Shown here one piece after another: positions 1 through 64,000 of a stretch of 64,000 bases of DNA. Position 1 is the stretch's first letter; each line of letters opens with the position of its first letter. Made by a program: the position numbers and the translations under genes. Source of the stretch: Shinella sp. H4-D48 (GTDB lineage: Bacteria; Pseudomonadota; Alphaproteobacteria; Rhizobiales; Rhizobiaceae); contig NZ_CP093338.1 in the NCBI RefSeq assembly GCF_022637395.1, positions 806,001 to 870,000 on the forward strand. The letters run 5' to 3'. The notes beneath the pieces are model-generated. The model saw only the letters and a list, made by a program, of their open reading frames with translations, made no database searches and was not told the origin of the DNA.

Positions 1-444
1 CGTCCGCACCACCGCCCGAACGGGCCGGCCAAGCAGCCGGGCCGCCTTGGCGCGGCGATGACCGAAAGCGATCTGGTAGATTCCGTTCTTGCTCGGATGC
101 GGCCGCACGAGAATGGGCGAATCCTGGCCGCGCACCCGCATCGCCTCCACCAGTTCCTGGAACTGGTGGTCGGAATGCGCAAGACGATCGGAGATGAAGG
201 ATTCCTCGATCTGGTCCGCCTCGAGCTCGATCACCACGTCGCCAGCCGTTAGTTTGGCCTCGATTTCCTTGGCTGCGTCCGCCTTGGCCGCGAGGGCGTC
301 GATGCTGCGCGTCACCGCGCCGAGTGCGCCGATGCCCTTATAGGTAACATGCTGGCGTTGGTCTTCCTGCGGGGCCGGGTTTACCGGCGTCAACTTCGCG
401 TCGGACGACGCCATCAGACTGGAAAGAACGTTCTTGCGGGCCAT
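1..444 (-). CDS. repB: Plasmid partitioning protein RepB, 5' part only (runs off the left edge)
   Basis: This is the ParB-like centromere-binding protein of a repABC locus, which works with RepA to segregate the replicon. The first 148 codons are visible. The N-terminus reads MARKNVLSSLM, the usual opening of RepB proteins, and residues near 125-140 carry the ParB-type GHRRAKAARLLGRPV segment. The ATG lies two bases after the repA stop, so the two genes are one operon with likely translational coupling. The DNA-binding helix-turn-helix and C-terminal dimerisation part are outside the window, as is repC. Identity is secure; completeness cannot be judged. Confidence 0.93.
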   Translation of the reverse strand, partial: MARKNVLSSLMASSDAKLTPVNPAPQEDQRQHVTYKGIGALGAVTRSIDALAAKADAAKEIEAKLTAGDVVIELEADQIEESFISDRLAHSDHQFQELVEAMRVRGQDSPILVRPHPSKNGIYQIAFGHRRAKAARLLGRPVRAVVRT

Positions 445-446
445 GC

Positions 447-1688
447 TCAGCGCCCCCATGCTTTATGAATGAGTTCAACGATTTCGGCATTGACCGCTTC
501 CATGGATTCAAGCGCGCGGTCGTAAGTCGTGCGGGTGAACTGGCTGCGGTCAACTTCGTAAAGCGTCTGATTGGTCAGCGCGGCATCGGCGATCGCAACA
601 CTTCGCACCATCGAGCTCGTCAGCACGTGCTGCTTGAACAGAGAGCGCATGAACGCGACCATCTGCGTCTGCGGCCCATCCGCCGGATCGTATCGGGTGA
701 CAAGGTAGCGCAGCCAGTCGAGATTCATGTCGCCGCCGGCGCTTTTCAGCGTGTTCAGAACTTCGCCCAGCATTTGCAGGAATTGGCACATGGACATGAC
801 GTCCAGCATCTGCGGATGCACGGTGATCAGCACCGCCGTTGCACCGCAGATCGCGCTCATGGTGAGGAAGCCGAGCTGCGGCGGGCAGTCAATCACCACG
901 ACGTCGTAATCATCGGCGACCGAGGACAGCGCCTCGTCGAGCCGGGCAAAGAAGATACGGCCGTAGTCGCCACTGTTGCCCTGTGCAAGAATGCGCGGTG
1001 TATCGTGCTCGAACTCCATGAGCTCAAGATTGCCCGGCACGATATCGAGGCCCGGGAAATTCGTCTTGCGGATGATTTCCTTCAGCGGCCTGCGCTGGTC
1101 GTCGTAACGGATTGCGCCGTAAAGCGTCTCGTTCTCGTTGACGTCGAATTCCGGCTGGAAACCATGAACCGCCGACAGGCTCGCCTGAGGGTCGAGGTCG
1201 ACGGCGAGCACGCGATGCCCTGTCAGGGCTAGATGCTGGGCAAGATGCGCCGTCGTGGTCGTTTTGCCGGAACCGCCCTTGAAGTTGACGACCGCGATGA
1301 CCTGGAGGTGCTCACCGCGGCGCCTGCGGGGAATATACCGCTGGCCACGGCTGTTCTGCTCGAGATATTGGCGCATCTCCTGCAGCTGCTCGGCCGTATA
1401 GGACCGGCGGCCGGACGGCGTCACCTGGGGCAGGGGGCCCTTGGATTCCAGCGAGAGATTGCGCAGATAACCACTCGTCACGCCAAGGAAATGCGCGGCC
1501 TCGCTCAACTGAAACCGGCGCAGGCTCTTCTGCGCAACGGGCGGGAACATTTCCAGCCGGTGCTGCTTCAGCTTGTCGGACAGCTCATGTGCCTGGCCGA
1601 TGATCAGCTGATCGACCTCGGAAATTGCCTGTCCCAATGTTGCAGCCATATTCATATCGAGAATCTCAAGATGCGATTTCAAACCCAT
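447..1688 (-). CDS. repA: Plasmid partitioning ATPase RepA
   Basis: This is the ParA/Soj-type ATPase of a repABC replicon. It segregates the plasmid with RepB and normally represses its own operon. Read from position 1688 it has 413 residues, near the usual size of about 400. A helix-turn-helix region (about 55-85) precedes the deviant Walker A motif KGGSGKTTT (about 137-145), then AVDLDPQAS and VVIDCPPQLG (Walker A' and B regions). No ribosome-binding site precedes the ATG at 1688, whereas the in-frame ATG at 1655 has a weak one and lies outside an inverted repeat covering the first start, so 1655 is a serious alternative. repB follows after two bases. Confidence 0.95.
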   Translation of the reverse strand: MGLKSHLEILDMNMAATLGQAISEVDQLIIGQAHELSDKLKQHRLEMFPPVAQKSLRRFQLSEAAHFLGVTSGYLRNLSLESKGPLPQVTPSGRRSYTAEQLQEMRQYLEQNSRGQRYIPRRRRGEHLQVIAVVNFKGGSGKTTTTAHLAQHLALTGHRVLAVDLDPQASLSAVHGFQPEFDVNENETLYGAIRYDDQRRPLKEIIRKTNFPGLDIVPGNLELMEFEHDTPRILAQGNSGDYGRIFFARLDEALSSVADDYDVVVIDCPPQLGFLTMSAICGATAVLITVHPQMLDVMSMCQFLQMLGEVLNTLKSAGGDMNLDWLRYLVTRYDPADGPQTQMVAFMRSLFKQHVLTSSMVRSVAIADAALTNQTLYEVDRSQFTRTTYDRALESMEAVNAEIVELIHKAWGR

Positions 1689-1707
1689 TTAATAGTTTAA
1701 ATCGCAT
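1671..1707. promoter_or_regulatory. Imperfect inverted repeat over the repA start region (putative RepA operator)
   Basis: The left arm ATGCGATTTCAAAC (1671-1684) matches the complement of the right arm GTTTAAATCGCAT (1695-1707) except for one extra base, with ten bases between. The repeat spans the upstream repA start codon. RepA proteins of this family are known to autorepress, so an operator role is a reasonable inference but is not shown by the sequence. Confidence 0.5.
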
Positions 1708-1857
1708 TTAGAACTGATTCTGACGGATGGGCAAGCCAATAGTGGCGAACACACGGCGCGAAATAGCGCAGTATTGCCAATAATTTGCACCATAGCCTAT
1801 TGACCGCAACGTGCATACGGAAGCCGTGCGATTCGATTGGGGAAAACCTCGCATAAA

Positions 1858-1872
1858 GGGCGGGCTCCGCCC
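1858..1872 (-). terminator. Weak hairpin terminator after the DUF2585 gene
   Basis: Arms GGGCGG and CCGCCC flank a three-base loop. Read on the minus strand the stem is followed by TTTATG, about 60 bases past the stop of the DUF2585 gene. The T tract is short, so the terminator call is tentative. Confidence 0.4.
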
Positions 1873-1933
1873 GGGTCACGTCTCGACGTAACCCCTTCGT
1901 TGCCGCCGCGCGAGAATCAAACCGACTGACGTC

Positions 1934-2494
1934 TCAGCCGCCCTGCCACGCCTTCACCGCGTCGATGGGCCAGACCAGCATCAGCACGTTCAGCGCCAGC
2001 CCATCACGGATGAGCCACGTCGTCGTCGCCTCGAAGACGATGATGATCGCGATGCTGGCCCACACCGGCAGGCGGGAAGCGAGGAAGAAGCCGACCACCA
2101 TGGCGAGGATGTCGGCGCTCGAATTGATCACGCTGTCGCCGAAGTAATCCAGCGCTATCGTCGCCTCGCGATAGCGGTTGATCACCATGTCGGTGTTTTC
2201 GACGATCTCCCACGCGCATTCGAGAATGAGGGCAAGCGTCAGGCGCACATTGATGCTAGCCTTACGCAGGATGAGGGTGAACAAACCGAAGAACAGGATG
2301 CCATGGATGATGTGGCTCGGCGTGTACCAGTCGGTCAGGTGCTGCGAGTTCTCCGACGAGACCACGACGCCGTGCCACAATTTGACATATCCGCACTTGC
2401 AGATGAGCGGCTGCCCCATCGTATAAAGAATGGCGGCCGTCGCGGCGACGAAGGCTGCGACGATCAACAGGGCGTTTCGGACCGTGGGGTTCAA
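1934..2494 (-). CDS. DUF2585 (UPF0314) family membrane protein
   Basis: A 186-residue integral membrane protein of unknown function, conserved in alphaproteobacteria. The start chosen is a TTG at 2494, because AAGGA sits eight bases upstream and the resulting length fits the family; longer in-frame starts run into the leader of the divergent gene. Hydrophobic segments are visible near residues 8-25 (ALLIVAAFVAATAAILYTM), in the middle (GILFFGLFTLIL, ADILAMVVGFFLA) and near the C-terminus. The conserved family core CKCGYVKLWHG, SSENSQHLTDWYTPSHI and ECAWEIVENTDMVINRYRE is present. It is divergent from the neighbouring FAH-family gene. No role can be assigned from context. Confidence 0.85.
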   Translation of the reverse strand: MNPTVRNALLIVAAFVAATAAILYTMGQPLICKCGYVKLWHGVVVSSENSQHLTDWYTPSHIIHGILFFGLFTLILRKASINVRLTLALILECAWEIVENTDMVINRYREATIALDYFGDSVINSSADILAMVVGFFLASRLPVWASIAIIIVFEATTTWLIRDGLALNVLMLVWPIDAVKAWQGG

Positions 2495-2602
2495 GCGGAA
2501 TGTCCTTGCAGAGTCAGTGCGCCGGGGAGGGCCCGGAAGGTTTATGCGGCCGGTAGATGACACGATCGCAGGGCAGGAAACAAGACTGGGAGAGAGAGAC
2601 AT

Positions 2603-3619
2603 ATGAAACTGGCGACATTGAAAAGTTCCACCCGTGACGGCCGCCTCGTGGTCGTTTCGCGTGACCTGACGCGCTGCTCGGAAGTGGGGCATATCGCCCG
2701 CACCCTGCAGGATGCTCTCGATGACTGGGAACACACCGCACCGCGGCTGGCACGGGTCGCAGAGGGACTGGAAACCGGCTCACAACCCATCATGCGTTTT
2801 CACGAGCACGATGCCGCCTCGCCGCTGCCGCGCGCCTATCAATGGGCAGACGGATCGGCCTATCTCCACCACGTCGAACTCATGTACAAGGCGCGCAACG
2901 CCGAACTGCCCGACAGCGCCTACACCGATCCGCGGATGTACCAGGGTGGCTCGGACAGTTTCCTGGGGCCGCGCGATCCCATCGTGGCAGCCGACGAGAC
3001 CTGGGGCATCGACATGGAGGGTGAGGTCGCCGTCATCGTCGATGATGTGCCGATGGGCGTGAGCGTGGAGGAGGCCGGTTCTGCCATCCGGCTGATCATG
3101 CTCGCCAACGATGTCTCTCTGCGCGGCCTTATGCCGTCCGAACTCGCCAAGGGGCTGGGCTTCTTCCAGTCGAAGCCGTCCTCCTCTTTTTCCCCCGTCG
3201 CCGTCACGCTGGATGAATTGGGCACGGCCTGGGATGGCCGCAAGCTCCACCTTCCGCTTCTGGTTTCGCTCAACGGCAGCCCCTTCGGCAAGGCCAATGC
3301 CGGCATCGATATGGTGTTCGACTTCGCCCAGCTCGTTGCGCACGCCGCAAAGACCCGCCCGCTCGTCGCCGGCTCCATCATCGGCTCCGGCACCGTATCG
3401 AACAAATCCGATGATGGCCCCGGCAAGCCGATAGGCGAGGGCGGTGCGGGGTATTCCTGCCTTGCGGAACCGCGCACCATCGAGACCATCACGACCGGCG
3501 CGGCGAAAACGCCGTTCCTCAAATTCGGCGACGTCGTGCGCATCGAGATGAAGGACGAAACCGGTCATTCCATCTTCGGCGCCATCGAACAGACTGTGAC
3601 GCGCTACGAAAGAGACTGA
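2603..3619 (+). CDS. Fumarylacetoacetate hydrolase (FAH) family protein
   Basis: A 338-residue member of the FAH superfamily of metal-dependent C-C hydrolases, hydratases and decarboxylases. The N-terminal part ends near SPLPRAYQWADGSAYLHH. The catalytic domain starts around FLGPRDPI (about 122) and includes WGIDMEGEVAVIVDD with acidic metal ligands, ANDVSLR and the GFFQSKPSSSFSPV segment. Family resemblance favours a bacterial fumarylacetoacetase-like enzyme acting on aromatic breakdown products, but related proteins dehydrate 2-keto-3-deoxy sugar acids. No tyrosine-pathway genes (hmgA, maiA) are nearby, so the substrate is open. It stands alone, with vapBC downstream. Confidence 0.85.
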   Translation: MKLATLKSSTRDGRLVVVSRDLTRCSEVGHIARTLQDALDDWEHTAPRLARVAEGLETGSQPIMRFHEHDAASPLPRAYQWADGSAYLHHVELMYKARNAELPDSAYTDPRMYQGGSDSFLGPRDPIVAADETWGIDMEGEVAVIVDDVPMGVSVEEAGSAIRLIMLANDVSLRGLMPSELAKGLGFFQSKPSSSFSPVAVTLDELGTAWDGRKLHLPLLVSLNGSPFGKANAGIDMVFDFAQLVAHAAKTRPLVAGSIIGSGTVSNKSDDGPGKPIGEGGAGYSCLAEPRTIETITTGAAKTPFLKFGDVVRIEMKDETGHSIFGAIEQTVTRYERD

Positions 3620-3654
3620 GACGCGCACGCCGATCTTTCAACGACGACAGTGGC

Positions 3655-3690
3655 ATGGTATATCCCTCTACAGAAGAAAGGATATACCAT
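3655..3690. promoter_or_regulatory. vapBC operator palindrome
   Basis: Perfect 11-base inverted arms ATGGTATATCC (3655-3665) and GGATATACCAT (3680-3690) flank 14 bases. The right arm contains the start of the vapB ATG (3689), so binding would block both transcription and translation initiation. VapB-VapC complexes commonly autorepress through such sites. Confidence 0.75.
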
Positions 3691-3928
3691 GCCGCTCTAT
3701 GTCAAGGACCGGGAAGTCGACCGTCTCGCTCAACGCCTCTCGGCGCTGCGCAAGATCAGCAAGACGGAAGCGGTGCGGCAGGCGCTGACGCATGAGCTGC
3801 AGCGGCTCGAGCAGGAGCCCTCCCTGGTCGACAAGGCACTTGAATTGACCCGTGCGCTGAACCGGAAATATCCTCCTGTCGGTCCTGAAGCCGACAAGGC
3901 GTTCATCGATAGCCTGTACGAGGACTGA
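3689..3928 (+). CDS. vapB: VapB-type antitoxin
   Basis: A 79-residue antitoxin of a type II toxin-antitoxin pair. The ATG at 3689 is preferred over an upstream ATG at 3650 because AAAGGA lies seven bases ahead and an operator palindrome ends at this codon. The N-terminal half (MPLYVKDREVDRLAQRLSAL, then SKTEAVRQALTHEL) is the Rv0623/PSK-type dimerising DNA-binding region; the C-terminal half (about 45-79) should wrap the toxin. The stop overlaps the vapC start by one base. Confidence 0.9.
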   Translation: MPLYVKDREVDRLAQRLSALRKISKTEAVRQALTHELQRLEQEPSLVDKALELTRALNRKYPPVGPEADKAFIDSLYED

Positions 3929-4323
3929 TGTTCATCGATGCCTCCGCCATCGTCGCGATGATGACAAGCGAGAACGACGCTCGCTCTCTCAGCCGACAGC
4001 TTGCGGCCACTCATCGTCGTTTGACATCACCCATGGCGATCTGGGAGGCCGCCATCGCCTATGCCCGCGTAACGGGCCTCGAGCCAAAGGCGGCGCTCGG
4101 TGAGGTCGAGACCTATCTCCGGATGCTGCAAATCGAGACGCTCGCCGTCGATGCCGCTATTACGACTTTAGCCGTCGAGGCGTTCCAGCGTTTCGGCAAA
4201 GGCCGCCATCCGGCAGCGCTGAATTTTGGCGACTGCTTCGCCTATGCCTGCGCCCGCCGGCACGGCGTACCGTTGCTCTATAAGGGCGATGATTTCGCCC
4301 GAACCGACATCGAAAATTCCTGA
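3928..4323 (+). CDS. vapC: VapC-type PIN-domain ribonuclease toxin
   Basis: A 131-residue PIN-domain toxin, in this family an Mg-dependent endoribonuclease cutting structured RNA such as tRNA. The acidic active-site set is complete: D4 (FIDAS), E40 (IWEAAIA), D102 (NFGDCFAYA) and the acidic pair in KGDDF near 120. The gene begins in the TGATG overlap with vapB, giving the standard antitoxin-first arrangement that couples translation. Nothing suggests inactivation. Such modules are mobile and help stabilise large replicons, which fits the nearby rep genes. Confidence 0.92.
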   Translation: MFIDASAIVAMMTSENDARSLSRQLAATHRRLTSPMAIWEAAIAYARVTGLEPKAALGEVETYLRMLQIETLAVDAAITTLAVEAFQRFGKGRHPAALNFGDCFAYACARRHGVPLLYKGDDFARTDIENS

Positions 4324-4324
4324 G

Positions 4325-4351
4325 GGTCGCCCGCGTTATACGCGGGCGACC
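4325..4351. terminator. Perfect hairpin between convergent vapC and gabD
   Basis: Arms GGTCGCCCGCG (4325-4335) and CGCGGGCGACC (4341-4351) with loop TTATA sit exactly in the 37-base gap between two convergent genes. There is no strong T tract on either strand, so it may act as a bidirectional barrier rather than a classical intrinsic terminator. Confidence 0.6.
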
Positions 4352-4360
4352 GCTTGTTCG

Positions 4361-5842
4361 TCAGGCAAGTTCGCCAATGCAGACGTACTTCATTTCCAGG
4401 TAGTCTTCGGCGCCATGGGCCGAGCCTTCCCGCCCAAGGCCGGATTGCTTGATGCCGCCGAAGGGGGCTGCCTCCGAGGAAATGAGGCCGGTATTGACGC
4501 CCACCATGCCGTATTCCAGCGCTTCAGCTACCTTCCAGACCTTCTTGAGATCGCCGGCATAGAAATAGGCGGCAAGACCGAACTCGGTGTCGTTGGCCTG
4601 TTCGATGACGTCCTCGACTGCGTCGAAGCGGAAGAGCGGCGCGAGCGGGCCGAACGTCTCTTCCCGCGCCACCGTCATGCCACGGGCGACGCCCTTCAAG
4701 ACGGTCGGCTCGAAGAAGGTGCCCTTGCCCGCCACGCGCTTGCCGCCGGAAACGACCATCGCGCCCTTGGAAACAGCGTCGGCAATATGTGCCTCGACCT
4801 TTTCGATGGCGGCTTCCTCGATCAGCGGACCGACCGTCGTGCCCTTTTCGAAACCGTCGCCGACGGAAAGTTCGGCGACCTTCTTCGCGAGCTTGTCCGC
4901 AAAGGCGTCATAGACGTTCGACTGCACATACAGCCGATTGGCGCAAACGCAGGTCTGCCCGGCATTGCGGTACTTGGACGCCATGGCGCCTTCGACAGCG
5001 GCGTCGAGGTCCGCGTCATCGAAAACGATGAAGGGCGCATTGCCGCCAAGCTCCAGGCTCATCTTCTTGATCTGATCCGCGCACTGGCGCATCAGGATGC
5101 GCCCCACTTCCGTCGATCCCGTGAAGGAAATCTTGCGGACCTTCGGGTTATAGCAAAGCTCCTTGCCGATTGCCGGACCGTCCGTTCCGAGGACGATGTT
5201 GAACACACCGGCGGGAATTCCGGCCCTTTCGGCCAGAACGGCAAGCGCGATGGCCGACAGCGGCGTCAGTTCGGCGGGCTTGGAAACGACCGTGCAGCCG
5301 ACGGCCAGCGCCGGCGCCACCTTGCGGGCGATCATCGCGGCCGGGAAGTTCCACGGCGTGATCGTACCGACCACGCCGACCGGCTGCTTGATGACCATCA
5401 TGCGCTTGTCGGCGCTGGCGGCGGGGATCGTCTCGCCGTTGATGCGCTTGGCCTCTTCCGCATACCATTCGACATAGGACGCGGCGTAGATGATTTCGCC
5501 CTTGGCTTCGGCCAGCGGCTTGCCCATTTCGGCGGTCAGGATCGCGGCAAGCTCGTCGGCATGGGCGATCATCAGATCAAACCACTTGCGCAGAAGAATG
5601 CTGCGCTCCTTTGCCGGGCGCGCGGCCCAGGCGGGCTGAACCCGGTAGGCGGCGTCGATTGCCGCCTTCGTCTCGGCCGCGCCCATTTCCGGCAAGGTCG
5701 CCAGTTTCTCGCCGGTCGCCGGATTGAGCACGTCGAAGGTGCCGGCGGCACTGTCGCTGACCCATTTGCCGTCCACATAGCCGGCATCGCGCAGCAGGTC
5801 GCCCGACGTGAAGTGCCGGGTCAGAGCATCATAGAAAGCCAT
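4361..5842 (-). CDS. gabD: Succinate-semialdehyde dehydrogenase (GabD)
   Basis: An NAD(P)-dependent aldehyde dehydrogenase of 493 residues that oxidises succinate semialdehyde to succinate, the last step of GABA catabolism. The start [11 protein letters not shown] at 5842 has AAAGGA upstream; a start 11 codons earlier lacks one. Key residues are N165 (PWNFP), E264 (SLELGG) and C298 in GQTCVC. The tandem C298/C300 arrangement and the C-terminal [20 protein letters not shown] match GabD. It lies downstream of gabT on the same strand, with a hairpin between them. Two further ALDH genes at 15.8 and 50.2 kb could overlap in function. Confidence 0.95.
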
Positions 5843-5872
5843 TGTCGTTCCTTTCGGGCAGCAAAAGGCGTT

Positions 5873-5896
5873 CACCCGGAGCGTCTGCTCCGGGTG
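5873..5896 (-). repeat. Intercistronic hairpin between gabT and gabD
   Basis: Arms CACCCGGAGC (5873-5882) and GCTCCGGGTG (5887-5896) form a perfect ten-pair stem with a GTCT loop. There is no T run on the reading strand, so an mRNA-stabilising or processing element is more likely than termination. Confidence 0.6.
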
Positions 5897-5932
5897 CCGC
5901 TTGCAATTATGTGTCGTGTCTGGCGGGTCCGC

Positions 5933-7207
5933 TTAGCCGCGGGCTTCGATCATCGCCGCTTCGAGAATGTCGAGACCTTCGGCAAACACCTCGTCCTGAA
6001 TGGTGATCGGCGCGAGGAAGCGGATGACGTTGCCATGCACGCCGCAGGTCAGCAGGATCAGGCCCTTTTCAAGCGCCTTCAGACGAACCTTGTTGGCGAA
6101 TTCCGCACTCGGCTGCTTCGTCGCGACGTCGTTGAATTCGACGGCGTTCATGAAGCCCGGGCCACGGATGTCGACGATCTCCGGAACCTTGTCGCGCAAG
6201 GATGCAAGACGCTGCTTGAGCCGTGCACCGAGGTTTTCTGCGCGGTTGCACAGGTCCTCGTCCTTGATGACGTCGAGAACGGCATGGGCCGCTGCAACGC
6301 CGATCGGGCTGCCGGCATAGGTGCCGCCCAGACCGCCCGGGCCGGGTGCGTCCATGATTTCGGCGCGGCCTGTGACGGCCGCGATCGGGAAGCCGCCACC
6401 AAGGCCCTTGGCCATGGTCACGAGGTCAGCCGTGACGCCGAAATGCTCCATGGCGAACAGCTTGCCAGTACGAGCAAAGCCGGTCTGAACTTCGTCGGCG
6501 ATCAGCAGGATGCCGTGCTTGTCGCAGACCTCACGGATCGCCTTCATGAAGCTGACCGGGACCGGATAGAAGCCGCCTTCGCCCTGCACGGGCTCGATGA
6601 TGATCGCGGCGACGCGGTTCGGGTCCACATCGGCGGCAAAGAGCTTCTTCAGCACATCCAGCGATTGTTCGACGCTCGTGCCGTGCATCTCGACCGGGAA
6701 CGGCGCATGGTAGATGTCGGCCGGCATCGCACCGAACCCGACCTTGTAGGGAACGACCTTGCCGGTCAGCGCCATGCCCATAAAGGTGCGGCCGTGGAAG
6801 GCACCGGAAAACGCGATGACAGCCTGGCGGCCGGTGGCAGCGCGGGCGATCTTAACGGCATTCTCGACGGCTTCCGCGCCTGTCGTGACGAAGATGGTCT
6901 TCTTCTCGAAGTCGCCTGGAGTGATGGCGTTCAGACGCTCGGCGAGTTCCACATAGTTTTCATAGGGCACGACCTGGTGGCAGGTATGCGTGAAGCGGTC
7001 GAGCTGCTTCTTGACGGCCTCGATGACACGCGGATGGCGATGTCCGGTGTTGACGACGGCGATGCCGGCGGCGAAATCGATATAGCGATTGCCTTCCTTG
7101 TCCCAGATTTCCGCATTCTCCGCACGGTCGGCGTAGATCTGCGTGGTCATGCCCACGCCGCGCGAGATGGCGGCGTTCTTGCGGTCGGTCAGCGGGGAGG
7201 CGGTCAT
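5933..7207 (-). CDS. gabT: 4-aminobutyrate--2-oxoglutarate transaminase (GabT)
   Basis: A PLP-dependent class III aminotransferase (424 residues) converting GABA plus 2-oxoglutarate to succinate semialdehyde plus glutamate. The start MTASPLTDRKNAA at 7207 has AGGAT eight bases upstream. The PLP lysine is K267 in MAKGLGGGFPIAA, the PLP-nitrogen aspartate is D238 in IADEVQTGFARTG, and the IIIEPVQGEGG segment contains the conserved glutamate. It leads the gabTD operon and is divergent from a MerR/XRE/cupin regulator, across a gap rich in repeats. Substrate specificity is inferred from family and operon; some GabT enzymes also accept other omega-amino acids. Confidence 0.95.
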   Translation of the reverse strand: MTASPLTDRKNAAISRGVGMTTQIYADRAENAEIWDKEGNRYIDFAAGIAVVNTGHRHPRVIEAVKKQLDRFTHTCHQVVPYENYVELAERLNAITPGDFEKKTIFVTTGAEAVENAVKIARAATGRQAVIAFSGAFHGRTFMGMALTGKVVPYKVGFGAMPADIYHAPFPVEMHGTSVEQSLDVLKKLFAADVDPNRVAAIIIEPVQGEGGFYPVPVSFMKAIREVCDKHGILLIADEVQTGFARTGKLFAMEHFGVTADLVTMAKGLGGGFPIAAVTGRAEIMDAPGPGGLGGTYAGSPIGVAAAHAVLDVIKDEDLCNRAENLGARLKQRLASLRDKVPEIVDIRGPGFMNAVEFNDVATKQPSAEFANKVRLKALEKGLILLTCGVHGNVIRFLAPITIQDEVFAEGLDILEAAMIEARG

Positions 7208-7241
7208 GGCGCTATCCTGAATCTGGAGGCTTCGATTAATA

Positions 7242-7311
7242 ACTTGCATTTTTTCTGCAAGCCTTATGTGGAATTCCTACATTTTTTCTGCAAGAATGCA
7301 ACTGGCATTCT
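7242..7311. promoter_or_regulatory. Repeat array in the gabT/regulator intergenic region
   Basis: Two identical 15-base direct repeats CATTTTTTCTGCAAG start at 7247 and 7280, 33 bases apart (about three helical turns). The first lies in an inverted repeat CTTGCA/TGCAAG. Just after the second is a 7-base-arm palindrome, AGAATGC (7293-7299) and GCATTCT (7305-7311). This is a plausible operator array for the adjacent regulator; binding is inferred. Confidence 0.6.
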
Positions 7312-7395
7312 ACGCGGGAAATGCGACTGATTTTCAGGCCGTCTGCCGCATGGGTGTGTATAAGCGAAGCGTACACAGAATCAGGGATTGGCGCG

Positions 7396-8211
7396 ATGGG
7401 TTCCCCGGAACCGGTGCACTATAAGGTGACGGAGGCGGCACGTCTTGCCGGCGTCTCGGCCTCCACACTCAGGCTATGGGAGACGCAGGGTCTCGTCGTG
7501 CCCGGCCGTTCGGACACCGGTCACCGGCAGTACAGCGCCGACGACGTTAATCGGCTCAAGCGCATCGCCTGGTATCGCACCGAGCGCGGCCTGAACCCGG
7601 CCGCGATCCGAGAGGCGCTGGAGGCCGAAGACCCCGGCACGGAAACACAGGCTTCGGACGGAGAATCGCCGCAGGGCGTCGGCCGCAAGTTCCGCAGCTT
7701 GCGCCATGCGGAAGGCAAGACGCTGGAGCAGGTAGCCGGCGATATCGGCATCTCGACCTCCGTCCTCTCCACCTTCGAACGCACTTCGCAGGGCGTGACC
7801 TTCCGCGTGCTTCACGATCTCGCCGACTATTACGGCACGACCGTCTCCAAGCTTTCTGGCGAGGAAGAGACCGACAATCGCGCGCTGGTGCGCTCGGGCG
7901 AATGGAAGCTGTGGCCGGAGACATCGCCGGGCGTGACCGTGCAGGTGCTGGCCGATGGCCGGAACATGATGGATTGCCACCGTTTCGTGCTGGCGCCCGG
8001 CGCCACCTCTGATGGCGCCTACCAGCACGACGGCGAGGAATTTGTCCATGTGCTGACGGGGCGCGTCGAGATCGTGCTCGACGGCCACGAATTCCACGAC
8101 CTTGGACCCGGCGACAGCCTCTATTTTGAGAGCACCCGCCGCCACGCCTGGCACAACAGCCATGACGGCGAGACGGTGCTGATCTGGATCAACACCCCGC
8201 CGACCTTCTGA
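7396..8211 (+). CDS. MerR + XRE + cupin triple-domain transcriptional regulator
   Basis: A 271-residue regulator with three recognisable modules: a MerR-type winged helix (about 8-75: YKVTEAARLAGVSASTLRLWE, RQYSADDVNRLKRI), a Cro/XRE helix-turn-helix (about 97-155: LRHAEGKTLEQVAGDIGIS, LSTFERTSQGVTFRVLHDLADYYG) and a C-terminal cupin (about 190-268: HRFVLAPGATSDGAYQHDGEE, LGPGDSLYFESTRRHAWHN). XRE-cupin regulators commonly sense small metabolites through the cupin; the added MerR head is unusual. The ATG at 7396 is chosen because upstream in-frame codons overlap the operator repeats. Its position divergent to gabTD suggests control of GABA catabolism, which is inference. Confidence 0.85.
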   Translation: MGSPEPVHYKVTEAARLAGVSASTLRLWETQGLVVPGRSDTGHRQYSADDVNRLKRIAWYRTERGLNPAAIREALEAEDPGTETQASDGESPQGVGRKFRSLRHAEGKTLEQVAGDIGISTSVLSTFERTSQGVTFRVLHDLADYYGTTVSKLSGEEETDNRALVRSGEWKLWPETSPGVTVQVLADGRNMMDCHRFVLAPGATSDGAYQHDGEEFVHVLTGRVEIVLDGHEFHDLGPGDSLYFESTRRHAWHNSHDGETVLIWINTPPTF

Positions 8212-8213
8212 CG

Positions 8214-8522
8214 CTACTCGGCCGCAACGATGTGGAAGGCGCGCGGTTCGGCCTCCCTGGCAGCGCCGCCCATCAGGTAGATGAGACAGCTCGTGCGCAG
8301 CAGCGACGCGAAGTTCGACACCGTGCCGTTGCGCTCCAGCGCCTCGTCATAGAGCGTCGAGAGGAAGCGCGACGTCGACATACCCTGACCGCTGGCGATC
8401 TCGTCGATCAACACCCAGAAGGCCGCCTCGAGCTGGATGCTCGTCGAATGTCCGCCGATGCGCACCGAGCGGTTGACGGGCCGATAGCGTTGCGGATCCT
8501 GTCCCGCGAAGACCTCACACAT
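8214..8522 (-). CDS. Ribbon-helix-helix domain protein
   Basis: A 102-residue protein with the RHH fold typical of small DNA-binding or DNA-associated proteins (Pfam RHH_4-like, from memory). The segment RSVRIGGHSTSIQLEAAFWVLIDEIA gives the beta strand and first helix, followed by GMSTSRFLSTLYDEAL. The start MCEVFAGQDP at 8522 has GGAGGA upstream; an earlier in-frame ATG lacks one. It is convergent with, and ends two bases from, the triple-domain regulator. Target and role are unknown. Confidence 0.8.
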   Translation of the reverse strand: MCEVFAGQDPQRYRPVNRSVRIGGHSTSIQLEAAFWVLIDEIASGQGMSTSRFLSTLYDEALERNGTVSNFASLLRTSCLIYLMGGAAREAEPRAFHIVAAE

Positions 8523-8734
8523 TGGGATATCCTCCAGTCTTGTTTTTATGCCCGCGATTATGCGGTGGCGCTTGTATTTGGTCAAATCATCCCGTCGGGT
8601 GCGAACCGATAAAAAATCCTTCCCCGTATACTCCAGAAATGAAAATCCATGTGCGGTAACGGGCTGCTACCCGCGATCCCGATTCCGGACGCACACTTCC
8701 CTCACAAGCGAACTGCAAGCGGGGGAAACCAAGC

Positions 8735-9130
8735 GTGGCAAAGACGATACACTCCATGATCCGGGTTCTGGACGAAGACCGGTCCGTGGATTTCTACAAC
8801 AGGGCCTTCGGCCTCGAAATCGCCGAGCGACTGGATTTCGAGACCTTCACGCTCGTCTATATGAGCAATGCCGAAAGCGAATTCGAACTCGAGCTGACGA
8901 TCAACAAGGGTCGTACCGAAGCCTACAATCTCGGCGATGGCTATGGCCATCTCGCCGTGTCGGTTTCCGATCTCGACAGCGAGCATGCCCGCATCTCCGC
9001 ACTCGGCTTCACCATCGGCAAGATCGTCGAATTCAACCGGGACGGCGGCCTGCTTGCCCGCTTCTTCTTCGTCACCGATCCGGATGGCTACAAGATCGAG
9101 GTCCTGCAGCGGCGCGGTCGGTACAAGTAA
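8735..9130 (+). CDS. Glyoxalase I-like (VOC family) protein
   Basis: A 131-residue vicinal-oxygen-chelate protein resembling lactoylglutathione lyase, which converts the methylglyoxal-glutathione hemithioacetal to S-lactoylglutathione. It begins with GTG at 8735 behind GGGGGAA. Candidate metal ligands are H6 (KTIHSMIRVLD), E53 (FELEL), H72 (YGHLAVSV) and E122 (YKIEVLQ), close to the H5/E56/H74/E122 set of E. coli GloA. The paired beta-alpha-beta-beta-beta modules cover the whole length. It precedes a membrane dehydrogenase operon but is probably independent. Confidence 0.88.
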   Translation: MAKTIHSMIRVLDEDRSVDFYNRAFGLEIAERLDFETFTLVYMSNAESEFELELTINKGRTEAYNLGDGYGHLAVSVSDLDSEHARISALGFTIGKIVEFNRDGGLLARFFFVTDPDGYKIEVLQRRGRYK

Positions 9131-9187
9131 AGAGGCCGGCGGCCCGGGGGAGGCCATCAGCCATGAATGCAACGGGAGGAACGTGAC

Positions 9188-9718
9188 ATGACGACCATCT
9201 ACGAGCAGCGCCCCGGCATTTCCCGGCGCGAGCTTTTAAAGCGCGGCACGATCGGCGCCGCACTCATCATCGCCGGCAACGCCGTCATCAGCCCCGATCG
9301 GGCCTGGGGCATGGAAACGACGGCGCTCAAGCCGGAAACCATGGCGACGCTGATCAAGCTCGCCCGCGATATCTATCCGCACGATGCAATCGCGGATCGG
9401 TTCTATGCCATTGCCGTGAAGGGCCACGAGACAAAGGCCGGCACGGACGAGGCACACAAGACGCTGATCGAGGACGGCATCGCCGATCTCGACAAGCGCG
9501 CCGGCGCGAACGGCTATCGCGGCCTCGGCTGGGAGGATGACCGCGTCGCGATCCTGCGCGACATCGAAACGACACCGTTCTTCCAGGCGGTGCGCGGCGA
9601 TCTCGTCGTCTCCTTCTACAACCAGAAGGAACTCTGGCCGCATTTCGGCTACGAAGGCGAGTCCTACTCGAAGGGCGGTTACATCGCCCGCGGTTTCGAC
9701 GACATCGAATGGCTTTGA
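9188..9718 (+). CDS. Tat-exported small subunit of a GMC dehydrogenase (gluconate 2-dehydrogenase subunit 3 family)
   Basis: A 176-residue protein with an N-terminal twin-arginine signal (ISRRELLKRGTIGAALIIAGNAV, about 11-33). The mature part (TLIKLARDIYPHDAIADRFY, GWEDDRVAILRDIETTPFFQAVRGD, LWPHFGYEGESYSKGGYIARGFD) matches the gamma/subunit-3 family of membrane-bound sugar and sugar-acid dehydrogenases. This subunit carries the folded flavoprotein through the Tat system, since the large subunit has no signal of its own. It is first in a three-gene set with the GMC flavoprotein and a cytochrome c. Confidence 0.88.
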   Translation: MTTIYEQRPGISRRELLKRGTIGAALIIAGNAVISPDRAWGMETTALKPETMATLIKLARDIYPHDAIADRFYAIAVKGHETKAGTDEAHKTLIEDGIADLDKRAGANGYRGLGWEDDRVAILRDIETTPFFQAVRGDLVVSFYNQKELWPHFGYEGESYSKGGYIARGFDDIEWL

Positions 9719-9796
9719 CAACGGTCTGAGGGCTCGCGCCGGAGGAGGCGCGTCCCCGCGGCGCAACGCCGACCGTTCCCGTTTCAGGAGGAAACC

Positions 9797-11368
9797 ATGG
9801 CAGCTCCTTACGATCTCAACGACGACAGCGTGGTCGTCATCATCGGTTCCGGCGCCGGCGGCGGCACGCTCGGCAACGAGTTGGCGCAGAAGGGCATCGA
9901 CGTCGTCGTGCTCGAATCGGGCGCACGCCACGAATACGAGGACTTCATCAACGACGAGTGGGACAGTTTCGCCCAACTCGCCTGGCTCGATCACCGCACG
10001 ACAGGCGGCGGCTGGCGTGTGGCGAAGGACTTTCCGAACCTGCCGGCCTGGATCGTCAAGGCGGTCGGCGGCACCACCACCCACTGGGCGGGCGCCTCGC
10101 TGCGCTTCCAGGAACACGAGTTCAAGACGCTCAGCCATTACGGCAAGGTCGAGGGCGCCAACTTGCTCGACTGGCCGATCACGCTCGCCGAACTGGAGCC
10201 TTACTACGCCAAGGCCGAGGACAAGATGGGCGTCACCCGCACCAACGGCATCGAGGGCCTGCCGGGCAACAACAACTTCAAGATCCTCAAGGCCGGCGCC
10301 GACAAGCTCGGCTACAAGGAATGTCACACCGGCAACATGGCGATCAACTCCGCCGATCGCGACGACCGCATGAGCTGTCAGCAGACCGGCTTCTGCTTCC
10401 AGGGCTGCAAATGGGGCGCCAAATGGTCGACGCTCTACACGGAAATCCCGAAGGGCGAGGCCACCGGCAAGCTGGAGGTGCGGCCACAGTCGCATGTTGT
10501 GAAGATCGAGCATGACGCAAGCGGCAAGGTCAACGCCGTCGTCTATGCTGACAAGGACGGCAAGCTGCACAGCCAGAAGGCCCGCATCGTCGCCGTCGCC
10601 GGCAACTCCATCGAAAGCCCGCGCCTGCTGCTCAATTCGGCCTCGGCCAAGTTCCCGGATGGCCTTGCCAATTCGTCCGGTCAGGTCGGCAAGAACTACA
10701 TGCGCCATACGACGGGCTCGGTCTATGCCGTGTTCGAAAAGCCCGTGCACATGTACCGCGGCACCACCATGGCCGGCATTATCCGGGACGAAGCGAAACA
10801 CGATCCGTCGCGTGGTTTCGTCGGCGGCTACGAGCTGGAAACGCTCTCCCTCGGCGTGCCCTTCATGGCCGCCTTCCTCGATCCCGGCGGCTGGGGCCGC
10901 ACCTTCGCCTCGGCTATGGACAGCTACGCCAACATGGCCGGGCTCTGGATCGTCGGCGAGGACATGCCGCAGGAACAGAATGCCGTGAAGCTGCACGGGG
11001 AACTGAAGGACCAGTACGGTATGCCGATCCCGGACGTCTGGTTCACGGACCACGCCAACGACGTCGCCATGCGCAACCATGCCTACCAGCAGGGACAGGC
11101 GCTCTATGAAGCCGTCGGCGCGACCCGTAGCTTCCCCACGCCGCCCTATCCGTCCACGCACAATCTCGGCACCAACCGCATGAGCGAGAAGGCGAGCGAC
11201 GGCGTGGTCAACAAATGGGGCCAGACACACGACATCAAGAACCTGTTCGTGTCTGACGGCAGCCAGTTCACGACGGGTGGCGCGGAGAACCCCACACTCA
11301 CCATTGTCTCGCTTGCGATCCGCCAGGCCGATTACATTGCCAAGGAAATGGCCGCCGGCTCGATCTGA
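9797..11368 (+). CDS. GMC-family FAD dehydrogenase, catalytic subunit with Fe-S cysteines
   Basis: A 523-residue flavoprotein oxidising an alcohol or sugar and passing electrons to a cytochrome. The FAD Rossmann motif GSGAGGG is at 17-23 and GGTTTHWAGASLRF near 91-104. Cysteines C194-x5-C200-x3-C204 (SCQQTGFCFQGC) reproduce the spacing of the [3Fe-4S] ligands in bacterial FAD glucose dehydrogenase. The C-terminal part has the active-site histidine region PSTHNLGTNRMS and the GGAENPTLT FAD/active-site segment. There is no signal peptide, consistent with export alongside the Tat subunit upstream. Substrate unknown; glucose, fructose, sorbitol and gluconate dehydrogenases are all relatives. Confidence 0.9.
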   Translation: MAAPYDLNDDSVVVIIGSGAGGGTLGNELAQKGIDVVVLESGARHEYEDFINDEWDSFAQLAWLDHRTTGGGWRVAKDFPNLPAWIVKAVGGTTTHWAGASLRFQEHEFKTLSHYGKVEGANLLDWPITLAELEPYYAKAEDKMGVTRTNGIEGLPGNNNFKILKAGADKLGYKECHTGNMAINSADRDDRMSCQQTGFCFQGCKWGAKWSTLYTEIPKGEATGKLEVRPQSHVVKIEHDASGKVNAVVYADKDGKLHSQKARIVAVAGNSIESPRLLLNSASAKFPDGLANSSGQVGKNYMRHTTGSVYAVFEKPVHMYRGTTMAGIIRDEAKHDPSRGFVGGYELETLSLGVPFMAAFLDPGGWGRTFASAMDSYANMAGLWIVGEDMPQEQNAVKLHGELKDQYGMPIPDVWFTDHANDVAMRNHAYQQGQALYEAVGATRSFPTPPYPSTHNLGTNRMSEKASDGVVNKWGQTHDIKNLFVSDGSQFTTGGAENPTLTIVSLAIRQADYIAKEMAAGSI

Positions 11369-11386
11369 TATCTCTGGCGATCCTCC

Positions 11387-11460
11387 CCGGCCGCTTTCGG
11401 GCGGCCGGTGATCGCGTGCGGTCGGGAGACCGCGCCAACTCCGGCCGGCTCACGCCGGCC
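11387..11460 (+). repeat. Three tandem GC-rich hairpins between the GMC and cytochrome genes
   Basis: Three perfect stems follow one another: CCGGCCGC/GCGGCCGG (11387-11408, loop TTTCGG), GCGGTC/GACCGC (11418-11433, loop GGGA) and GGCCGGC/GCCGGCC (11443-11460, loop TCAC), the last followed by GCCTTTTC. They could partly terminate, or protect the upstream mRNA and set subunit ratios. Confidence 0.6.
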
Positions 11461-11480
11461 GCCTTTTCGATGGAACACCA

Positions 11481-11861
11481 ATGAAGACCCTTGCCGCACT
11501 GATTGTCCTTGCTCTTTCCACTACCGCGCTGGCAGCCGAAGGCTCCGCCGAAGCGGGCAAGATCGTCTTCAAGAAATGCACCGCCTGTCACAATGCCGAA
11601 CAGGCGACAAACAAGGTTGGCCCGCATCTCGATGGCATTGTCGGCCGCCAGGCGGCAGCACTTGCCGACTACACCAACTATTCCGATGCGATGAAGGAAC
11701 AGGGCGCCAACGGATTGACATGGGACGAGGCGACGCTCGCCACTTATCTTGCCGGCCCGAAAAAGATGATCCCGAAAACGCGCATGGCGTTTTCCGGCCT
11801 CAAGTCCGAGCAGGACATTGCAGACGTCATCGCCTATCTGAAATCGGTCAAGGCGCAGTAA
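11481..11861 (+). CDS. Class I c-type cytochrome
   Basis: A 126-residue periplasmic cytochrome c. The signal peptide MKTLAALIVLALSTTALA is followed by a mature protein with one haem site C33-T-A-C36-H37 and an axial methionine at M102 in KTRMAFSGL. Size and motifs fit cytochrome c550/c2-like proteins (KCTACHNAEQATNKVGPHLDGIVGR). It is the third gene of the GMC dehydrogenase set and is the likely electron acceptor of the flavoprotein, linking periplasmic oxidation to the respiratory chain. The hairpin-rich gap upstream may set its expression separately. Confidence 0.92.
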   Translation: MKTLAALIVLALSTTALAAEGSAEAGKIVFKKCTACHNAEQATNKVGPHLDGIVGRQAAALADYTNYSDAMKEQGANGLTWDEATLATYLAGPKKMIPKTRMAFSGLKSEQDIADVIAYLKSVKAQ

Positions 11862-11867
11862 GACCGC

Positions 11868-12770
11868 TTATCCGCCGCGCCGCTTCAACTGCAATTCGCG
11901 GAAGAAGATGAACAGGCCGGACGCGACGATGAAGCCAGCGCCGATGAGCATGGCGGGGCGGGGCGCGTCACCGAAGAACAGCCAGCCGAACAGCACCGCC
12001 CAGATCAGAAGCGTATACTGAAGCGGCACCACGGTCGCGGCATCGCCGAGCTTCAGCGAGCGGTTGACGAGCATATGCGCAGCCATCGCCACGATGCCAA
12101 GCAGGCTCAGCAGGCCGAAGTCGACCGCACTGACCGGCGCCCAACCGCCGGGATCGGCAAGACACCAGATGCCGGCGAACAGAGCCGCCCCGGAGACCTG
12201 CCAGAACACCAGCGTCGTGTCGGGCGTGGCGCGCAGCGACCGGCTGAACACCATGGCAAGCCCGAAGGCAAGGCTGCCCGCGAGCGCAATCAGGGCCGGC
12301 AGCGTGAAGCTGTCCTTGGAGGGCGACAACGCTATGATGACGCCTGCAAAACCGACGAGAATAGCCGACCAGCGCCGCCAGCCCACATTCTCGCCCAGCA
12401 TGACCGGCGAAAGGGCCGCCACATAAATCGGCGCGGCAAGCCAGTACGTCATCGCGTCCGCGAGCGGCATGTAAGCCACCGCGAAATAGAAAGCCGATGC
12501 CTCGAAGGCAAAAAGCCCCGAGCGGAGCAGATGCAGCTTCGGCTGCTCGACCTCGACAAGCCGACGCCAGCCGACCCGCCAAAAAAACGGCGCCAGCACC
12601 ACGATCGCTGCAAGACTGCGGATCAGCATCAGCTGACCGACCGAATAAGTGGAAACCAGCCACTTCCCGAGCACGTCGTTCAGTGAAAACATCACCATGC
12701 CGAGAAGCATCAACAGCACGCCGAGGCGGGCGGAGCCGGAAGCAGGCGTGGCGGCAGCGGTGTCGGTCAT
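11868..12770 (-). CDS. EamA-family (DMT) transporter
   Basis: A 300-residue inner-membrane protein of the drug/metabolite transporter superfamily with two EamA repeats and about ten hydrophobic segments (for example LGVLLMLLGMVMFSLNDVLGKWLV near the start and PAMLIGAGFIVASGLFIFF near the end). The start MTDTAAATPASG at 12770 gives the normal size; upstream starts overlap the divergent promoter. EamA proteins are usually exporters of amino acids, nucleotides or metabolites. It is divergent from the sugar-acid dehydratase gene; a functional link is only suggestive. Confidence 0.88.
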   Translation of the reverse strand: MTDTAAATPASGSARLGVLLMLLGMVMFSLNDVLGKWLVSTYSVGQLMLIRSLAAIVVLAPFFWRVGWRRLVEVEQPKLHLLRSGLFAFEASAFYFAVAYMPLADAMTYWLAAPIYVAALSPVMLGENVGWRRWSAILVGFAGVIIALSPSKDSFTLPALIALAGSLAFGLAMVFSRSLRATPDTTLVFWQVSGAALFAGIWCLADPGGWAPVSAVDFGLLSLLGIVAMAAHMLVNRSLKLGDAATVVPLQYTLLIWAVLFGWLFFGDAPRPAMLIGAGFIVASGLFIFFRELQLKRRGG

Positions 12771-12926
12771 GTCGGAAACTCTGATGGCAGTTGACGCGCT
12801 GTGACACATTCGGCGCCGTCGATCCAACGACTATTTTTGATAGCTGCATAAGTCAGTCTATCCCCGCACCGCCGGTTGATCCCCGTCTCCGGCAATGAAA
12901 CAGTACGGTCGGTGCGGAGGAGGGTC

Positions 12927-14714
12927 ATGATGACGGACACAAAGACGACAAAACGCCGGCTGCGCTCGCAGGACTGGTTCGACAACCGCGACCACATCGA
13001 CATGGCCGCCATCTATCTCGAACGCTTCATGAACTACGGCATCACGCCGGAGGAGCTGCGCTCGGGCAAGCCGGTGATCGGCATCGCCCAGAGCGGCAGC
13101 GATCTCACGCCGTGCAATCGCCATCACATCGATCTTGCCAGGCGTGTGCGCGACGGCATCCGCGATGCCGGAGGCATTCCCATCGAGTTTCCCACCCATC
13201 CGATCTTCGAAAACTGCAAGCGCCCGACGGCCGCCCTCGACCGCAACCTTGCCTATCTTGGCCTCGTCGAAATCCTCTACGGCTATCCACTCGACGGCGT
13301 CGTGCTGACGACCGGCTGCGACAAGACCACGCCCTCGGCCCTGATGGCCGCCTCGACGGTCGACATCCCCGCCATTGTCCTGTCGGGCGGGCCGATGCTG
13401 GACGGCTGGCACGACGGCGACCTCGTCGGATCGGGCACCGTCATCTGGCGTTCGCGCCGCAAGCTCGCGGCCGGCACAATCGACGAAGAGGAGTTTCTGG
13501 ACGCGGCAATGGATTCAGCCCCCTCCATCGGCCATTGCAACACGATGGGAACGGCCTCCACGATGAACGCGCTGGCCGAGGCGCTCGGCATGTCGCTCAC
13601 CGGTTGCGCCGCCATTCCGGCCGCCTATCGAGAACGCGGGCAGATCGCCTATCGCACCGGCCGCCGCGCCGTGGAACTGGTGCTGGAGGATATCCGCCCC
13701 TCCCACATCCTCACGCGGGAAGCCTTCCTCAATGCCGTGCGCGTCAATTCCGCCATCGGCGGCTCTACCAATGCGCAGCCACACCTGATGGCCATGGCCA
13801 AACATGCCGGTGTCGCGCTGGAGCCCGACGACTGGCAGCGCCACGGCTACGACATCCCGCTGCTGGCCGATGTGCAGCCGGCCGGCCGCTTTCTCGGCGA
13901 GCGCTTCCACCGCGCAGGCGGCGTGCCTGCGATCATGCGCGAACTGCTCGATGCGGGAAAACTCGATGGCACCTGTCCCACCGTGACGGGCCAAACCATG
14001 GCTCAAAACCTCGAGGGGCGCGCAGCAAGCGACCGCGAGGTGATCCGCCCCTATCACGCGCCGCTCAAGGAGCGCGCAGGTTTCCTCGTGCTCAAAGGCA
14101 ATCTCTTCGACTTCGCCATCATGAAGACCTCGGTCATTTCCGAGGAGTTCCGCCAGCGCTATCTCAGCGAGCCCGGCCGCGAAGGCATATTCGAGGGCAG
14201 GGCAGTGGTCTTCGACGGCTCGGAGGACTACCACACGCGCATCAACGACCCGGCGCTCGGCATCGACGAGCGCACCATCCTCGTCATCCGCGGCGCCGGG
14301 CCGCTCGGCTGGCCGGGTTCGGCGGAGGTCGTCAACATGCAGCCGCCGGATCATCTGCTCAAGCGCGGCATCACCAGCCTGCCGACGATCGGCGATGGGC
14401 GCCAGTCCGGCACCGCCGATAGCCCTTCCATCCTCAACGCCTCGCCGGAAAGTACTGCCGGCGGCGGCCTCGCCTGGTTGCGCACGGGCGACACCATCCG
14501 CATCGACCTCGAACACGGTCGCTGCGACATGCTGGTCACGGATGAAGAGATCGAAAGGCGCAAGGCCGATGGCATTCCCGCCGTGCCGGCAGATGCCACG
14601 CCATGGCAGCGCCTCTATCGCCAGACCGTCACGCAGCTCTCGGATGGTGCCGTCATCGACGGGGCGGCCGATTTCCGCGGGATTGCGGAAACGCCGCCGC
14701 GTCACAACCACTGA
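12927..14714 (+). CDS. IlvD/Edd family dehydratase, probably for sugar acids
   Basis: A 595-residue Fe-S dehydratase. The IlvD/Edd family includes dihydroxy-acid dehydratase, phosphogluconate dehydratase and L-arabinonate/D-xylonate dehydratases. Cysteines C63 (SDLTPCNRH), C131 (TTGCDKTTPS) and C204 (GHCNTMGTAS) are separated by 68 and 73 residues, the spacing known for the [2Fe-2S] L-arabinonate dehydratase of Rhizobium leguminosarum (C59/C127/C200). K133 corresponds to the Mg-ligating lysine. GGAGGAGGG precedes two adjacent ATGs (12927, 12930). Sugar-acid use (for example pentonates to 2-keto-3-deoxy acids) is more likely than valine/isoleucine synthesis. Two EamA exporters flank it and an ALDH lies beyond. 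Confidence 0.88.
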   Translation: MMTDTKTTKRRLRSQDWFDNRDHIDMAAIYLERFMNYGITPEELRSGKPVIGIAQSGSDLTPCNRHHIDLARRVRDGIRDAGGIPIEFPTHPIFENCKRPTAALDRNLAYLGLVEILYGYPLDGVVLTTGCDKTTPSALMAASTVDIPAIVLSGGPMLDGWHDGDLVGSGTVIWRSRRKLAAGTIDEEEFLDAAMDSAPSIGHCNTMGTASTMNALAEALGMSLTGCAAIPAAYRERGQIAYRTGRRAVELVLEDIRPSHILTREAFLNAVRVNSAIGGSTNAQPHLMAMAKHAGVALEPDDWQRHGYDIPLLADVQPAGRFLGERFHRAGGVPAIMRELLDAGKLDGTCPTVTGQTMAQNLEGRAASDREVIRPYHAPLKERAGFLVLKGNLFDFAIMKTSVISEEFRQRYLSEPGREGIFEGRAVVFDGSEDYHTRINDPALGIDERTILVIRGAGPLGWPGSAEVVNMQPPDHLLKRGITSLPTIGDGRQSGTADSPSILNASPESTAGGGLAWLRTGDTIRIDLEHGRCDMLVTDEEIERRKADGIPAVPADATPWQRLYRQTVTQLSDGAVIDGAADFRGIAETPPRHNH

Positions 14715-14720
14715 CACTGG

Positions 14721-15671
14721 TCAGCCGCGCCGTGCCACGAGAATGCCGAAGAGCACGATCACGCCCCCGATAGCCTGCATCAGCCCCACCGGCTCGCCCA
14801 GCAGCAGCCAGGCGAGGAGCGCGGCGACCACCGGTTGGAGAAGCAGCGTCAACGACGAAAACGCCGTCGGCAGGTAGGCGAGCGCGTAGGTGACGAGACC
14901 CTGCCCGCCGACATGGCTGATGAGCGCGAGACCGAGCAGCATGCTCCAACCGAATAGCGTCACCGGCACCATGTCGCCCTCCAGGAAGAAGGCGACCGGC
15001 AACATGCAGGTCATTGCGGAGAAGGTCGTCCAGACCATGATACGCAGTGTGGAGTACCGGGCACGCACATGGCCGATCGACAGCATGTAGCAGGCGTAGA
15101 AGATCGCGGCGAGGATGGCCGTTGCATCGCCCGCAAGCTGACCGCCGCCAATCGCCGCCGGCCCGCCCTTCAGCACGACGACACCCGAGAGCGCCAGCGC
15201 CAGTCCGGCAAGGAAGACGGGCGTTATGCGCGTGCGGAAAAGCAGCCACGATCCGAGTGTCACGAAGACCGGAGCGAGGTTGGCAAGCAGTGTCGCATTG
15301 GCGACGGAAGTCATGTGCAGCGAGACGTGCCAGGCTGCAAGATCGACGGCCAGGAAGATGCCGGGCAAAAACAGGAACAGCCGATCGCGCAGGCAGGATG
15401 GCCGTTTGTCGTCCTGTATTACCACGCGCGAGACGATGAAGAACGGCACGAGCGCCAGTGCAACGCGCCAGAACGCTGTCGCCATCGGCCCGACCTCGGA
15501 AAACCGCACGAAGATCGGCGAGCCGCCGATGGCAATGCCCCCAACAAGGAGGGCGATGAGCGCAAGGCGCGCATGCGGGGAGGATGCGATGGGGGGCACG
15601 GCGGACGTCCAGGAAGCGGCGATGCCGAGCGGGCTATCAGACCGCAGCGGTTTCAACCAGAGGCGCGCCGG
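14721..15671 (-). CDS. EamA-family (DMT) transporter
   Basis: A roughly 316-residue drug/metabolite superfamily membrane protein with two EamA repeats; hydrophobic segments run from ARLALIALLVGGIAIGG through GVVVLKGG to LMQAIGGVIVLFGILVA. It ends six bases from the convergent dehydratase stop. The start is uncertain: ATG at 15671 is taken, but TTG at 15701 or an internal codon nearer the first membrane helix are possible, since none has a clear ribosome-binding site. Substrate unknown. It is not closely similar to the other EamA protein at 11.9 kb. Confidence 0.82.
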   Translation of the reverse strand, partial: PARLWLKPLRSDSPLGIAASWTSAVPPIASSPHARLALIALLVGGIAIGGSPIFVRFSEVGPMATAFWRVALALVPFFIVSRVVIQDDKRPSCLRDRLFLFLPGIFLAVDLAAWHVSLHMTSVANATLLANLAPVFVTLGSWLLFRTRITPVFLAGLALALSGVVVLKGGPAAIGGGQLAGDATAILAAIFYACYMLSIGHVRARYSTLRIMVWTTFSAMTCMLPVAFFLEGDMVPVTLFGWSMLLGLALISHVGGQGLVTYALAYLPTAFSSLTLLLQPVVAALLAWLLLGEPVGLMQAIGGVIVLFGILVARRG

Positions 15672-15792
15672 CATTCTCAGGACGAGCGAAACAAAAAGCA
15701 ACGTCCCGTCAAAGACGGCCGATCATAATGCGGGAAGGAGAGCGACTGGGCCGGGGCCGCCCGCAGCAGCGGGCAGCCCAGGTCCGATATTC

Positions 15793-17226
15793 CTACGCCG
15801 CCTCGGGACGGTGCACGGTCTTCACCTCAAGGAAGTCCTCCAGGCCGAACATGCCGCCCTCGCGGCCATTGCCAGACTGCTTGTAGCCGCCGAACGGGCT
15901 GCCATAGCGGTGCGGACCGCCGTTGATATGCACCATGCCGGCGCGCAGGCGCGCGGAAACACGCTCCGCGCGGTCGGGATCGCCGGTCTGCACATAGGCC
16001 GCAAGGCCGTACGCCGTGTCATTGGCGATCGCGATCGCTTCCTCCTCGGTGTCAAAGGGAATGATCGACAGAACCGGGCCGAACACCTCTTCACGCGCAA
16101 TGCGCATGGTGTTGTTCACATCGGCAAAGATCGTCGGCTTGACGAAATATCCGGTCTCGTACCCATCCGGCTTGCCGGGACCACCGACGAGAAGCCGCGC
16201 GCCCTCGGAAACACCGGCCTCGATCAGCGCCTGCACCCGGCCGAACTGGATGTGCGAGACGAGCGGGCCGATATGCTCGCCCGCCTCCTCGGGATTGCCG
16301 ACCTTGGCTTGCTTGCCGGTGCGTTCGGCAATCTCCACCACCTTGTCATACACCGAACGCTCCACGAGCATCCGCGTGGGCGCATCGCAGGACTGGCCGG
16401 AATTGTTGAAGCATTCGCGCACACTGCCGGAAACGCGGCCCTCGAGGTCGGCATCGGCGAAAACGATGTTCGGCGACTTGCCGCCGAGTTCGAGTGTCAC
16501 GCGCTTGACCGTGTCTGCCGCATCCTTGCTGACGGCAATGCCCGCGCGCGTCGAGCCGGTGAAGGACATCATGTCGATGTCCTTGTGACGCGACAGGGCC
16601 GCGCCGCATTCCGGGCCGTCGCCGTTGACGAGATTGAACGTCCCCGCCGGGAACCCGGCCTCATGCACCATTTCCGCGTAGAGCATGGCGTTGAGCGGCG
16701 TGAATTCGGAAGGCTTGAGCACGCAGGTCGAACCCGTGGCCAGCGCCGGGACAACCTTCAGCGCGATCTGGTTGATCGGCCAGTTCCACGGCGTGATGAG
16801 GCCACACACGCCGATGGGCTCGCGGCGCACCACGTCGCCGTTCGGCAGGACTTCGCGGTTTTTCAGACGCTTCAGCGCATCGATGAAGCCCTGCAGATGC
16901 CCGACGCCCACATCGGCCTGCTGCTCGGTGCTCATGGTGATGGGCGCGCCGAGCTCCAGCGTGATCGTGCGCGCCATCTCGTCATAGCGGCGCTTGTAGA
17001 TTTCCAGCAGCTTCTCCAGCAGTGCTAGCCGCTCTTCCGTGCTGGTCTGGCTATAGGTCGCAAACGCCTTCTTGGCAGCCGCCACGGCGCGGTCGATGTC
17101 GGCGGACGTACCCATCGAGATGACCGCAATAGGCTTCTCGGTCGCCGGGTTGATCACCGACAGATCGTTCGGCTTCAAAGGATCGACCCACTGGCCGTCA
17201 ACATAGAATTTGCGCCTGTCGAGCAT
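15793..17226 (-). CDS. NAD(P)-dependent aldehyde dehydrogenase
   Basis: A 477-residue aldehyde dehydrogenase with a complete active site: N148 (TPWNWP), E247 (TLELGG) and C280 (NNSGQSCDAPTRMLV). The NNSGQSCDAPTR version of the nucleophile loop resembles the branch often annotated as betaine-aldehyde, vanillin or general aldehyde dehydrogenase rather than SSADH. It is transcribed away from the copper genes and may form a unit with the EamA gene downstream. A role in finishing sugar-acid breakdown with the adjacent IlvD-type dehydratase is possible but unsupported beyond proximity. Confidence 0.9.
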   Translation of the reverse strand: MLDRRKFYVDGQWVDPLKPNDLSVINPATEKPIAVISMGTSADIDRAVAAAKKAFATYSQTSTEERLALLEKLLEIYKRRYDEMARTITLELGAPITMSTEQQADVGVGHLQGFIDALKRLKNREVLPNGDVVRREPIGVCGLITPWNWPINQIALKVVPALATGSTCVLKPSEFTPLNAMLYAEMVHEAGFPAGTFNLVNGDGPECGAALSRHKDIDMMSFTGSTRAGIAVSKDAADTVKRVTLELGGKSPNIVFADADLEGRVSGSVRECFNNSGQSCDAPTRMLVERSVYDKVVEIAERTGKQAKVGNPEEAGEHIGPLVSHIQFGRVQALIEAGVSEGARLLVGGPGKPDGYETGYFVKPTIFADVNNTMRIAREEVFGPVLSIIPFDTEEEAIAIANDTAYGLAAYVQTGDPDRAERVSARLRAGMVHINGGPHRYGSPFGGYKQSGNGREGGMFGLEDFLEVKTVHRPEAA

Positions 17227-17257
17227 GCTTTTCTCCCGTCATTCCCGTTTTGTTACG

Positions 17258-17276
17258 CCGGCCCTGCATGGGCCGG
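17258..17276. repeat. GC hairpin between cueR and the aldehyde dehydrogenase gene
   Basis: Arms CCGGCCC (17258-17264) and GGGCCGG (17270-17276) flank TGCAT. It lies downstream of the copper operon and upstream of the next minus-strand gene, so it could mark the operon end, although no T tract follows. Confidence 0.4.
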
Positions 17277-17356
17277 TCTGTCATTCCGGCAGCAAATGTC
17301 CTTCGGCGCGGCAAAAAGCGCAAGCCCCTGAAAGGGCAAGAAGGGCGGAAAGGCGG

Positions 17357-17767
17357 CTAGCAGCAGGACGTCTCGGCATCACCCGTCGCAAGCTGTTGCA
17401 GGATCGGACAATCGGGCCGGGCATCGCCGTGGCAGTTTGCCGACAGATGCTCCAGCGTACCCACCATGTCCTGCAGCAGCCGCATCTTTTCACGCATTTC
17501 CTCGATATGCTCGTTCGCGATGCGCTTGACCTCTGAGGAGGCACGGGCGCGATCCTGCCACAGCGCGAGCAGATCGCGGATCTGCGCGATGGAGAAACCG
17601 AGGTCGCGCGACCGCCGGATGAAGGACAACGTCGAAAGGTCGTTTGGACCATAGACCCGGTATCCCGCCCCGGTGCGTCCGGCCGCCTTGATAAGGCCGA
17701 TCTGCTCGTAGTGGCGGATCATCTTGGCGGTCACGCCCGTGGCCTCCGCCGCTTCGCCGATATTCAT
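17357..17767 (-). CDS. cueR: Cu(I)-responsive MerR-family regulator CueR
   Basis: A 136-residue MerR-type activator of copper efflux. The DNA-binding head is at 1-70 ([22 protein letters not shown]), then a long dimer helix. The Cu(I) site is C112-x7-C120 ([12 protein letters not shown]), identical in numbering to E. coli CueR, and S77 marks sensing of monovalent ions. A cysteine-rich tail (SCC) ends the protein. It overlaps the 3' end of copA by four bases and is the last gene of a copZ-copA-cueR unit; CueR boxes lie before copZ and copA. Confidence 0.95.
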
Positions 17768-20250
17768 GCCTTTTCTCCCTTGAACGCTGGCCTGTATCGC
17801 TTCAGCCTTAGTGCATTCGTCACCACGAAGACGCTGGAGAGCGCCATCGCCCCCGCGGCCAGAGCCGGTGAAAGCTGGATGCCGAAGGACGGATAAAGCA
17901 ACCCGGCGGCGACCGGCACCAGTGCCACATTGTAGCCGAAGGCCCAGAAAAGGTTCTGCCTGATGTTGCGCATCGTCGCGCGCGAAAGGCCGATGCCCGT
18001 CGCCACGCCCCGCATGTCGCCGGCCATCAACACCACGTCGGCGCTTTCGATGGCGACGTCCGTGCCGGTGCCGATGGCAATCCCGGTATCGGCCGCCGCC
18101 AGCGCCGGCGCATCGTTGATGCCGTCGCCGACGAAGGCGACCTTCTTCGCGCCACCGGCCGACAGTTCGCGCACGGCGGCAACCTTCCCATCCGGCAGCA
18201 CCTCCGCCATCACCCGGTCGATGCCGAGCGTTGCGGCGACGGCTTGCGCCGTACCCCTGTTGTCGCCGGTGATCATCGCCACCTCGATCCCGAGCGCCTT
18301 GAGCGCCGCGATCGCCTCACGCGTCGTCGGCTTGATCGGGTCTGTTACGGCAAAGAGCGCGGCGAGCTTGCCGTCGATGGCCGCATAGAGCGGCGAGGCG
18401 CCTTCCGCCGCCAGGCGCGCGGCCTCATCCGCGAATGGCGCGACATCGAGGCCGAGCCCCTTCATGAAGCCGACCGAACCGACCTCCACACTGCGGCCGG
18501 CCACGTCGGCGGAAATCCCCTGGCCCGATGTCGCCACAAAGCCGGAAGCCGTCGGCAATGCCACGCCTTCGGCGACGGCCGCGTCATGGATGGCGGCGGC
18601 GATAGGGTGCTCGGAATGCACCTCCGCAGCCGCCACGAGGGCAAGAACCTCGTCACGCGAAAAACCATCGGCGGGCACGATGCGCGTCAGCGTCGGGCGG
18701 CCAAGCGTCAGCGTGCCCGTCTTGTCGACAGCGACGATATCGGTGCCTTCGAGCGTCTGGAGCGCGGTGCCCTGGCGGAACAGCACGCCCAGTTCCGCCG
18801 CCCGGCCGGTGCCCGTAATGATCGACGTCGGCGTGGCAAGACCCATGGCGCAGGGGCAGGCGATGATGAGCACGGCCACCGCATTCACCAGCGCATGCGC
18901 CAGGACGGGGCTTGGCCCGAAGATCAGCCACAGGCCGAAAGTGATGAGCGCCACGGCGATGACGGCCGGCACGAACCATTGCGTCACGCGGTCGACCAGC
19001 GCCTGGATCGGCAGCTTCGCCGCCTGCGCGTCCTCCACCATGCGGATGATTTGGGACAGCACGGTATCGGCGCCGACACGCGTGGCGCGGAAGGTGAGCG
19101 AGCCCGTCGTGTTGACGGTGCCGCCCGTCACAGTGTCGCCGGGCTTGCGGGCGACCGGCATCGGCTCGCCGGTGATCATGGATTCGTCGATATAGCTTTC
19201 GCCCTCGATCACCTCGCCGTCGACGGGCACCTTCTCGCCCGGCCGCACCAGAACGATATCGCCGGCCACGACGCTTTCTAGGGAAACGTCCTCGGTCCTG
19301 CCGTCGCGGATCACGCGGGCGGAGCGGGCGTTCAGGCCGGCGAGATGGCGGATCGCCTCGCCGGTGCGGCCCTTGGCGCGCGCCTCCAGGAAGCGCCCGG
19401 CGAGAATGAGCGTTACGATGACGGCGGCTGCCTCGAAATAGACATTCGCCGTACCGCCCGGCAGGAGAGCCGGTGCGAAGGTCGCGACCGTGGAGAATAT
19501 CCAGGCGGCAAGCGTACCGATCACCACCAGCGCGTTCATATCGGGCGCAAGCCGGATCAGGCTCGGGATACCCTTCAGGAAGAAGCGCCGCCCGGGACCG
19601 ACAAGCACCAGCGTCGCCAGCACGAACTGAATGACCCGGCTCGTCTGCATGCCGATTGTTTCGTGGATGTAATGGCCGAAGGCGGGCACGGCATGGGCCC
19701 CCATCTCCATCACGAACAACGGCGCCGTCAGCACGGCCGCGATGATGAGATCGCGCCTGAGCGCGCCCGCCTCCGCTGCGCGGCGGTCGTCCTCGACAGG
19801 GGTGTCTGCGGCCACGCGCACCGCCTTGTAGCCCGTACGCTCGATGGCTGCGGCGAGGTCATCGAATGTTGCGGCGCCCCTGGCAAGGCGCACGCGCGCC
19901 CGTTCCTGCGCAAGGTTTGCGGTGGCGTCCAGAACGCCGGGCACGGCCTTCAGCGCCTTCTCGACGCGGCCGATACACGAGGCGCAGGTCATGCCCTCGA
20001 CGGGAAATTCGATTACCTCTTCGCCGACGCCGTAACCCGCGCCGCGCACAGCTTCGGCAACGGCGGCTATATCTGGCGCGCCGTTGAAGGTTACATCGGC
20101 CTTCTCTGTCGCCAGATTGACGGCCGCGCCGGAAACGCCCGGCACCGCTTCGATGGCCTTCTCCACCCTGCGCACGCAGGACGCGCAGGTCATGTCGGAA
20201 ATGGAAAGCTTGATGGTTTGCCGGTCGCCCGGTCCCGTGGTGGTGAGCAT
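17764..20250 (-). CDS. copA: Copper-exporting P1B-type ATPase CopA
   Basis: An 828-residue inner-membrane ATPase pumping Cu(I) to the periplasm. Two N-terminal heavy-metal-associated domains carry MTCASC at 20-25 and 87-92. The membrane copper motif is CPC ([15 protein letters not shown]), the phosphorylated aspartate is in [11 protein letters not shown], and the ATP-binding and hinge motifs SEHPIA, MITGDN and [15 protein letters not shown] are intact. The start [11 protein letters not shown] at 20250 has GAAAGG upstream; an earlier in-frame start would lie in the CueR promoter. It sits between copZ and cueR in one orientation. Confidence 0.97.
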
Positions 20251-20284
20251 GGTGCACCTTTCATCCTGTTTGGATAGATCGTGC

Positions 20285-20308
20285 ACCTTCCCATCATGTC
20301 AAGGTCAA
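20285..20308 (-). promoter_or_regulatory. CueR-box promoter of copA
   Basis: On the minus strand TTGACC is followed by a dyad CCTT-N11-AAGG, the same spacing as the CueR box of the E. coli copA promoter. The dyad occupies 20285-20305 and the -35 hexamer 20303-20308, ahead of the copA start at 20250. Confidence 0.8.
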
Positions 20309-20323
20309 GCCCTGTTTTGCCTG

Positions 20324-20536
20324 TTATGCATCGGCGGGCGAATATCCCTCCGCTTCGATGACGGACGCGACCGCCGCACGGTCGCCGGCATTCTCGACGG
20401 TGACATGTTTGGTCCCAAGATCGATCTCGACCTTCGCGTTTGGGTAGGCAGCCAGCACCGCCCCGGTGATCGTCTTGACGCAATGGCCGCAGGTCATGTC
20501 GGGAACGGTGAAGGTGAGGCTGTTTTCGGCAGGCAT
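20324..20536 (-). CDS. copZ: Copper chaperone CopZ (HMA domain)
   Basis: A 70-residue cytoplasmic copper chaperone made of one heavy-metal-associated domain. The Cu(I)-binding motif MTCGHC is at 14-19 (VPDMTCGHCVKTI), and the beta-alpha-beta-beta-alpha-beta pattern runs to EAEGYSPADA. The start at 20536 has AGGGAG seven bases upstream. It precedes copA and has its own CueR-like box, so it can be made independently of the pump. It should hand Cu(I) to the N-terminal domains of CopA. Confidence 0.93.
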   Translation of the reverse strand: MPAENSLTFTVPDMTCGHCVKTITGAVLAAYPNAKVEIDLGTKHVTVENAGDRAAVASVIEAEGYSPADA

Positions 20537-20570
20537 GGCAAACTCCCTGATAGATATATCGAGGCTGACG

Positions 20571-20592
20571 CCTTGCCGCGTAGGAAGGTCAA
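20571..20592 (-). promoter_or_regulatory. CueR-box promoter of copZ, overlapping the preceding stop codon
   Basis: On the minus strand TTGACC (20587-20592) is followed by CCTT-N10-AAGG (20571-20588), one base shorter than the copA box. The -35 hexamer lies over the stop codon of the upstream aminotransferase gene (20589-20591). Confidence 0.65.
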
Positions 20593-21767
20593 GCCCCATT
20601 TATCGAGAAACCGGCAAGCCGTGCACCGAGTTTACCGATCGTCTCTACATCGGCATTGGCAAAGGCGAAACGCAGGTAATCTTCCTGCCCGGGTCCGAAA
20701 TAGCTGCCCGGAAGGCAGAGAATGCCCGCCTCCTTGGCAAGTCGCTCCGCCACCACCGCCGATGGCGTGCCGGCGAAGGGGTGCGCGATGAAAGCGAAAT
20801 AGGCGCCGACAGCACCGACACGCCACGCCGGCGCCGCAACCATGGTGGCGAGAAGCGCTTCGACACGGCGCGCGATCTCGCGGCGGTTCTCCTCGCGCCA
20901 ATCGGAGAGAAGCGGAATGGCGGTGGCAACGGCCGCCTGCGCCGAGCGCGGCGGGCAGATCTGCAGATTGTCCATGATCTTGGCGACCTGCGTCACCACC
21001 GCGTTGCCGGCCGTGATCGCGCCAAGGCGATGACCGGGAATGCAGAAGGACTTGGAGAAGCTGTAGAGGCCGATCAGCGTATCCTCCCAGCCCGCGCGCC
21101 CGAACAGGTCGTGCGGCCGGCCGGCGCCGGCGGGCAGGAAGTCGCGATAGGTCTCGTCGAGGATCAGCCAGATGCCGCGCGCGACGCAAAGATCGTAGAT
21201 CGCGCCCAGCATATCCGGCGGATAGACCGCGCCGGTCGGGTTGTTCGGCGAGACGAGGGCGATGGCGCGCACGTCGGGCGTGATGCCGGCGGCAAGCGCC
21301 GCGAGGTCGGGCAGGAAGCCGTTTTTCGGGTCGCAGGCGGCAAACCGGGTCTTGATGCCCAGCATGGCCAGCGTCGTTTCCTGGTTGAAATAATAGGGAT
21401 CGGTCATCAGCACCGCGTCCCCCGCACCCGCCACCGCCATGGCGGCGCAGATGAAGGCCTGGTTGCAGCCGGCGGTGATATGGACGTTGCCGGCGGCAAG
21501 CGCCGCGCCGTAGCTTTCCGAGAGATGGTCTGCATAGGCCTTGCGCAGCACCGCCTCGCCTTCGATCGGGCCGTAGCCGGTATAGGCGCGCGAGGCGGCG
21601 TATTCGCCCAGCAGCCTCAGCATGTCCGGATGCGGCGGATAACCCGGCACGGCCTGCGAGAAGTCGATCATCGCGCCGCCGCGCCCGTCATAGGCGTCTG
21701 CCCAGGCGAAGACGGAGGGGATCGGCGGGGCGGCGAGGGTTTCGACGAGAGGATTGAAGCGAGGCAT
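20589..21767 (-). CDS. Class I/II PLP-dependent aminotransferase
   Basis: A 392-residue fold-type I aminotransferase. Visible features are the cofactor-phosphate region ITAGCNQAF (about 96-104), SPNNPTGAVYPPD, the aspartate loop ILDETYRDF and the PLP lysine in SFSKSFCIPGHRLGA. The C-terminal part holds the substrate-carboxylate arginine in DYLRFAFANAD. The family covers aspartate, aromatic, branched and omega-amino-acid transaminases, so the substrate is not determined. It runs parallel to a LysR gene upstream; the copper genes downstream have their own promoter. Confidence 0.9.
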   Translation of the reverse strand: MPRFNPLVETLAAPPIPSVFAWADAYDGRGGAMIDFSQAVPGYPPHPDMLRLLGEYAASRAYTGYGPIEGEAVLRKAYADHLSESYGAALAAGNVHITAGCNQAFICAAMAVAGAGDAVLMTDPYYFNQETTLAMLGIKTRFAACDPKNGFLPDLAALAAGITPDVRAIALVSPNNPTGAVYPPDMLGAIYDLCVARGIWLILDETYRDFLPAGAGRPHDLFGRAGWEDTLIGLYSFSKSFCIPGHRLGAITAGNAVVTQVAKIMDNLQICPPRSAQAAVATAIPLLSDWREENRREIARRVEALLATMVAAPAWRVGAVGAYFAFIAHPFAGTPSAVVAERLAKEAGILCLPGSYFGPGQEDYLRFAFANADVETIGKLGARLAGFSINGA

Positions 21768-21783
21768 GGTCGGTCCGTTGGTA

Positions 21784-22800
21784 TCAGGCGCGGGTCTTGC
21801 GCGGAGGGCTTGTTGGTATCAGGCGCTTGGCCGGTGTCGTGGTGGCGCGGTAGGCATCGGCGCTACGGCCGCCGCGCCCGCGCAGATGCAGGCGGGCTGA
21901 GGCCTGCGGCTCGGGCAGGGTTTCCTCCAGCGCCGCAAAGAGCCAGTCGATGAACACCTTGACGATGGGCGACTGGCGCAGCGCCTGCCGGCAGGCGACA
22001 TAGAAGGCATCGTTGGCCGGCACCGAGAGGTCGAAGGGCACGACAAGCTCGCCGCGGGCGATCAGGTTGCTCGCCGTGATGTTGTCGCCCAGCGCGATGC
22101 CCTGTCCGTAGAGCGCCGCTTCCGTCGAAAGACGTGCATCGCTCATGAAATGCTGGCGGTCACGCGGCATGTCGATGGCGTCGGCGGCGGCCAGCCATGT
22201 GTTCCATTCGCGCCCGTCATCGCCGTGAAACAGCGCGTGATCGGCCAGATCGCGAACGGAGCGCAGCGGGCGGCTGTTGAGGAGGGTGGGGCTCGCCACC
22301 GGGAAAAGCCGGAGATTTGACCACAGCCGCGTCCAGCAGTCCGGCCAGTTGCCGTCGCCATAAAGCAGGCTCACATCCGTATCGAGCGAGCGCAGATGTT
22401 GCGGGTCGTTGGATGCGATCAGCGTCACCTTCACGCCGGGAAACTGGTCGGTGAATGTATTCAGCCTGGGGAGAAGCCAGAGCGAGAGCAGTGCGGGCAC
22501 GCAGCTTATGGTGATGTCGCCGCGCGTCTCCGGCTGTTTCATCAGGGCGGTTGCCGCGGCGATCTCGCTGAAGGCATTGGTGACGGCAGGCAAAAGCAGC
22601 GCGCCCTGCGGCGTCAGCTTCAAGCGCTTGCCGTTGCGTTCGAAGAGCGTCGTCCCGAGCGATTCCTCCAGCGCACGGATCTGATGGCTCACCGCGCCAT
22701 GCGTCACGTTCAATTCACGCGCCGCTGCTGAGACGGCGCCCCGACGCGCGGTCGCTTCAAAGGCGCGCAAGGGGTTGAGAGGCGGAAGGCGCGAAGCCAT
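21784..22800 (-). CDS. LysR-family regulator (GcvA-like)
   Basis: A 338-residue LysR regulator. The winged helix-turn-helix is at about 6-65 (PPLNPLRAFEATARRGAVSAAARELNVTHGAVSHQIRALEESLG) and is of the GcvA type; the effector domain follows (about 95-290). The tail after PEPQASARLHLRGRGG is unusually long, basic and probably disordered. ATG 22800 is preferred to TTG 22806. It is divergent from the ureohydrolase/transporter operon, with a GTGAG-N5-CTCAC dyad between them, so it probably controls that operon and itself. The aminotransferase gene follows 16 bases downstream. Confidence 0.9.
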   Translation of the reverse strand: MASRLPPLNPLRAFEATARRGAVSAAARELNVTHGAVSHQIRALEESLGTTLFERNGKRLKLTPQGALLLPAVTNAFSEIAAATALMKQPETRGDITISCVPALLSLWLLPRLNTFTDQFPGVKVTLIASNDPQHLRSLDTDVSLLYGDGNWPDCWTRLWSNLRLFPVASPTLLNSRPLRSVRDLADHALFHGDDGREWNTWLAAADAIDMPRDRQHFMSDARLSTEAALYGQGIALGDNITASNLIARGELVVPFDLSVPANDAFYVACRQALRQSPIVKVFIDWLFAALEETLPEPQASARLHLRGRGGRSADAYRATTTPAKRLIPTSPPRKTRA

Positions 22801-22813
22801 GGACAACCTGTAT

Positions 22814-22828
22814 GTGAGTTTTTCTCAC
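22814..22828. promoter_or_regulatory. LysR-type dyad upstream of the ureohydrolase operon
   Basis: GTGAG (22814-22818) and CTCAC (22824-22828) flank a run of five T. The dyad fits the T-N11-A pattern of LysR sites and lies 14 bases upstream of the lysR start in the divergent region. The AT-rich stretch after it probably holds the promoters. Confidence 0.55.
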
Positions 22829-22971
22829 GAATACCGCTACAACAATGTCAATTGATTTTCCATATGGATTGCCGCGATAATGCTGTCAACGAGGGCAAAG
22901 CCCCGGGAACGTTATCAGGCTATCGCGTACCGGCCCCGGACCGCCCGCATCTCAACAGGTGAGGCAGGATC

Positions 22972-24024
22972 ATGAGCGACACGAAGCTCGACGAGCTCAG
23001 GGCTAAATACGGCGAGAGCCACGGCGGCGACATCTTCGACCCCGCTTTCCGCAAGGTCGCGGACAAGATTTTCAACAAGAGCGGCACGCGTCTGGCGCCC
23101 TATGCCGGCGTTCCCACCTTCCTCTCCGCCCCCTACATGCCCGTGGAGGCGGATGCCCCGGATTTCGGCAATCTCCAGGTCGCCATTACCGGCGTGCCCA
23201 TGGATCTCGGCGTCACCAACCGCCCGGGTTCGCGCTTCGGGCCCCGCGCCATGCGCGCCATAGAGCGGATCGGCCCCTACAACCACGTGCTTGATTGCGC
23301 GCCGGTGCAGGAGCTTCGCGTGGCGGATATCGGCGACGTGCCGTTCCAGAGCCGCTACCGCCTCGAACTCAGCCACGACGATATCGAGAAGCGCTTCAAC
23401 CAGATCGTCGATGCCGGAGTCATCCCGCTCGCCGTCGGCGGCGACCACTCGATCACGCATCCGATCATGAAGGCCGTCGGCAAGAGAGAGCCGGTCGGCA
23501 TGATCCATATCGACGCCCATTGCGACACCGGCGGCCTTTTCGACCAGACGAAGTTCCACCACGGCGGCCCGTTCCGCAACGCCGTACTCGACGGCGTGCT
23601 CGATCCGAAGCGCACCATCCAGATCGGCATCCGCGGCTCATCAGAATATCTGTGGGAGTTCTCCTACGATTCCGGCATGACCGTCATTCACGCGGAAGAG
23701 GTCACCGGCCTCGGCATCCCCGCCATCATCGAGAAGGCGAAGGCGATCGTCGGCGACGGCCCGACTTACCTCTCGTTCGACATCGACAGCCTGGATCCGA
23801 GCTTTGCGCCCGGCACCGGCACGCCCGAGATCGGGGGCCTGACGACGCGTGAGGTTCTTGAACTCATCCGCGGCCTCAAGGGCATCAATCTCGTCGGCGG
23901 CGACGTCGTGGAGGTAGCACCGCAATACGACGCGACGACCAACAGCGCCCATGCCGGCGCGCAGGTGCTGTTCGAAATTCTGAGCCTGATGGTATTCAGC
24001 CCTTCCGTGACGGCGAAAGCCTGA
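22972..24024 (+). CDS. Arginase/agmatinase-family ureohydrolase, probably for a guanidino acid
   Basis: A 350-residue manganese ureohydrolase releasing urea from a guanidino compound. The binuclear metal ligands are complete: H159 (GGDHS), D181, H183 and D185 (IDAHCDT), D270 and D272 (SFDIDSLDP). The active-site loop FHHGGPFRNAVLDGVLD and the IQIGIRGSSEYLW segment look more like guanidinobutyrase/guanidinopropionase than E. coli agmatinase, and there is an N-terminal extension of about 40 residues. Agmatine, 4-guanidinobutyrate, 3-guanidinopropionate and guanidine all remain possible. It leads an operon with a polyamine-type ABC importer and a nitrilase-family amidase. Confidence 0.9.
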   Translation: MSDTKLDELRAKYGESHGGDIFDPAFRKVADKIFNKSGTRLAPYAGVPTFLSAPYMPVEADAPDFGNLQVAITGVPMDLGVTNRPGSRFGPRAMRAIERIGPYNHVLDCAPVQELRVADIGDVPFQSRYRLELSHDDIEKRFNQIVDAGVIPLAVGGDHSITHPIMKAVGKREPVGMIHIDAHCDTGGLFDQTKFHHGGPFRNAVLDGVLDPKRTIQIGIRGSSEYLWEFSYDSGMTVIHAEEVTGLGIPAIIEKAKAIVGDGPTYLSFDIDSLDPSFAPGTGTPEIGGLTTREVLELIRGLKGINLVGGDVVEVAPQYDATTNSAHAGAQVLFEILSLMVFSPSVTAKA

Positions 24025-24051
24025 CATACAATAGCAACAACGGGAACATGC

Positions 24052-24071
24052 CGGCCGGTCCAGACCGGCCG
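24052..24071 (+). repeat. Intercistronic hairpin after the ureohydrolase gene
   Basis: CGGCCGGTC (24052-24060) and GACCGGCCG (24063-24071) are perfectly complementary around CA. No T run follows; it lies just ahead of the ribosome-binding site of the binding-protein gene. Confidence 0.55.
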
Positions 24072-24093
24072 ACCTAACAGGAGAAAGACGACC

Positions 24094-25182
24094 ATGCGTG
24101 ACATCCTCAAGACCAATGTCAGCCGCCGCGCGGTGCTGGGCGCCGGCGTTGCCGGTGCTTCGCTGCTGGCCATGCCCGCCGTCCTGCGCGCGCAGGACAA
24201 GTCGCTGAAGGTCGGCGTCTACGGCGGCTACTTCAAGGATTCCTTCGACAAGAACATCTTTGCGGATTTCACCAAGGAAACCGGCATCGCCGTTGAATCC
24301 GTCGCTGAGCCGACGGGCGAGGCATGGCTGGTCCAGCTCGAGCAGGCCGCCAAGGCGGGCCAGGCCCCGGCCGACGTCTCGATGATGTCGCAGGTCGCCA
24401 TGCTCAAGGGCCAGTCCACCGAGCTGTGGGCGCCGCTCGATGTGGCGAAGATCCCGAACGCCTCCAACCTCATCGACCATTTCGTCAACAAGTACCCGGA
24501 TGGCCGCATCGCCGGCATCGGCGCCGTCGCCTGGTACATCACGCTCGTGACCAACACGGATGTCTACAAGGAAGCGCCGACCTCGTGGAATGCGCTGTGG
24601 GATCCGGCGAATGCCGACAAGCTCGGCCTGCTTGCGCTCGTTTCCAACTCGTTCCTGCTGGAAGTGACCGCCAAGACCCATTTCGGCGGCACCAACGCGC
24701 TCGACACCGAGGACGGCCTCCTCAAGGCCTTCGAGAAGCTCGCCGAAGTCAAGCCGAACGTACGCCTGTGGTATCGCGACGAGGCCCAGTTCGAACAGTC
24801 GCTGAAGTCGGGCGAAATCCCGATGGGCCAGTATTATCATGACGTGACGGGCCTTGCCGCGGCCGATGGCCAGCCGGTGCGCTCGACCTTCCCCAAGGAA
24901 GGTGGCATCATGGATTCGGGCTGCTGGGCGCTGTCGCGCGCGTCCGCCAAGGTCGAGGAAGCCCATACCTTCATCAACTACATGAGCCAGCCGAAGATCC
25001 AGGCGCTGCTGTCGCGCAAGGTCGGCACCGCGCCGACCGTCAAGCGCGATCTGCTCGACCTGACGGCGGAGGAGTTCGCCGCCGTGTCGTCGGACATCGA
25101 GCCGATCATTCCGCGCTACGACCTCTACCAGACCAAGTCCGACTGGCTGAACCAGAAGTGGACGGAAATGATCGCCGGCTGA
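24094..25182 (+). CDS. Polyamine-type ABC transporter, periplasmic binding protein
   Basis: A 362-residue extracellular solute-binding protein of the PotD/PotF-like family. The N-terminus carries a Tat-like signal (NVSRRAVLGAGVAGASLLAMPAVLRA, cut near residue 34). The mature protein begins KSLKVGVYGGYFKDSFDK and contains WGIDM-free but family-typical blocks such as VAWYITLVTNTDVYKEAPTSWNALWDPANADKLG. AGGAG precedes the ATG. Genes for the ATPase and two permeases follow. Context with a ureohydrolase suggests a guanidino compound or polyamine as ligand; this is inference. Confidence 0.9.
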   Translation: MRDILKTNVSRRAVLGAGVAGASLLAMPAVLRAQDKSLKVGVYGGYFKDSFDKNIFADFTKETGIAVESVAEPTGEAWLVQLEQAAKAGQAPADVSMMSQVAMLKGQSTELWAPLDVAKIPNASNLIDHFVNKYPDGRIAGIGAVAWYITLVTNTDVYKEAPTSWNALWDPANADKLGLLALVSNSFLLEVTAKTHFGGTNALDTEDGLLKAFEKLAEVKPNVRLWYRDEAQFEQSLKSGEIPMGQYYHDVTGLAAADGQPVRSTFPKEGGIMDSGCWALSRASAKVEEAHTFINYMSQPKIQALLSRKVGTAPTVKRDLLDLTAEEFAAVSSDIEPIIPRYDLYQTKSDWLNQKWTEMIAG

Positions 25183-25207
25183 TCGCCCGATCCATCGAAA
25201 CCTTGCC

Positions 25208-25240
25208 CGGCCGCCAGCGTGAAGCCTATGCTGGCGGCCG
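25208..25240 (+). repeat. Intercistronic hairpin between the binding-protein and ATPase genes
   Basis: CGGCCGCCAGC (25208-25218) and GCTGGCGGCCG (25230-25240) form a perfect 11-pair stem with an 11-base loop. The location just after a binding-protein gene is where stabilising hairpins keep binding protein in excess over membrane components. Confidence 0.65.
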
Positions 25241-25275
25241 CGTGCCTTGAACCGAACGCGCCGAGCGGAGAACCA

Positions 25276-26310
25276 ATGTCCGGACTGACCCTCCAGAACG
25301 TCACCAAAGAATTCGGCACGTTTACCGCCGTCAGGAATGTCGAGCTGACGGTGCCGCACGGCACCTTCGTCTGCCTGCTCGGCCCGTCGGGCTGCGGCAA
25401 GACCACGCTGATGCGCATGGTCGCCGGGCTGGACCTTCCCACAAGCGGCTCGATCCGCCTCGGCGACCGCGACATCACCAATGTGCCCACCCACAAGCGC
25501 GACCTCGGTATGGTCTTCCAGTCGCTGGCGCTCTTTCCGCATCTGACGGTCGGTGAGAACATTGCCTACTCGCTGCGCATCCGCGGTGTCGGCAAGGCCG
25601 AACAGAAGAAGCGCGTCGACGAACTTCTCGCCATGATCCACCTGACCGGCTACGCCGACCGCCCGGTCGCCAAGCTCTCCGGCGGCCAGCGCCAGCGCGT
25701 CGCGATCGCCCGCGCGCTCGCCATCTCGCCCAAACTCTTCCTGCTCGACGAGCCGCTCTCGGCGCTCGACGCCAAGCTGCGCGAGGCCATGCAGGTGGAG
25801 CTGCGCCAGCTCCAGCAGCGCCTCGGCATCACCACCATCGTCGTCACGCACGATCAGCGCGAGGCCATGACCATGGCCGATACCGTGGTCGTGATGAATG
25901 GCGGCGAGATCCGGCAGGCCGCGCCCCCGGTTGAAATCTACCGCCGCCCGGCAGATACCTTCGTCGCCGATTTCATCGGCATGACGAACCTTATCGATTT
26001 CAAGGCCGACGGCGCCGGCACGCAGGTTCTGGGCGCCTCGGTTCCCGGCCTCACCATTCCGAACAGCCTGCCATCAGGCATCATCTCCGTGCGCCCGGAG
26101 GATGTGCATCTCACCGCACCCGGTAATGCGCCGATCACGGGCACCGTCACCTTCGTGCGCGATCTCGGGGGCACGATCGAGACCTTCGTGGAGGCCGCCG
26201 GCAAGCAGATCGTCGCCGTCTCCATGCCCAATGCCCGCCCGGACGTTGCCGTCGGGCAGAGCGTCGGCATTGCGCTCAACCCCGATGATTGCGTGGTGCT
26301 GAAGGCATGA
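25276..26310 (+). CDS. Polyamine-type ABC transporter, ATP-binding protein (PotA-like)
   Basis: A 344-residue ABC ATPase. Walker A is GPSGCGKTT (about 36-44), the Q-loop is VFQSLALFPH, the signature LSGGQRQRVAIARAL (about 136-150), Walker [13 protein letters not shown] and the H-loop THDQREA. A C-terminal TOBE domain (about 280-344: ISVRPEDVHL) marks the spermidine/putrescine-type class. The ATG at 25276 has GGAG six bases upstream; an earlier in-frame ATG lies inside the intercistronic hairpin. The stop overlaps the next start (ATGA). Confidence 0.93.
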   Translation: MSGLTLQNVTKEFGTFTAVRNVELTVPHGTFVCLLGPSGCGKTTLMRMVAGLDLPTSGSIRLGDRDITNVPTHKRDLGMVFQSLALFPHLTVGENIAYSLRIRGVGKAEQKKRVDELLAMIHLTGYADRPVAKLSGGQRQRVAIARALAISPKLFLLDEPLSALDAKLREAMQVELRQLQQRLGITTIVVTHDQREAMTMADTVVVMNGGEIRQAAPPVEIYRRPADTFVADFIGMTNLIDFKADGAGTQVLGASVPGLTIPNSLPSGIISVRPEDVHLTAPGNAPITGTVTFVRDLGGTIETFVEAAGKQIVAVSMPNARPDVAVGQSVGIALNPDDCVVLKA

Positions 26311-27161
26311 GACGCGAGCCGCCGCAGAAACTCACCGATTACAGCCCGCTCGTCTTTCCGGCCGGCATGCTGATCGTCTTCTTCGTCGTGCCCTTCGCGA
26401 CGATGATCGCGGTCTCCTTCTTCAAGCGCAATCCGTCTGGCTTCTACACGCCGGATTTCGTCTTCGACAATTACGCCCGCTTCCTCAGCCTCTTCTTCGG
26501 CAAGGTGCTCGGCTTCTCGTTGATGCTCGCCATTGCGGTCGCCATCTGCTGCGTCGTGCTTGCCGTGCCCTTCACCTATCTCCTGTCGCGCGCCAGGCGG
26601 CGCACGCAGGTGCTCTGGCTCGTTGCTTTGCTGTCGATCCTCTCGCTCTCCGAAGTCATCATCGGCTTTGCCTGGTCGACGCTGTTTTCTCGCACCGCCG
26701 GCATCACCAACCTCTTCGTCATGCTCGGCATCATGGACCAGCCAGTGGCGCTCAATCCGAGCTTCGGCGCCGTGCTGACGGCCATGACCTATCAGGCGCT
26801 GCCCTATACCGTGCTCGTGCTCTATCCCGCGCTTGTGCGGCTTGATCCGACGCTGACGGAAGCCGCGCGCACGCTCGGCGCCTCGCCGGTGCGCTCCTTC
26901 TTCACTGTCGTCGTTCCGGCGCTGCGCAACACCATCGTCGCCACGCTGATCATGGTCTTCATCTTCGCCCTTGGCTGCTATCTGTTGCCGCAGATCCTCG
27001 GCCGGCCGCAGCACTGGACGCTATCCGTGCTCATCACCGACCAGGCGATCTACCAGTCGAACATGCCGTTCGCCGCTGCCATGGCCGTGTTCCTTGTGCT
27101 TGTCACGCTCGGCCTCGTCGGCCTCACCATTTATGCCGGACGCAAGGGAGAAGCCGCATGA
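26307..27161 (+). CDS. Polyamine-type ABC transporter, permease (PotB-like)
   Basis: A 284-residue inner-membrane permease with about six hydrophobic helices. The cytoplasmic EAA loop that contacts the ATPase is EAARTLGASPVRSFFTVVVPALRNTI. The start at 26307 overlaps the ATPase stop by ATGA, showing tight coupling; the stop overlaps the second permease in the same way. It should form the membrane channel as a heterodimer with the next gene product. Confidence 0.92.
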   Translation: MRREPPQKLTDYSPLVFPAGMLIVFFVVPFATMIAVSFFKRNPSGFYTPDFVFDNYARFLSLFFGKVLGFSLMLAIAVAICCVVLAVPFTYLLSRARRRTQVLWLVALLSILSLSEVIIGFAWSTLFSRTAGITNLFVMLGIMDQPVALNPSFGAVLTAMTYQALPYTVLVLYPALVRLDPTLTEAARTLGASPVRSFFTVVVPALRNTIVATLIMVFIFALGCYLLPQILGRPQHWTLSVLITDQAIYQSNMPFAAAMAVFLVLVTLGLVGLTIYAGRKGEAA

Positions 27162-27961
27162 CCGTGTTTCTTCAGCGTCTTTATTTTAGCCTGATCGGCC
27201 TCTTCCTGGCCCTACCGCTCATCGTGGTCGCGGGTGTCTCCGTCAACGAGAAGCAGGATCTCGCTTTCCCGCCCAAGGGCTTCTCCTTGGCCTGGTACGC
27301 AGAGATCTTCACCAATGTCGAGTGGCGCAACGCGCTGTTCGCGTCGATCACGCTGGCGGCGCTATCGGCGGCCGTTGCGCTTCTCATTGCGCTGCCGCTG
27401 GCGTGGTTCCTCTGGCGGCGTCATGCGCCCTGGGCCAATATCTTCCAGCTGCTTGGCATTGCACCCTTCACCCTGCCGCCGGTCATCACGGCGCTCGGCC
27501 TGCTCACCTTCTGGGCGGCGACGGGCTTCTACGGTCAGCCGGCCACGGCCGTGATCAGCCACGCCATCTTCTTCGTGACCCTGCCGCTGGTGACGCTGTC
27601 GCTCGGCTTCTCCTCAATCGACCGCTCGCTGGTCGAAGCCGCCGCGACAATGGGCGCAGACGACCGCACGGTCTTCCGCACCGTCGTCCTGCCGTTGATC
27701 CTGCCCTATCTCGTCTCCGGCTATGCCTTCGCCTTCGTGCTGTCGCTCAATGAATATATCGTCGCCTACATGACCGTCGGCTTCACCATGGAGACGCTGC
27801 CGATCAAGATCTTCAACGCCCTGCGCTACGGCTATACGCCCACCATGGCCTCGGTCACGATCCTGTTCGTCGCCATCGCGGCCACCATATTCGGCCTCGT
27901 CGCGCGCTTCGGCGACCTGCCCAAGCTGCTCGGCGCCATGTCGTCGCGCGATCAGGAGTAA
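27158..27961 (+). CDS. Polyamine-type ABC transporter, permease (PotC-like)
   Basis: A 267-residue permease with about six membrane segments, beginning RLYFSLIGLFLALPLIVVAG and including the EAA motif VEAAATMGADDRTVFRTVVLPLILP. It overlaps the first permease by ATGA. The nitrilase-family gene follows after four bases, so transporter and enzyme are co-expressed. Confidence 0.92.
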   Translation: MTVFLQRLYFSLIGLFLALPLIVVAGVSVNEKQDLAFPPKGFSLAWYAEIFTNVEWRNALFASITLAALSAAVALLIALPLAWFLWRRHAPWANIFQLLGIAPFTLPPVITALGLLTFWAATGFYGQPATAVISHAIFFVTLPLVTLSLGFSSIDRSLVEAAATMGADDRTVFRTVVLPLILPYLVSGYAFAFVLSLNEYIVAYMTVGFTMETLPIKIFNALRYGYTPTMASVTILFVAIAATIFGLVARFGDLPKLLGAMSSRDQE

Positions 27962-27965
27962 GAGC

Positions 27966-28748
27966 ATGCGCATCGCCGCCCTTCAGATGAAAGCCATCGC
28001 CGGCGATATAGAGGCGAACCTGGCCCGCATCGCGGCGGCCGCCGCCGATGCGGCGAAGGGCGGCGCGAGCCTGCTTGTCGTGCCCGAACTCGCCGTCACC
28101 GGCTATGGCGCGGGGGAGGCGTCCTTCTCAGACCTCGCGTCTCCGGCATCCGGCGACACGGTCGCCCGCCTCAGCGCCATCGCGCGCGAAATGGGTATTG
28201 CCATCATCGCCGGCTTTGCAGAACGCGAGGGCACGGCGGTCTATAACAGCGCCGTCTTCACCGATGGCATCGGCACCAATGCCGTCTACCGCAAGTCCCA
28301 TCTCTACGGCGAATACGAGCGCGCCGCCTTCAAGCCTGCGACACCCGCCTCCGTCCTTGTCGAGCTTGGCGGGCTGAGGCTCGGCATGCTGATCTGCTAC
28401 GATGTGGAATTCCCCGAGAATGTCCGCCGCCTCGCCCGTGCCGGCGCCGATCTCGTCGTCGTCCCGACCGCCCTGCCGGAGGGCGCCTCCGGCACCTTCA
28501 TCGCCAGCCATATGATCCAGGTGCGGGCCTTCGAGAACCAGGTCTTCGTCGCCTATGTCGATCATTGCGATAGTGACGGCCTTTTCGCCTATGCCGGCCT
28601 CTCGCGCATCGCCGCCCCTGACGGCACGCTGCTCGCCGAAGCCCCGGCGCAAGGCGAGGCCCTGCTCTTCGCCGACATCCGCCCCGCCGACTACGACACC
28701 TCCCGCGCCGAAAACACCTATCTGGCGGATCTCGATCGCCCCGTCTGA
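27966..28748 (+). CDS. Nitrilase-superfamily carbon-nitrogen hydrolase (amidase)
   Basis: A 260-residue member of the nitrilase superfamily with the full catalytic triad E41 (VVPELAVTGYG), K110 (YRKSHLYGEYE) and C144 (LICYDVEFPE). These enzymes hydrolyse amides, carbamoyl groups or nitriles. It is the last gene of the ureohydrolase/ABC operon. In known arginine monooxygenase pathways a nitrilase-type 4-guanidinobutyramidase yields 4-guanidinobutyrate, which a ureohydrolase then splits to urea and GABA; that pairing would fit here. N-carbamoylputrescine amidase is an alternative, though the protein is short for it. Confidence 0.9.
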   Translation: MRIAALQMKAIAGDIEANLARIAAAAADAAKGGASLLVVPELAVTGYGAGEASFSDLASPASGDTVARLSAIAREMGIAIIAGFAEREGTAVYNSAVFTDGIGTNAVYRKSHLYGEYERAAFKPATPASVLVELGGLRLGMLICYDVEFPENVRRLARAGADLVVVPTALPEGASGTFIASHMIQVRAFENQVFVAYVDHCDSDGLFAYAGLSRIAAPDGTLLAEAPAQGEALLFADIRPADYDTSRAENTYLADLDRPV

Positions 28749-29385
28749 GCGCGTGGCGGCCGGTCCTCGGGGTCGTATCAGGGGATCAGATCGCCCGGTA
28801 CACTCTGATTTCCCTATGAAAAATCTGCGCGAAATCCCCGCGCTGAAAAACCGCGCCTACAATCTTCCCATCCCGCCCTCGGATACACCGCAAGGCGTTG
28901 CGGCGAGGCGGGGTCGGCGCGGGGCATGAAGGAAGGACGCAGGACTTCACGCACCGGGTCTGCAGAAAATGGTCTCCCTCCGGAAAGGGACAAGCGAGGG
29001 GCGTCGGACCGCCTTTTCGACAACGCCTTCACCGGACGTGCCTGTGTGGCACACAAGTGGACGGATGCGCCGCGGGGCGTCCGGGGGATGTTTCCCTGTC
29101 GCGCGGCGCAGTGGAAGACGATGCCGACCGGCAGTCATGGCTGCGGCATCGTAAGTCTGAGGGCGTGCATGACCTCGTCTATGGAGGGGCGCGCCACCGT
29201 TCCCACGCACCCCGTCATCGCAGAGAGACCGAAGTCGCAGGCAAAAACCGCCGAACGGGGCGCCGGAAGGTGTCACTTTACTACTTTCATTCGAGGCAGC
29301 TTCCGGCGCCCCGTCCGAATGCTCTTTGAACCCACGGGCGAAACCGCCGCGTGGATACAGTCGTGCCGCCATAACCGGGCCTTCA
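28749..29385. other. Gene-free convergent region with possible repeat element
   Basis: This 637-base gap separates two converging operons. Open frames exist on both strands (for example 28926-29402 plus and 28947-29372 minus), but they are arginine/proline-rich, lack good ribosome-binding sites and overlap each other, so none is accepted. The dominant structure is the stem-loop at 29255-29314. A smaller CCGCAA/TTGCGG hairpin lies near 28888. It may be an interspersed intergenic repeat or a structured RNA; nothing in the sequence decides. Confidence 0.5.
29255..29314. repeat. Large stem-loop with 15-base perfect arms
   Basis: ACGGGGCGCCGGAAG (29255-29269) is exactly complementary to CTTCCGGCGCCCCGT (29300-29314), with a 30-base AT-richer loop. 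No T tract follows. The long loop and strong stem are atypical of an intrinsic terminator and more like a repeat element or structured RNA. Confidence 0.7.
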
Positions 29386-31056
29386 TCAGGCCTGGTAGGT
29401 GATCCGCCCGTCGCAGATCGTGGTCACCGGCCGCACCGTCGCCAGCGCGGCAAAGTCCGTCGCCTCGATATCGGCCGAAAGCACCACGATATCAGCGAGA
29501 TACCCCTTCTTCAGCATGCCCTTGCGGTCTTCCATGAACTCGACCCAGGCGCCGGTCCTCGTATAGGCGGCAAGCGTCTCGTGCAGCGAAAGCCGTTCGT
29601 CCTTCATGCCCTCCTTCCACACCGTGCGCGACATGGCGCACTGGATGGAATGCATCGGATCGAGCGGAGAGACCGGCCAGTCCGTGGCAAACACGATCGG
29701 CGCACCGGCATCGACCAGCGTGCGCCAGGCGAAGGCATAAGGCCAACGGTCCTCGCCGATATACGACATATACGGTTCGAGTGGCAGGCCGGCGCTGCCC
29801 GGCGGATGCGTCGGCTGCATCGAGGCGACCGTGCCCAGTTCCTTGAAGCGGGGGATATCGTCAGGATGGACTACCTCGATGTGCTCGACGCGGTTGCGGC
29901 TGTCGCGCTTGCCATTCGCCTTGATCGCAGCCTCGTATCCGTTCAACACCATGCGCACGGCACCGTCGCCGATGGCATGGACGGCGACTGGAAGGCCGAG
30001 CTTGTCGGCGGCGATGGCGATGTTGTCGAACTGCTCCTGCGTGAACAGCGGCTCGCCCTTCCAGCCCGGCTGGTGCGCATAGTCATCGACGAAGACCGCC
30101 GTACCGGATTCCGTCACGCCATCCATGAACAGCTTGACGAAATTCGAACGCAGGCGATCCGTATCGAAGCGCGTCCGCCAGGCGGCGGCCTTCGTCTCGA
30201 GGTCGGACAGCGGCATGAAATTCTTCATGTGGAAGGGCATGCGCACGCGCACCGGCAGGCCCACGGTCTTCTCGATCTCGTCGAGCATTTCCAGCTGATA
30301 AAGGCTGCCGTCCATGTTCTGCAGCGAGGTAATGCCGAGCGATGCGACATAGGCGAGGCCCTCCTTGAGGATCGCGATATCGCCAGCACGCTCCTCCTCC
30401 GTCACATGCTCTGGATCACCGCCCGTTCCGACGCCGAGCATCTCTCGACCGCCCGTCTCGCCGAGCGCCGAGACCGGGCGGATGGCGTTGCTTTCGCGCA
30501 GCTCGCCGTTGGCCAGCCCGTCCTCGCCCATGACGATCTCGTTGCCTATACCGACATCGCGGCCCTCGAAAATGCCGCCGCCCTTGAGCGCCAGCGTGTT
30601 CGCCCAGGCGGTGTGATGATCGGGCGCGAAGATCAGCACGGCGCGATCCGGCAGGATGCGGTCGAGGTGATGGCGTGTCACGCGTTCGTCATCGGACAGG
30701 ATCGTGTAGTCGGCATGCTGGGCGATCAGCAGCGCCCTGTCAGGATATTCGGCGGCATAATCCCGCAAGGCCTTCGCCAGCGCGTCGAAGCCCTTCACGC
30801 CGGCAAGCGAGAGTTCCCGCAGTTCGGCCGAGCCGCCGAAGATATGCATATGCGCTTCGTTGAAGCCCGGCAGGACCGTCGCGCCCTTGGCGTCGATAAC
30901 ATGCGTGTCGGGGCCGGAAAAAGCATCGATCGCGGCTTCCGAGCCGACCGCGAGGATGCGGTTGCCGGCGACCGCCAAAGCGCTCGCACGCGGATTGGCG
31001 TCGTCCATCGTCAGCACCCGCGCATTGCGGATGATAAAGCTCGCTTCGGCCTGCAT
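29386..31056 (-). CDS. Metal-dependent amidohydrolase (YtcJ/NfdA-like)
   Basis: A 556-residue amidohydrolase-superfamily enzyme. The composite beta domain (RNARVLTMDDANPRASALAV) leads to the metal site GFNEAHMH (H69, H71). Further ligands and landmarks are VKLFMDGVTESGTA, VAVHAIGDGAVRM, NRVEHIEVV and FATDWPVSPLDP. The family includes N-substituted formamide deformylase and many uncharacterised YtcJ proteins. GAGGAG precedes the ATG. It is the last gene of an operon with a NylB-like hydrolase and a polyamine-type importer, suggesting stepwise hydrolysis of an imported amide; this is inference. Confidence 0.9.
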   Translation of the reverse strand: MQAEASFIIRNARVLTMDDANPRASALAVAGNRILAVGSEAAIDAFSGPDTHVIDAKGATVLPGFNEAHMHIFGGSAELRELSLAGVKGFDALAKALRDYAAEYPDRALLIAQHADYTILSDDERVTRHHLDRILPDRAVLIFAPDHHTAWANTLALKGGGIFEGRDVGIGNEIVMGEDGLANGELRESNAIRPVSALGETGGREMLGVGTGGDPEHVTEEERAGDIAILKEGLAYVASLGITSLQNMDGSLYQLEMLDEIEKTVGLPVRVRMPFHMKNFMPLSDLETKAAAWRTRFDTDRLRSNFVKLFMDGVTESGTAVFVDDYAHQPGWKGEPLFTQEQFDNIAIAADKLGLPVAVHAIGDGAVRMVLNGYEAAIKANGKRDSRNRVEHIEVVHPDDIPRFKELGTVASMQPTHPPGSAGLPLEPYMSYIGEDRWPYAFAWRTLVDAGAPIVFATDWPVSPLDPMHSIQCAMSRTVWKEGMKDERLSLHETLAAYTRTGAWVEFMEDRKGMLKKGYLADIVVLSADIEATDFAALATVRPVTTICDGRITYQA

Positions 31057-31074
31057 GGAATGCTCCTCGAAGGG

Positions 31075-32256
31075 TCAGATTGCCCGGCGGCAAAGCGCGC
31101 GGAAGAAGGTGAAGACGTCCTGGTTTTCCTCGTCACCCAGCGGTTCTGGTTGGGAGGAGAGCTTGACGATGACGGTCTCGGTGCTTGGATCGACATAGAG
31201 CCACTGGCCGTGGATGCCGATCGCACAGAAAGCGCCGTCGGCTTCGCCAGACTGATACCACTGGCTGCGGTAGCGACCGTTCGGCAGATCGACATTGCGG
31301 CCCTGCTGCCAGGCCTCCCGGTCGCCGTTGTCCTGCATATCGCGGATCCAGCCTTCAGGGATAACCTGGCGGCCATTGCGAACGCCATGGTTTCGCAGCA
31401 ATTCGCCAAGCCGCGCCAGATCGCGCGCTGTTATGGAAACGCCGCCGGCGGTGCGCGGCGTGCCGATGGCATCCACCGTGACCTCGGCGTTGTTCCTGGC
31501 GCCCATCGGCTTCCACAGCAGATCGGAAGTCAGATCGGCAAAGCGGGCGCCTGTCGCCCGTTCGATGATGACGCCGAGCAGGTCGGCATTGGGCGAGGCG
31601 TAGTAGAACGGTCCGCCATGCGGTCGTTCGGCCTTCTGAAGCGTCAGCAGGAACGAGGCCAGCGTCTCCGGCTCCACATCCGGCATCGGCGGGTTCCACA
31701 GCATGGCGCGGCGATAGCGGGCGAAAGCGCCATAGGGATCGAGATAGGCTTCCTCGAAATCGAGGCTCACGCGCATGTCCAGCACATCGCGGTAGGTGCA
31801 ATCGCCGTAGACGCTGCCCTTTGCCTCGGGCAGGTAGTCCGTAACGGGGCGGTCCGGGTCGAGGATGCCCTCGGCTTCAAGGATACCGGAGACCACGGCC
31901 GTCAGCGACTTCGAAATCGAGAAGACAAGGTGCGGCGCGTTGGGGTCGGCGTGCGGTGCATAATATTCCGCGACGATCTCACCTCGGCGCATCAGGACGA
32001 ACGCGTCGGTATGGGCAAAGTCGAGGAAGGCGCGTGCGGTGGCCGCCCCCGCCAGGCCCGTCTCCATCGGCGCGTCGAGGAACGTATCGCTCGCAAGCGG
32101 CTGCTCCGCGCTCACCAACTCAGCCGCAATGACGGAGGTCGGCACGAAATCGCGCACGTTCTGGAACGTCCAGCGGCTGTAGGGAGCCGTTCGCCAGTTG
32201 GCGAGCGTGACATCGGCACGGGCAAAGCCGTGCGTTTCCTTGAAGGTCTTGATCAT
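31075..32256 (-). CDS. Serine hydrolase of the beta-lactamase fold, NylB/EstB-like
   Basis: A 393-residue class C beta-lactamase-fold hydrolase without a signal peptide. The SxxK motif is S113-I-S-K116 (HLVFSISKSLTAV) and the tyrosine motif Y219-ASPN (GPFYYASPNADLLG). Length and landmarks (GARNNAEVTVDAIGTPRTAGG, SITARDLARLG) resemble 6-aminohexanoate-dimer hydrolase NylB (392 residues, S112/K115/Y215), a family that splits linear amides and esters. It lies between the importer genes and an amidohydrolase gene in one orientation. No strong ribosome-binding site is seen before the ATG. The substrate is unknown; antibiotic resistance is not implied. Confidence 0.88.
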   Translation of the reverse strand: MIKTFKETHGFARADVTLANWRTAPYSRWTFQNVRDFVPTSVIAAELVSAEQPLASDTFLDAPMETGLAGAATARAFLDFAHTDAFVLMRRGEIVAEYYAPHADPNAPHLVFSISKSLTAVVSGILEAEGILDPDRPVTDYLPEAKGSVYGDCTYRDVLDMRVSLDFEEAYLDPYGAFARYRRAMLWNPPMPDVEPETLASFLLTLQKAERPHGGPFYYASPNADLLGVIIERATGARFADLTSDLLWKPMGARNNAEVTVDAIGTPRTAGGVSITARDLARLGELLRNHGVRNGRQVIPEGWIRDMQDNGDREAWQQGRNVDLPNGRYRSQWYQSGEADGAFCAIGIHGQWLYVDPSTETVIVKLSSQPEPLGDEENQDVFTFFRALCRRAI

Positions 32257-32327
32257 GAGAATGCCGCCAGTCTGCGGGAAGGCGTCAAGCCCTCCCGCAT
32301 ATGGCTGTCCTTGTTACATGCGACGCA

Positions 32328-33368
32328 TTACTTCTGCAGTTCGGTCCAGATCCGGGTGTAAAGCTGCTGCGTCTCCGGCTCGCAGCTCAGCAGGAACTCG
32401 CCGGCCTTCTCGTATTCCGGCGGAACGACCAGTTCCGGCGCAGTCTTCATTTCTTCCGGCAGGAACTGGTCCGAGCCCTTGATGCCGTTGGCATATTTCG
32501 CGAAGGCCGAAATCATCGCGGCGTTCTCCGGGTCCATGATGAAGTTCATGAACAGCTTGGCGTTTTCCGGATTCTTCGCGTCCTTGAGGAGTGCTGCGCT
32601 GTCCATGAAGTAGGGGAAGCCCTCCTTCGGATAGCCCATCTTGACATCGGGGTTCTTCAGGCGCGAACGCATGATGGCGCCGTTCCAGTAGTAGACGCCG
32701 GCATAGTCGCCGGACGGCAGCTTCTCGGTGACGCTGTAATCCATGGCGAGCCACTTCGTCTTGGCTTCCACAAGCTTGTCGCGGACCTTGCGCAACACTT
32801 CCTTGTCAGTGGTGCACCAGTCGCCGCCAAAATACTTGATCGTGGCGAAGAGCACATCGTTCATCTCCGGCGCGACGTTGATCTTGCCAACCAGTTCCGG
32901 CGGCGGATCGAGGAAGATGGCGGACGTGTTGATATCGCCCTTGTAGACCGAGGTGTTGACGCCGATGCCCGTCAGGCCCCACTGCCACGGAACGGTGTAG
33001 TGACGACCCGGATCCCAGGGAACGTCCACCCAGCGCGGATCGACGTTCTTGAAGTTCTCCATCTGGTCGGGCCGAACTTCTTCGATGAGACCTTCCTTGA
33101 CCCAGATCTGCACGTAGTTGGCCGAGGGAACGACGATGTCGAAGCCGTGGCCGCCGGCGCGGACCTTGGCAAGCGCCGTGTCGTTCGAATCGTAGTCGGT
33201 CACGGTGACCTTGACGTCGAACTCCTTCTCGAACTTCTTGATCAGTTCAGGGCTCGTATAGTCACCCCAGTTGTAGATGTTGAGTTCGCCTGCGGCCGAT
33301 GCTCCATTGGCGAAGGCCAGGGCGGCGACCGCGGCTATTGCCGTCGTGGTGATCCATTTCGATTTCAT
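32328..33368 (-). CDS. Polyamine-type ABC transporter, binding protein (PotD/PotF-like)
   Basis: A 346-residue periplasmic protein. The signal peptide MKSKWITTTAIAAVAALA...ASA is cut near residue 25, and the mature start GELNIYNWGDYTSPELIKKFEKEF is the hallmark of PotD/PotF. Other family blocks are VTVTDYDSNDTALAKVRAGG, DIVVPSANYV and PWQWGLTGIGVNTS. GAGAGGAA precedes the ATG. It is downstream of both permeases, the usual potABCD-type order. Confidence 0.93.
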   Translation of the reverse strand: MKSKWITTTAIAAVAALAFANGASAAGELNIYNWGDYTSPELIKKFEKEFDVKVTVTDYDSNDTALAKVRAGGHGFDIVVPSANYVQIWVKEGLIEEVRPDQMENFKNVDPRWVDVPWDPGRHYTVPWQWGLTGIGVNTSVYKGDINTSAIFLDPPPELVGKINVAPEMNDVLFATIKYFGGDWCTTDKEVLRKVRDKLVEAKTKWLAMDYSVTEKLPSGDYAGVYYWNGAIMRSRLKNPDVKMGYPKEGFPYFMDSAALLKDAKNPENAKLFMNFIMDPENAAMISAFAKYANGIKGSDQFLPEEMKTAPELVVPPEYEKAGEFLLSCEPETQQLYTRIWTELQK

Positions 33369-33404
33369 GTCTGTTCCTCTCTGTCGTTGGTCTGTCGGAT
33401 TTGG

Positions 33405-34208
33405 CTATTGTTTTTTCCGGTTGATGAAGAAGAAGATCACGACCAGCACGGTCGAAAGCGCGAGAAACACGGTGGCGATCGCGTTGATCTCGGGCGTGGT
33501 TTCGCGGCGCAGCTGTCCGAGCATGTAGGTCGGCAGCGTATCCTGCCCGCCCGATTTGACAAACTCGGTAATCACAACGTCGTCCAGCGAAATGACAAAG
33601 GCCAACATGAAACCGGCGATCACAGCCGGTCGCAAGAGCGGCAGTGTCACATGACGGAAGGTCTGCCAGCGCGAGGCGTAGAGATCCGCCGCCGCCCGTT
33701 CCAGCGTAAGGTCCATGCTCTCCAGCCGTGCACGGATCGGCAGGTAGGCGAAGGGAATGCAGAAGGCGGTATGCGCGAGGACGAGGTATCCGAGGCCGGA
33801 ATATCCGGTCCAGACCTTGATGCGCGAGAACACGATCAGCAGCGCAACGGCGGTAACGATCTCCGGCACCATCAGCGGCTGGTTGATCATCGCATACTTC
33901 AACGTCTGACCGCGATAGGGCGCGGTACGGGTTGTCGCGAGTGCTGCCATCAGGGCCGCAATCGTCGCGAGGCTCGCTGCCCAAAGCGCGATGATCAGAG
34001 AGCGGATCGCCGCATCCTGCACGGCAGAGTTCTGCCAGGCCGCGACGAACCAGCGGCCGGAAAAACCGCCCCATTGCGACAGCGATTCCGCGTCATTGAA
34101 GGAATAAACCACCAACGCGCCGATCGGCAGATAAAGGGCGAAGAAGGTGAAAAGCGTGATGAAGCCGAATCCCGGCTGCGACTTGATGTCGAAACGCGAC
34201 CTAAACAT
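33405..34208 (-). CDS. Polyamine-type ABC transporter, permease (PotC/PotI-like)
   Basis: A 267-residue permease with about six membrane segments (FITLFTFFALYLPIGALVVYSF near the start). The EAA loop is ERAAADLYASRWQTFRHVTLPLLRPAVIAG, typical of PotC/PotI, followed by LDDVVITEFV. The ATG at 34208 overlaps the upstream permease by eight bases; a start 11 codons earlier would overlap further. Confidence 0.92.
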   Translation of the reverse strand: MFRSRFDIKSQPGFGFITLFTFFALYLPIGALVVYSFNDAESLSQWGGFSGRWFVAAWQNSAVQDAAIRSLIIALWAASLATIAALMAALATTRTAPYRGQTLKYAMINQPLMVPEIVTAVALLIVFSRIKVWTGYSGLGYLVLAHTAFCIPFAYLPIRARLESMDLTLERAAADLYASRWQTFRHVTLPLLRPAVIAGFMLAFVISLDDVVITEFVKSGGQDTLPTYMLGQLRRETTPEINAIATVFLALSTVLVVIFFFINRKKQ

Positions 34209-35124
34209 GCCCGGACCCTCCGCGCGAGGCGTTGCGGACATAGACGATCAGCGCCACCATGACGAGAATCATCAGCGTGATCGACATGGCCGCCCCGAGC
34301 GGCCAGTTGCGGCCGGCGCCGAACTGCATCTCGATCAGGTTGCCGAGCATCATGTTCTTGCCGCCGCCGAGAACGCGCGGGATGACATAGGCTCCGAGCG
34401 AGGGGATGAAGACGAGGATCGAGCCGGCGATGATGCCGGGCTTGACCAGCGGGATGACGATCTTGCGCAGCACCTGGAAGCGTGTCGCGTAAAGATCGTA
34501 GCCAGCCTCAACCAGCCGGAAATCGAGCTTTTCGATGGAGGCATAGAGCGGCAGCACCATGAGCGGCAGATAGACATAGGTCATGCCGAGCAGGTTGGCG
34601 GTGTCGGTATAGATGATCTGCAGCGGGCTCTTGATGATGCCGAGCCATATCAGCGCATTGTTGAGAAGGCCTTCGTTGCGGATGACCTGCTGCATGGCGA
34701 AGGTGCGGATCAGAAGGTTCGTCCAGAACGGGATGGTGACGAGGAAAACCCAGATTTCGCGGGTATGCGGCGGCCGTGTCGCAATGAAATAGGCGGTCGG
34801 GAAGCCGAGGATCAGGGTGAGGATCGTGGTGAAGAACGATAGCTGGATGGAGCGCCAGATGATCGAAATATGCGCATCCGCCAGCCCGAGCGTGTCGTCG
34901 AAGATATCACGCTGGAAGAAGACCGAGGTCCAGCCGTCGAGCGAGAATTCCCAAGGTTTGACATCGCCGTAATCGCCCTTGACCAGGAAAGAATACAGCA
35001 GCATCACGAACAGCGGCCCGATCGCCGCCACGAAGATGATGATCAGGGCCGGTGCGCTCAGGATCCAGCGGGAGCGGATATCCTGTTTTCTGGCCTCGAT
35101 CGCGACCTGTTCTGCACCATTCAT
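34201..35124 (-). CDS. Polyamine-type ABC transporter, permease (PotB/PotH-like)
   Basis: A 307-residue permease with about six helices, beginning with a short cytoplasmic tail and WILSAPALIIIFVAAIGPLFVMLLYSF. The EAA loop is VEAGYDLYATRFQVLRKIVIPLVKPGIIAG. PFWTNLLIRTFA and NEGLLNNALIWLG are conserved PotB/PotH segments. The start at 35124 follows the ATPase stop by two bases, indicating coupled translation. Confidence 0.92.
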   Translation of the reverse strand: MNGAEQVAIEARKQDIRSRWILSAPALIIIFVAAIGPLFVMLLYSFLVKGDYGDVKPWEFSLDGWTSVFFQRDIFDDTLGLADAHISIIWRSIQLSFFTTILTLILGFPTAYFIATRPPHTREIWVFLVTIPFWTNLLIRTFAMQQVIRNEGLLNNALIWLGIIKSPLQIIYTDTANLLGMTYVYLPLMVLPLYASIEKLDFRLVEAGYDLYATRFQVLRKIVIPLVKPGIIAGSILVFIPSLGAYVIPRVLGGGKNMMLGNLIEMQFGAGRNWPLGAAMSITLMILVMVALIVYVRNASRGGSGHV

Positions 35125-35126
35125 CG

Positions 35127-36227
35127 TCAGTCCCTCAGAATCTGAGCGACGTCGTCGCTGAAGTCGATGCCGACCGTATCGCCTTTGGAAAAGCCGCAAT
35201 GGCCACTGCGCGCATTCTGCTGGCGGACCATGAACGCCGAACCGTCATCGAGGTGCACATGAACATGCGTATCCGTGCCGAGATAGACGATATCGTGCAC
35301 GACGCCTCGTAGTGCCGACGTATCCGTCGGCGCGCCCGCGCGCGCATGTTCGGGCCGAACCACGACGGTGACGGATCCACTCGGCGTAACGTCAGCCGGG
35401 AAGCTTGCTGAGATTTCAGCGCCGGAGGAAAGACGCACACGCGCCCTGTTATCTGCAACCGAGACGACATCGGCGGAAAGGAAATTGGTCTCGCCGATGA
35501 AGTCGGCGACGAAACGCTCGGCCGGGCGGTCGTAGATATCCCAGGGCGAACCGACCTGGCGAACCGTTCCCGCCGACATGACCGCGATGCGGTCCGACAT
35601 GGTAAGCGCTTCTTCCTGGTCGTGCGTGACGAAGACGAAAGTGATGCCGGTCTCCAGTTGAAGACGCTTCAGCTCGATCTGCATGGATTTGCGAAGCTTG
35701 AGATCGAGCGCCGACAGCGGCTCGTCGAGCAGGAGAACTTTCGGTCGAGGCGCGAGCGCCCGCGCGAGGGCCACGCGCTGCTGCTGGCCACCGGAAAGCT
35801 GGGTGACCGGATTGTGGCCGCGTCCATCGAGATGGACGAGCTTCAGCATGTCGTTGACGACGGACGTTATCTCGGCCTTCGGACGGCCCAACATCTTCAG
35901 GCCGAAGCCGATATTCTCCGCCACTGTGAGGTGCGGGAAGAGGGCATAGTTCTGAAAGACCGTGTTGACCGGACGCTGGTTGGGCAGAAGCCCCGAAATG
36001 TCGGCCCCGTCGAGCAGGACCTGCCCTTCGGTCGGCATTTCGAAACCGGCGATCATGCGCAGAAGCGTGGTCTTTCCGCATCCCGACGGGCCGAGGAGCG
36101 TGAAGAATTCATTGGGGCGGATATCCAGCGTGACATTGTCCACGGCTTGGAAGTTTCCGAACCATTTCTTGATACCATGCAGGCCAATGGCACCGCCATG
36201 CGCCGCAGTCGTTCGCGATTCAGTCAT
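35127..36227 (-). CDS. Polyamine-type ABC transporter, ATP-binding protein (PotA-like)
   Basis: A 366-residue ABC ATPase leading the operon. Walker A is GPSGCGKTT (about 48-56), the Q-loop [10 protein letters not shown], the signature [15 protein letters not shown], Walker [12 protein letters not shown] and the H-loop THDQEEA. A TOBE domain with [11 protein letters not shown] follows. GGGGAA precedes the ATG. It is divergent from a GntR regulator across a 259-base gap holding palindromes. Ligand class (putrescine, spermidine or related) is inferred from the family. Confidence 0.94.
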
Positions 36228-36313
36228 CGGTTCCCCGTTCGTCGACCGACACCCGAGACTTCCTCTGTCCGGATCGCCGGCTTACCATTGTCTGACCGTC
36301 GATCACGGCTCTT

Positions 36314-36366
36314 ATGTGATATGCTTGTCTTGCTTATGATCACAACAAATCATAATTTGATCAAAT
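36314..36366. promoter_or_regulatory. Palindromes in the pot/GntR divergent promoter region
   Basis: ATTTGATCAAAT (36355-36366) is a perfect 12-base palindrome, and TGTGAT (near 36315) pairs with ATCACA (near 36339) about 18 bases later. Both fit the short AT-rich dyads bound by FCD-type GntR regulators, and both lie between the two divergent starts. Confidence 0.5.
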
Positions 36367-36486
36367 CTGTAAAGGGTCATTTTCGGCTTCGCAACATTAT
36401 CAGTTCTGCGTGCAGTCCGCTGAGAATTCAGCCCTAAGTCGGCCTGTAGAAACAGAAGGGCCGAGCTGCGCACGGGAGGGTAGGGC

Positions 36487-37173
36487 ATGCTGGTTTGCGA
36501 GCGGCGGGAAGAGAGCGAATCCGCCAAGCAGTGGGTGTACCGCGTGCTGCGGCACAGCATCATGACGGGCGGTTTCGAACCGGGCGAACCGGTGACGATC
36601 AACGGCCTCGCCGAGATGCTGGGCGTCAGCGCCATGCCGGTGCGCGAGGCGCTGCACCGGCTCGTCTCCGAAGGCGCGCTGGAACTGCTCGACAATCGGC
36701 GTGTCCGCGTGCCGGACCTGGACTCCGCCGGCTTCGATGAGGTGCTGGAGGCGCGTATCGCGCTGGAAACACGCGCCGCCGAACGCGCGATGCCCTATAT
36801 CGATCAGCCAGGGCTCGCTCGCATGCGGGCATTCGACCGGCAGGCAGACAAGGCACTGGCCGCGGGTGATTTCCGCCGGCTGGTGGAAGCCAATTTCGCC
36901 TTCCACCGTGCCCTGTACGAGGCAAGGCCCGGAACGGTGATGCTGCCCCTGATCGAATCTCTCTGGCTGCGGCTAGGCCCCTTCATGCGCCGGGCCGGCG
37001 AAAACCTGTCTCAGACCTACCAGGTCGATCGTCACGCGGAAGCCTTGACAGCCATCGCAAGGCAGGACGCCGACGCACTGAAGGCCGCCATCACCGCCGA
37101 TATACGCGACGGCGCCGGCCATCTCGGCCGTGGTCATTTCGAACGCGTGGCGATTTCCGGCAGGGCAGACTAG
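36487..37173 (+). CDS. GntR-family regulator, FCD (FadR-like) subfamily
   Basis: A 228-residue regulator. The winged helix is at about 10-72 (GGFEPGEPVTINGLAEMLGVSAMPVREALHRLVSEGAL), and the all-helical FCD ligand domain at about 80-215 includes the metal-ligand regions EARIALETRAAERA, NFAFHRALYEA and RHAEALTAIARQDADAL. Such proteins usually repress adjacent transport and catabolic genes until a small organic acid binds. Divergence from the polyamine-type transport operon makes that operon the obvious target. Confidence 0.9.
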   Translation: MLVCERREESESAKQWVYRVLRHSIMTGGFEPGEPVTINGLAEMLGVSAMPVREALHRLVSEGALELLDNRRVRVPDLDSAGFDEVLEARIALETRAAERAMPYIDQPGLARMRAFDRQADKALAAGDFRRLVEANFAFHRALYEARPGTVMLPLIESLWLRLGPFMRRAGENLSQTYQVDRHAEALTAIARQDADALKAAITADIRDGAGHLGRGHFERVAISGRAD

Positions 37174-37249
37174 TCGGCCGTGACTGACGGCCCTTGCATT
37201 GGATGGCCAAGCATCGGTAAGTCAGCGGCACTGTAGCGGGAGGAACGCC

Positions 37250-37411
37250 TTGGACGACGACAATATAGTGAAGTTCGAACGCCGCAAGCCGCAGCCGGAG
37301 AAGAAGCCAGCCACGCCAAGGCTGCAAGGGGGCCGCATCTGGCTCGCCATCCTTGCCGTGATCGTGCTGGTTTGGGCTTATTATCAGTTCGTTGCACCGC
37401 AGACGCTCTGA
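37250..37411 (+). CDS. Small single-helix membrane protein
   Basis: A 53-residue protein read from a TTG at 37250 behind a strong GGGAGG. The N-terminal part is charged (DDDNIVKFERRKPQPEKK); residues about 30-48 (IWLAILAVIVLVWAYYQFV) form one membrane helix with a short C-terminal end. The excellent ribosome-binding site and amphipathic layout support a real gene. No family is recognised. It stands between a GntR gene and a convergent amidohydrolase gene. Confidence 0.65.
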   Translation: MDDDNIVKFERRKPQPEKKPATPRLQGGRIWLAILAVIVLVWAYYQFVAPQTL

Positions 37412-37419
37412 CCGCGGCA

Positions 37420-38265
37420 CTAAGCTCGTGGGGTGATATTCCATAACCGGCGCGCATTGTCGGAGAGAACGCCGGCCTTTTCCGGCAGGCTGACGCCCGA
37501 CAAAAGCGCGTGCGTGGCGCCGATCCATGTAGACAGGCCGCCGCCAAGCGTGCAGACCGGCCAGTCGCTGCCCCACACCATGCGCTCGAACCCGAAGCAG
37601 TTGGCGACATGGGCGAAGTAGGGTTTCAGGTCCTCCAACGTCCAGTTTTTTGCACCATAGGCCGGAATACCCGACAGCTTCACCGTCACGTTCGACCGCC
37701 GGGCGATCTCGGCAACCGGACCTTTCCACAGATCGTAGCCGCCGCCCGCGATATCCGGCACGCCACAGTGATCCAGCACGAAGGACACGTCAGGCACGAG
37801 GTCGACAAGGGCAATCGCACGCTTGATCTGATGCGGTTTGACGCAGAGATCGAAAGTGAGCCCGCTGCCGGCAAGCCGTGCGATATTTTCACGGAAGAGA
37901 GCACCTTCTGACAGATCATCCGGCACGACATGCAGCACGCGGCGAAAGCCGCGCACAAAGGGATTGGCGCGCACGCCTTCGAGATAGGCGGGGAAGCCCG
38001 GCAGCTCCGGCCGACAGCTCGCGATGGCTCCGACGAGCAGGCTGCCCGACGCGGAGGCGAGCTCCTTGATAACCGTCGTCTCGCGCGCGATGTCCACCTC
38101 GGTGACATCCACCTCCATATGCAGCGAGGCCGAAATACCGAGACGCCTAGCCTCTTGTGCATAAGGTTCCTGCGGGAAATCAGCGTTGAGAGGCGGCACG
38201 TCGGCAAGCCAGGGATAGGTCAGACGATCCCGGTAGACGAGATGCAAGTGGGTATCGATGATCAT
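37420..38265 (-). CDS. Amidohydrolase-2 family TIM-barrel hydrolase (lactonase-like)
   Basis: A 281-residue metal-dependent hydrolase. It begins with the metal motif MIIDTHLHLVYRD and ends with the conserved WGSDWPVCTL aspartate motif; FDLCVKPHQIKRAIALV and FVLDHCGVPDI supply the remaining ligand regions. Relatives include L-fuconolactonase, L-rhamnono-lactonase and other sugar lactonases. GAGGAGG precedes the start. It is in the same orientation as the large SorC/FGGY operon upstream but separated by 186 bases, so co-transcription is uncertain; a lactonase step for a sugar-derived lactone is plausible. Confidence 0.87.
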   Translation of the reverse strand: MIIDTHLHLVYRDRLTYPWLADVPPLNADFPQEPYAQEARRLGISASLHMEVDVTEVDIARETTVIKELASASGSLLVGAIASCRPELPGFPAYLEGVRANPFVRGFRRVLHVVPDDLSEGALFRENIARLAGSGLTFDLCVKPHQIKRAIALVDLVPDVSFVLDHCGVPDIAGGGYDLWKGPVAEIARRSNVTVKLSGIPAYGAKNWTLEDLKPYFAHVANCFGFERMVWGSDWPVCTLGGGLSTWIGATHALLSGVSLPEKAGVLSDNARRLWNITPRA

Positions 38266-38451
38266 GATGCGTGCCTCCTCCGAGCGGTCACACTGCCACA
38301 GGAAAATTCACCATTCAAATACGAATTAAGCCCTGGGATGCGCTGGTCGCTGAAGGTCGTGCGGATGCGATATGTCGTGGGCGCAGGGTGTCAAAAAATC
38401 GAGATCGGGGACGGCGGGGCGGGGAGACGATCGCTCCCCACCGCGGTTGCT

Positions 38452-40833
38452 TCATTCGCCGTAGGGCAGCCAGATCGTCTTCACCTGGCTGGCGCGGCGC
38501 AGATACTCCTGTCCCTGGCCGAAGCGCGTGTCGCGCCAGTCGCGCAAACGACCAAGATCTGACCAGACCGGCTTCAGATTGCCGGCCGACGCCACTTCCA
38601 CCATGCGCGAGCCGTCCTCACTGCCGCAGTACCAGAGCGCCGCCACGTCGTCGTGCTCGGCGAGCGTTTTGGCCAACACGTCGCGCTCACCGGTCAGCAG
38701 GTTGACGACGCCGGCGGGAATATCCGACGTTTCGAAGACCTGATAGAGGCGGGCGGCGATGAGCGGGTGGGCCTGCGAGGCCACCGCCACGACGCGGTTG
38801 CCCATGGTGACTGCCGGCAGGATGAGCGAGAGAAGGGCCAGAAGCGGCGCCTCGTCGGGCGCCACGACGCCGATCGTTCCATAGGGCTCGTTGACGGTCA
38901 TCGTCACATGCTGCGACTTGGTCGCGGTCACGCTGCCGTCGAACTTGTCGGCCTGCGCGGCATACCAGAAGCACCGGCGGATCGCGGCTTCGAACTCGTC
39001 CTCCGGCTTTGCCACAGCGCCCGTTGCAGCGAGTGCGGCCACGAATTCATCACGACGCTGCTCGAGGTTTTCAGCAAGGAAATAGAGCACCTGCGCGCGG
39101 TTGTGCGCGGTCACGCCGCCCCATGCGTTCGCTTTGTTTGCAGCTTCGACGGCGTTGCGCACATCCTTGCGGTTGGCGAGGCCGGCCTCGCCGATGGCCG
39201 CACCTCCCTTGCCAAAGACCGTGTAGCTCTGGCCGCCATCCGGCCGCGCCTGCTTGCCGCCGATATAGAGCTTTGCCGTCACATCGATTGCCGCGTGGTC
39301 GGCCTTGCCCGTGGCGGGGGCGACATCGATGGGTGCGGCCGACGTGGCGCGCACCTTGCCCTGCTTGTCCCAGCCGGTGGTGAGATATTCGAGCATGCCC
39401 GTGCGGCCACCCTCACGGCCATAGCCGCTTTCACGATAACCGCCAAAGGGAGCCGCCGCGTCGAACATATTGGTGGCGTTGATCCAAACGACGCCCGCCT
39501 TGACGCGCGCCGCCAGTTCGATAGCGCGATTGACGTTCTCCGACCAGACCGAGGCGGCAAGGCCGTAGCGGGTATCGTTGGCGAGCGCGACGGCTTCGTC
39601 CAGCGTGCGGAATGTAAGTGTGGTTGCCACGGGGCCGAAAATCTCGACCTGCGACACGCTGTTGGCGGGGTGGCTGTTCGTAAAGAATCCCGGCGTGCAG
39701 AAGGCGCCCTTTTCCGGCAAGGCCACCGGGGCGAGATTGAGCGTCGCCCCTTCCTGCTCACCCGCCTTGAGAAGTGCCTTGATGCGCGAAAGCTGCTTCA
39801 TCGAGACGACGGCGCCCATGTCCATCGTCTTGTCGAGCGGATCGCCGACGCGCAGTGTCGCCATGCGGGCCTTCAGCTTTTCAAAGAAGCGCGGCGCGAC
39901 ACCTTCCTGGACGAGGAGCCGCGAGCCTGCGCAGCAGACCTCGCCCTGGTTGAACCAGATCGCATCCACGACGCCTTCGACGGCGGCATCGAGATCGGCA
40001 TCCTCCAGCACGATGAAGGGCGACTTGCCGCCGAGTTCCAGGCTGAGCTTCTTGCCCGAGCCTGCGATCTGGCGGCGGATGATACGCCCGACATCCGTCG
40101 AGCCGGTGAAGGCGACTTTGTCGACACCGGGATGGCCGGCAATGGCGGCTCCAGTCTCGCCGTCACCCTGGACAATGTTGACGACGCCGGCGGGCAGGCC
40201 GATCTCGACGAGAAGCTCGGCGAAGGCATGTGCCGTCATCGGCGTGAGGTCGGCCGGCTTCAGCACGACCGTGTTACCGGCCGCAAGCGCCGGCGCGACC
40301 TTCCACGCCAGCATCAGCAGCGGGAAGTTCCACGGAATGATCTGGCCGCAGACGCCGACGGGCTTGTGCTGTGGGAACTCGTCGGCAACGAGCTCGGCCC
40401 AGCCGGCATGGTGATAGAAATGGCGGGCGACAAGCGGAATATCGATGTCGCGGGTCTCGCGGATCGTCTTGCCGTTGTCCATGGTCTCGAGCACGGAGAA
40501 GAAGCGTTCACGCTTCTGGATGTGACGCGCGATGGCGTAGAGATACTTCGCACGCTCATGGCCCGGCAGCGCCGACCATTTCGGGAATGCTGCGCGCGCG
40601 GCCGCGACAGCCGCATCGACATCCGCCGCGCTACCCTTGGCGACACGGCTGATGACATCTTCCGTCGCGGGGTTGACGACATCGATGAGATCGCCGTCGG
40701 CACTCGTGAACTTTCCGTCGATGAAGTGGCCGATGCCGGCGGAGCGGGTGGAAAGCCAGGCCTTGACCTCTGCGTTGCTTTCGGGAGCGGGGCCGTATTC
40801 CATGGTCTGCATAATGTCCTTGATGGAAGGCAT
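38452..40833 (-). CDS. Double-domain aldehyde dehydrogenase (ALDH16-like)
   Basis: A 793-residue protein, far longer than the roughly 490 of ordinary ALDHs. Residues 1-500 are a full catalytic ALDH: N169 (PWNFP), E266 (SLELGG) and C300 (NQGEVCCAGS). From about 525 a second ALDH-like unit begins (KLYIGGKQARPDGG, TIGVVAPDEAPLLALLSL) but lacks the catalytic cysteine loop and is truncated. This matches the ALDH16 type, in which the second domain is non-catalytic. Together with deoC nine bases upstream it could oxidise acetaldehyde from the aldolase to acetate. Confidence 0.92.
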   Translation of the reverse strand: MPSIKDIMQTMEYGPAPESNAEVKAWLSTRSAGIGHFIDGKFTSADGDLIDVVNPATEDVISRVAKGSAADVDAAVAAARAAFPKWSALPGHERAKYLYAIARHIQKRERFFSVLETMDNGKTIRETRDIDIPLVARHFYHHAGWAELVADEFPQHKPVGVCGQIIPWNFPLLMLAWKVAPALAAGNTVVLKPADLTPMTAHAFAELLVEIGLPAGVVNIVQGDGETGAAIAGHPGVDKVAFTGSTDVGRIIRRQIAGSGKKLSLELGGKSPFIVLEDADLDAAVEGVVDAIWFNQGEVCCAGSRLLVQEGVAPRFFEKLKARMATLRVGDPLDKTMDMGAVVSMKQLSRIKALLKAGEQEGATLNLAPVALPEKGAFCTPGFFTNSHPANSVSQVEIFGPVATTLTFRTLDEAVALANDTRYGLAASVWSENVNRAIELAARVKAGVVWINATNMFDAAAPFGGYRESGYGREGGRTGMLEYLTTGWDKQGKVRATSAAPIDVAPATGKADHAAIDVTAKLYIGGKQARPDGGQSYTVFGKGGAAIGEAGLANRKDVRNAVEAANKANAWGGVTAHNRAQVLYFLAENLEQRRDEFVAALAATGAVAKPEDEFEAAIRRCFWYAAQADKFDGSVTATKSQHVTMTVNEPYGTIGVVAPDEAPLLALLSLILPAVTMGNRVVAVASQAHPLIAARLYQVFETSDIPAGVVNLLTGERDVLAKTLAEHDDVAALWYCGSEDGSRMVEVASAGNLKPVWSDLGRLRDWRDTRFGQGQEYLRRASQVKTIWLPYGE

Positions 40834-40842
40834 GGTCTAACC

Positions 40843-41829
40843 TCAGGCCAGCGCGTGGCGGTTGGCGGCCGAGTAGCGGCCCGTAATGTGATGTTCGAGC
40901 TGGCGTTCGATGTCGCCGAGCATGGAGGAGGCGCCGATACGGAAAAGATCCGGCATCATGAACCGCGTGCCGAGTTCCTCTTTCATGAGGATCAGCCAGT
41001 TCATCGCGTCCTTGGCAGTCTTCAATCCGCCGGCCGGCTTGAAGCCGACCATCTGGCCGGTGCGGTCCTTGTAGTCGCGCAGTGCCCGCACCATCGTGAG
41101 CGAGACTGGCAGCGTCGCATTGACGTCTTCCTTGCCGGTCGATGTCTTGATGAAATCCGAGCCCGCCTGCATCGCGACCATGGATGCCTTGTAGACGTTG
41201 GAAAGCGTCTTCAGGTCGCCGGTCGCGAGGATCGCCTTCATATGGGCGTCGCCGCAGGCTTCGCGCATCTGGCGCATCTCGTCGTAGAGTGCGGACCAGT
41301 TGCCGCGCAGCACATGCTCGCGAGTGATGACGATGTCGATTTCCTTGGCGCCCTGTTCGACGGCATAGCGGATTTCGCCCAGCCTGAGCGGCAGCGGCGT
41401 CAGGCCGGCAGGAAAGCCCGTCGCAACGGAGGCAACGGGAATGCCGCTGCCCTCCAGTGCTTTCACCGCATGGCCCACCATGGTCGGGTAGACGCAGACC
41501 GCGCCAACCGTCAGGCGTTCGATGCCGAGTGCTTCGAGGATATCGGCGCGCACCGGTGCCTTCGCCTTGGCACAGAGCCGCTGGACGCGGCCTTCCGTGT
41601 CATCACCGGCAAGCGTGGTCAGATCGATGCAGGTGATCGCACGCAGCAGCCAGGCCGCCTGCCAGTCCTTCTTGACCGAGCGCCGGGTCGGCAGGGTCGC
41701 GGCGCGGCGTTGCGCGGCCGACAGGTTGACCGCGTGTGTCTCGAACCAGTCGAGCGTCAGCGGCGTGCCCTCAGGGCGGGGAAAATGATCTGTCATGGTG
41801 GATTCCAGCGATTTTTCTTGGGGTTTCAT
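40843..41829 (-). CDS. deoC: Deoxyribose-phosphate aldolase
   Basis: A 328-residue class I aldolase cleaving 2-deoxyribose 5-phosphate to glyceraldehyde 3-phosphate and acetaldehyde. The Schiff-base lysine is K228 (DFIKTSTGK), with K264 (VGFKPAGG) and D165 (EIDIVI) as the other active-site residues. It is of the longer, eukaryote-like DeoC type. ATG 41829 overlaps the permease stop (ATGA); an internal ATG at 41796 is possible. It sits in an operon with a ribose-type importer, an FGGY kinase and a double-domain ALDH, so the true substrate may be a related deoxy-sugar phosphate. Confidence 0.93.
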   Translation of the reverse strand: MKPQEKSLESTMTDHFPRPEGTPLTLDWFETHAVNLSAAQRRAATLPTRRSVKKDWQAAWLLRAITCIDLTTLAGDDTEGRVQRLCAKAKAPVRADILEALGIERLTVGAVCVYPTMVGHAVKALEGSGIPVASVATGFPAGLTPLPLRLGEIRYAVEQGAKEIDIVITREHVLRGNWSALYDEMRQMREACGDAHMKAILATGDLKTLSNVYKASMVAMQAGSDFIKTSTGKEDVNATLPVSLTMVRALRDYKDRTGQMVGFKPAGGLKTAKDAMNWLILMKEELGTRFMMPDLFRIGASSMLGDIERQLEHHITGRYSAANRHALA

Positions 41830-42827
41830 GCCCGGCCTCTGCGAATGTCGATGAAGCGGTTGAGAAGAATGGCCGCGACAATGATCAGGCCCGTTACGGT
41901 CATCTGGTAGAAGGAACCGAGCCCGAGAAGGTTGAAGATATTGCGCAGCACTTGCAGCAACATGACGGCAAAGAACGTTCCGAGGACGCCGCCGCGTCCG
42001 CCAAACAGCGATGTGCCACCAAGCACCACCGCCGCGATGGCGTCAAGTTCCAGCCCCTGCGCGGCGGTCGGCTGGCCGATGCGCAGACGCGATGTCAGAA
42101 GAATACCGGCAAGCGCGCTCATGATGCCGGACACTGTGAACACGAGAACGAGGATGCGTGTGGTCGGCAGGCCTGAAAGCCTCGCTGCCTCGGCATTGCC
42201 TCCCGTCGCATAGACGGACTCGCCGAATACCGTCAGGCGAAGCAGCGCGCCGGCGGCAATGCACAGCACGACGAAGATGATGCCCATCGAGCTGACCTGC
42301 AGGCCTGGCAGGACCGGGACCATGGTCGAGGAGATCGCGCCGAAGGATGGCGGCAGACCCGAGACGGGCACACCGTCCGTCAGCAGATAGGTGATGCCGC
42401 GAAACGAGACGAGGCCGGCGAGCGAAACGATGAAGCTCGGCACTTCGGCCAGCGCCGTGATGAGGCCGATGACCGCGCCGGCAAGCGCGCCGGTCAGAAT
42501 GGTAATGGCAAGCGCCGGCAGGATAGGCATGCCGCCCGCCAGGAGAACGGCGACGAGCATGCCGCACAAAGCCACGACGGAGCCGACGGAAAGATCGATA
42601 TTGCCCGTGAGGATGACGAAGGTCATGCCAACGGCCACGACGCCGACCACGGCCGCCTGCTGGAACAGGTTGGCAATGTTGGTGGGTGTCAGGAAGTTCG
42701 GCGACAGGATCGCGGCGATCGCGACGACGACGAGGAAGATCGCGATGAAATTGTACTCGATCAGAAGGTCGGCGATGCGACGCCCGGAAGTGCGTGCCGG
42801 CGCAACGCCCGTCACAATGTCAGTCAT
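41826..42827 (-). CDS. Ribose-type sugar ABC transporter, permease (RbsC-like)
   Basis: A 333-residue BPD_transp_2-family permease with about ten hydrophobic segments (FIAIFLVVVAIAAILSPNFL, AVVGVVAVGMTFVILTGNIDLSVGSVVAL). The NIDLSVGS and GRGGVLGTFFAVMLLQVLRN blocks are typical of RbsC/AraH/XylH. It overlaps the ATPase gene upstream by eight bases. As only one permease gene is present, the channel is presumably a homodimer. Confidence 0.93.
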   Translation of the reverse strand: MTDIVTGVAPARTSGRRIADLLIEYNFIAIFLVVVAIAAILSPNFLTPTNIANLFQQAAVVGVVAVGMTFVILTGNIDLSVGSVVALCGMLVAVLLAGGMPILPALAITILTGALAGAVIGLITALAEVPSFIVSLAGLVSFRGITYLLTDGVPVSGLPPSFGAISSTMVPVLPGLQVSSMGIIFVVLCIAAGALLRLTVFGESVYATGGNAEAARLSGLPTTRILVLVFTVSGIMSALAGILLTSRLRIGQPTAAQGLELDAIAAVVLGGTSLFGGRGGVLGTFFAVMLLQVLRNIFNLLGLGSFYQMTVTGLIIVAAILLNRFIDIRRGRA

Positions 42828-44313
42828 GATGGTGGTCTCCGAGAATCTGATGTTTCAGGATCGTGTCCTGATCGGTGGTGGCGGGGTCGAAGCGGGCGAT
42901 GTTACGCCCCTCGTGGAACACCCAGATCGTGTCACAGGCGGCATAGAGCTCCTCCAGTTCGGATGAGGCGACGATGACGGCTGCGCCGTCGGCCGCAAGT
43001 TCATCGACCAGCCGGTAGAGATCGGCCTTGGCGCCGATGTCCAGCCCGCGCGAGGGCTCGTCGAGCAGCAGCAGCCTGGCGCCCTTGATAATCCATTTCG
43101 CCAGCACGACTTTCTGCTGGTTGCCGCCTGAGAGCTGGATGACCTTCTGTTCGGGTGAGCCGTATTTGGTGGAAAGCTGCCTGAGCACCGGCACCGTCTT
43201 CGCCTTGAGCTGACCGTGCCTTGCGAGGAACTGGCCCTGCATGGCGGGTAGCGTAGCGTTGCGATAGATCGGCGCGTCGAGGATGAGGCCTTCCGTCTTG
43301 CGGCTTTCCGGCACGAGGCCGACGCCGGCAGCAATGGCATCGCGCGGCGTCTTTGCCTTGTAGGGCTTGCCGTAGAGCGACATGCGCGCCTCATGCGGAT
43401 CGGCCCCGAACAGCGCCTTGAGGAAAGAGGTTCGTCCGGAGCCATTCAGACCGGTAAGACCGGCGATCTCACCGCGCCGCAATTCAAATTCGCGGATATC
43501 GAGGCCATGCGCCGCCGTCAGACGATCAACCTTCAGGATGACCTCGCCGGTTACAGGCGGGCGATCGCGGCGCTCGACGAAGCCGCGCTCGCGTCCCAGG
43601 ATGGCTTCCACCAGCGCGCTGTCGGGCGTGCCCTCGACATCGAAGGTCTCAATTGTGCGACCGCCGCGCAGCACGGTCACCCGGTCGCCGATCTCGCGTA
43701 ATTCACCCAGGCGGTGGCTGACATAGAGGATGGCGACACCCTGCGCCGTCAATTCACGGATGACGCGGAAGACGGCTTTCAGCTCGGTCTCGTTGAGTGC
43801 CGCCGAAGGCTCGTCCATGATGATGACCTTCGCCTCGCGCGTCAGCGAGCGGGCGATCGCCGTCAATTGCTGGTTGGCGATGGAAAGGCTGCCGACGCGG
43901 TCCTCCGGCGTGAAACTCGCACCGACGCGGGCAAGCGCCTCTCGTGCCTGAACGCGGCGGCTTCGCTTGTCGAGGAAGCCGAAGCGCGACGGCGGATGGC
44001 CGAGAAAGAGGTTTTCGGCGACCGTCAGCTGCGGCACGAGGTCCAGTTCCTGATAGATCATGGAGATGCCGGCCCGGGCCGCTTCCGCCGGCGCGCGGAA
44101 ATGCACCGGCTTGCCATCCACATGAATCTTGCCGGCCGATGGCGATAAAGCGCCGGCGATAAGCTTGAGGAAGGTCGACTTGCCGGCACCGTTCGCGCCG
44201 AGAAGGCAGTGGACCTCGCCCTTGCGCACGGCGATATTTGCCTCGTCGAGCGCGATGATGCTGGGCGGGAACCGTTTCGACAGGCCCTCGATGGTCAGTA
44301 CGTCCGGCGTCAT
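42820..44313 (-). CDS. Ribose-type sugar ABC transporter, double ATP-binding protein (RbsA-like)
   Basis: A 497-residue ATPase with two ABC domains. The first has Walker A GANGAGKST (about 38-46) and Walker B IIMDEPSAAL; the second has GLNGSGRTS and LSGGNQQKVVLAKW with LLLDEPSRGLDIG. The degenerate second Walker A is normal for sugar importers. ATG 44313 overlaps the SorC stop (ATGA). The C-terminus ends in a histidine-rich DHHHD. Confidence 0.93.
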   Translation of the reverse strand: MTPDVLTIEGLSKRFPPSIIALDEANIAVRKGEVHCLLGANGAGKSTFLKLIAGALSPSAGKIHVDGKPVHFRAPAEAARAGISMIYQELDLVPQLTVAENLFLGHPPSRFGFLDKRSRRVQAREALARVGASFTPEDRVGSLSIANQQLTAIARSLTREAKVIIMDEPSAALNETELKAVFRVIRELTAQGVAILYVSHRLGELREIGDRVTVLRGGRTIETFDVEGTPDSALVEAILGRERGFVERRDRPPVTGEVILKVDRLTAAHGLDIREFELRRGEIAGLTGLNGSGRTSFLKALFGADPHEARMSLYGKPYKAKTPRDAIAAGVGLVPESRKTEGLILDAPIYRNATLPAMQGQFLARHGQLKAKTVPVLRQLSTKYGSPEQKVIQLSGGNQQKVVLAKWIIKGARLLLLDEPSRGLDIGAKADLYRLVDELAADGAAVIVASSELEELYAACDTIWVFHEGRNIARFDPATTDQDTILKHQILGDHHHD

Positions 44314-45296
44314 ACGCCCTCCTCCAGAATGCGGCGCGCGGTAACCTCGTCGGTCACGAGATCGGTGACGTAGCCGGCGCGCAGGCAGGCAGCCGCGATA
44401 CGGTGCTTGTCCTCGCCTGCCGCAACGCCGATCACCCGCTCCTTGGCCGCAAGCGCCTCCAGCCTCAGACCGATGGTGCGGTCGTCGAGCTGCATGTCGG
44501 CAATCCGGCCGTTGCGATCGACGAAACGGCCCATGATGTCCCCGACGGCCTCCAGATTGCGCAGCCGCGCGATGTCCTCGTCGCCGAGATAGCCGGAGCT
44601 GAGCAGCACCGACTGGGATGTGAGGCCCCCGAGACCGAAGCAGAGGACAGGCGCCTCTTCGGCCAGCGCAAGAACGCGACCGAGAATGGGGTCCTGTTCG
44701 AGCGCCTGGCGGGTGGATTTCGAGCCGATGATCGCCGGCACGGGCAGCAGTGTCGCGCGGCCGCCCGTCGACTGAGCGAATTCCTCCGCCACGGCGGAAT
44801 TGCGGCTGCTCGTCGCTGTTAGCGCGGTCGATCCGTTGACGAGCACGACATGAAGCCCCGGGCACCAGTCCTTCGGCAGCGCACGGGCGACCGCCGACAT
44901 CGTGCGCCCCCAGCTGACGCCGATCAGCTTCGGCTTGGGGCTGAGGCTCGCCAGATGCGTGGCGGCGGCCTGGGCGACGCTGTCGATGACGAGGCTGGGA
45001 TCGTCGATCTCGCCCGTCGGCACCACGATGGCTTCCTTGACGCCGAAGCTGCGCTGCAATTCGAGTTCGACCGTGGTCCTTCGGCCGGCGCGCGGGGTGA
45101 TCTCGATGCGGACAATGCCCGCCTCTTTCGCCTCGGTCAGCAGCTTGCCGACCTGCCAGCGAGTGAGACCGAGTTCGTTCGCGATCTCCGACTGGGTGCG
45201 GTCGAGATCGTAGTAGAGCTTGGCGACCTGGACAATCAGGTGATCGCGCTGGTCGGAGGAGGGCAGGCGTGCGGAATAGGGGTTGCGTTCGGCCAT
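44310..45296 (-). CDS. SorC-family transcriptional regulator
   Basis: A 328-residue regulator. The N-terminal helix-turn-helix is at about 22-62 (VAKLYYDLDRTQSEIANELGLTRWQVGKLLTEA), followed by the sugar-phosphate-sensing SorC domain (about 70-320: SWGRTMSAVARALP, GLGGLTSQSVLLSSGYL, RVIGVAAGEDKHRIAAACLRAGYVTDLVTDEVTARRIL). Relatives include SorC, DeoR of Bacillus and LsrR, which respond to phosphorylated sugars. It lies between the kinase and ATPase genes, overlapping the latter. The likely effector is the kinase product, and the likely operator is the long palindrome at 49021-49053. Confidence 0.92.
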   Translation of the reverse strand: MAERNPYSARLPSSDQRDHLIVQVAKLYYDLDRTQSEIANELGLTRWQVGKLLTEAKEAGIVRIEITPRAGRRTTVELELQRSFGVKEAIVVPTGEIDDPSLVIDSVAQAAATHLASLSPKPKLIGVSWGRTMSAVARALPKDWCPGLHVVLVNGSTALTATSSRNSAVAEEFAQSTGGRATLLPVPAIIGSKSTRQALEQDPILGRVLALAEEAPVLCFGLGGLTSQSVLLSSGYLGDEDIARLRNLEAVGDIMGRFVDRNGRIADMQLDDRTIGLRLEALAAKERVIGVAAGEDKHRIAAACLRAGYVTDLVTDEVTARRILEEGV

Positions 45297-45297
45297 G

Positions 45298-46809
45298 TCA
45301 CGCCTCTCTCTGGCGGCTTGCCAGCTGGTGAAGGACCGGCCGCAGACGTTCCGTCGCATCCTGATAGAGCGGCAACATCTGCTGGAACCATTCGGCGCGC
45401 GCCGGATCGGGTAGGAGTTCCTTCGACGGCGCCACGCAAGCGGCTGCGGCGGCGCGAAGATCCGGGAATTCGCCGATGGCAGCCGCCGCGGCCGCCGCTG
45501 TGCCGACGAGCGAGAGATTGTCTTCGCGCGCGACCTGCACCGCCTGGCCGATGGCATCCACCGTCGCCTGAAGCCAGGCTGCATTCTTGACGATGCCACC
45601 CGCCATCATGACTCGGTCCACGGCAACACCGCGTGCCTTCAGCACCGACAGCACATTGGCGGAGCCAAGCGCGATCGAATCGACGGACGCGGCATAGACA
45701 TCCGCGCGGGTGTGGCCCAGCGTCAGCCCCATTAGCGCGCCGCGCAGTGCGGCGTCGCGGTAGGGCGTGCGATTGCCCATCATGTAATCCAACGCCAGCA
45801 GGCCTTCCGATCGCGACGGATTGGCCGCGACCTCGGCGATTAGCGCGGCATGGCCTGCAGCATCCAACCCGAACATTTCGCCGGCAAGCCAGTTGAGCAT
45901 CGAGCCGGCCGCAACCTGTCCGCACTCGACCAGCCAGCGGCCGTCGTTGAGCGCGTTGGGATAGGGGCCCCAGAAGCCGGAAACGTCGGACTCTTCCGCC
46001 AACTGAACGAGCTGGACGATGGAGGTGCCGCCAATGAACAGCATGCCGCCCGGCTCGATGGTGTCTGCGCCCAGAATGCCGATATGGGCATCAATACCGC
46101 CCTGGGCGACGATGGGCTGGTTCTCCAGCCCCAGCTCCGCCGCCATGGCGGCACGCATGGGCGCGATCACGCCGCCGACGGGCACGATGCGCTGCGGCAG
46201 GCGCTCGGTCAGGTCCGCGATGCCGAAGGCCTCGTAGACCTCGGGCACGAACTGGCCGGCGGCGCTGTCGTAGTTCCATTTGCAGGCAGCGTTCATTCGC
46301 GAGCCGACCCATTCGCCCGCCAGGTCGAAATTCACGTAGTCGAGCGCCTCGCAGACGACCTCGGCAGCATCCCAGATGTCCCGTCGGTTGCGCTTCAGCC
46401 ACATAGCCTTGGGCACCAGCCATTCGACGGCGTCAGAACCACCGCAATAACGCATGACGGGGTGATGAAGGCTCGCCGTCTCGCGTGCTTCGGCTTCCGC
46501 GCGGCAGTCCATCCAGAGCAAAGCCGGCGACAGCGGCGTGCCGTCGCGGCGGCAGATCGCCACGGTGGAGGCGGTCGTGGCGGTGCAGACCGCATCGACG
46601 GTCCGCCGACCAGCCTTTTCCAGCGCGGCACGGCCGGCCGCGCGAAGAGCCGCACGCCATTCGGCGGGAGACTGCTCCGCCCAGCCGGCGCGCGGGTAAT
46701 GCGTCGCGTAGGGCGCCTCCGCCTGGGCCAGCATCTGGCGCCGGTCCGTGTCGTAGACGCCGGCGCAAAGGCCGCCCGTACCGAAGTCGAAGCTCAGGAT
46801 ATGAGCCAT
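45298..46809 (-). CDS. FGGY-family carbohydrate kinase
   Basis: A 503-residue sugar/polyol kinase of the glycerol-xylulose-ribulose kinase family. The phosphate-binding N-terminus is SFDFGTGGLCAGVYD; ALLWMDCRAEAEA and AQGGIDAHIGILGAD hold substrate and catalytic aspartate regions; the FGGY C-terminal signature area is MMAGGIVKNAAWLQATVDAIGQAV. Unusually GG replaces the common GTQS/GTSS start. It is followed by the SorC gene after one base and preceded by a GatD-like dehydrogenase. Ketopentose, pentitol or deoxy analogue are possible substrates; LsrK is also in this family. Confidence 0.9.
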   Translation of the reverse strand: MAHILSFDFGTGGLCAGVYDTDRRQMLAQAEAPYATHYPRAGWAEQSPAEWRAALRAAGRAALEKAGRRTVDAVCTATTASTVAICRRDGTPLSPALLWMDCRAEAEARETASLHHPVMRYCGGSDAVEWLVPKAMWLKRNRRDIWDAAEVVCEALDYVNFDLAGEWVGSRMNAACKWNYDSAAGQFVPEVYEAFGIADLTERLPQRIVPVGGVIAPMRAAMAAELGLENQPIVAQGGIDAHIGILGADTIEPGGMLFIGGTSIVQLVQLAEESDVSGFWGPYPNALNDGRWLVECGQVAAGSMLNWLAGEMFGLDAAGHAALIAEVAANPSRSEGLLALDYMMGNRTPYRDAALRGALMGLTLGHTRADVYAASVDSIALGSANVLSVLKARGVAVDRVMMAGGIVKNAAWLQATVDAIGQAVQVAREDNLSLVGTAAAAAAAIGEFPDLRAAAAACVAPSKELLPDPARAEWFQQMLPLYQDATERLRPVLHQLASRQREA

Positions 46810-46870
46810 GACCGATGATCCTCCCTAAATTCTCCGTCGCCCGGCAACGCCTCCAGCGCCGGACACCCCG

Positions 46871-47893
46871 TCAGGGGTGGAACATGATCTTCGAGAAGAA
46901 GAATTCGCGGTCGGTGCGAAGCCGCTCGAAAATCGCAGGCAGTTCCTCCAGATCAAGATCGTGTGTGATCATGAACTCCCACTTCAGCGCACCGGACGCA
47001 AGCTTGTCCAGCGTCACCGTCCACTGTGGGCCGGGATAGGGCGCACCGAAGGAATTCCACGAGCCATGCAGCGACACCTCCTGGCGCAGGAAATGCTGGA
47101 AGGCGGCATTGGTGAGGGGCACCTCGCCGACGGGAATGCCGATGAAGACCACATGACCGCCCGGCGCGGCCAGCCTGACGGCGGCGTTGACGGATGTCGG
47201 ATGCCCTGCAGCTTCCACGATGATGTCGGCGAGAAGTTCCTTGGGCAGTTCGGCACCGGCGAGGAAGGCATGCGTCGCGCCGGCCTGCCGGGCAAGTTCC
47301 AGCTTTTCCTCGGAAACATCGATGGCAACGACCTCGCGCGCGCCCATCAGCAGCATCCACTGAATGGCGAAGAGGCCGATGGGGCCACAGCCGATGACTG
47401 CGCCACGGTCGCCCATCCGCACGCCGCCGGCCTTCCAGATAGCGTGAATGGCGATGGAGGCGGGATCGACCATGGCGGCGGCGCGCGGATCGCAGCCTTC
47501 CGGCGCCTTCAGGAGGTTTTCGACCGGCGCGCAGACCCATTCGGCATAGGCGCCGTCACGGCGCGAACCAAAATAGTCGTAGTTGCGGCACCGCGAGAAA
47601 TTGCCGGTCGCGCACTGGTCGCAGGTGCCGCAGGGCAGCATCGGCGGAACCGTGACGAGGTCGCCTTTGGCAAAGCCGGTCACAGACGCGCCAAGCTCCT
47701 CGATATGTCCGGAAAATTCGTGGCCGCAGATGATGGGCATCTTGTGCGCGCCCTTGATGAGCATGCGCGGCAGGTCCGATCCGCAAACGCCGACGGCAGC
47801 CACGCGCAGCAGCACCTCGTTCGCCTTGGGAACAGGCTTATCGACATTTTCGAGGCGGATGTCTCCGGGCGTGTAGAGGACGGCGGCGCGCAT
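46871..47893 (-). CDS. Zinc-dependent polyol(-phosphate) dehydrogenase, GatD-like
   Basis: A 340-residue medium-chain dehydrogenase. Catalytic zinc ligands are C37 (GVCGSDLPR), H58 and E59 (CGHEFSG); structural zinc cysteines are C88, C91, C94 and C102. The NAD site is GCGPIGLFAIQW. GSDLPR, GAHKMPIICGHEFSG, YFGSRRDGAYAEW and GSWNSFGAPYPGPQW closely follow galactitol-1-phosphate 5-dehydrogenase rather than sorbitol dehydrogenase. It is between the binding-protein and kinase genes, so it may oxidise a polyol phosphate made by the kinase or a free polyol before phosphorylation. Confidence 0.9.
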   Translation of the reverse strand: MRAAVLYTPGDIRLENVDKPVPKANEVLLRVAAVGVCGSDLPRMLIKGAHKMPIICGHEFSGHIEELGASVTGFAKGDLVTVPPMLPCGTCDQCATGNFSRCRNYDYFGSRRDGAYAEWVCAPVENLLKAPEGCDPRAAAMVDPASIAIHAIWKAGGVRMGDRGAVIGCGPIGLFAIQWMLLMGAREVVAIDVSEEKLELARQAGATHAFLAGAELPKELLADIIVEAAGHPTSVNAAVRLAAPGGHVVFIGIPVGEVPLTNAAFQHFLRQEVSLHGSWNSFGAPYPGPQWTVTLDKLASGALKWEFMITHDLDLEELPAIFERLRTDREFFFSKIMFHP

Positions 47894-47928
47894 GAAGGGG
47901 TTCCTTTGAAAACGAAATGACTTGCGCC

Positions 47929-47942
47929 GGCGGAAAACCGCC
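47929..47942 (-). repeat. Intercistronic hairpin between the binding-protein and GatD-like genes
   Basis: GGCGG (47929-47933) and CCGCC (47938-47942) flank AAAA. It is short but lies where the other importer operons in this window also have stems. Confidence 0.4.
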
Positions 47943-47992
47943 AGCGTTCGGAAAAGCGGGAGGAACCGAGGCTCCCCCCACCGCCCTGGGAG

Positions 47993-48976
47993 TTACTTGT
48001 CGAGAACCTGCGGCCGGTATTCCGCAAACAGTTCCTTGTGCGGGTATTCGCCGACCTTGTCGGGCGTCACGAGGGCCGTGCCGGCATCGACGAAGGCCGG
48101 AACCGTCTTGCCGGCAGCGGCTTCGCGTGCGACCTGGATGGTCACGTCGCCGAGATATTGCGGGTCGTTCAGCGCAGTGGCGATGTACTTGCCGTCGGCC
48201 ATGGCCTCCAGCGCCTCGGACAGGCCATCAACGCCGGCGATGAGGACGTCGTCGCGGCCGTTTTCCTTGAGAACCTGCAGGGCGCCCAGCGCCATGTCGT
48301 CGTTATGGGCGTAGACGACCTTCAAGTCGGCATTGGCCTGAAGCAGGTCCTGCATGGCCGTCACGGCATTGGCGCGGATATATTCCGCATACGGGCCTTC
48401 GACGATGGTATGGCCAGAGCCTTCGAGCGCGGCGTGGAAACCATCGCGACGATCCATCATGACCGCACCGCCCGCATCGCCCTGGATCTCGATGACCTTT
48501 GCGCCGGTGACACCATCGGCCTTCAGCTTCGCGACGACGGCTTCGCCGACCAGCTTGCCCATCGCCTTGTTGTCGCGGCCGACATGGGCGGCAACCTTGC
48601 CGCCGGTGACGGGGCGGTCGACGGTGATAACGGGAATGCCGGCAGCGGCAGCGGCTTCGAGCGACGGTGCGACCGCTTCCGGATTGACCGGGTTGATGAT
48701 GATCGCGCTCACACCCTGAGTGATCAGATCCTGGATATCGTTGTTCTGCTTGCTGACGTCGCCATTGGCGTCGAGGAAGACGAGCGTGTCGCCGGACGCC
48801 TTGGCGGCGGCTTCCGCGCCGTTCTTCAGCTGCACATAGAAGGGCGACTGCAGCGTAACCTGGCTGAAGCCGATCTTGAGGCCTTCGGCATGAGCGGCGG
48901 CAGGCGAAAGCGCCATGACAGCCAGAACCGAAACGGCACCAGCGAGGCCGGCAAGAAATGTACGACGCGTGTTCAT
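47993..48976 (-). CDS. Ribose-type sugar ABC transporter, binding protein (RbsB-like)
   Basis: A 327-residue periplasmic binding protein, first gene of the operon. The signal peptide MNTRRTFLAGLAGAVSVLAVMALSPAAAHA is cut near residue 30. The mature part shows the type I periplasmic fold with LKIGFSQVTLQSPFYVQLKNGAEA, GVSAIIINPVNPEAVAP, PVITVDRPV and VVYAHNDDMALGALQ. AGGGAGGAA precedes ATG 48976. GC hairpins occur after it (47929-47942), which could keep its mRNA abundant. Confidence 0.93.
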   Translation of the reverse strand: MNTRRTFLAGLAGAVSVLAVMALSPAAAHAEGLKIGFSQVTLQSPFYVQLKNGAEAAAKASGDTLVFLDANGDVSKQNNDIQDLITQGVSAIIINPVNPEAVAPSLEAAAAAGIPVITVDRPVTGGKVAAHVGRDNKAMGKLVGEAVVAKLKADGVTGAKVIEIQGDAGGAVMMDRRDGFHAALEGSGHTIVEGPYAEYIRANAVTAMQDLLQANADLKVVYAHNDDMALGALQVLKENGRDDVLIAGVDGLSEALEAMADGKYIATALNDPQYLGDVTIQVAREAAAGKTVPAFVDAGTALVTPDKVGEYPHKELFAEYRPQVLDK

Positions 48977-49265
48977 GGATTCCTCCCTAAAAAACCGAAA
49001 ATCGCCCTCTCTCCCAGAGAGCAACATAAGTGATATTATTTCACATATGTTGCTAGCATGGCATCACGCCCCCCGGAACCTTGTCAATCCCGGGACAGCG
49101 CCTCAGTGGAAAGAATACTCAACCACCTGAATTCGTTTATTTTATCTGAGTTTATTCCAGGGAAATCGATGCCGTTGACACGACAACGGCGCGCGAAAAT
49201 CCAGAGAATGGGATTTTCGCGGGGAAAATGCCGGCAACATTTGCAGCTTTGTCGAAAAGGCGCAG
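48977..49265. promoter_or_regulatory. Promoter/operator region of the SorC-type operon
   Basis: This gene-free stretch contains the palindrome at 49021-49053 just upstream of the binding-protein gene and a second inverted repeat, CGCGAAAATCC (49192-49202) with GGATTTTCGCG (49211-49221). AT-rich sequence around 49120-49160 could supply the promoter. No coding frame is accepted here. Confidence 0.6.
49021..49053. promoter_or_regulatory. Long operator palindrome upstream of the SorC-type operon
   Basis: Arms GCAACATAAGTGA (49021-49033) and TCACATATGTTGC (49041-49053) match as inverted repeats with a single mismatch around a seven-base TATTATT centre. It lies 44 bases upstream of the first start codon of the operon. 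Size and symmetry fit a tetrameric SorC-family repressor. Confidence 0.75.
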
Positions 49266-49298
49266 GGAAAAGGGGCGGCGCGGCTTTGCCGACCGCCC
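49266..49298 (-). terminator. Intrinsic-type terminator after the alpha/beta hydrolase gene
   Basis: Read on the minus strand GGGCGG pairs with CCGCCC (49273-49298) with internal CGGC/GCCG pairing, followed by CTTTTCCC. It starts nine bases past the stop of the hydrolase gene and probably ends the 53.9-49.3 kb operon. Confidence 0.6.
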
Positions 49299-49306
49299 GG
49301 ATCGCG

Positions 49307-50146
49307 TCAGCGCGACGCGACCATATCCGCGATGCGGGCGCCGGCCAGGCCGAGCGGGTCTGCAAGATCCAGCACCACCGTCATGTGGTTGAGGCCGGGC
49401 AGCGGGAGAAGCTGCGCGGCCTCGCCCTGGGTATTCAAACGGGATTGGAGCTCCGCCGCTGGCTCCAGGAAGGGCGTCGTTTCCTCGGCACCGAACGCGA
49501 TGACACGCAGCGGGCAGGCATGCTGGCTTGCCGTCAGAGGCGACCACGCCGACGCTTCCGCGGGCGTCATCTTCGCCTCGTCGCGCAGGAAGCTTCCAGG
49601 AATGCCTGAGAGGTCGTAGATGCCGCTGAGCAGGAAAAGCCCTTTCAGGACAGGAAGCTGTGGAGTTTCCTTTTCCCCCGACCCCGTCGCGGCAAGAAAT
49701 GAGGCGAGATGCGCGCCCGCCGAATGGCCGCTGACGGTCAGGCGCGCGGGATCTGCGCCAAAATCCCGCGCATGCTCCTGGAGCCAGAGTACGGCGCGCC
49801 GCACCTGATCGACGAGAACATCGAGACGCTCGCCGGGCATGAGATCATACTCGACAAGCGCCGCGACGCCGCCGGCGGCCAGAACCGGCGCGGCGACGAA
49901 GCGATAGTTCTCCTTTTCGCCGGAACGCCAGTATCCGCCATGGACGAAGACATGCAGCGGCGCGCCGGCCTTCGGGCGTTCTGGCAGGATGACGTCCAGT
50001 ACCTCCCGCGGCCGCGCGCCGTAGCGCAGATCGGCCAGCACATCCGCGTTGACCGAAAATGCCCGGCTGCGCGCGGAAAACTCGGCGGCAATCGCATCGA
50101 AATCCGGCACGAAGTCGCGAATGCGGTAGAGATCCTGTGACGTCAT
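49307..50146 (-). CDS. Alpha/beta hydrolase (HGGYW type, kynurenine-formamidase-like)
   Basis: A 279-residue alpha/beta hydrolase. The oxyanion-hole motif HGGYW is at 69-73 and the nucleophile elbow GHSAG has S142. A C-terminal histidine is in PGLNHMTVVLDL. The HGGYW motif is typical of bacterial and eukaryotic N-formylkynurenine formamidases and related carbamoyl or ester hydrolases. It ends an operon with SSADH-type, iron-ADH and Ldh-type dehydrogenases; by position it could open a lactone, ester or amide that feeds them, but no substrate is shown. Confidence 0.87.
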   Translation of the reverse strand: MTSQDLYRIRDFVPDFDAIAAEFSARSRAFSVNADVLADLRYGARPREVLDVILPERPKAGAPLHVFVHGGYWRSGEKENYRFVAAPVLAAGGVAALVEYDLMPGERLDVLVDQVRRAVLWLQEHARDFGADPARLTVSGHSAGAHLASFLAATGSGEKETPQLPVLKGLFLLSGIYDLSGIPGSFLRDEAKMTPAEASAWSPLTASQHACPLRVIAFGAEETTPFLEPAAELQSRLNTQGEAAQLLPLPGLNHMTVVLDLADPLGLAGARIADMVASR

Positions 50147-50164
50147 CCTCTTGGCTCCCCTGCG

Positions 50165-51628
50165 TCAGTACTCGACGGCGTAATACTTCGCCTCCATGAA
50201 TTCCAGAATACCTGTCACGCCGCCCTCACGGCCGAGGCCGCTCTGCTTGACACCGCCGAAGGGTGCCGCGGGGTCCGACATCAGGCCCCTGTTGATGCCG
50301 AGCATGCCGCTTTCGAGACGCTTACCGACCTTGAGGGCCCGTTTCAGATCGCCGGAATAGATATAGGCGGCCAGACCATACTCCGTGTCATTGGCAAGGC
50401 GAACCGCCTCGTCATCGGTTTCGAACTTGTAGACGGGGGCGACGGGACCGAAGATTTCCTCCCGGGCAATGGCGGCATCGACCGGGACGTTTTCCAATAC
50501 GGTCGGCGGATAGAAATAGCCGCCTTCCACAAGCGGCTTGCCGCCCGTGGTCGCACGGGCACCCGCGGCCACCGCTTCGGAAACGAGGCGATCGATCTTG
50601 CGCACGGCATTCGTCGTGATCATCGGGCCGCATTGCGTGTCCGGATCGTAGCCGGGACCGATCTTGAGCGCTGACATTCGGGCTGTCAGGCCGGCGACAA
50701 AGGCATCATGAATGCCGGATTGCACATAGAAGCGGTTGGCCGCAGTGCAGGCTTCCCCGGCATTGCGCATCTTTGCGATCATAGCGCCGTCGAGAGCGGC
50801 CTCGAGATCCGCATCGTCGAAGACTATGAAGGGGGCATTGCCGCCGAGTTCCATCGAGCAGCTGACAACCGACTTGGCGGCTTCGGCCAGAAGCGTGCGG
50901 CCGACGCCGGTGGAACCGGTGAAGGAGAGTTTTCGCACGCGCGGATCGGCCAGCATGGTATTCGTCACGCCACTTGGATTGGTCGTGGTCAGCACGTTGA
51001 CGACGCCGGGCGGGACCCCCGCCTCTTCGCCGAGGCGCGCCATGGCATAAGCCGTCAGCGGCGTCTCGGATGCGGGTTTGAGAATGACCGTGCAGCCGGC
51101 GGCAAGGGCCGGGCCGATCTTGCGCGTGGCCATGGCGGCGGGGAAATTCCACGGCGTGATCAGCACCGCGATGCCGATCGGCTCGTGATCGACGAGAATG
51201 TTGTGCGAGCCCGACGGCGTATGACGGTATTCACCCGGGATGCGCACGGCCTCCTCGGCATACCAGCGGAAGAACTCTGCCGCATAGGCGACCTCGCCGC
51301 GCGCATCGGGCAACGCCTTGCCGTTTTCCAGCGAGATCAGCGTCGCCAATTCCTCGGCATGCTTCGTCATGAGCTGGAACCAGCGGCGCAGGATTTCAGC
51401 GCGCTGGCGTGCAGGGGTGGCGCGCCACCCGGCAGCAGCGGCCTCGGCGGCATCGACCGCGCGGCGGGCATCGTCGATCGAGGCGTCGGCCACTTCGGCA
51501 AGCAGCTTCCCGGTCGAGGGATCGAGAACCGATATGCCGTCGCCCTTGATCCAGTTGCCACCGATATAAAGGCCTTGGGCGTGAAGTGCGGGATCGGCGT
51601 AGCCGGAAACTTTGGCGTGGAACGTCAT
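50165..51628 (-). CDS. Succinate-semialdehyde dehydrogenase-like ALDH
   Basis: A 487-residue aldehyde dehydrogenase close to GabD: PWNFP with N161, E260 (SMELGG), C294 ([13 protein letters not shown]) and the GabD-like end [30 protein letters not shown] precedes the ATG. Unlike GabD it has a single cysteine in the nucleophile loop (ACTA rather than CVC). It follows an iron-type alcohol dehydrogenase gene, an adjacency known from the blcAB (attKL) 4-hydroxybutyrate genes of Agrobacterium. Confidence 0.92.
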
Positions 51629-51645
51629 GGCATTGTCCTTTCAGA

Positions 51646-52845
51646 TCAGATCAGGCTGGCGCGGTCGCCGCCATGGGCGGCGGCGACGAGGTTGCGCATC
51701 TCCTGCGGGTTCAGCGGGCGGGGATTGTTCTGGATGAGGCGCGCAATACCGGAACTCTGCTCGGCCACCCAGTCGATCCGGTCTTCGGAAAGGCCGAGAT
51801 CACGCAGGGTGACGGGAATGCCGATCCGTTCGAACAGCGCGGCAAGGGCCGGAATGACGTCCTCGGGGCCGTCGAGACCCGCCGCGTCGGCGATCTGCGC
51901 AAGTTCTGGCCCGATAGCCGGCTGGTTCCAGGTCATGACATAGGGCATGAGGCAGGCGACGCCGAGACCATGGGCGGTGTGGGTGAGCGCGCCGACGGGA
52001 TACTGGATGGCATGGGCCGCGGCCGTACCGGCCACGCCGAAGGCAAGGCCGGCGAGCGTCGCACCGAGCATGACCTTTTCGCGGGCGGCCCGATCGGCGC
52101 CATCCTTGCAGGCCGCTTCGAGCCCATGCCAGAGAAGACCGATGGCGCTCAGCGCAAACTGATCGGACAGCGCATTCTTGCCGACGAACACACGTTGCAG
52201 CGCAATGCCGGGAACCGGGTCGCGCCGGATCGCGGTGAAGGCCTCGATGGCGTGGGTCAGCGCATCCGCGCCGGCAATCGCCGTCAGACCCGGCGGGCAG
52301 GAGAGGGTCAGTTCGGGATCGCAGATCGACACGGTCGGAATGAGATAGGGGCTGGAAATGCCCACCTTCAGGCTGCGCTCGGCATCCGATAGCACGGCGA
52401 CCGGTGTCACCTCAGACCCTGTTCCAGCGGTGGTCGGTATTGCGATCAGCGGCAGCACCGGGCCCGGCACGGTATGTTCGCCGTAATAGTCCTGCGGCCG
52501 CCCACCATGCGCGAGGAGGAGCGCCACGCATTTCGCCATATCCAGGCAGGACCCGCCGCCGATACCGATCACGAGGTCCGGTCGGAATTTAACGGCATTC
52601 TCGGCGCTCGTAATGGTCGAATCGACGGGCACATCCGGCAGGGTGGAGCTGTCGATGAGGACCGCGAGGCCCGCGGCCTCCAACTGGCCGACCAGCGCGC
52701 GAAAATCGGCGTCTGCCGCAAGGCGCGTGTCGGTGACGACCAGCGCGCGCCGGCCGAGCGTGGCCGCGACGCTCCCGAGCGCATGGCGCTGGCCGGCGCC
52801 GAAGAGCAGTTCGCGCGGCGCCCTCAATGTGCCGAATAGGTTCAT
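51646..52845 (-). CDS. Iron-containing (type III) alcohol dehydrogenase
   Basis: A 399-residue type III alcohol dehydrogenase. The NAD region GGGSCLDMAKCVALLL is near 96-111, TTAGTGSEVTPVAVLSD near 140, and metal-ligand segments are DALTHAIEAF and the histidines of AHAIQYPVGALTHTAHGLG. Family members include maleylacetate reductase, lactaldehyde/propanediol oxidoreductase and 4-hydroxybutyrate dehydrogenase. GGAGGAG precedes the ATG. It lies between Ldh-type and SSADH-type genes in one operon. Oxidation of 4-hydroxybutyrate or another hydroxy acid is an inference from that pairing. Confidence 0.92.
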   Translation of the reverse strand: MNLFGTLRAPRELLFGAGQRHALGSVAATLGRRALVVTDTRLAADADFRALVGQLEAAGLAVLIDSSTLPDVPVDSTITSAENAVKFRPDLVIGIGGGSCLDMAKCVALLLAHGGRPQDYYGEHTVPGPVLPLIAIPTTAGTGSEVTPVAVLSDAERSLKVGISSPYLIPTVSICDPELTLSCPPGLTAIAGADALTHAIEAFTAIRRDPVPGIALQRVFVGKNALSDQFALSAIGLLWHGLEAACKDGADRAAREKVMLGATLAGLAFGVAGTAAAHAIQYPVGALTHTAHGLGVACLMPYVMTWNQPAIGPELAQIADAAGLDGPEDVIPALAALFERIGIPVTLRDLGLSEDRIDWVAEQSSGIARLIQNNPRPLNPQEMRNLVAAAHGGDRASLI

Positions 52846-52866
52846 TCCGTGTCTCCTCCAGTGAAT

Positions 52867-53871
52867 TCAGGCGGCCTCAAGGGCCGTAAGTTGTTCGAAA
52901 AGCAGGTGGGGCAGGGTGATGCCCTCGGCCATTGCAGCGGCCCGGCGGCTGCGCGCGCCGTCGCCGGGAACGGCGACCGGTCTTGCAGCGTCGAGCGGGC
53001 GGGAGAGCCGCAGGCCGTCGAGATAGGCCGTCAGCGCAGACGCCGCGCCTTTACCGGCCTCCGGGTCGATGAGGATGAGAAGGTCGCCCTTATTGGCAGC
53101 ATGATCGTCATCGAGCGTGCCGTGCACGTCCGGCGAAAGGGCCGAGCCGGCAAGGGCGGCCACAAGAAGCTCGATGGCCAGGCCCAGGCCATATCCCTTT
53201 GCATCGCCGAACGGCGCGATGGCGCCAGTCTGCGCGGCGATGGGATCCGCCGTCGGATGTCCGTCCGCATCCACGGCCCAGCCCAGCGGGATCGGCACGC
53301 CACGAAGCGCATGGTTGCGGATCTTGCCCATGGAAACGACGCTGGTGGCGAGATCCAGAACGAAAGGCCGGTCGCCGGAGGGAATGCCGATCGCAATCGG
53401 GTTCGTGCCGAGCATGGCCTTTGTTCCGCCGAAAGGATGAACCAGCGCTTCGCTCGTCGACATGACGATGGCGATGAGCCCGTCTCGGGCGGCGGCCTCC
53501 ACATAGTAGGCGAGCATGCCGATATGGTTGGCGTTGCGAATGGCCGCCACCGCGATTCCCGTTTCCGGCAGGTTCTGCTTGAGGCGGCGCATGGCGTTCA
53601 TCAGCACAACGGGACCGAGGCCGCGCTCGCCATCCACGTCGAGAAGGGCCTGCCGCGACCATGTGCATGCGCCCTGCGCGCGCCCATCCGCCAGACCTTT
53701 CTCAAGGCGTGACAGCAGAAGCGGCAGGCGCTGGAGGCCGTGCGAAGGCAAGCCGCGCAACTCTGCCTCTATCAGAAGGTCGGCTTGCAGGGCGGCGGCT
53801 TGGGGCTCTGCTCCCCGGCTGTCGAGCAGCGCCGTCGCCAGGCTGCGGAGTTGATCGGGCATGATCTTCAT
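52867..53871 (-). CDS. Malate/L-lactate dehydrogenase (LDH2) family oxidoreductase
   Basis: A 334-residue NAD(P)-dependent 2-hydroxy-acid or imine reductase family protein. SHGLQRLP (about 42-49) carries the catalytic histidine; RNANHIGMLAYYVEAAA, FGGTKAMLGTNPIAIGIPS, VLDLATSVVSMGKI and FGDAKGYGLGLAIELLV are characteristic. Members act on malate, lactate, sulfolactate, ureidoglycolate, 2,3-diketogulonate or piperideine-2-carboxylate. Its ribosome-binding site overlaps one arm of an operator-like palindrome. It is the first gene of the minus-strand operon, divergent from a GntR regulator. Confidence 0.92.
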   Translation of the reverse strand: MKIMPDQLRSLATALLDSRGAEPQAAALQADLLIEAELRGLPSHGLQRLPLLLSRLEKGLADGRAQGACTWSRQALLDVDGERGLGPVVLMNAMRRLKQNLPETGIAVAAIRNANHIGMLAYYVEAAARDGLIAIVMSTSEALVHPFGGTKAMLGTNPIAIGIPSGDRPFVLDLATSVVSMGKIRNHALRGVPIPLGWAVDADGHPTADPIAAQTGAIAPFGDAKGYGLGLAIELLVAALAGSALSPDVHGTLDDDHAANKGDLLILIDPEAGKGAASALTAYLDGLRLSRPLDAARPVAVPGDGARSRRAAAMAEGITLPHLLFEQLTALEAA

Positions 53872-53874
53872 TTC

Positions 53875-53921
53875 ATATCCTATATCGGATCATATACGAT
53901 ATTGTATTTGACATAGGATAT
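53875..53921. promoter_or_regulatory. Divergent-promoter palindrome between the Ldh-type and GntR genes
   Basis: ATATCCTAT (53875-53883) and ATAGGATAT (53913-53921) are perfect inverted repeats 29 bases apart in a very AT-rich gap; the left arm contains the minus-strand ribosome-binding site. This suits a GntR dimer controlling both directions. Confidence 0.6.
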
Positions 53922-53943
53922 CTTATTTGCAACAAAAGATCGC

Positions 53944-54653
53944 ATGTCAATAAGCAGTCGGAGAGCAAACGTGGCAATTGCAGCGGAGCGGGAAGGCAAG
54001 GCGCCGGTCATTCGCCCTATCAGCGTCGTGGAAGGTGTTTATGACAGCATCTACCACCGCCTGATGTCGCTGGAGATTGCACCGGGCGCGCGCATTCCCA
54101 TCGACGTTCTCTCCCGCGACCTCGGCGTATCGCAGACCCCGATCCGCGAGGCGCTCAGCCGTCTCGAGCGCGAAGGGCTTGTCCGCAAGGAGCATCTCGT
54201 CGGCTATAGCGCAGCCCCGCAGTGGACGCGCAAGCAGTTCGAGGACCTTTATGCATTCAGGCTGCTGGTCGAGCCCGAGGCGGCGCGGCTTGCCGTCATC
54301 AACATGACGCCCGAAGCGCTGTCGGAGCTGGAAACCTCCGCAGCCGATATGGGCCATGGCGAAGCGCCGGTCGACCGCAACACCCGCTATTCCCGTTTCG
54401 CCCGCGCCGATGCGCAATTCCACGACGCCATTCTCAAGATCGCCGGCAACGAGATCATCCGCAGCACGCTGTCGAACCAGCATGTGCACCTTCATATCTT
54501 CCGACTGATGTTCCACACGCGTGTCACGCAGGAGGCGCTGGAGGAGCATGAAAATCTGCTCGCGGCCTTCCGCTCAGGCGAACCGCAGGCGGCGTACGAT
54601 GCCATGCGTATCCACATCGAGCGCTCGCGCGACCGCCTGCTGTCGGCCTTCGA

Positions 54654-54657
<4 letters not shown>
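53944..54657 (+). CDS. GntR-family regulator, FCD subfamily
   Basis: A regulator of 237 residues if read from ATG 53944; GTG 53971 has a better ribosome-binding site (GGAGA) and would give 228. The winged helix is near 25-85 (LEIAPGARIPIDVLSRDLGVSQTPIREALSRLEREGLV) and the FCD domain near 95-230 (FRLLVEPEAARLAV, ADAQFHDAILKIAGN, HENLLAAFRSGEPQAAYDAM). It is divergent from the dehydrogenase operon and overlaps the ABC ATPase start (ATGA), so it probably regulates both. Confidence 0.9.
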
Positions 54658-56246
<1,589 letters not shown>

Positions 56247-57254
56247 CGACGCCGCCCGCATTCGCTGGGCCGATCTCGCACCCTTCATCGCGCTTGCGCT
56301 GATCGTGCTGTTCGGCGCGCTGGTGAACTCCAATTTCGTGTCGTCGGCGAACCTGATCAACGTGATCACGCGCAGCGCGTTCATCGCGATCATCGCCATC
56401 GGTGCAACCTTTGTGATCTCGTCGGGCGGGCTGGACCTGTCTGTCGGCTCGATGATGGCCTTCGTCACCGGGATCATGATCATGGTGATGAACCATCTGG
56501 CGCCCAACTTCGGCGCCTGGGCCATACCGATGGGCGCCGCGGTCGCGCTGGTCGTCGGGTCGCTTTGCGGCCTCTTCAACGGATTGATCGTGACGGTCGG
56601 GCGCATCGAGCCTTTCATCGTGACGCTCGGCACCATGGGCATCTTCCGCGCCTTCATCACCTTCATGACGGACGGCGGTTCGCTGCCGATCGACCGCAGC
56701 CTGCGCGAGGCCTATCGCCCGGTCTATTTCGGCAGCCTGTTCGGCATTCCCTATCCGGTGCTGATCACCTTCGTCGTCGTGCTCGTCGGGGCGTTCCTGC
56801 TCTACAAGACGAAGTTCGGCCGCCGTCTGACATCGGCGGGCTCGAATGTCGAGGTCGCGCGCTTTTCGGGCGTCAATGTCGCTGCCGTGCGCACCATGGC
56901 CTACGTCATCCAGGGCATCTGCGTGGCCGTCGCCGCCATCTGCTACGTGCCGCGGCTCGGCGCCGCGACGCCCACCACGGGACAGCTTTGGGAATTGCAG
57001 GTCATCACGGCTGTCGTCATCGGCGGAACGTTGCTGCGCGGAGGGCGCGGACGCATCGGCGGCACCGTCGCCGGCGCGCTGATCCTCGAGGTCATCGCCA
57101 ATGTCATGGTCCTGTCGGACATGGTCTCGGAATACCTGGTCGCCGCCGTTCAGGGCGCGATCATCATCATCGCCATGCTGGCGCACCGCTTTACCGCCAA
57201 CCGCTGATCTCGGCCCCAGGTCGAGACCGGCACTGACTTCAAAAGGAGGAGAAA

Positions 57255-58223
57255 ATGAAGTCTATCATGCAGAAAGCCGCACTGTTGCTGTCAACAGTTG
57301 CACTGACGATCGCCCTGCCGCTCGGCAGCGCACAGGCCGAAGACGCCAAGGTAACGATCGCCGTTTCGATACCGGCGGCGACCCACGGCTGGACGGGGGG
57401 CGTGGTCTACCACGCCGAGCAGGCCGAAAAGGAAATCGAGGCCGCGTTCCCGAACATCGACGTCGTCCTGTCCACGGCATCCTCTGCAACCGCGCAGGTT
57501 TCCGCGCTGGAAGACCTCTCGGCGAGCCGCAAGCTCGACGCGCTCGTCATCCTGCCCTTCACGTCGGAGGAACTGACAGGGCCGGTCGAGCAGATCAAGC
57601 AGAAGGGCACCTTCATCTCGGTCGTCGACCGCGGCCTGACGGACCCGGCGGTGCAGGATCTCTATGTCGCCGGTGACAATATCGCGGTGGGTGCCAACAC
57701 CGCGCACTGGCTGGTCGACAAGCTCGGCGGCGAAGGGCAGATCGTCGTGCTGCGCGGCATTCCGACTGTCATCGACGACGAGCGTATCAAGGGCTTCTCG
57801 GATGTCATCGCCAAGTCCAACATCAAGATCCTCGACATCCAGTATGCCAACTGGAACCAGGACGAAGCGTTCAAGCTGATGCAGGACTATCTGGCGAAAT
57901 ATCCGAAGATCGATGCCGTCTGGGCCAATGACGACGACATGCTGCTCGGCGTGCTCGAGGCCGTCGACAATGCCGGCCGCAAGGACATCAAATATGCGCT
58001 CGGCGGCAACGGCATGAAGCAGGTCATCGAGATGGTGAAGGAGAAGAACGAGCGCACACCGATCTCGACACCCTATCCGCCGTCGATGATAAAGTCGGCC
58101 ATCTACATGACGGCCGCCCAGTTCGCAGGACAGGCGCCGATGCGCGGCTCCTTCCTGCTCGGCGCGCCGCTCATCACGCCGGAGAATGCGGACCAGTTCT
58201 ACTTCCCCGCATCCCCGTTCTGA
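57255..58223 (+). CDS. Ribose-type sugar ABC transporter, binding protein
   Basis: A 322-residue periplasmic binding protein. The signal peptide MKSIMQKAALLLSTVALTIALPLGSAQA (about 28 residues) precedes a mature part starting EDAKVTIAVSIPAATHGW. Type I fold landmarks are LDALVILPFTSEELTGPVEQ, ISVVDRGL, KYPKIDAVWANDDDMLLG. AAAAGGAGGAG is a very strong ribosome-binding site, in line with high binding-protein demand. The hairpin at 58234-58255 follows. Confidence 0.92.
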   Translation: MKSIMQKAALLLSTVALTIALPLGSAQAEDAKVTIAVSIPAATHGWTGGVVYHAEQAEKEIEAAFPNIDVVLSTASSATAQVSALEDLSASRKLDALVILPFTSEELTGPVEQIKQKGTFISVVDRGLTDPAVQDLYVAGDNIAVGANTAHWLVDKLGGEGQIVVLRGIPTVIDDERIKGFSDVIAKSNIKILDIQYANWNQDEAFKLMQDYLAKYPKIDAVWANDDDMLLGVLEAVDNAGRKDIKYALGGNGMKQVIEMVKEKNERTPISTPYPPSMIKSAIYMTAAQFAGQAPMRGSFLLGAPLITPENADQFYFPASPF

Positions 58224-58233
58224 TCGCAGACCC

Positions 58234-58255
58234 GTGCCCGGCTTCGGCCGGGCAC
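58234..58255 (+). repeat. Intercistronic UUCG-loop hairpin after the binding-protein gene
   Basis: GTGCCCGGC (58234-58242) and GCCGGGCAC (58247-58255) close a TTCG tetraloop, an exceptionally stable RNA hairpin. No T run follows, so the DJ-1 gene downstream can still be read. Confidence 0.65.
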
Positions 58256-58286
58256 ACCACGACAACCACGTACAAGGAGACAAGAC

Positions 58287-58874
58287 ATGAGCGGCAAGAA
58301 AATCCTCATGCTGACCGGCGAATTCACCGAGGAATACGAAATCTACGTCTACCAGCAGGGGATGGAGGCTGTCGGCCACACGGTGCACGTCGTGTGCCCG
58401 GACAAGAAGGCCGGTGACCGCATCAAGACCTCGCTGCACGATTTCGAAGGCGACCAGACCTATACCGAAAAGCTCGGCCACTATGCCGACATCAACAAGA
58501 CCTTTTCCGAAGTGCGCGTCGAGGAATATGACGCCGTTTACGCCGCCGGCGGACGCGGCCCGGAATATATCCGCACAGACAAGCGCGTGCAGGACATGGT
58601 GCGCCATTTCCACGAGACCGGAAAGCCGATCTTCACCATCTGCCACGGCGTGCAGATCCTGATGGCCGTGCCCGGCGTGCTGAAGGGCAAGAAGGTCGCC
58701 GGCCTCGGCGCCTGCGAGCCCGAAGTGACCGCCGTCGGCGGCATCTATATCGACGTAAAGCCCACCGAGGCCTATGTCGATGGCAACATGGTCTCGGCAA
58801 AGGGCTGGACCGGTCTCGCCGCCTTCATGCGCGAGTGCCTGAACGTGCTCGGCACGAAGATCACGCACAGCTGA
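58287..58874 (+). CDS. DJ-1/PfpI family protein
   Basis: A 195-residue single-domain protein of the DJ-1/PfpI class. The nucleophile is C119 in FTICHGVQILM, with E17 near the N-terminus (EFTEEYEIYVYQQ) as the acidic partner and H120 next to the cysteine. The family includes chaperones, glyoxalase III, deglycases and isonitrile hydratases, so the activity is open. AAGGAGA precedes the ATG. It is the last gene of the importer unit and ends before an intrinsic terminator. Confidence 0.9.
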   Translation: MSGKKILMLTGEFTEEYEIYVYQQGMEAVGHTVHVVCPDKKAGDRIKTSLHDFEGDQTYTEKLGHYADINKTFSEVRVEEYDAVYAAGGRGPEYIRTDKRVQDMVRHFHETGKPIFTICHGVQILMAVPGVLKGKKVAGLGACEPEVTAVGGIYIDVKPTEAYVDGNMVSAKGWTGLAAFMRECLNVLGTKITHS

Positions 58875-58894
58875 TCGCCCGATCGGTACGCACA

Positions 58895-58920
58895 CCCCGG
58901 GTTCAATGCCCGGGGTTTTG
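58895..58920 (+). terminator. Intrinsic terminator after the DJ-1 gene
   Basis: ACCCCGGG (58895-58902) pairs with CCCGGGGT (58910-58917) across TTCAATG and runs straight into TTTT. This is the clearest intrinsic terminator in the window and ends the 53.9-58.9 kb unit. Confidence 0.8.
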
Positions 58921-59061
58921 CCGTTTGCTGCCTCGTCACAGGCTAAGCCATTCTGCAAGGAAATTCTATGGATTTGCAGGACAATAGGAGGGACTTTCTT
59001 ATCTTTCGCGGCCTTCGCGCGCATCATCGCAAGCATTCCGATTTGCGAAGGAGATTGCGCG

Positions 59062-59688
59062 ATGCGCTCGATCGATATTCCGCTAGATACGCTGATCCTG
59101 CCGGGCCTCAACGGTTCGCCGGAGGCCCACTGGCAGCGGCACTGGGTGCGTGATAATCCGCAAAGCCGCGTGGTCGAGCAATATGACTGGACCTGCCCGG
59201 AGCGACAGAGCTGGCTCGGCCGTGTGGAAGAAGATATCGAGCGGGTGGGCCATGACGTCTGGCTGGTCGCCCACAGCCTCGGCTGCGTGCTGGCCGCGCA
59301 TCTCGCACAGAGCCCCATCGCGTCCCGCATTCGCGGTGCGCTGCTCGTCGCGCCCTGCGACCTCGACACGACGGAAACGATGCATCCCTGTATCATCCGG
59401 TTCGGCACGATGCCGACAGCGCGCCTGCCGTTCCCCTCTCTTGTCGTCGGCAGCCTGAACGATCCCTACATGCCGGTCTCCCGGCTCAAGAAGACAGCGG
59501 ACGACTGGGGCAGCGATCTGATCGATATCGGCGAGGCCGGCCACATCAATATCGCGAGCGGCTTCGGCCGCTGGGCTGCGGGCTACGACTTCCTCGAACT
59601 TCTGAAAGAACGTGCGGCCTTCGCCGCAACGAAAGACGGCCGCCTGTTTTCGGCGGCCGTGTCGAATACCGGACTGATGCTCAATTGA
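59062..59688 (+). CDS. RBBP9/YdeN-family serine hydrolase
   Basis: A 208-residue small alpha/beta hydrolase. The N-terminal TLILPGLNGSPEAHWQRHW and nucleophile elbow AHSLGC (S72) identify the RBBP9/YdeN family; the acid is in SLNDPYMP and the histidine in GEAGHINIASGFG. ATG 59062 has AAGGAG upstream; longer in-frame starts contain non-coding sequence. Substrates of bacterial members are unknown. Its last codons form half of a palindrome shared with the convergent tauC gene. Confidence 0.88.
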   Translation: MRSIDIPLDTLILPGLNGSPEAHWQRHWVRDNPQSRVVEQYDWTCPERQSWLGRVEEDIERVGHDVWLVAHSLGCVLAAHLAQSPIASRIRGALLVAPCDLDTTETMHPCIIRFGTMPTARLPFPSLVVGSLNDPYMPVSRLKKTADDWGSDLIDIGEAGHINIASGFGRWAAGYDFLELLKERAAFAATKDGRLFSAAVSNTGLMLN

Positions 59689-59695
59689 GCATCAG
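59674..59695. repeat. Perfect 22-base palindrome at a convergent gene junction
   Basis: The half-site CTGATGCTCAA is followed at once by its exact complement, covering both stop codons (59686-59688 plus, 59692-59694 minus). With no loop and no T tract, an RNA hairpin would need to open a few central pairs. It may be a bidirectional barrier or a protein site. Confidence 0.65.
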
Positions 59696-60534
59696 CGATG
59701 CGCCGCCCACGGCACCAGCCGACGCTCGATCAGCCGCGCGAGGAATTCCAGCAGGATAGCGATCAGGGCGATCACGACGATGCCGGCAATCACGATATCG
59801 GTGACGAGAAACTGCGCGGCCGACTGGATCATGAAGCCGATGCCGCTCGTTGCGGCGACAAGTTCAGCCGCGACCAGCGTCGTCCAGCCGGCGCCGAGCG
59901 CGATGCGCACGCCCGTCAGAATCGACGGCACGGCGCTTGGGAGGACGACCTCGGCCAGCACCTGCCGCCTTGTGGCGCCAAGCGAGCGCGCCGCGTTCAC
60001 GTGATCCTTCGAGACGGAGCGCACGCCGGCGGAGGTCGAAAGAATGATCGACGGCAGCATGGAAAGCGCGATCACCGTGATCTTCGACGCCTCACCGATG
60101 CCGACCCAGATGATGATGAGCGGAAGATAGGCAAGCGGCGGCAGCGGGCGCAGAAATTCCACGATGGGATCGAGAATGCCGCGTCCGACGCGACTGGTGC
60201 CGATGGCGATACCGGCGGGTATGCCGATCAGGATCGATGCGATCAGCGCGCCGAAGATGCGGTAGAGACTGGCGCCGACATGCTCGGCGAGCGTCGCATC
60301 GACGAAGCCCGTCACAATGAGATTGTAAAGCGCAATGACGACCTGCCGGGGCGAGGGCAGGAAGACGGGCGAAACGAGCGCATAGTATGACGCCAGCGCC
60401 CAAACGCCGATGATTGCTGTGATTGTAATCGCGGAAATGACGGCGACGGGAACGGGACGTCCGGCCGACGCCTTTTCTCCGATTTCAGCGTCGGTCGCGG
60501 GGGCGAGGGTTTCGATATCGGTGGAAAATGTCAT
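59692..60534 (-). CDS. tauC: Taurine/sulfonate ABC transporter, permease
   Basis: A 280-residue permease of the TauC/SsuC type with about six membrane segments (PVAVISAITITAIIGVWALASYYAL first). The EAA loop region is NAARSLGATRRQVLAEVVLPSAVPSILTGVRIALGAGWTTLVAAELVAA, and PLPPLAYLPLIIIWVGIGEASKI is also typical. It overlaps the ATPase gene by ATGA. TauC is preferred over SsuC because the binding protein is clearly TauA-like. Confidence 0.9.
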   Translation of the reverse strand: MTFSTDIETLAPATDAEIGEKASAGRPVPVAVISAITITAIIGVWALASYYALVSPVFLPSPRQVVIALYNLIVTGFVDATLAEHVGASLYRIFGALIASILIGIPAGIAIGTSRVGRGILDPIVEFLRPLPPLAYLPLIIIWVGIGEASKITVIALSMLPSIILSTSAGVRSVSKDHVNAARSLGATRRQVLAEVVLPSAVPSILTGVRIALGAGWTTLVAAELVAATSGIGFMIQSAAQFLVTDIVIAGIVVIALIAILLEFLARLIERRLVPWAAHR

Positions 60535-61337
60535 GCCGCGAGCTCCTCGTCGTCACCGGAATGGATAAGGCCGGTCAGCCCGGCGTGCATGCGCTTGAAG
60601 AGCGGCGAGGCTTTCACGGCCGCGACAGAAGCGCCCGCGCGCACCTCGGCGTTGAAGCCGGCCTCGATTTCGGCGGTAAGGCGGCCCGGATTGGGAGACA
60701 GCACGACGACACGTGTGCCGAGCAGCAGCGCCTCCTCGATGCTGTGGGTGATCAGAAGCGCGCCCGCACCGCTTTCGGCCTTGATGCGCAGCAGGAATTC
60801 CTGCATGCGCGTGCGGGTCAAGGCATCGAGCGCGCCGAGTGGTTCGTCCAGCAACAGGAAGCGCGGTTCGGCCGCGAGCGCCCGCGCGATGCCGACGCGC
60901 TGGCGCATCCCGCCCGACAGTTCCCAGATGTTGCGGTCGCCGGCATCCGCCAGTCCGACACGGTCGAGCAGCGCCTGCGCACGCGCGCGCCGCTCCGCAA
61001 GCGGCACACCTTTGAGTTTGAGAGGAAAGGCGACATTGTTGAGCGCATCGAGCCAGGGGTAGAGCGCATCGTCCTGGAAGACGACAGCGCGGTCGGCACC
61101 CGGCCCGCGCACCGGCACGCCGTCCACGGTGATCGTACCTGCGCTCGGTGCCAGGAAGCCGGCCGCGAGGTTGAGCAGGCTTGTCTTGCCTGAGCCCGAG
61201 CGGCCGATGACGGCCACGAGTTCATCCGAGGCGACCTGCAGGTTGATGCCGTCGAGGACACGCTTTTCAACCGCGCCCTTGCGGCCCGGCTGCGGCGGAT
61301 AACGCAGCGACACGTCGCGGAATGTCAGGATGCTCAT
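60531..61337 (-). CDS. tauB: Taurine/sulfonate ABC transporter, ATP-binding protein
   Basis: A 268-residue ABC ATPase. Walker A is GRSGSGKTS (about 44-52), the Q-loop VFQDDALYPWLDALNNV, the signature LSGGMRQRVGIARAL, Walker B FLLLDEPLGALD and the H-loop THSIEEA. FQDDALYPWL is characteristic of TauB/SsuB-type ATPases. The start follows the tauA stop by 88 bases and the stop overlaps tauC. Confidence 0.92.
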   Translation of the reverse strand: MSILTFRDVSLRYPPQPGRKGAVEKRVLDGINLQVASDELVAVIGRSGSGKTSLLNLAAGFLAPSAGTITVDGVPVRGPGADRAVVFQDDALYPWLDALNNVAFPLKLKGVPLAERRARAQALLDRVGLADAGDRNIWELSGGMRQRVGIARALAAEPRFLLLDEPLGALDALTRTRMQEFLLRIKAESGAGALLITHSIEEALLLGTRVVVLSPNPGRLTAEIEAGFNAEVRAGASVAAVKASPLFKRMHAGLTGLIHSGDDEELAA

Positions 61338-61425
61338 GAAACCTCCGGAAAGGAAAGGGGTTCAGCCGGTGGCCCGGCGGCGCATTTGCGCGACCGGGCC
61401 ATCTCCGCCGCAGGATTGTCGCGCG

Positions 61426-62430
61426 TCAGTTGACGAGCTTTGCCGCATCCGTCACCCAGCGGGTGGAGACGTAGGGCTTGTAGTCGGACAGCGCGGCCGG
61501 GATCTTGCCCTGCTCCAGCAGGAAGGCCGACGTATCGGCCACCGCCTTCACCGTTCCGCCACCCAAAAGCGGCTCGCCGGCCTGCTCTTCGAGCGTCGGG
61601 AAAATATAGCCCTTGAGCAGGGCGGGGACCTCATCCTGCTTGGCGCCGGTGAGACGGGCGATCTTTTCGGCTTCCGGCGACGTGGCGTTCCACGCATCCG
61701 GGTTGGCGCGATAGGCCGCCGTCGCGTCGCCAGTCACCTTGACGAAGGCCGTCACGACATCGGGATGTTCTTCCGCAAACTTCTTGCTGACGATCCAGGC
61801 GTCGAAGGTCGGGCCGCCCCATTCGGCGACATCCGCGGAGGTCGCCAGCACCTTGCCGCTCTTTTTCAGCTGTGCCAGCACCGGATCCCAGACATAGGCG
61901 CCTTCGATATCGCCGCGTTCCCAGGCGGCTGCGATTTCCGGCGGGCGCAGGTTGAGGATCTCGACCGACTTGGGATCGACATTCCAGTGCTTGAGCGCGG
62001 TCAGGAGGCTGTAATGCGCGGTGGAGACGAAGGGCGTCGCGATCTTCTTGCCGACCAGGTCTTCCGACTTTTCGACCGACTTGACGGCGAGCGCCTCGGC
62101 TTCGCTGATCAGCCCGACGACGAAGATCGCCTCGATGGGCAATTCACGGCTTGCTGCGGCCGCAAGCGGCGAAGAACCGACATAGCCGATATCGAGCGAG
62201 CCGGATGCAATCGCGGCGATGACATCGGCACCGCCGTCAAACTTTTGCCAGTTGATCTTGGCGCCGGTCGCCTTCTCGTACGTGCCGTCGGCCTGCGGTA
62301 CACGCGAGGGCTCGACAATGGGCTGATAGCCGATATTGAGCGTCACATCGGCGGCGTGGGCGGTGCTGAACGACGTCGCCATCGCAAGGGCGGCGGTGGC
62401 GGCCAGCAGGGTCCTGCGGGTAATGGTCAT
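61426..62430 (-). CDS. tauA: Taurine ABC transporter, binding protein
   Basis: A 334-residue periplasmic protein. The signal MTITRRTLLAATAALAMATSFSTAHA is cut near residue 26. The mature protein follows E. coli TauA closely: WQKFDGGADVIAAIASG, IGYVGSSPLAAAAS, KIATPFVSTAHYSLLTALKHW, RPPEIAAAWERGDIEGAYVWDP and AEWGGPTFDAWIV. ATG 62430 is preferred to an upstream in-frame start. It leads tauA-tauB-tauC; no tauD dioxygenase is in the window, so use of the imported sulfonate must depend on genes elsewhere or on other desulfonation. Confidence 0.94.
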   Translation of the reverse strand: MTITRRTLLAATAALAMATSFSTAHAADVTLNIGYQPIVEPSRVPQADGTYEKATGAKINWQKFDGGADVIAAIASGSLDIGYVGSSPLAAAASRELPIEAIFVVGLISEAEALAVKSVEKSEDLVGKKIATPFVSTAHYSLLTALKHWNVDPKSVEILNLRPPEIAAAWERGDIEGAYVWDPVLAQLKKSGKVLATSADVAEWGGPTFDAWIVSKKFAEEHPDVVTAFVKVTGDATAAYRANPDAWNATSPEAEKIARLTGAKQDEVPALLKGYIFPTLEEQAGEPLLGGGTVKAVADTSAFLLEQGKIPAALSDYKPYVSTRWVTDAAKLVN

Positions 62431-62896
62431 GGTCCTCTCCTCAAATTGCCGTCGCCCTGTCTTTGCGGGCCGGTCACTCAAAGCTACATAATCAATAATT
62501 TTAGTAGAGAAATTTTCGCCTCAATCTTGATGGCTAGCCGCGATTGCTTTTGCGTTTTGCACGCGCGCCGTGAAAACCGGGTCGAGCAATGCTTATGACG
62601 GCGCAACGGCAGGCATCAGGCGGCACCGGCCACGGGAAATCGCCAAAGATGGTGCCGAATGGGCACGGATCGCATGAAAACGACCTAAGAGCTTGACACA
62701 AGCACCAATTTTCTTGCGGCCCATGCCGTAAATAAATTATACCGTTTTTATATGTTTTTCGCACTTCGGTGCCTAGAATGAGCCGGAATCACCCGTCAAC
62801 GGGGAACCGGTCGATCTTCCCGAAGACGACGAGGAAACGCGGCGTGCGCGAACATGCGGCACGTGACGCATAGGTGCTGATGGAAAGCAGGCAAGA
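62431..62896. promoter_or_regulatory. Divergent promoter region between tauA and the Rrf2 regulator
   Basis: This 466-base gap has no accepted gene. AT-rich stretches lie near 62484-62515 (ahead of tauA on the minus strand) and near 62727-62755 (ahead of the Rrf2 gene), with a TTGACA at about 62694. A small GCAC-TTCG-GTGC hairpin occurs near 62762. No clear long operator dyad was found by eye. Confidence 0.5.
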
Positions 62897-63364
62897 ATGC
62901 TGACGAAAAAGGGAAAATACGGTCTGAAGGCCCTTGTGGACCTCGCACGGCTTCAGCCGGGCGAAACGGCTTTCGTCAGCGAAATCGCTCTGCGCAACAA
63001 TATCCCGAAGAAGTTTCTCGACACGATCCTTCTGGAACTGCGCAATGCCGGCATGCTGCGCTCCAAGAAGGGCCCGGGCGGCGGTTATTCGCTCTCACAT
63101 CAAGCATCCGAGATTCGTATCGGCCACGCAATCCGCGTTCTCGACGGCCCGCTGGCGCCCATCCGCTGTGCCAGCCGCACGGCCTATGAGGCCTGCGAGG
63201 ACTGTGCCGATCCGGAGACCTGTCAGGTCCGCCGCGCCATGACGGATGTCCGCGACGCCATCGCTTCCATCCTAGACACGATGACGCTCGAGCAGTTCGT
63301 TGCGGTGCCGGGCGCCGCGGCGATCATCGAGGACGAAGATGGGCGCGAGCAGCTGGTTGGCTGA
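62897..63364 (+). CDS. Rrf2-family regulator with four cysteines
   Basis: A 155-residue Rrf2 regulator. The winged helix is at 1-65 (MLTKKGKYGLKALVDLARL, NNIPKKFLDTILLELRNAGMLRSKKGPGGGYSL). Cysteines C91, C100, C103 and C109 (RCASRTAYEACEDCADPETC) fall where IscR, NsrR and RsrR bind Fe-S clusters, though the number and spacing differ from IscR. It is divergent from tauABC and convergent with an acyl-CoA-dehydrogenase-like gene, so a role in sulfur or redox-linked control is plausible. Cofactor binding is inferred. Confidence 0.88.
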   Translation: MLTKKGKYGLKALVDLARLQPGETAFVSEIALRNNIPKKFLDTILLELRNAGMLRSKKGPGGGYSLSHQASEIRIGHAIRVLDGPLAPIRCASRTAYEACEDCADPETCQVRRAMTDVRDAIASILDTMTLEQFVAVPGAAAIIEDEDGREQLVG

Positions 63365-63384
63365 TTAGGACGGCGGAGCTGGCC

Positions 63385-64000
63385 CTAATCGTCCCGCGGC
63401 GCGCCGTTCCTGTGCGCGTCGATCGTGATCCGTCCGCTTTGCTGCAACGCTTCCATCGCCTGAGCGGTGAGTTGAACATCGGCCGGAGGCTCCTGGCCGG
63501 CTGATGCAGCCACATGCGCCACCGCCTGAGCGGAGGCCAGCGCGGACGCGGATGCCTGAAACGCGTTTATCCGATGCTGATCGGCGAGGCCGATCTGTGC
63601 CGCGTCAATGGCACGCCCTGCATCCGCGATGATCGCTTCCGTGGCGGCAAGGCGGGAGGTGAACAGCCCGACCGCAAGAGGATCGGAGTCGCCCGCATCC
63701 AGAAGCCGTTCCAGAACGCCCCTCGCAGCGCCCAGCCGGCACGCCGCCTCCAGAAGCAGGCCGAGCGAACGGGGAACCCCGACGGACGCAGCGTCGCCCG
63801 TCGCCTGAAGCAGGAAATCCGGTTCCGTCGCGACATCCTTCAACAGAACATGTTCGGCCGCCTGCGCGGCTCCCGGCGCGGGCTCGCAGGTATTTGCAAC
63901 AAAATGCACACCCTCGGAGCGAACGGGCAGCAGAAGCTTCACAGCCCGGCCGCCGGTCTGCACGGGCAGCAGCATCCAATCGGCATGGCGGGCGCACGGC
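63385..64000 (-). CDS. Acyl-CoA-dehydrogenase-like protein, 3' part only (runs off the right edge)
   Basis: About 204 C-terminal residues are visible; the reading frame stays open to the window edge, so the first in-frame ATG (63975) is not taken as the start. ADWMLLPV near the edge and the long helical RSLGLLLEAACRLGAARGVLERLLDAG ... SRLAATEAIIADAGRAIDAA ... INAFQASASALASAQAVAHVAA fit the C-terminal helical bundle of acyl-CoA-dehydrogenase-type flavoproteins. Some relatives (SfnB/DszC-like) serve sulfur acquisition, which would suit the tau neighbours. The assignment is moderate and based on fold-like pattern only. Confidence 0.55.
   Translation of the reverse strand, partial: PCARHADWMLLPVQTGGRAVKLLLPVRSEGVHFVANTCEPAPGAAQAAEHVLLKDVATEPDFLLQATGDAASVGVPRSLGLLLEAACRLGAARGVLERLLDAGDSDPLAVGLFTSRLAATEAIIADAGRAIDAAQIGLADQHRINAFQASASALASAQAVAHVAASAGQEPPADVQLTAQAMEALQQSGRITIDAHRNGAPRDD

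Follow-up and report, generated by a model that had tools for sequence, protein, structure and literature searches.

What is the function of an operon that places a ureohydrolase, an ABC importer of the polyamine type and an amidase next to one divergent regulator gene? The question is raised by a locus of the soil bacterium Shinella sp. H4-D48, found in a stretch of 64,000 nucleotides that was analysed as a whole and is here called the window. A ureohydrolase gene (UH), the genes of a PotABCD-type importer and the gene of a nitrilase-family amidase (NIT) follow one another on the plus strand in one tight operon (Table 1), with intergenic gaps of 69, 93, −4, −4 and 4 bp from UH to NIT. These gaps depend on the starts chosen, which for the ATPase is an internal ATG (GTG 25219 in the list of open reading frames) and for the PotB-like permease an ATG (TTG 26289 in the list); for the divergent LysR gene an ATG was likewise chosen over the listed TTG at 22806. 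An aminotransferase gene lies behind the LysR gene. The first-pass annotation had described this operon with its divergent LysR gene and had pointed to gabT and gabD in the same window; all of these parts were found, the two gab genes about 16 kb from the operon and scoring above their family cut-offs. The reading that we prefer, and to which we give an even chance, is a LysR-controlled operon for the salvage of small omega-guanidino acids, in which NIT would provide an optional entry for an amide.

Table 1. Features of the operon, its surroundings and the GABA genes, numbered from the first letter of the window.
Feature	Position	Strand	Support
UH, SpeB2-clade ureohydrolase, probable guanidino-acid hydrolase	22972..24024	+	PF00491, 298 bits
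SBP, periplasmic solute-binding protein, PotD-like family	24094..25182	+	SBP_bac_8
ABC importer ATPase	about 25276..26310	+	PF00005 + TOBE_2
ABC permease, PotB-like	26307..27161	+	PF00528; PRK09497 124.6 bits (cut-off 348)
ABC permease, PotC-like	27158..27961	+	PF00528; PRK09500 112.3 bits (cut-off 326)
NIT, nitrilase-superfamily amidase, candidate 4-guanidinobutyramidase	27966..28748	+	PF00795, 176 bits
LysR-type regulator, GcvA-like	21784..22800	-	PF03466 + PF00126; PRK11139 287.9 bits (cut-off 288)
Class I/II aminotransferase behind LysR	20589..21767	-	PRK07550 567 bits (cut-off 366)
Palindromic operator GTGAG-N5-CTCAC, probable LysR site	22814..22828	.	perfect palindrome
gabT, 4-aminobutyrate-2-oxoglutarate transaminase	5933..7249	-	PRK07495 855 bits (cut-off 724)
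gabD, succinate-semialdehyde dehydrogenase	4361..5875	-	TIGR01780 733 bits (cut-off 646)

Which compound does the ureohydrolase cleave? UH belongs to the ureohydrolase superfamily by its arginase domain and its di-metal ligands, the motifs GGDH, DAHCD and DIDSLD all being present. Its best matches in the PDB are guanidinopropionase (about 280 bits) and guanidinobutyrase (about 255 bits), as compared to 206 bits for agmatinase. Being of the same superfamily, UH also matches 7esr, a PDB entry with the title probable agmatinase 2 that we take to be guanidine hydrolase, but at 161 bits this match is much weaker than those to the guanidino-acid enzymes, and an operon for free guanidine with a GdmH-like hydrolase is hardly credible to us. 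Guanidine hydrolase requires chaperone-mediated delivery of nickel, according to the accessible part of PMC9772407, and nickel chaperone genes were not found among the scanned operon genes. For canavanine or hydroxyguanidine as substrates, nothing fitting turned up among the literature matches listed. The closest solved structures are GbuA and GpuA of P. aeruginosa (3nio and 3nip; 42% and 47% identity), which share the metal ligands with UH; we know of no Pot-type importer or amidase associated with them. UH belongs to a separate clade, and a tree split with support 1.0 sets it apart from GbuA, GpuA and SpeB. In the column of R72, described in the accessible part of PMC9772407 as the residue of GbuA that caps the carboxylate, UH has a Gly with a one-residue gap adjoining. 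UH is thus placed neither with the GbuA guanidinobutyrase proper, from which it groups apart and whose R72 it replaces, nor with the SpeB agmatinases. A second ureohydrolase of the Shinella genome (L002) does group with the SpeB agmatinases and is 49% identical to E. coli SpeB.

The orthologue of UH is SpeB2 of Sinorhizobium meliloti, encoded in the same gene order. The syntenic S. meliloti protein is 86–87% identical to UH; two further ureohydrolase matches of that record reach 33% and 30%, leaving the syntenic copy as the one close relative. The tag SMc01967 comes from a different strain, and the link to it was made through the name and the order of the genes. By tag order SMc01967 (speB2) and SMc01963-66 constitute the same cassette (PMC2912261, accessible part). 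In the S. meliloti record examined, LysR and aminotransferase genes are again in divergent orientation. The S. meliloti locus differs in that NIT is frameshifted in the record examined and that the transporter is annotated as spermidine/putrescine transporter. As substrates of SpeB2 the accessible part of PMC7268258 gives 4-guanidinobutanoate, 4-guanidinobutyraldehyde and 5-guanidino-2-oxopentanoate, and SpeB2 is absent from the agmatinases named there. By analogy with this orthologue, UH of Shinella most likely hydrolyses 4-guanidinobutyrate to GABA and urea. The designation as guanidinobutyrase-like in the first-pass annotation is supported by the orthologue's activity on 4-guanidinobutanoate. 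The core of the locus, including its uptake genes, is not new, since the same locus SMc01963-SMc01967 exists in S. meliloti and its SpeB2 has been published as acting on 4-guanidinobutanoate and not as an agmatinase.

Database annotation would make the locus an ordinary system for uptake of agmatine or polyamines with an agmatinase. UH indeed passes the agmatinase cut-off of TIGR01230 (193.5 bits, cut-off 174.3), and the gene content resembles PotABCD, the ATPase coming close to the cut-off of the PotA subfamily (339 vs 356 bits). Against this stand the order of the PDB matches of UH, the absence of SpeB2 from the agmatinases named in the source cited above, and the importer itself, in which every component lies below all polyamine family cut-offs listed, narrowly in the case of the ATPase for the PotA subfamily and by far in the case of the permeases (Table 1) and of SBP (57 bits, cut-off 582). 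Moreover, D168, E171 and D257 of PotD, which in numbering and role we take to be the amine-binding acids, align by eye with L182, N185 and G276 of SBP, and these three residues are invariant in 13 of 13 aligned sequences, the window included. With scores under the cut-offs and the amine-binding acids replaced, the importer falls outside the polyamine importers PotABCD; to PotABCD and PotFGHI it is similar in gene content and weakly similar in sequence. Agmatine or polyamine uptake is accordingly a very improbable account of the locus. A structure model of SBP built from 13 sequences reached a mean pLDDT of 44 and a pTM of 0.41 and was left out of account. Among the literature matches listed from freely accessible papers, there was no report on the ligand of the S. 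meliloti-type uptake locus, on an ABC importer for guanidinobutyrate or on guanidinobutyramide uptake in rhizobia.

What does the amidase add to this core? NIT has a CN_hydrolase domain with E41, K110 and C144 in place, the Glu-Lys-Cys catalytic triad of the nitrilase superfamily, to which it thus belongs. Its closest PDB match is an aliphatic amidase (124 bits), and N-carbamoylputrescine amidase AguB was rejected at 101.9 bits to TIGR03381, the cut-off being 410.25. In the tree, in which the row of the L087 paralogue is partial, NIT falls into a clade (support 0.92) with proteins of rhizobia, Azospirillum, Tsukamurella, Streptomyces and two roseobacters; NIT-type proteins of Haematobacter, Paracoccus and Arthrobacter lie outside it. 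The Streptomyces and rhizobial branches join weakly (support 0.49), and the Streptomyces gene is accompanied by an APC permease only.

Conservation was counted in the best 80 of 573 related stretches, that is the nearest ones, a biased sample in which some stretches are short. A LysR gene is found near UH in 76 of these 80 loci, and the importer is kept near UH in 54 and NIT in 36. NIT is present in 36 of 52 importer loci and in none of 26 importer-free loci of the same best 80, a contrast confounded by kinship as the importer-free loci are mostly from Mesorhizobium. A search of 25 importer-free genomes for NIT gave no match at E 1e-25 or, in 3 of the 25, matches of 33–34% alone. Two Azospirillum plasmids carry importer, UH and NIT together in a different order, and the retention of all three across relatives indicates that their grouping is more than chance. 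Loci with UH and importer but without NIT are nevertheless common (16 of 52), so the substrate of the core need not be an amide, and only one of these 16 genomes has a NIT orthologue elsewhere. Furthermore, two Sinorhizobium records, those of S. meliloti Ak57 and Sinorhizobium K101, show a frameshift in NIT near codon 50; both retain UH, and in Ak57 the importer is also retained. Such losses would suit a NIT that, beside the same guanidino-acid salvage core, acts on an unrelated amide or an omega-aminoamide outside the guanidinobutyramide route, as would the NIT-type genes that adjoin monooxygenases without an annotated ureohydrolase (see below). We consider this alternative doubtful, as NIT was never seen without the importer in the best 80 of 573 loci, the importer-free genomes gave the search result just described, and clusters of Azospirillum and Tsukamurella hold NIT together with UH.

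The Tsukamurella cluster could connect NIT to a source of its putative substrate. It comprises a ureohydrolase (38% identity, outside the clade of the window's UH), an amino acid permease, a relative of NIT and a 2-monooxygenase with 677 bits to 3we0. The 3we0 enzyme makes amides from lysine, ornithine and arginine, the arginine product being 4-guanidinobutanamide, with kcat/Km values of 74, 200 and, poorest, 24, respectively (PMC5832979, accessible part). Judged from its sequence, the Tsukamurella gene set fits a route from arginine via 4-guanidinobutyramide and 4-guanidinobutyrate to GABA. Monooxygenase-linked NIT-type genes also exist in Sulfitobacter, Pseudosulfitobacter, Haematobacter and Paracoccus; since no ureohydrolase is annotated near these four, their amide may be that of lysine or ornithine. 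Within the salvage reading that we prefer, NIT of Shinella probably converts 4-guanidinobutyramide to 4-guanidinobutyrate and ammonia as an optional extra. For the guanidino amide hydrolysis envisaged in the first-pass annotation, the Tsukamurella operon and the neighbourhoods in relatives thus provide circumstantial support, and the 16 of 52 importer loci without NIT weigh against it. The arginine oxygenase route that supplies the azalomycin starter shares the amide-to-acid step proposed here and the proximity of a monooxygenase to a NIT relative, but combines a monooxygenase with a 4-guanidinobutyramide hydrolase, whereas the window has an ABC importer and no monooxygenase was found. Indeed, an L-arginine/lysine 2-monooxygenase was found neither in the Shinella genome (best match 21 bits), which speaks against such a pathway of its own, nor in any of 35 genomes of NIT-bearing relatives at E 1e-20, in a search whose control recovered 6 of 6 records, one being the query's own. 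With the monooxygenase missing from all of these genomes, the amide would need an outside source.

Could the aminotransferase, rather than the amidase, be the key to the locus? It is possibly a guanidino amino acid transaminase, and could make 5-guanidino-2-oxopentanoate from arginine or a relative, from which UH would remove urea, the importer then carrying arginine-like amino acids or opines. This 2-oxo acid is a SpeB2 substrate (PMC7268258, accessible part), and the next-best model of the aminotransferase is that of GntC, an arginine-derivative enzyme, albeit at 237 bits under a cut-off of 415. The aminotransferase lies beside UH in R. etli and on pRL10 of R. johnstonii, with no LysR gene or Pot importer directly adjacent to UH. 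Among the best 80 of 573 loci an amino-acid-type ABC set is present in 51 and the aminotransferase was seen near UH in 39; it was not seen in the other 41, some of which are short, and occurs in none of the 22 loci with LysR and the amino-acid-type set only. The arginine:pyruvate transaminase reported for S. meliloti is AspC (PMC7268258, accessible part), and NIT is left unexplained, so that arginine transamination as the purpose of the locus appears improbable.

How might the operon be regulated? At position 22814, given as the 5' boundary of the operon in the first-pass annotation, starts a perfect palindrome, GTGAG-N5-CTCAC, which in an exact-pattern search occurs once in the whole genome of 4.77 Mb. 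This is a better test than the search of the window with up to two mismatches, which gave its own site alone with 1.41 expected by chance and so carries no information. The shorter form GTGA-N7-TCAC is present in 71 of 77 intergenic regions between LysR and UH, the window included, as compared to 0.4% in shuffles. The operon is probably under LysR control with the palindrome as LysR site. Motif scans gave one promoter-like match (0.8 expected) and eight terminator-like matches (3.8 expected), the majority within genes, and were given no weight.

Taken as a salvage operon for guanidino acids, the locus could work as follows. The ABC importer would bring in a guanidino compound, which UH would split into an amino acid and urea; the S. 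meliloti orthologue points to 4-guanidinobutyrate as the most likely substrate, with GABA as the product. GabT and GabD would convert GABA to succinate and urease, encoded elsewhere in the genome on C1, would release ammonia from urea. Where present, NIT may feed 4-guanidinobutyramide into this route as the acid and ammonia, as the neighbourhoods in relatives suggest, and the aminotransferase may supply UH with 5-guanidino-2-oxopentanoate. It could further be imagined that rhizobia and azospirilla, unable to make 4-guanidinobutyramide, use a dedicated ABC importer of PotD-like ancestry to take up this amide after its release by bacteria with an arginine monooxygenase, e.g. Streptomyces, NIT and UH then yielding GABA, urea and ammonia; we regard such cross-feeding as rather unlikely, and if it is true, loci without NIT would take up the acid only. 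If guanidino-acid salvage is correct, the label of speB with a spermidine/putrescine transporter in many genomes of rhizobia and azospirilla would be misleading. The locus supplies candidates for two functions, the uptake of guanidino acids by an ABC importer and, outside the actinobacteria, the hydrolysis of 4-guanidinobutyramide. It also offers a simple way to test whether bacteria of the root zone cross-feed on arginine-derived compounds with GABA as the end product.

The genes that the first-pass annotation had assigned to the operon are all real and present in the window (contig C2, 806001-870000, of a 4.77-Mb genome in three contigs), and gabT and gabD, which it noted in the same window, both lie about 16 kb upstream of the operon. 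On the plus strand the ureohydrolase gene (UH) is followed by genes for a PotD-like binding protein (SBP), an ATPase, two permeases and a nitrilase-family amidase (NIT), with gaps of 69, 93, -4, -4 and 4 bp, while the minus strand carries a LysR gene and, 16 bp further, an aminotransferase gene. A urease gene is present elsewhere in the genome, outside the window. Two observations place the window on a secondary replicon, in a Shinella-like bacterium: the RepA-type gene, and UH genes almost identical to its own (98.9% and 98.6%) that are carried by megaplasmids of Shinella. A second cluster adjoins the operon, and its Amidohydro_3 and beta-lactamase-fold genes are found in the same neighborhood in four loci from Shinella (L004-L007).

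Coordinates of features in the window
Feature	Position	Strand	Remark
RepA-type plasmid partition gene	447-1688	-	
Operator GTGAGTTTTTCTCAC	22814-22828		LysR-UH intergenic region
UH	22972-24024	+	ureohydrolase
NIT	27966-28748	+	nitrilase-family amidase
Second cluster	29386-36227	-	Amidohydro_3 protein, beta-lactamase-fold protein, another PotD/PotA/PotB-like ABC importer
793-residue protein	38452-40833	-	two aldehyde dehydrogenase stretches within a single frame

Which substrate does the ureohydrolase use? UH retains all metal-ligand motifs, and its closest solved structures are guanidinopropionase GpuA (3nip) and guanidinobutyrase GbuA (3nio) of P. aeruginosa, with agmatinases ranking behind. 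In a FastTree phylogeny of 18 sequences it groups with nine others (rhizobial, azospirillar, Agrobacterium, Bartonella, Pannonibacter, Thioclava and one Klebsiella plasmid protein), split from GbuA, GpuA and the agmatinase SpeB at support 1.0. In contrast to GbuA, UH has Gly in the column of R72, a residue described as one that could touch the substrate carboxylate and whose human counterpart is Arg or Gly (PMC9772407). S. meliloti CP090106 carries the same cassette with a UH 87% identical, the two other matches there reaching 33% and 30%. Since CP090106 is strain Ak57 and not the strain bearing the SMc tags, the link to speB2 (SMc01967) is one we infer, albeit strongly: UH would be the orthologue of this SpeB2, for which activity on guanidino acids is known (PMC7268258). 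Some UH relatives lie near other transport genes (L103:4952-9035, L106, L108), namely, in Pannonibacter, a divergently oriented Pot-type set together with genes for an FAD oxidoreductase and an aldehyde dehydrogenase, and taurine-type ABC genes that adjoin in Paraburkholderia and lie about 4 kb off in Azospirillum oryzae; these relatives may act on taurocyamine.

The importer resembles PotABCD, but every part falls under the polyamine cut-offs: the SBP scores 57 bits (cut-off 582), the permeases 125 (348) and 112 (326), and the ATPase 335 against PotA (482) and, a narrow miss, 339 against the PotA subfamily (356). The columns of D168, E171 and D257, which we take to be the amine-binding acids of PotD, hold L182, N185 and G276 in the SBP, invariant across 13 aligned sequences, and the ligand likely differs from that of PotD. 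The 4-guanidinobutyramide intermediate of azalomycin producers and its hydrolase are published (PMC5082578, PMC10322714); the literature matches listed include no report of an ABC importer for 4-guanidinobutyramide or guanidinobutyrate in rhizobia.

Conservation was scored at fixed identity cut-offs in the best 80 of 573 related stretches. A LysR gene lies near UH in 76 of these 80. The corresponding counts are 54 for the Pot-type importer, 51 for an amino-acid-type ABC set made up of a binding protein and two permeases, 39 for the aminotransferase and 36 for NIT. The amino-acid-type set can stand between UH and the Pot importer (e.g., L010:11143-13311); in 22 LysR-bearing loci, most of them from Mesorhizobium, it occurs without that importer. 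No ATPase gene was seen in the three inserts inspected (L010, L014, L049). As two importer loci end at a contig edge, NIT accompanies the importer in 36/52 loci, against 0/26 without importer, and is a single uninterrupted frame in all 36. Outside Hyphomicrobiales, two Azospirillum plasmids carry, beside LysR, the order SBP, ATPase, permease, permease, UH, NIT, threonine ammonia-lyase; a third has importer and UH without NIT. That these genes stay together although their order differs suggests that they function as a unit. Mislabelling or contamination is likely for L047 (JAHREI010000003.1), a rhizobial locus (UH 86%) in a record titled Bacillus subtilis, and for Roseateles plasmid NZ_CP084753.1, with a Shinella-like NIT (79.5%).

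NIT has the Glu-Lys-Cys residues in place, and among solved structures it comes closest to an aliphatic amidase. Could an arginine/lysine-type 2-monooxygenase supply its amide? The most informative lead is plasmid 10 of Tsukamurella tyrosinosolvens, where speB, an amino acid permease gene, a relative of NIT (44%) and the gene for a flavoprotein of 566 residues stand in one run; an arginine oxygenase route to GABA would require just such a set of genes. A NIT-type gene also adjoins such a monooxygenase on two roseobacter plasmids and on Haematobacter and Paracoccus plasmids, with no annotated ureohydrolase in the inspected stretches, and shares an 8-kb stretch with monooxygenase and permease genes in Arthrobacter, where a ureohydrolase search over 20 kb gave no match. 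Thioclava GXIMD2076 has the monooxygenase without NIT in the inspected stretch, and in Streptomyces the sole companion of NIT is an APC permease. A single clade (support 0.92) unites the NITs of rhizobia, Azospirillum, Tsukamurella, Streptomyces and the two roseobacters, separate from three own-genome paralogues and two of other genomes; the Haematobacter, Paracoccus and Arthrobacter proteins fall outside. In the Shinella genome the Tsukamurella flavoprotein finds a best match of only 21 bits, and Pfam amine oxidases reach 82 bits at most. The monooxygenase was found in 0/35 searched NIT-bearing relatives (E 1e-20), while the query detected it in 6/6 control records, its own included.

The proposed conversion of an imported guanidino amide to GABA is borne out in part: the known activity of the UH orthologue on guanidino acids and the presence of gabT/gabD favor it, but UH and importer are often kept without NIT. 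NIT is missing from 16 importer loci: one of these genomes (G001) carries a 75% copy at another site, five have only 33-37% matches and the remaining ten none (E 1e-25). Of 25 importer-free genomes, three have NIT-like matches of 33-34% and 22 none. In S. meliloti Ak57 (L095:14156-14919) and Sinorhizobium sp. K101 (L121:783-1552), a frameshift at a shared position close to codon 50 splits the NIT gene.

The operator pattern GTGA-N7-TCAC occurs in 71 of 77 intergenic regions, a set that includes the window and omits four loci lacking LysR, versus 0.4% in mononucleotide shuffles. GTGAG-N5-CTCAC occurs only once in the genome, at the operator. LysR therefore seems to act as a local regulator. In an S. 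meliloti tolC mutant the same genes are reduced (speB2 -18.7, SMc01966 -12.4), for which the authors invoke NtrC (PMC2912261). A link to nitrogen regulators is possible; plain induction through nitrogen starvation is not supported.

The analysis establishes gene content, order, operator and kinship. The importer would take up a guanidino acid, which UH, given the activity of its orthologue, would hydrolyze to GABA and urea; GabT and GabD would convert GABA to succinate and urease would release ammonia from urea. The aminotransferase may add entry of 5-guanidino-2-oxopentanoate and NIT that of 4-guanidinobutyramide, assuming that the amidase acts before the ureohydrolase; the reverse order via 4-aminobutanamide would give the same products. 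Since UH and importer are retained without NIT in many lineages, their distribution indicates that NIT is an extension, not a defining part, of the system.
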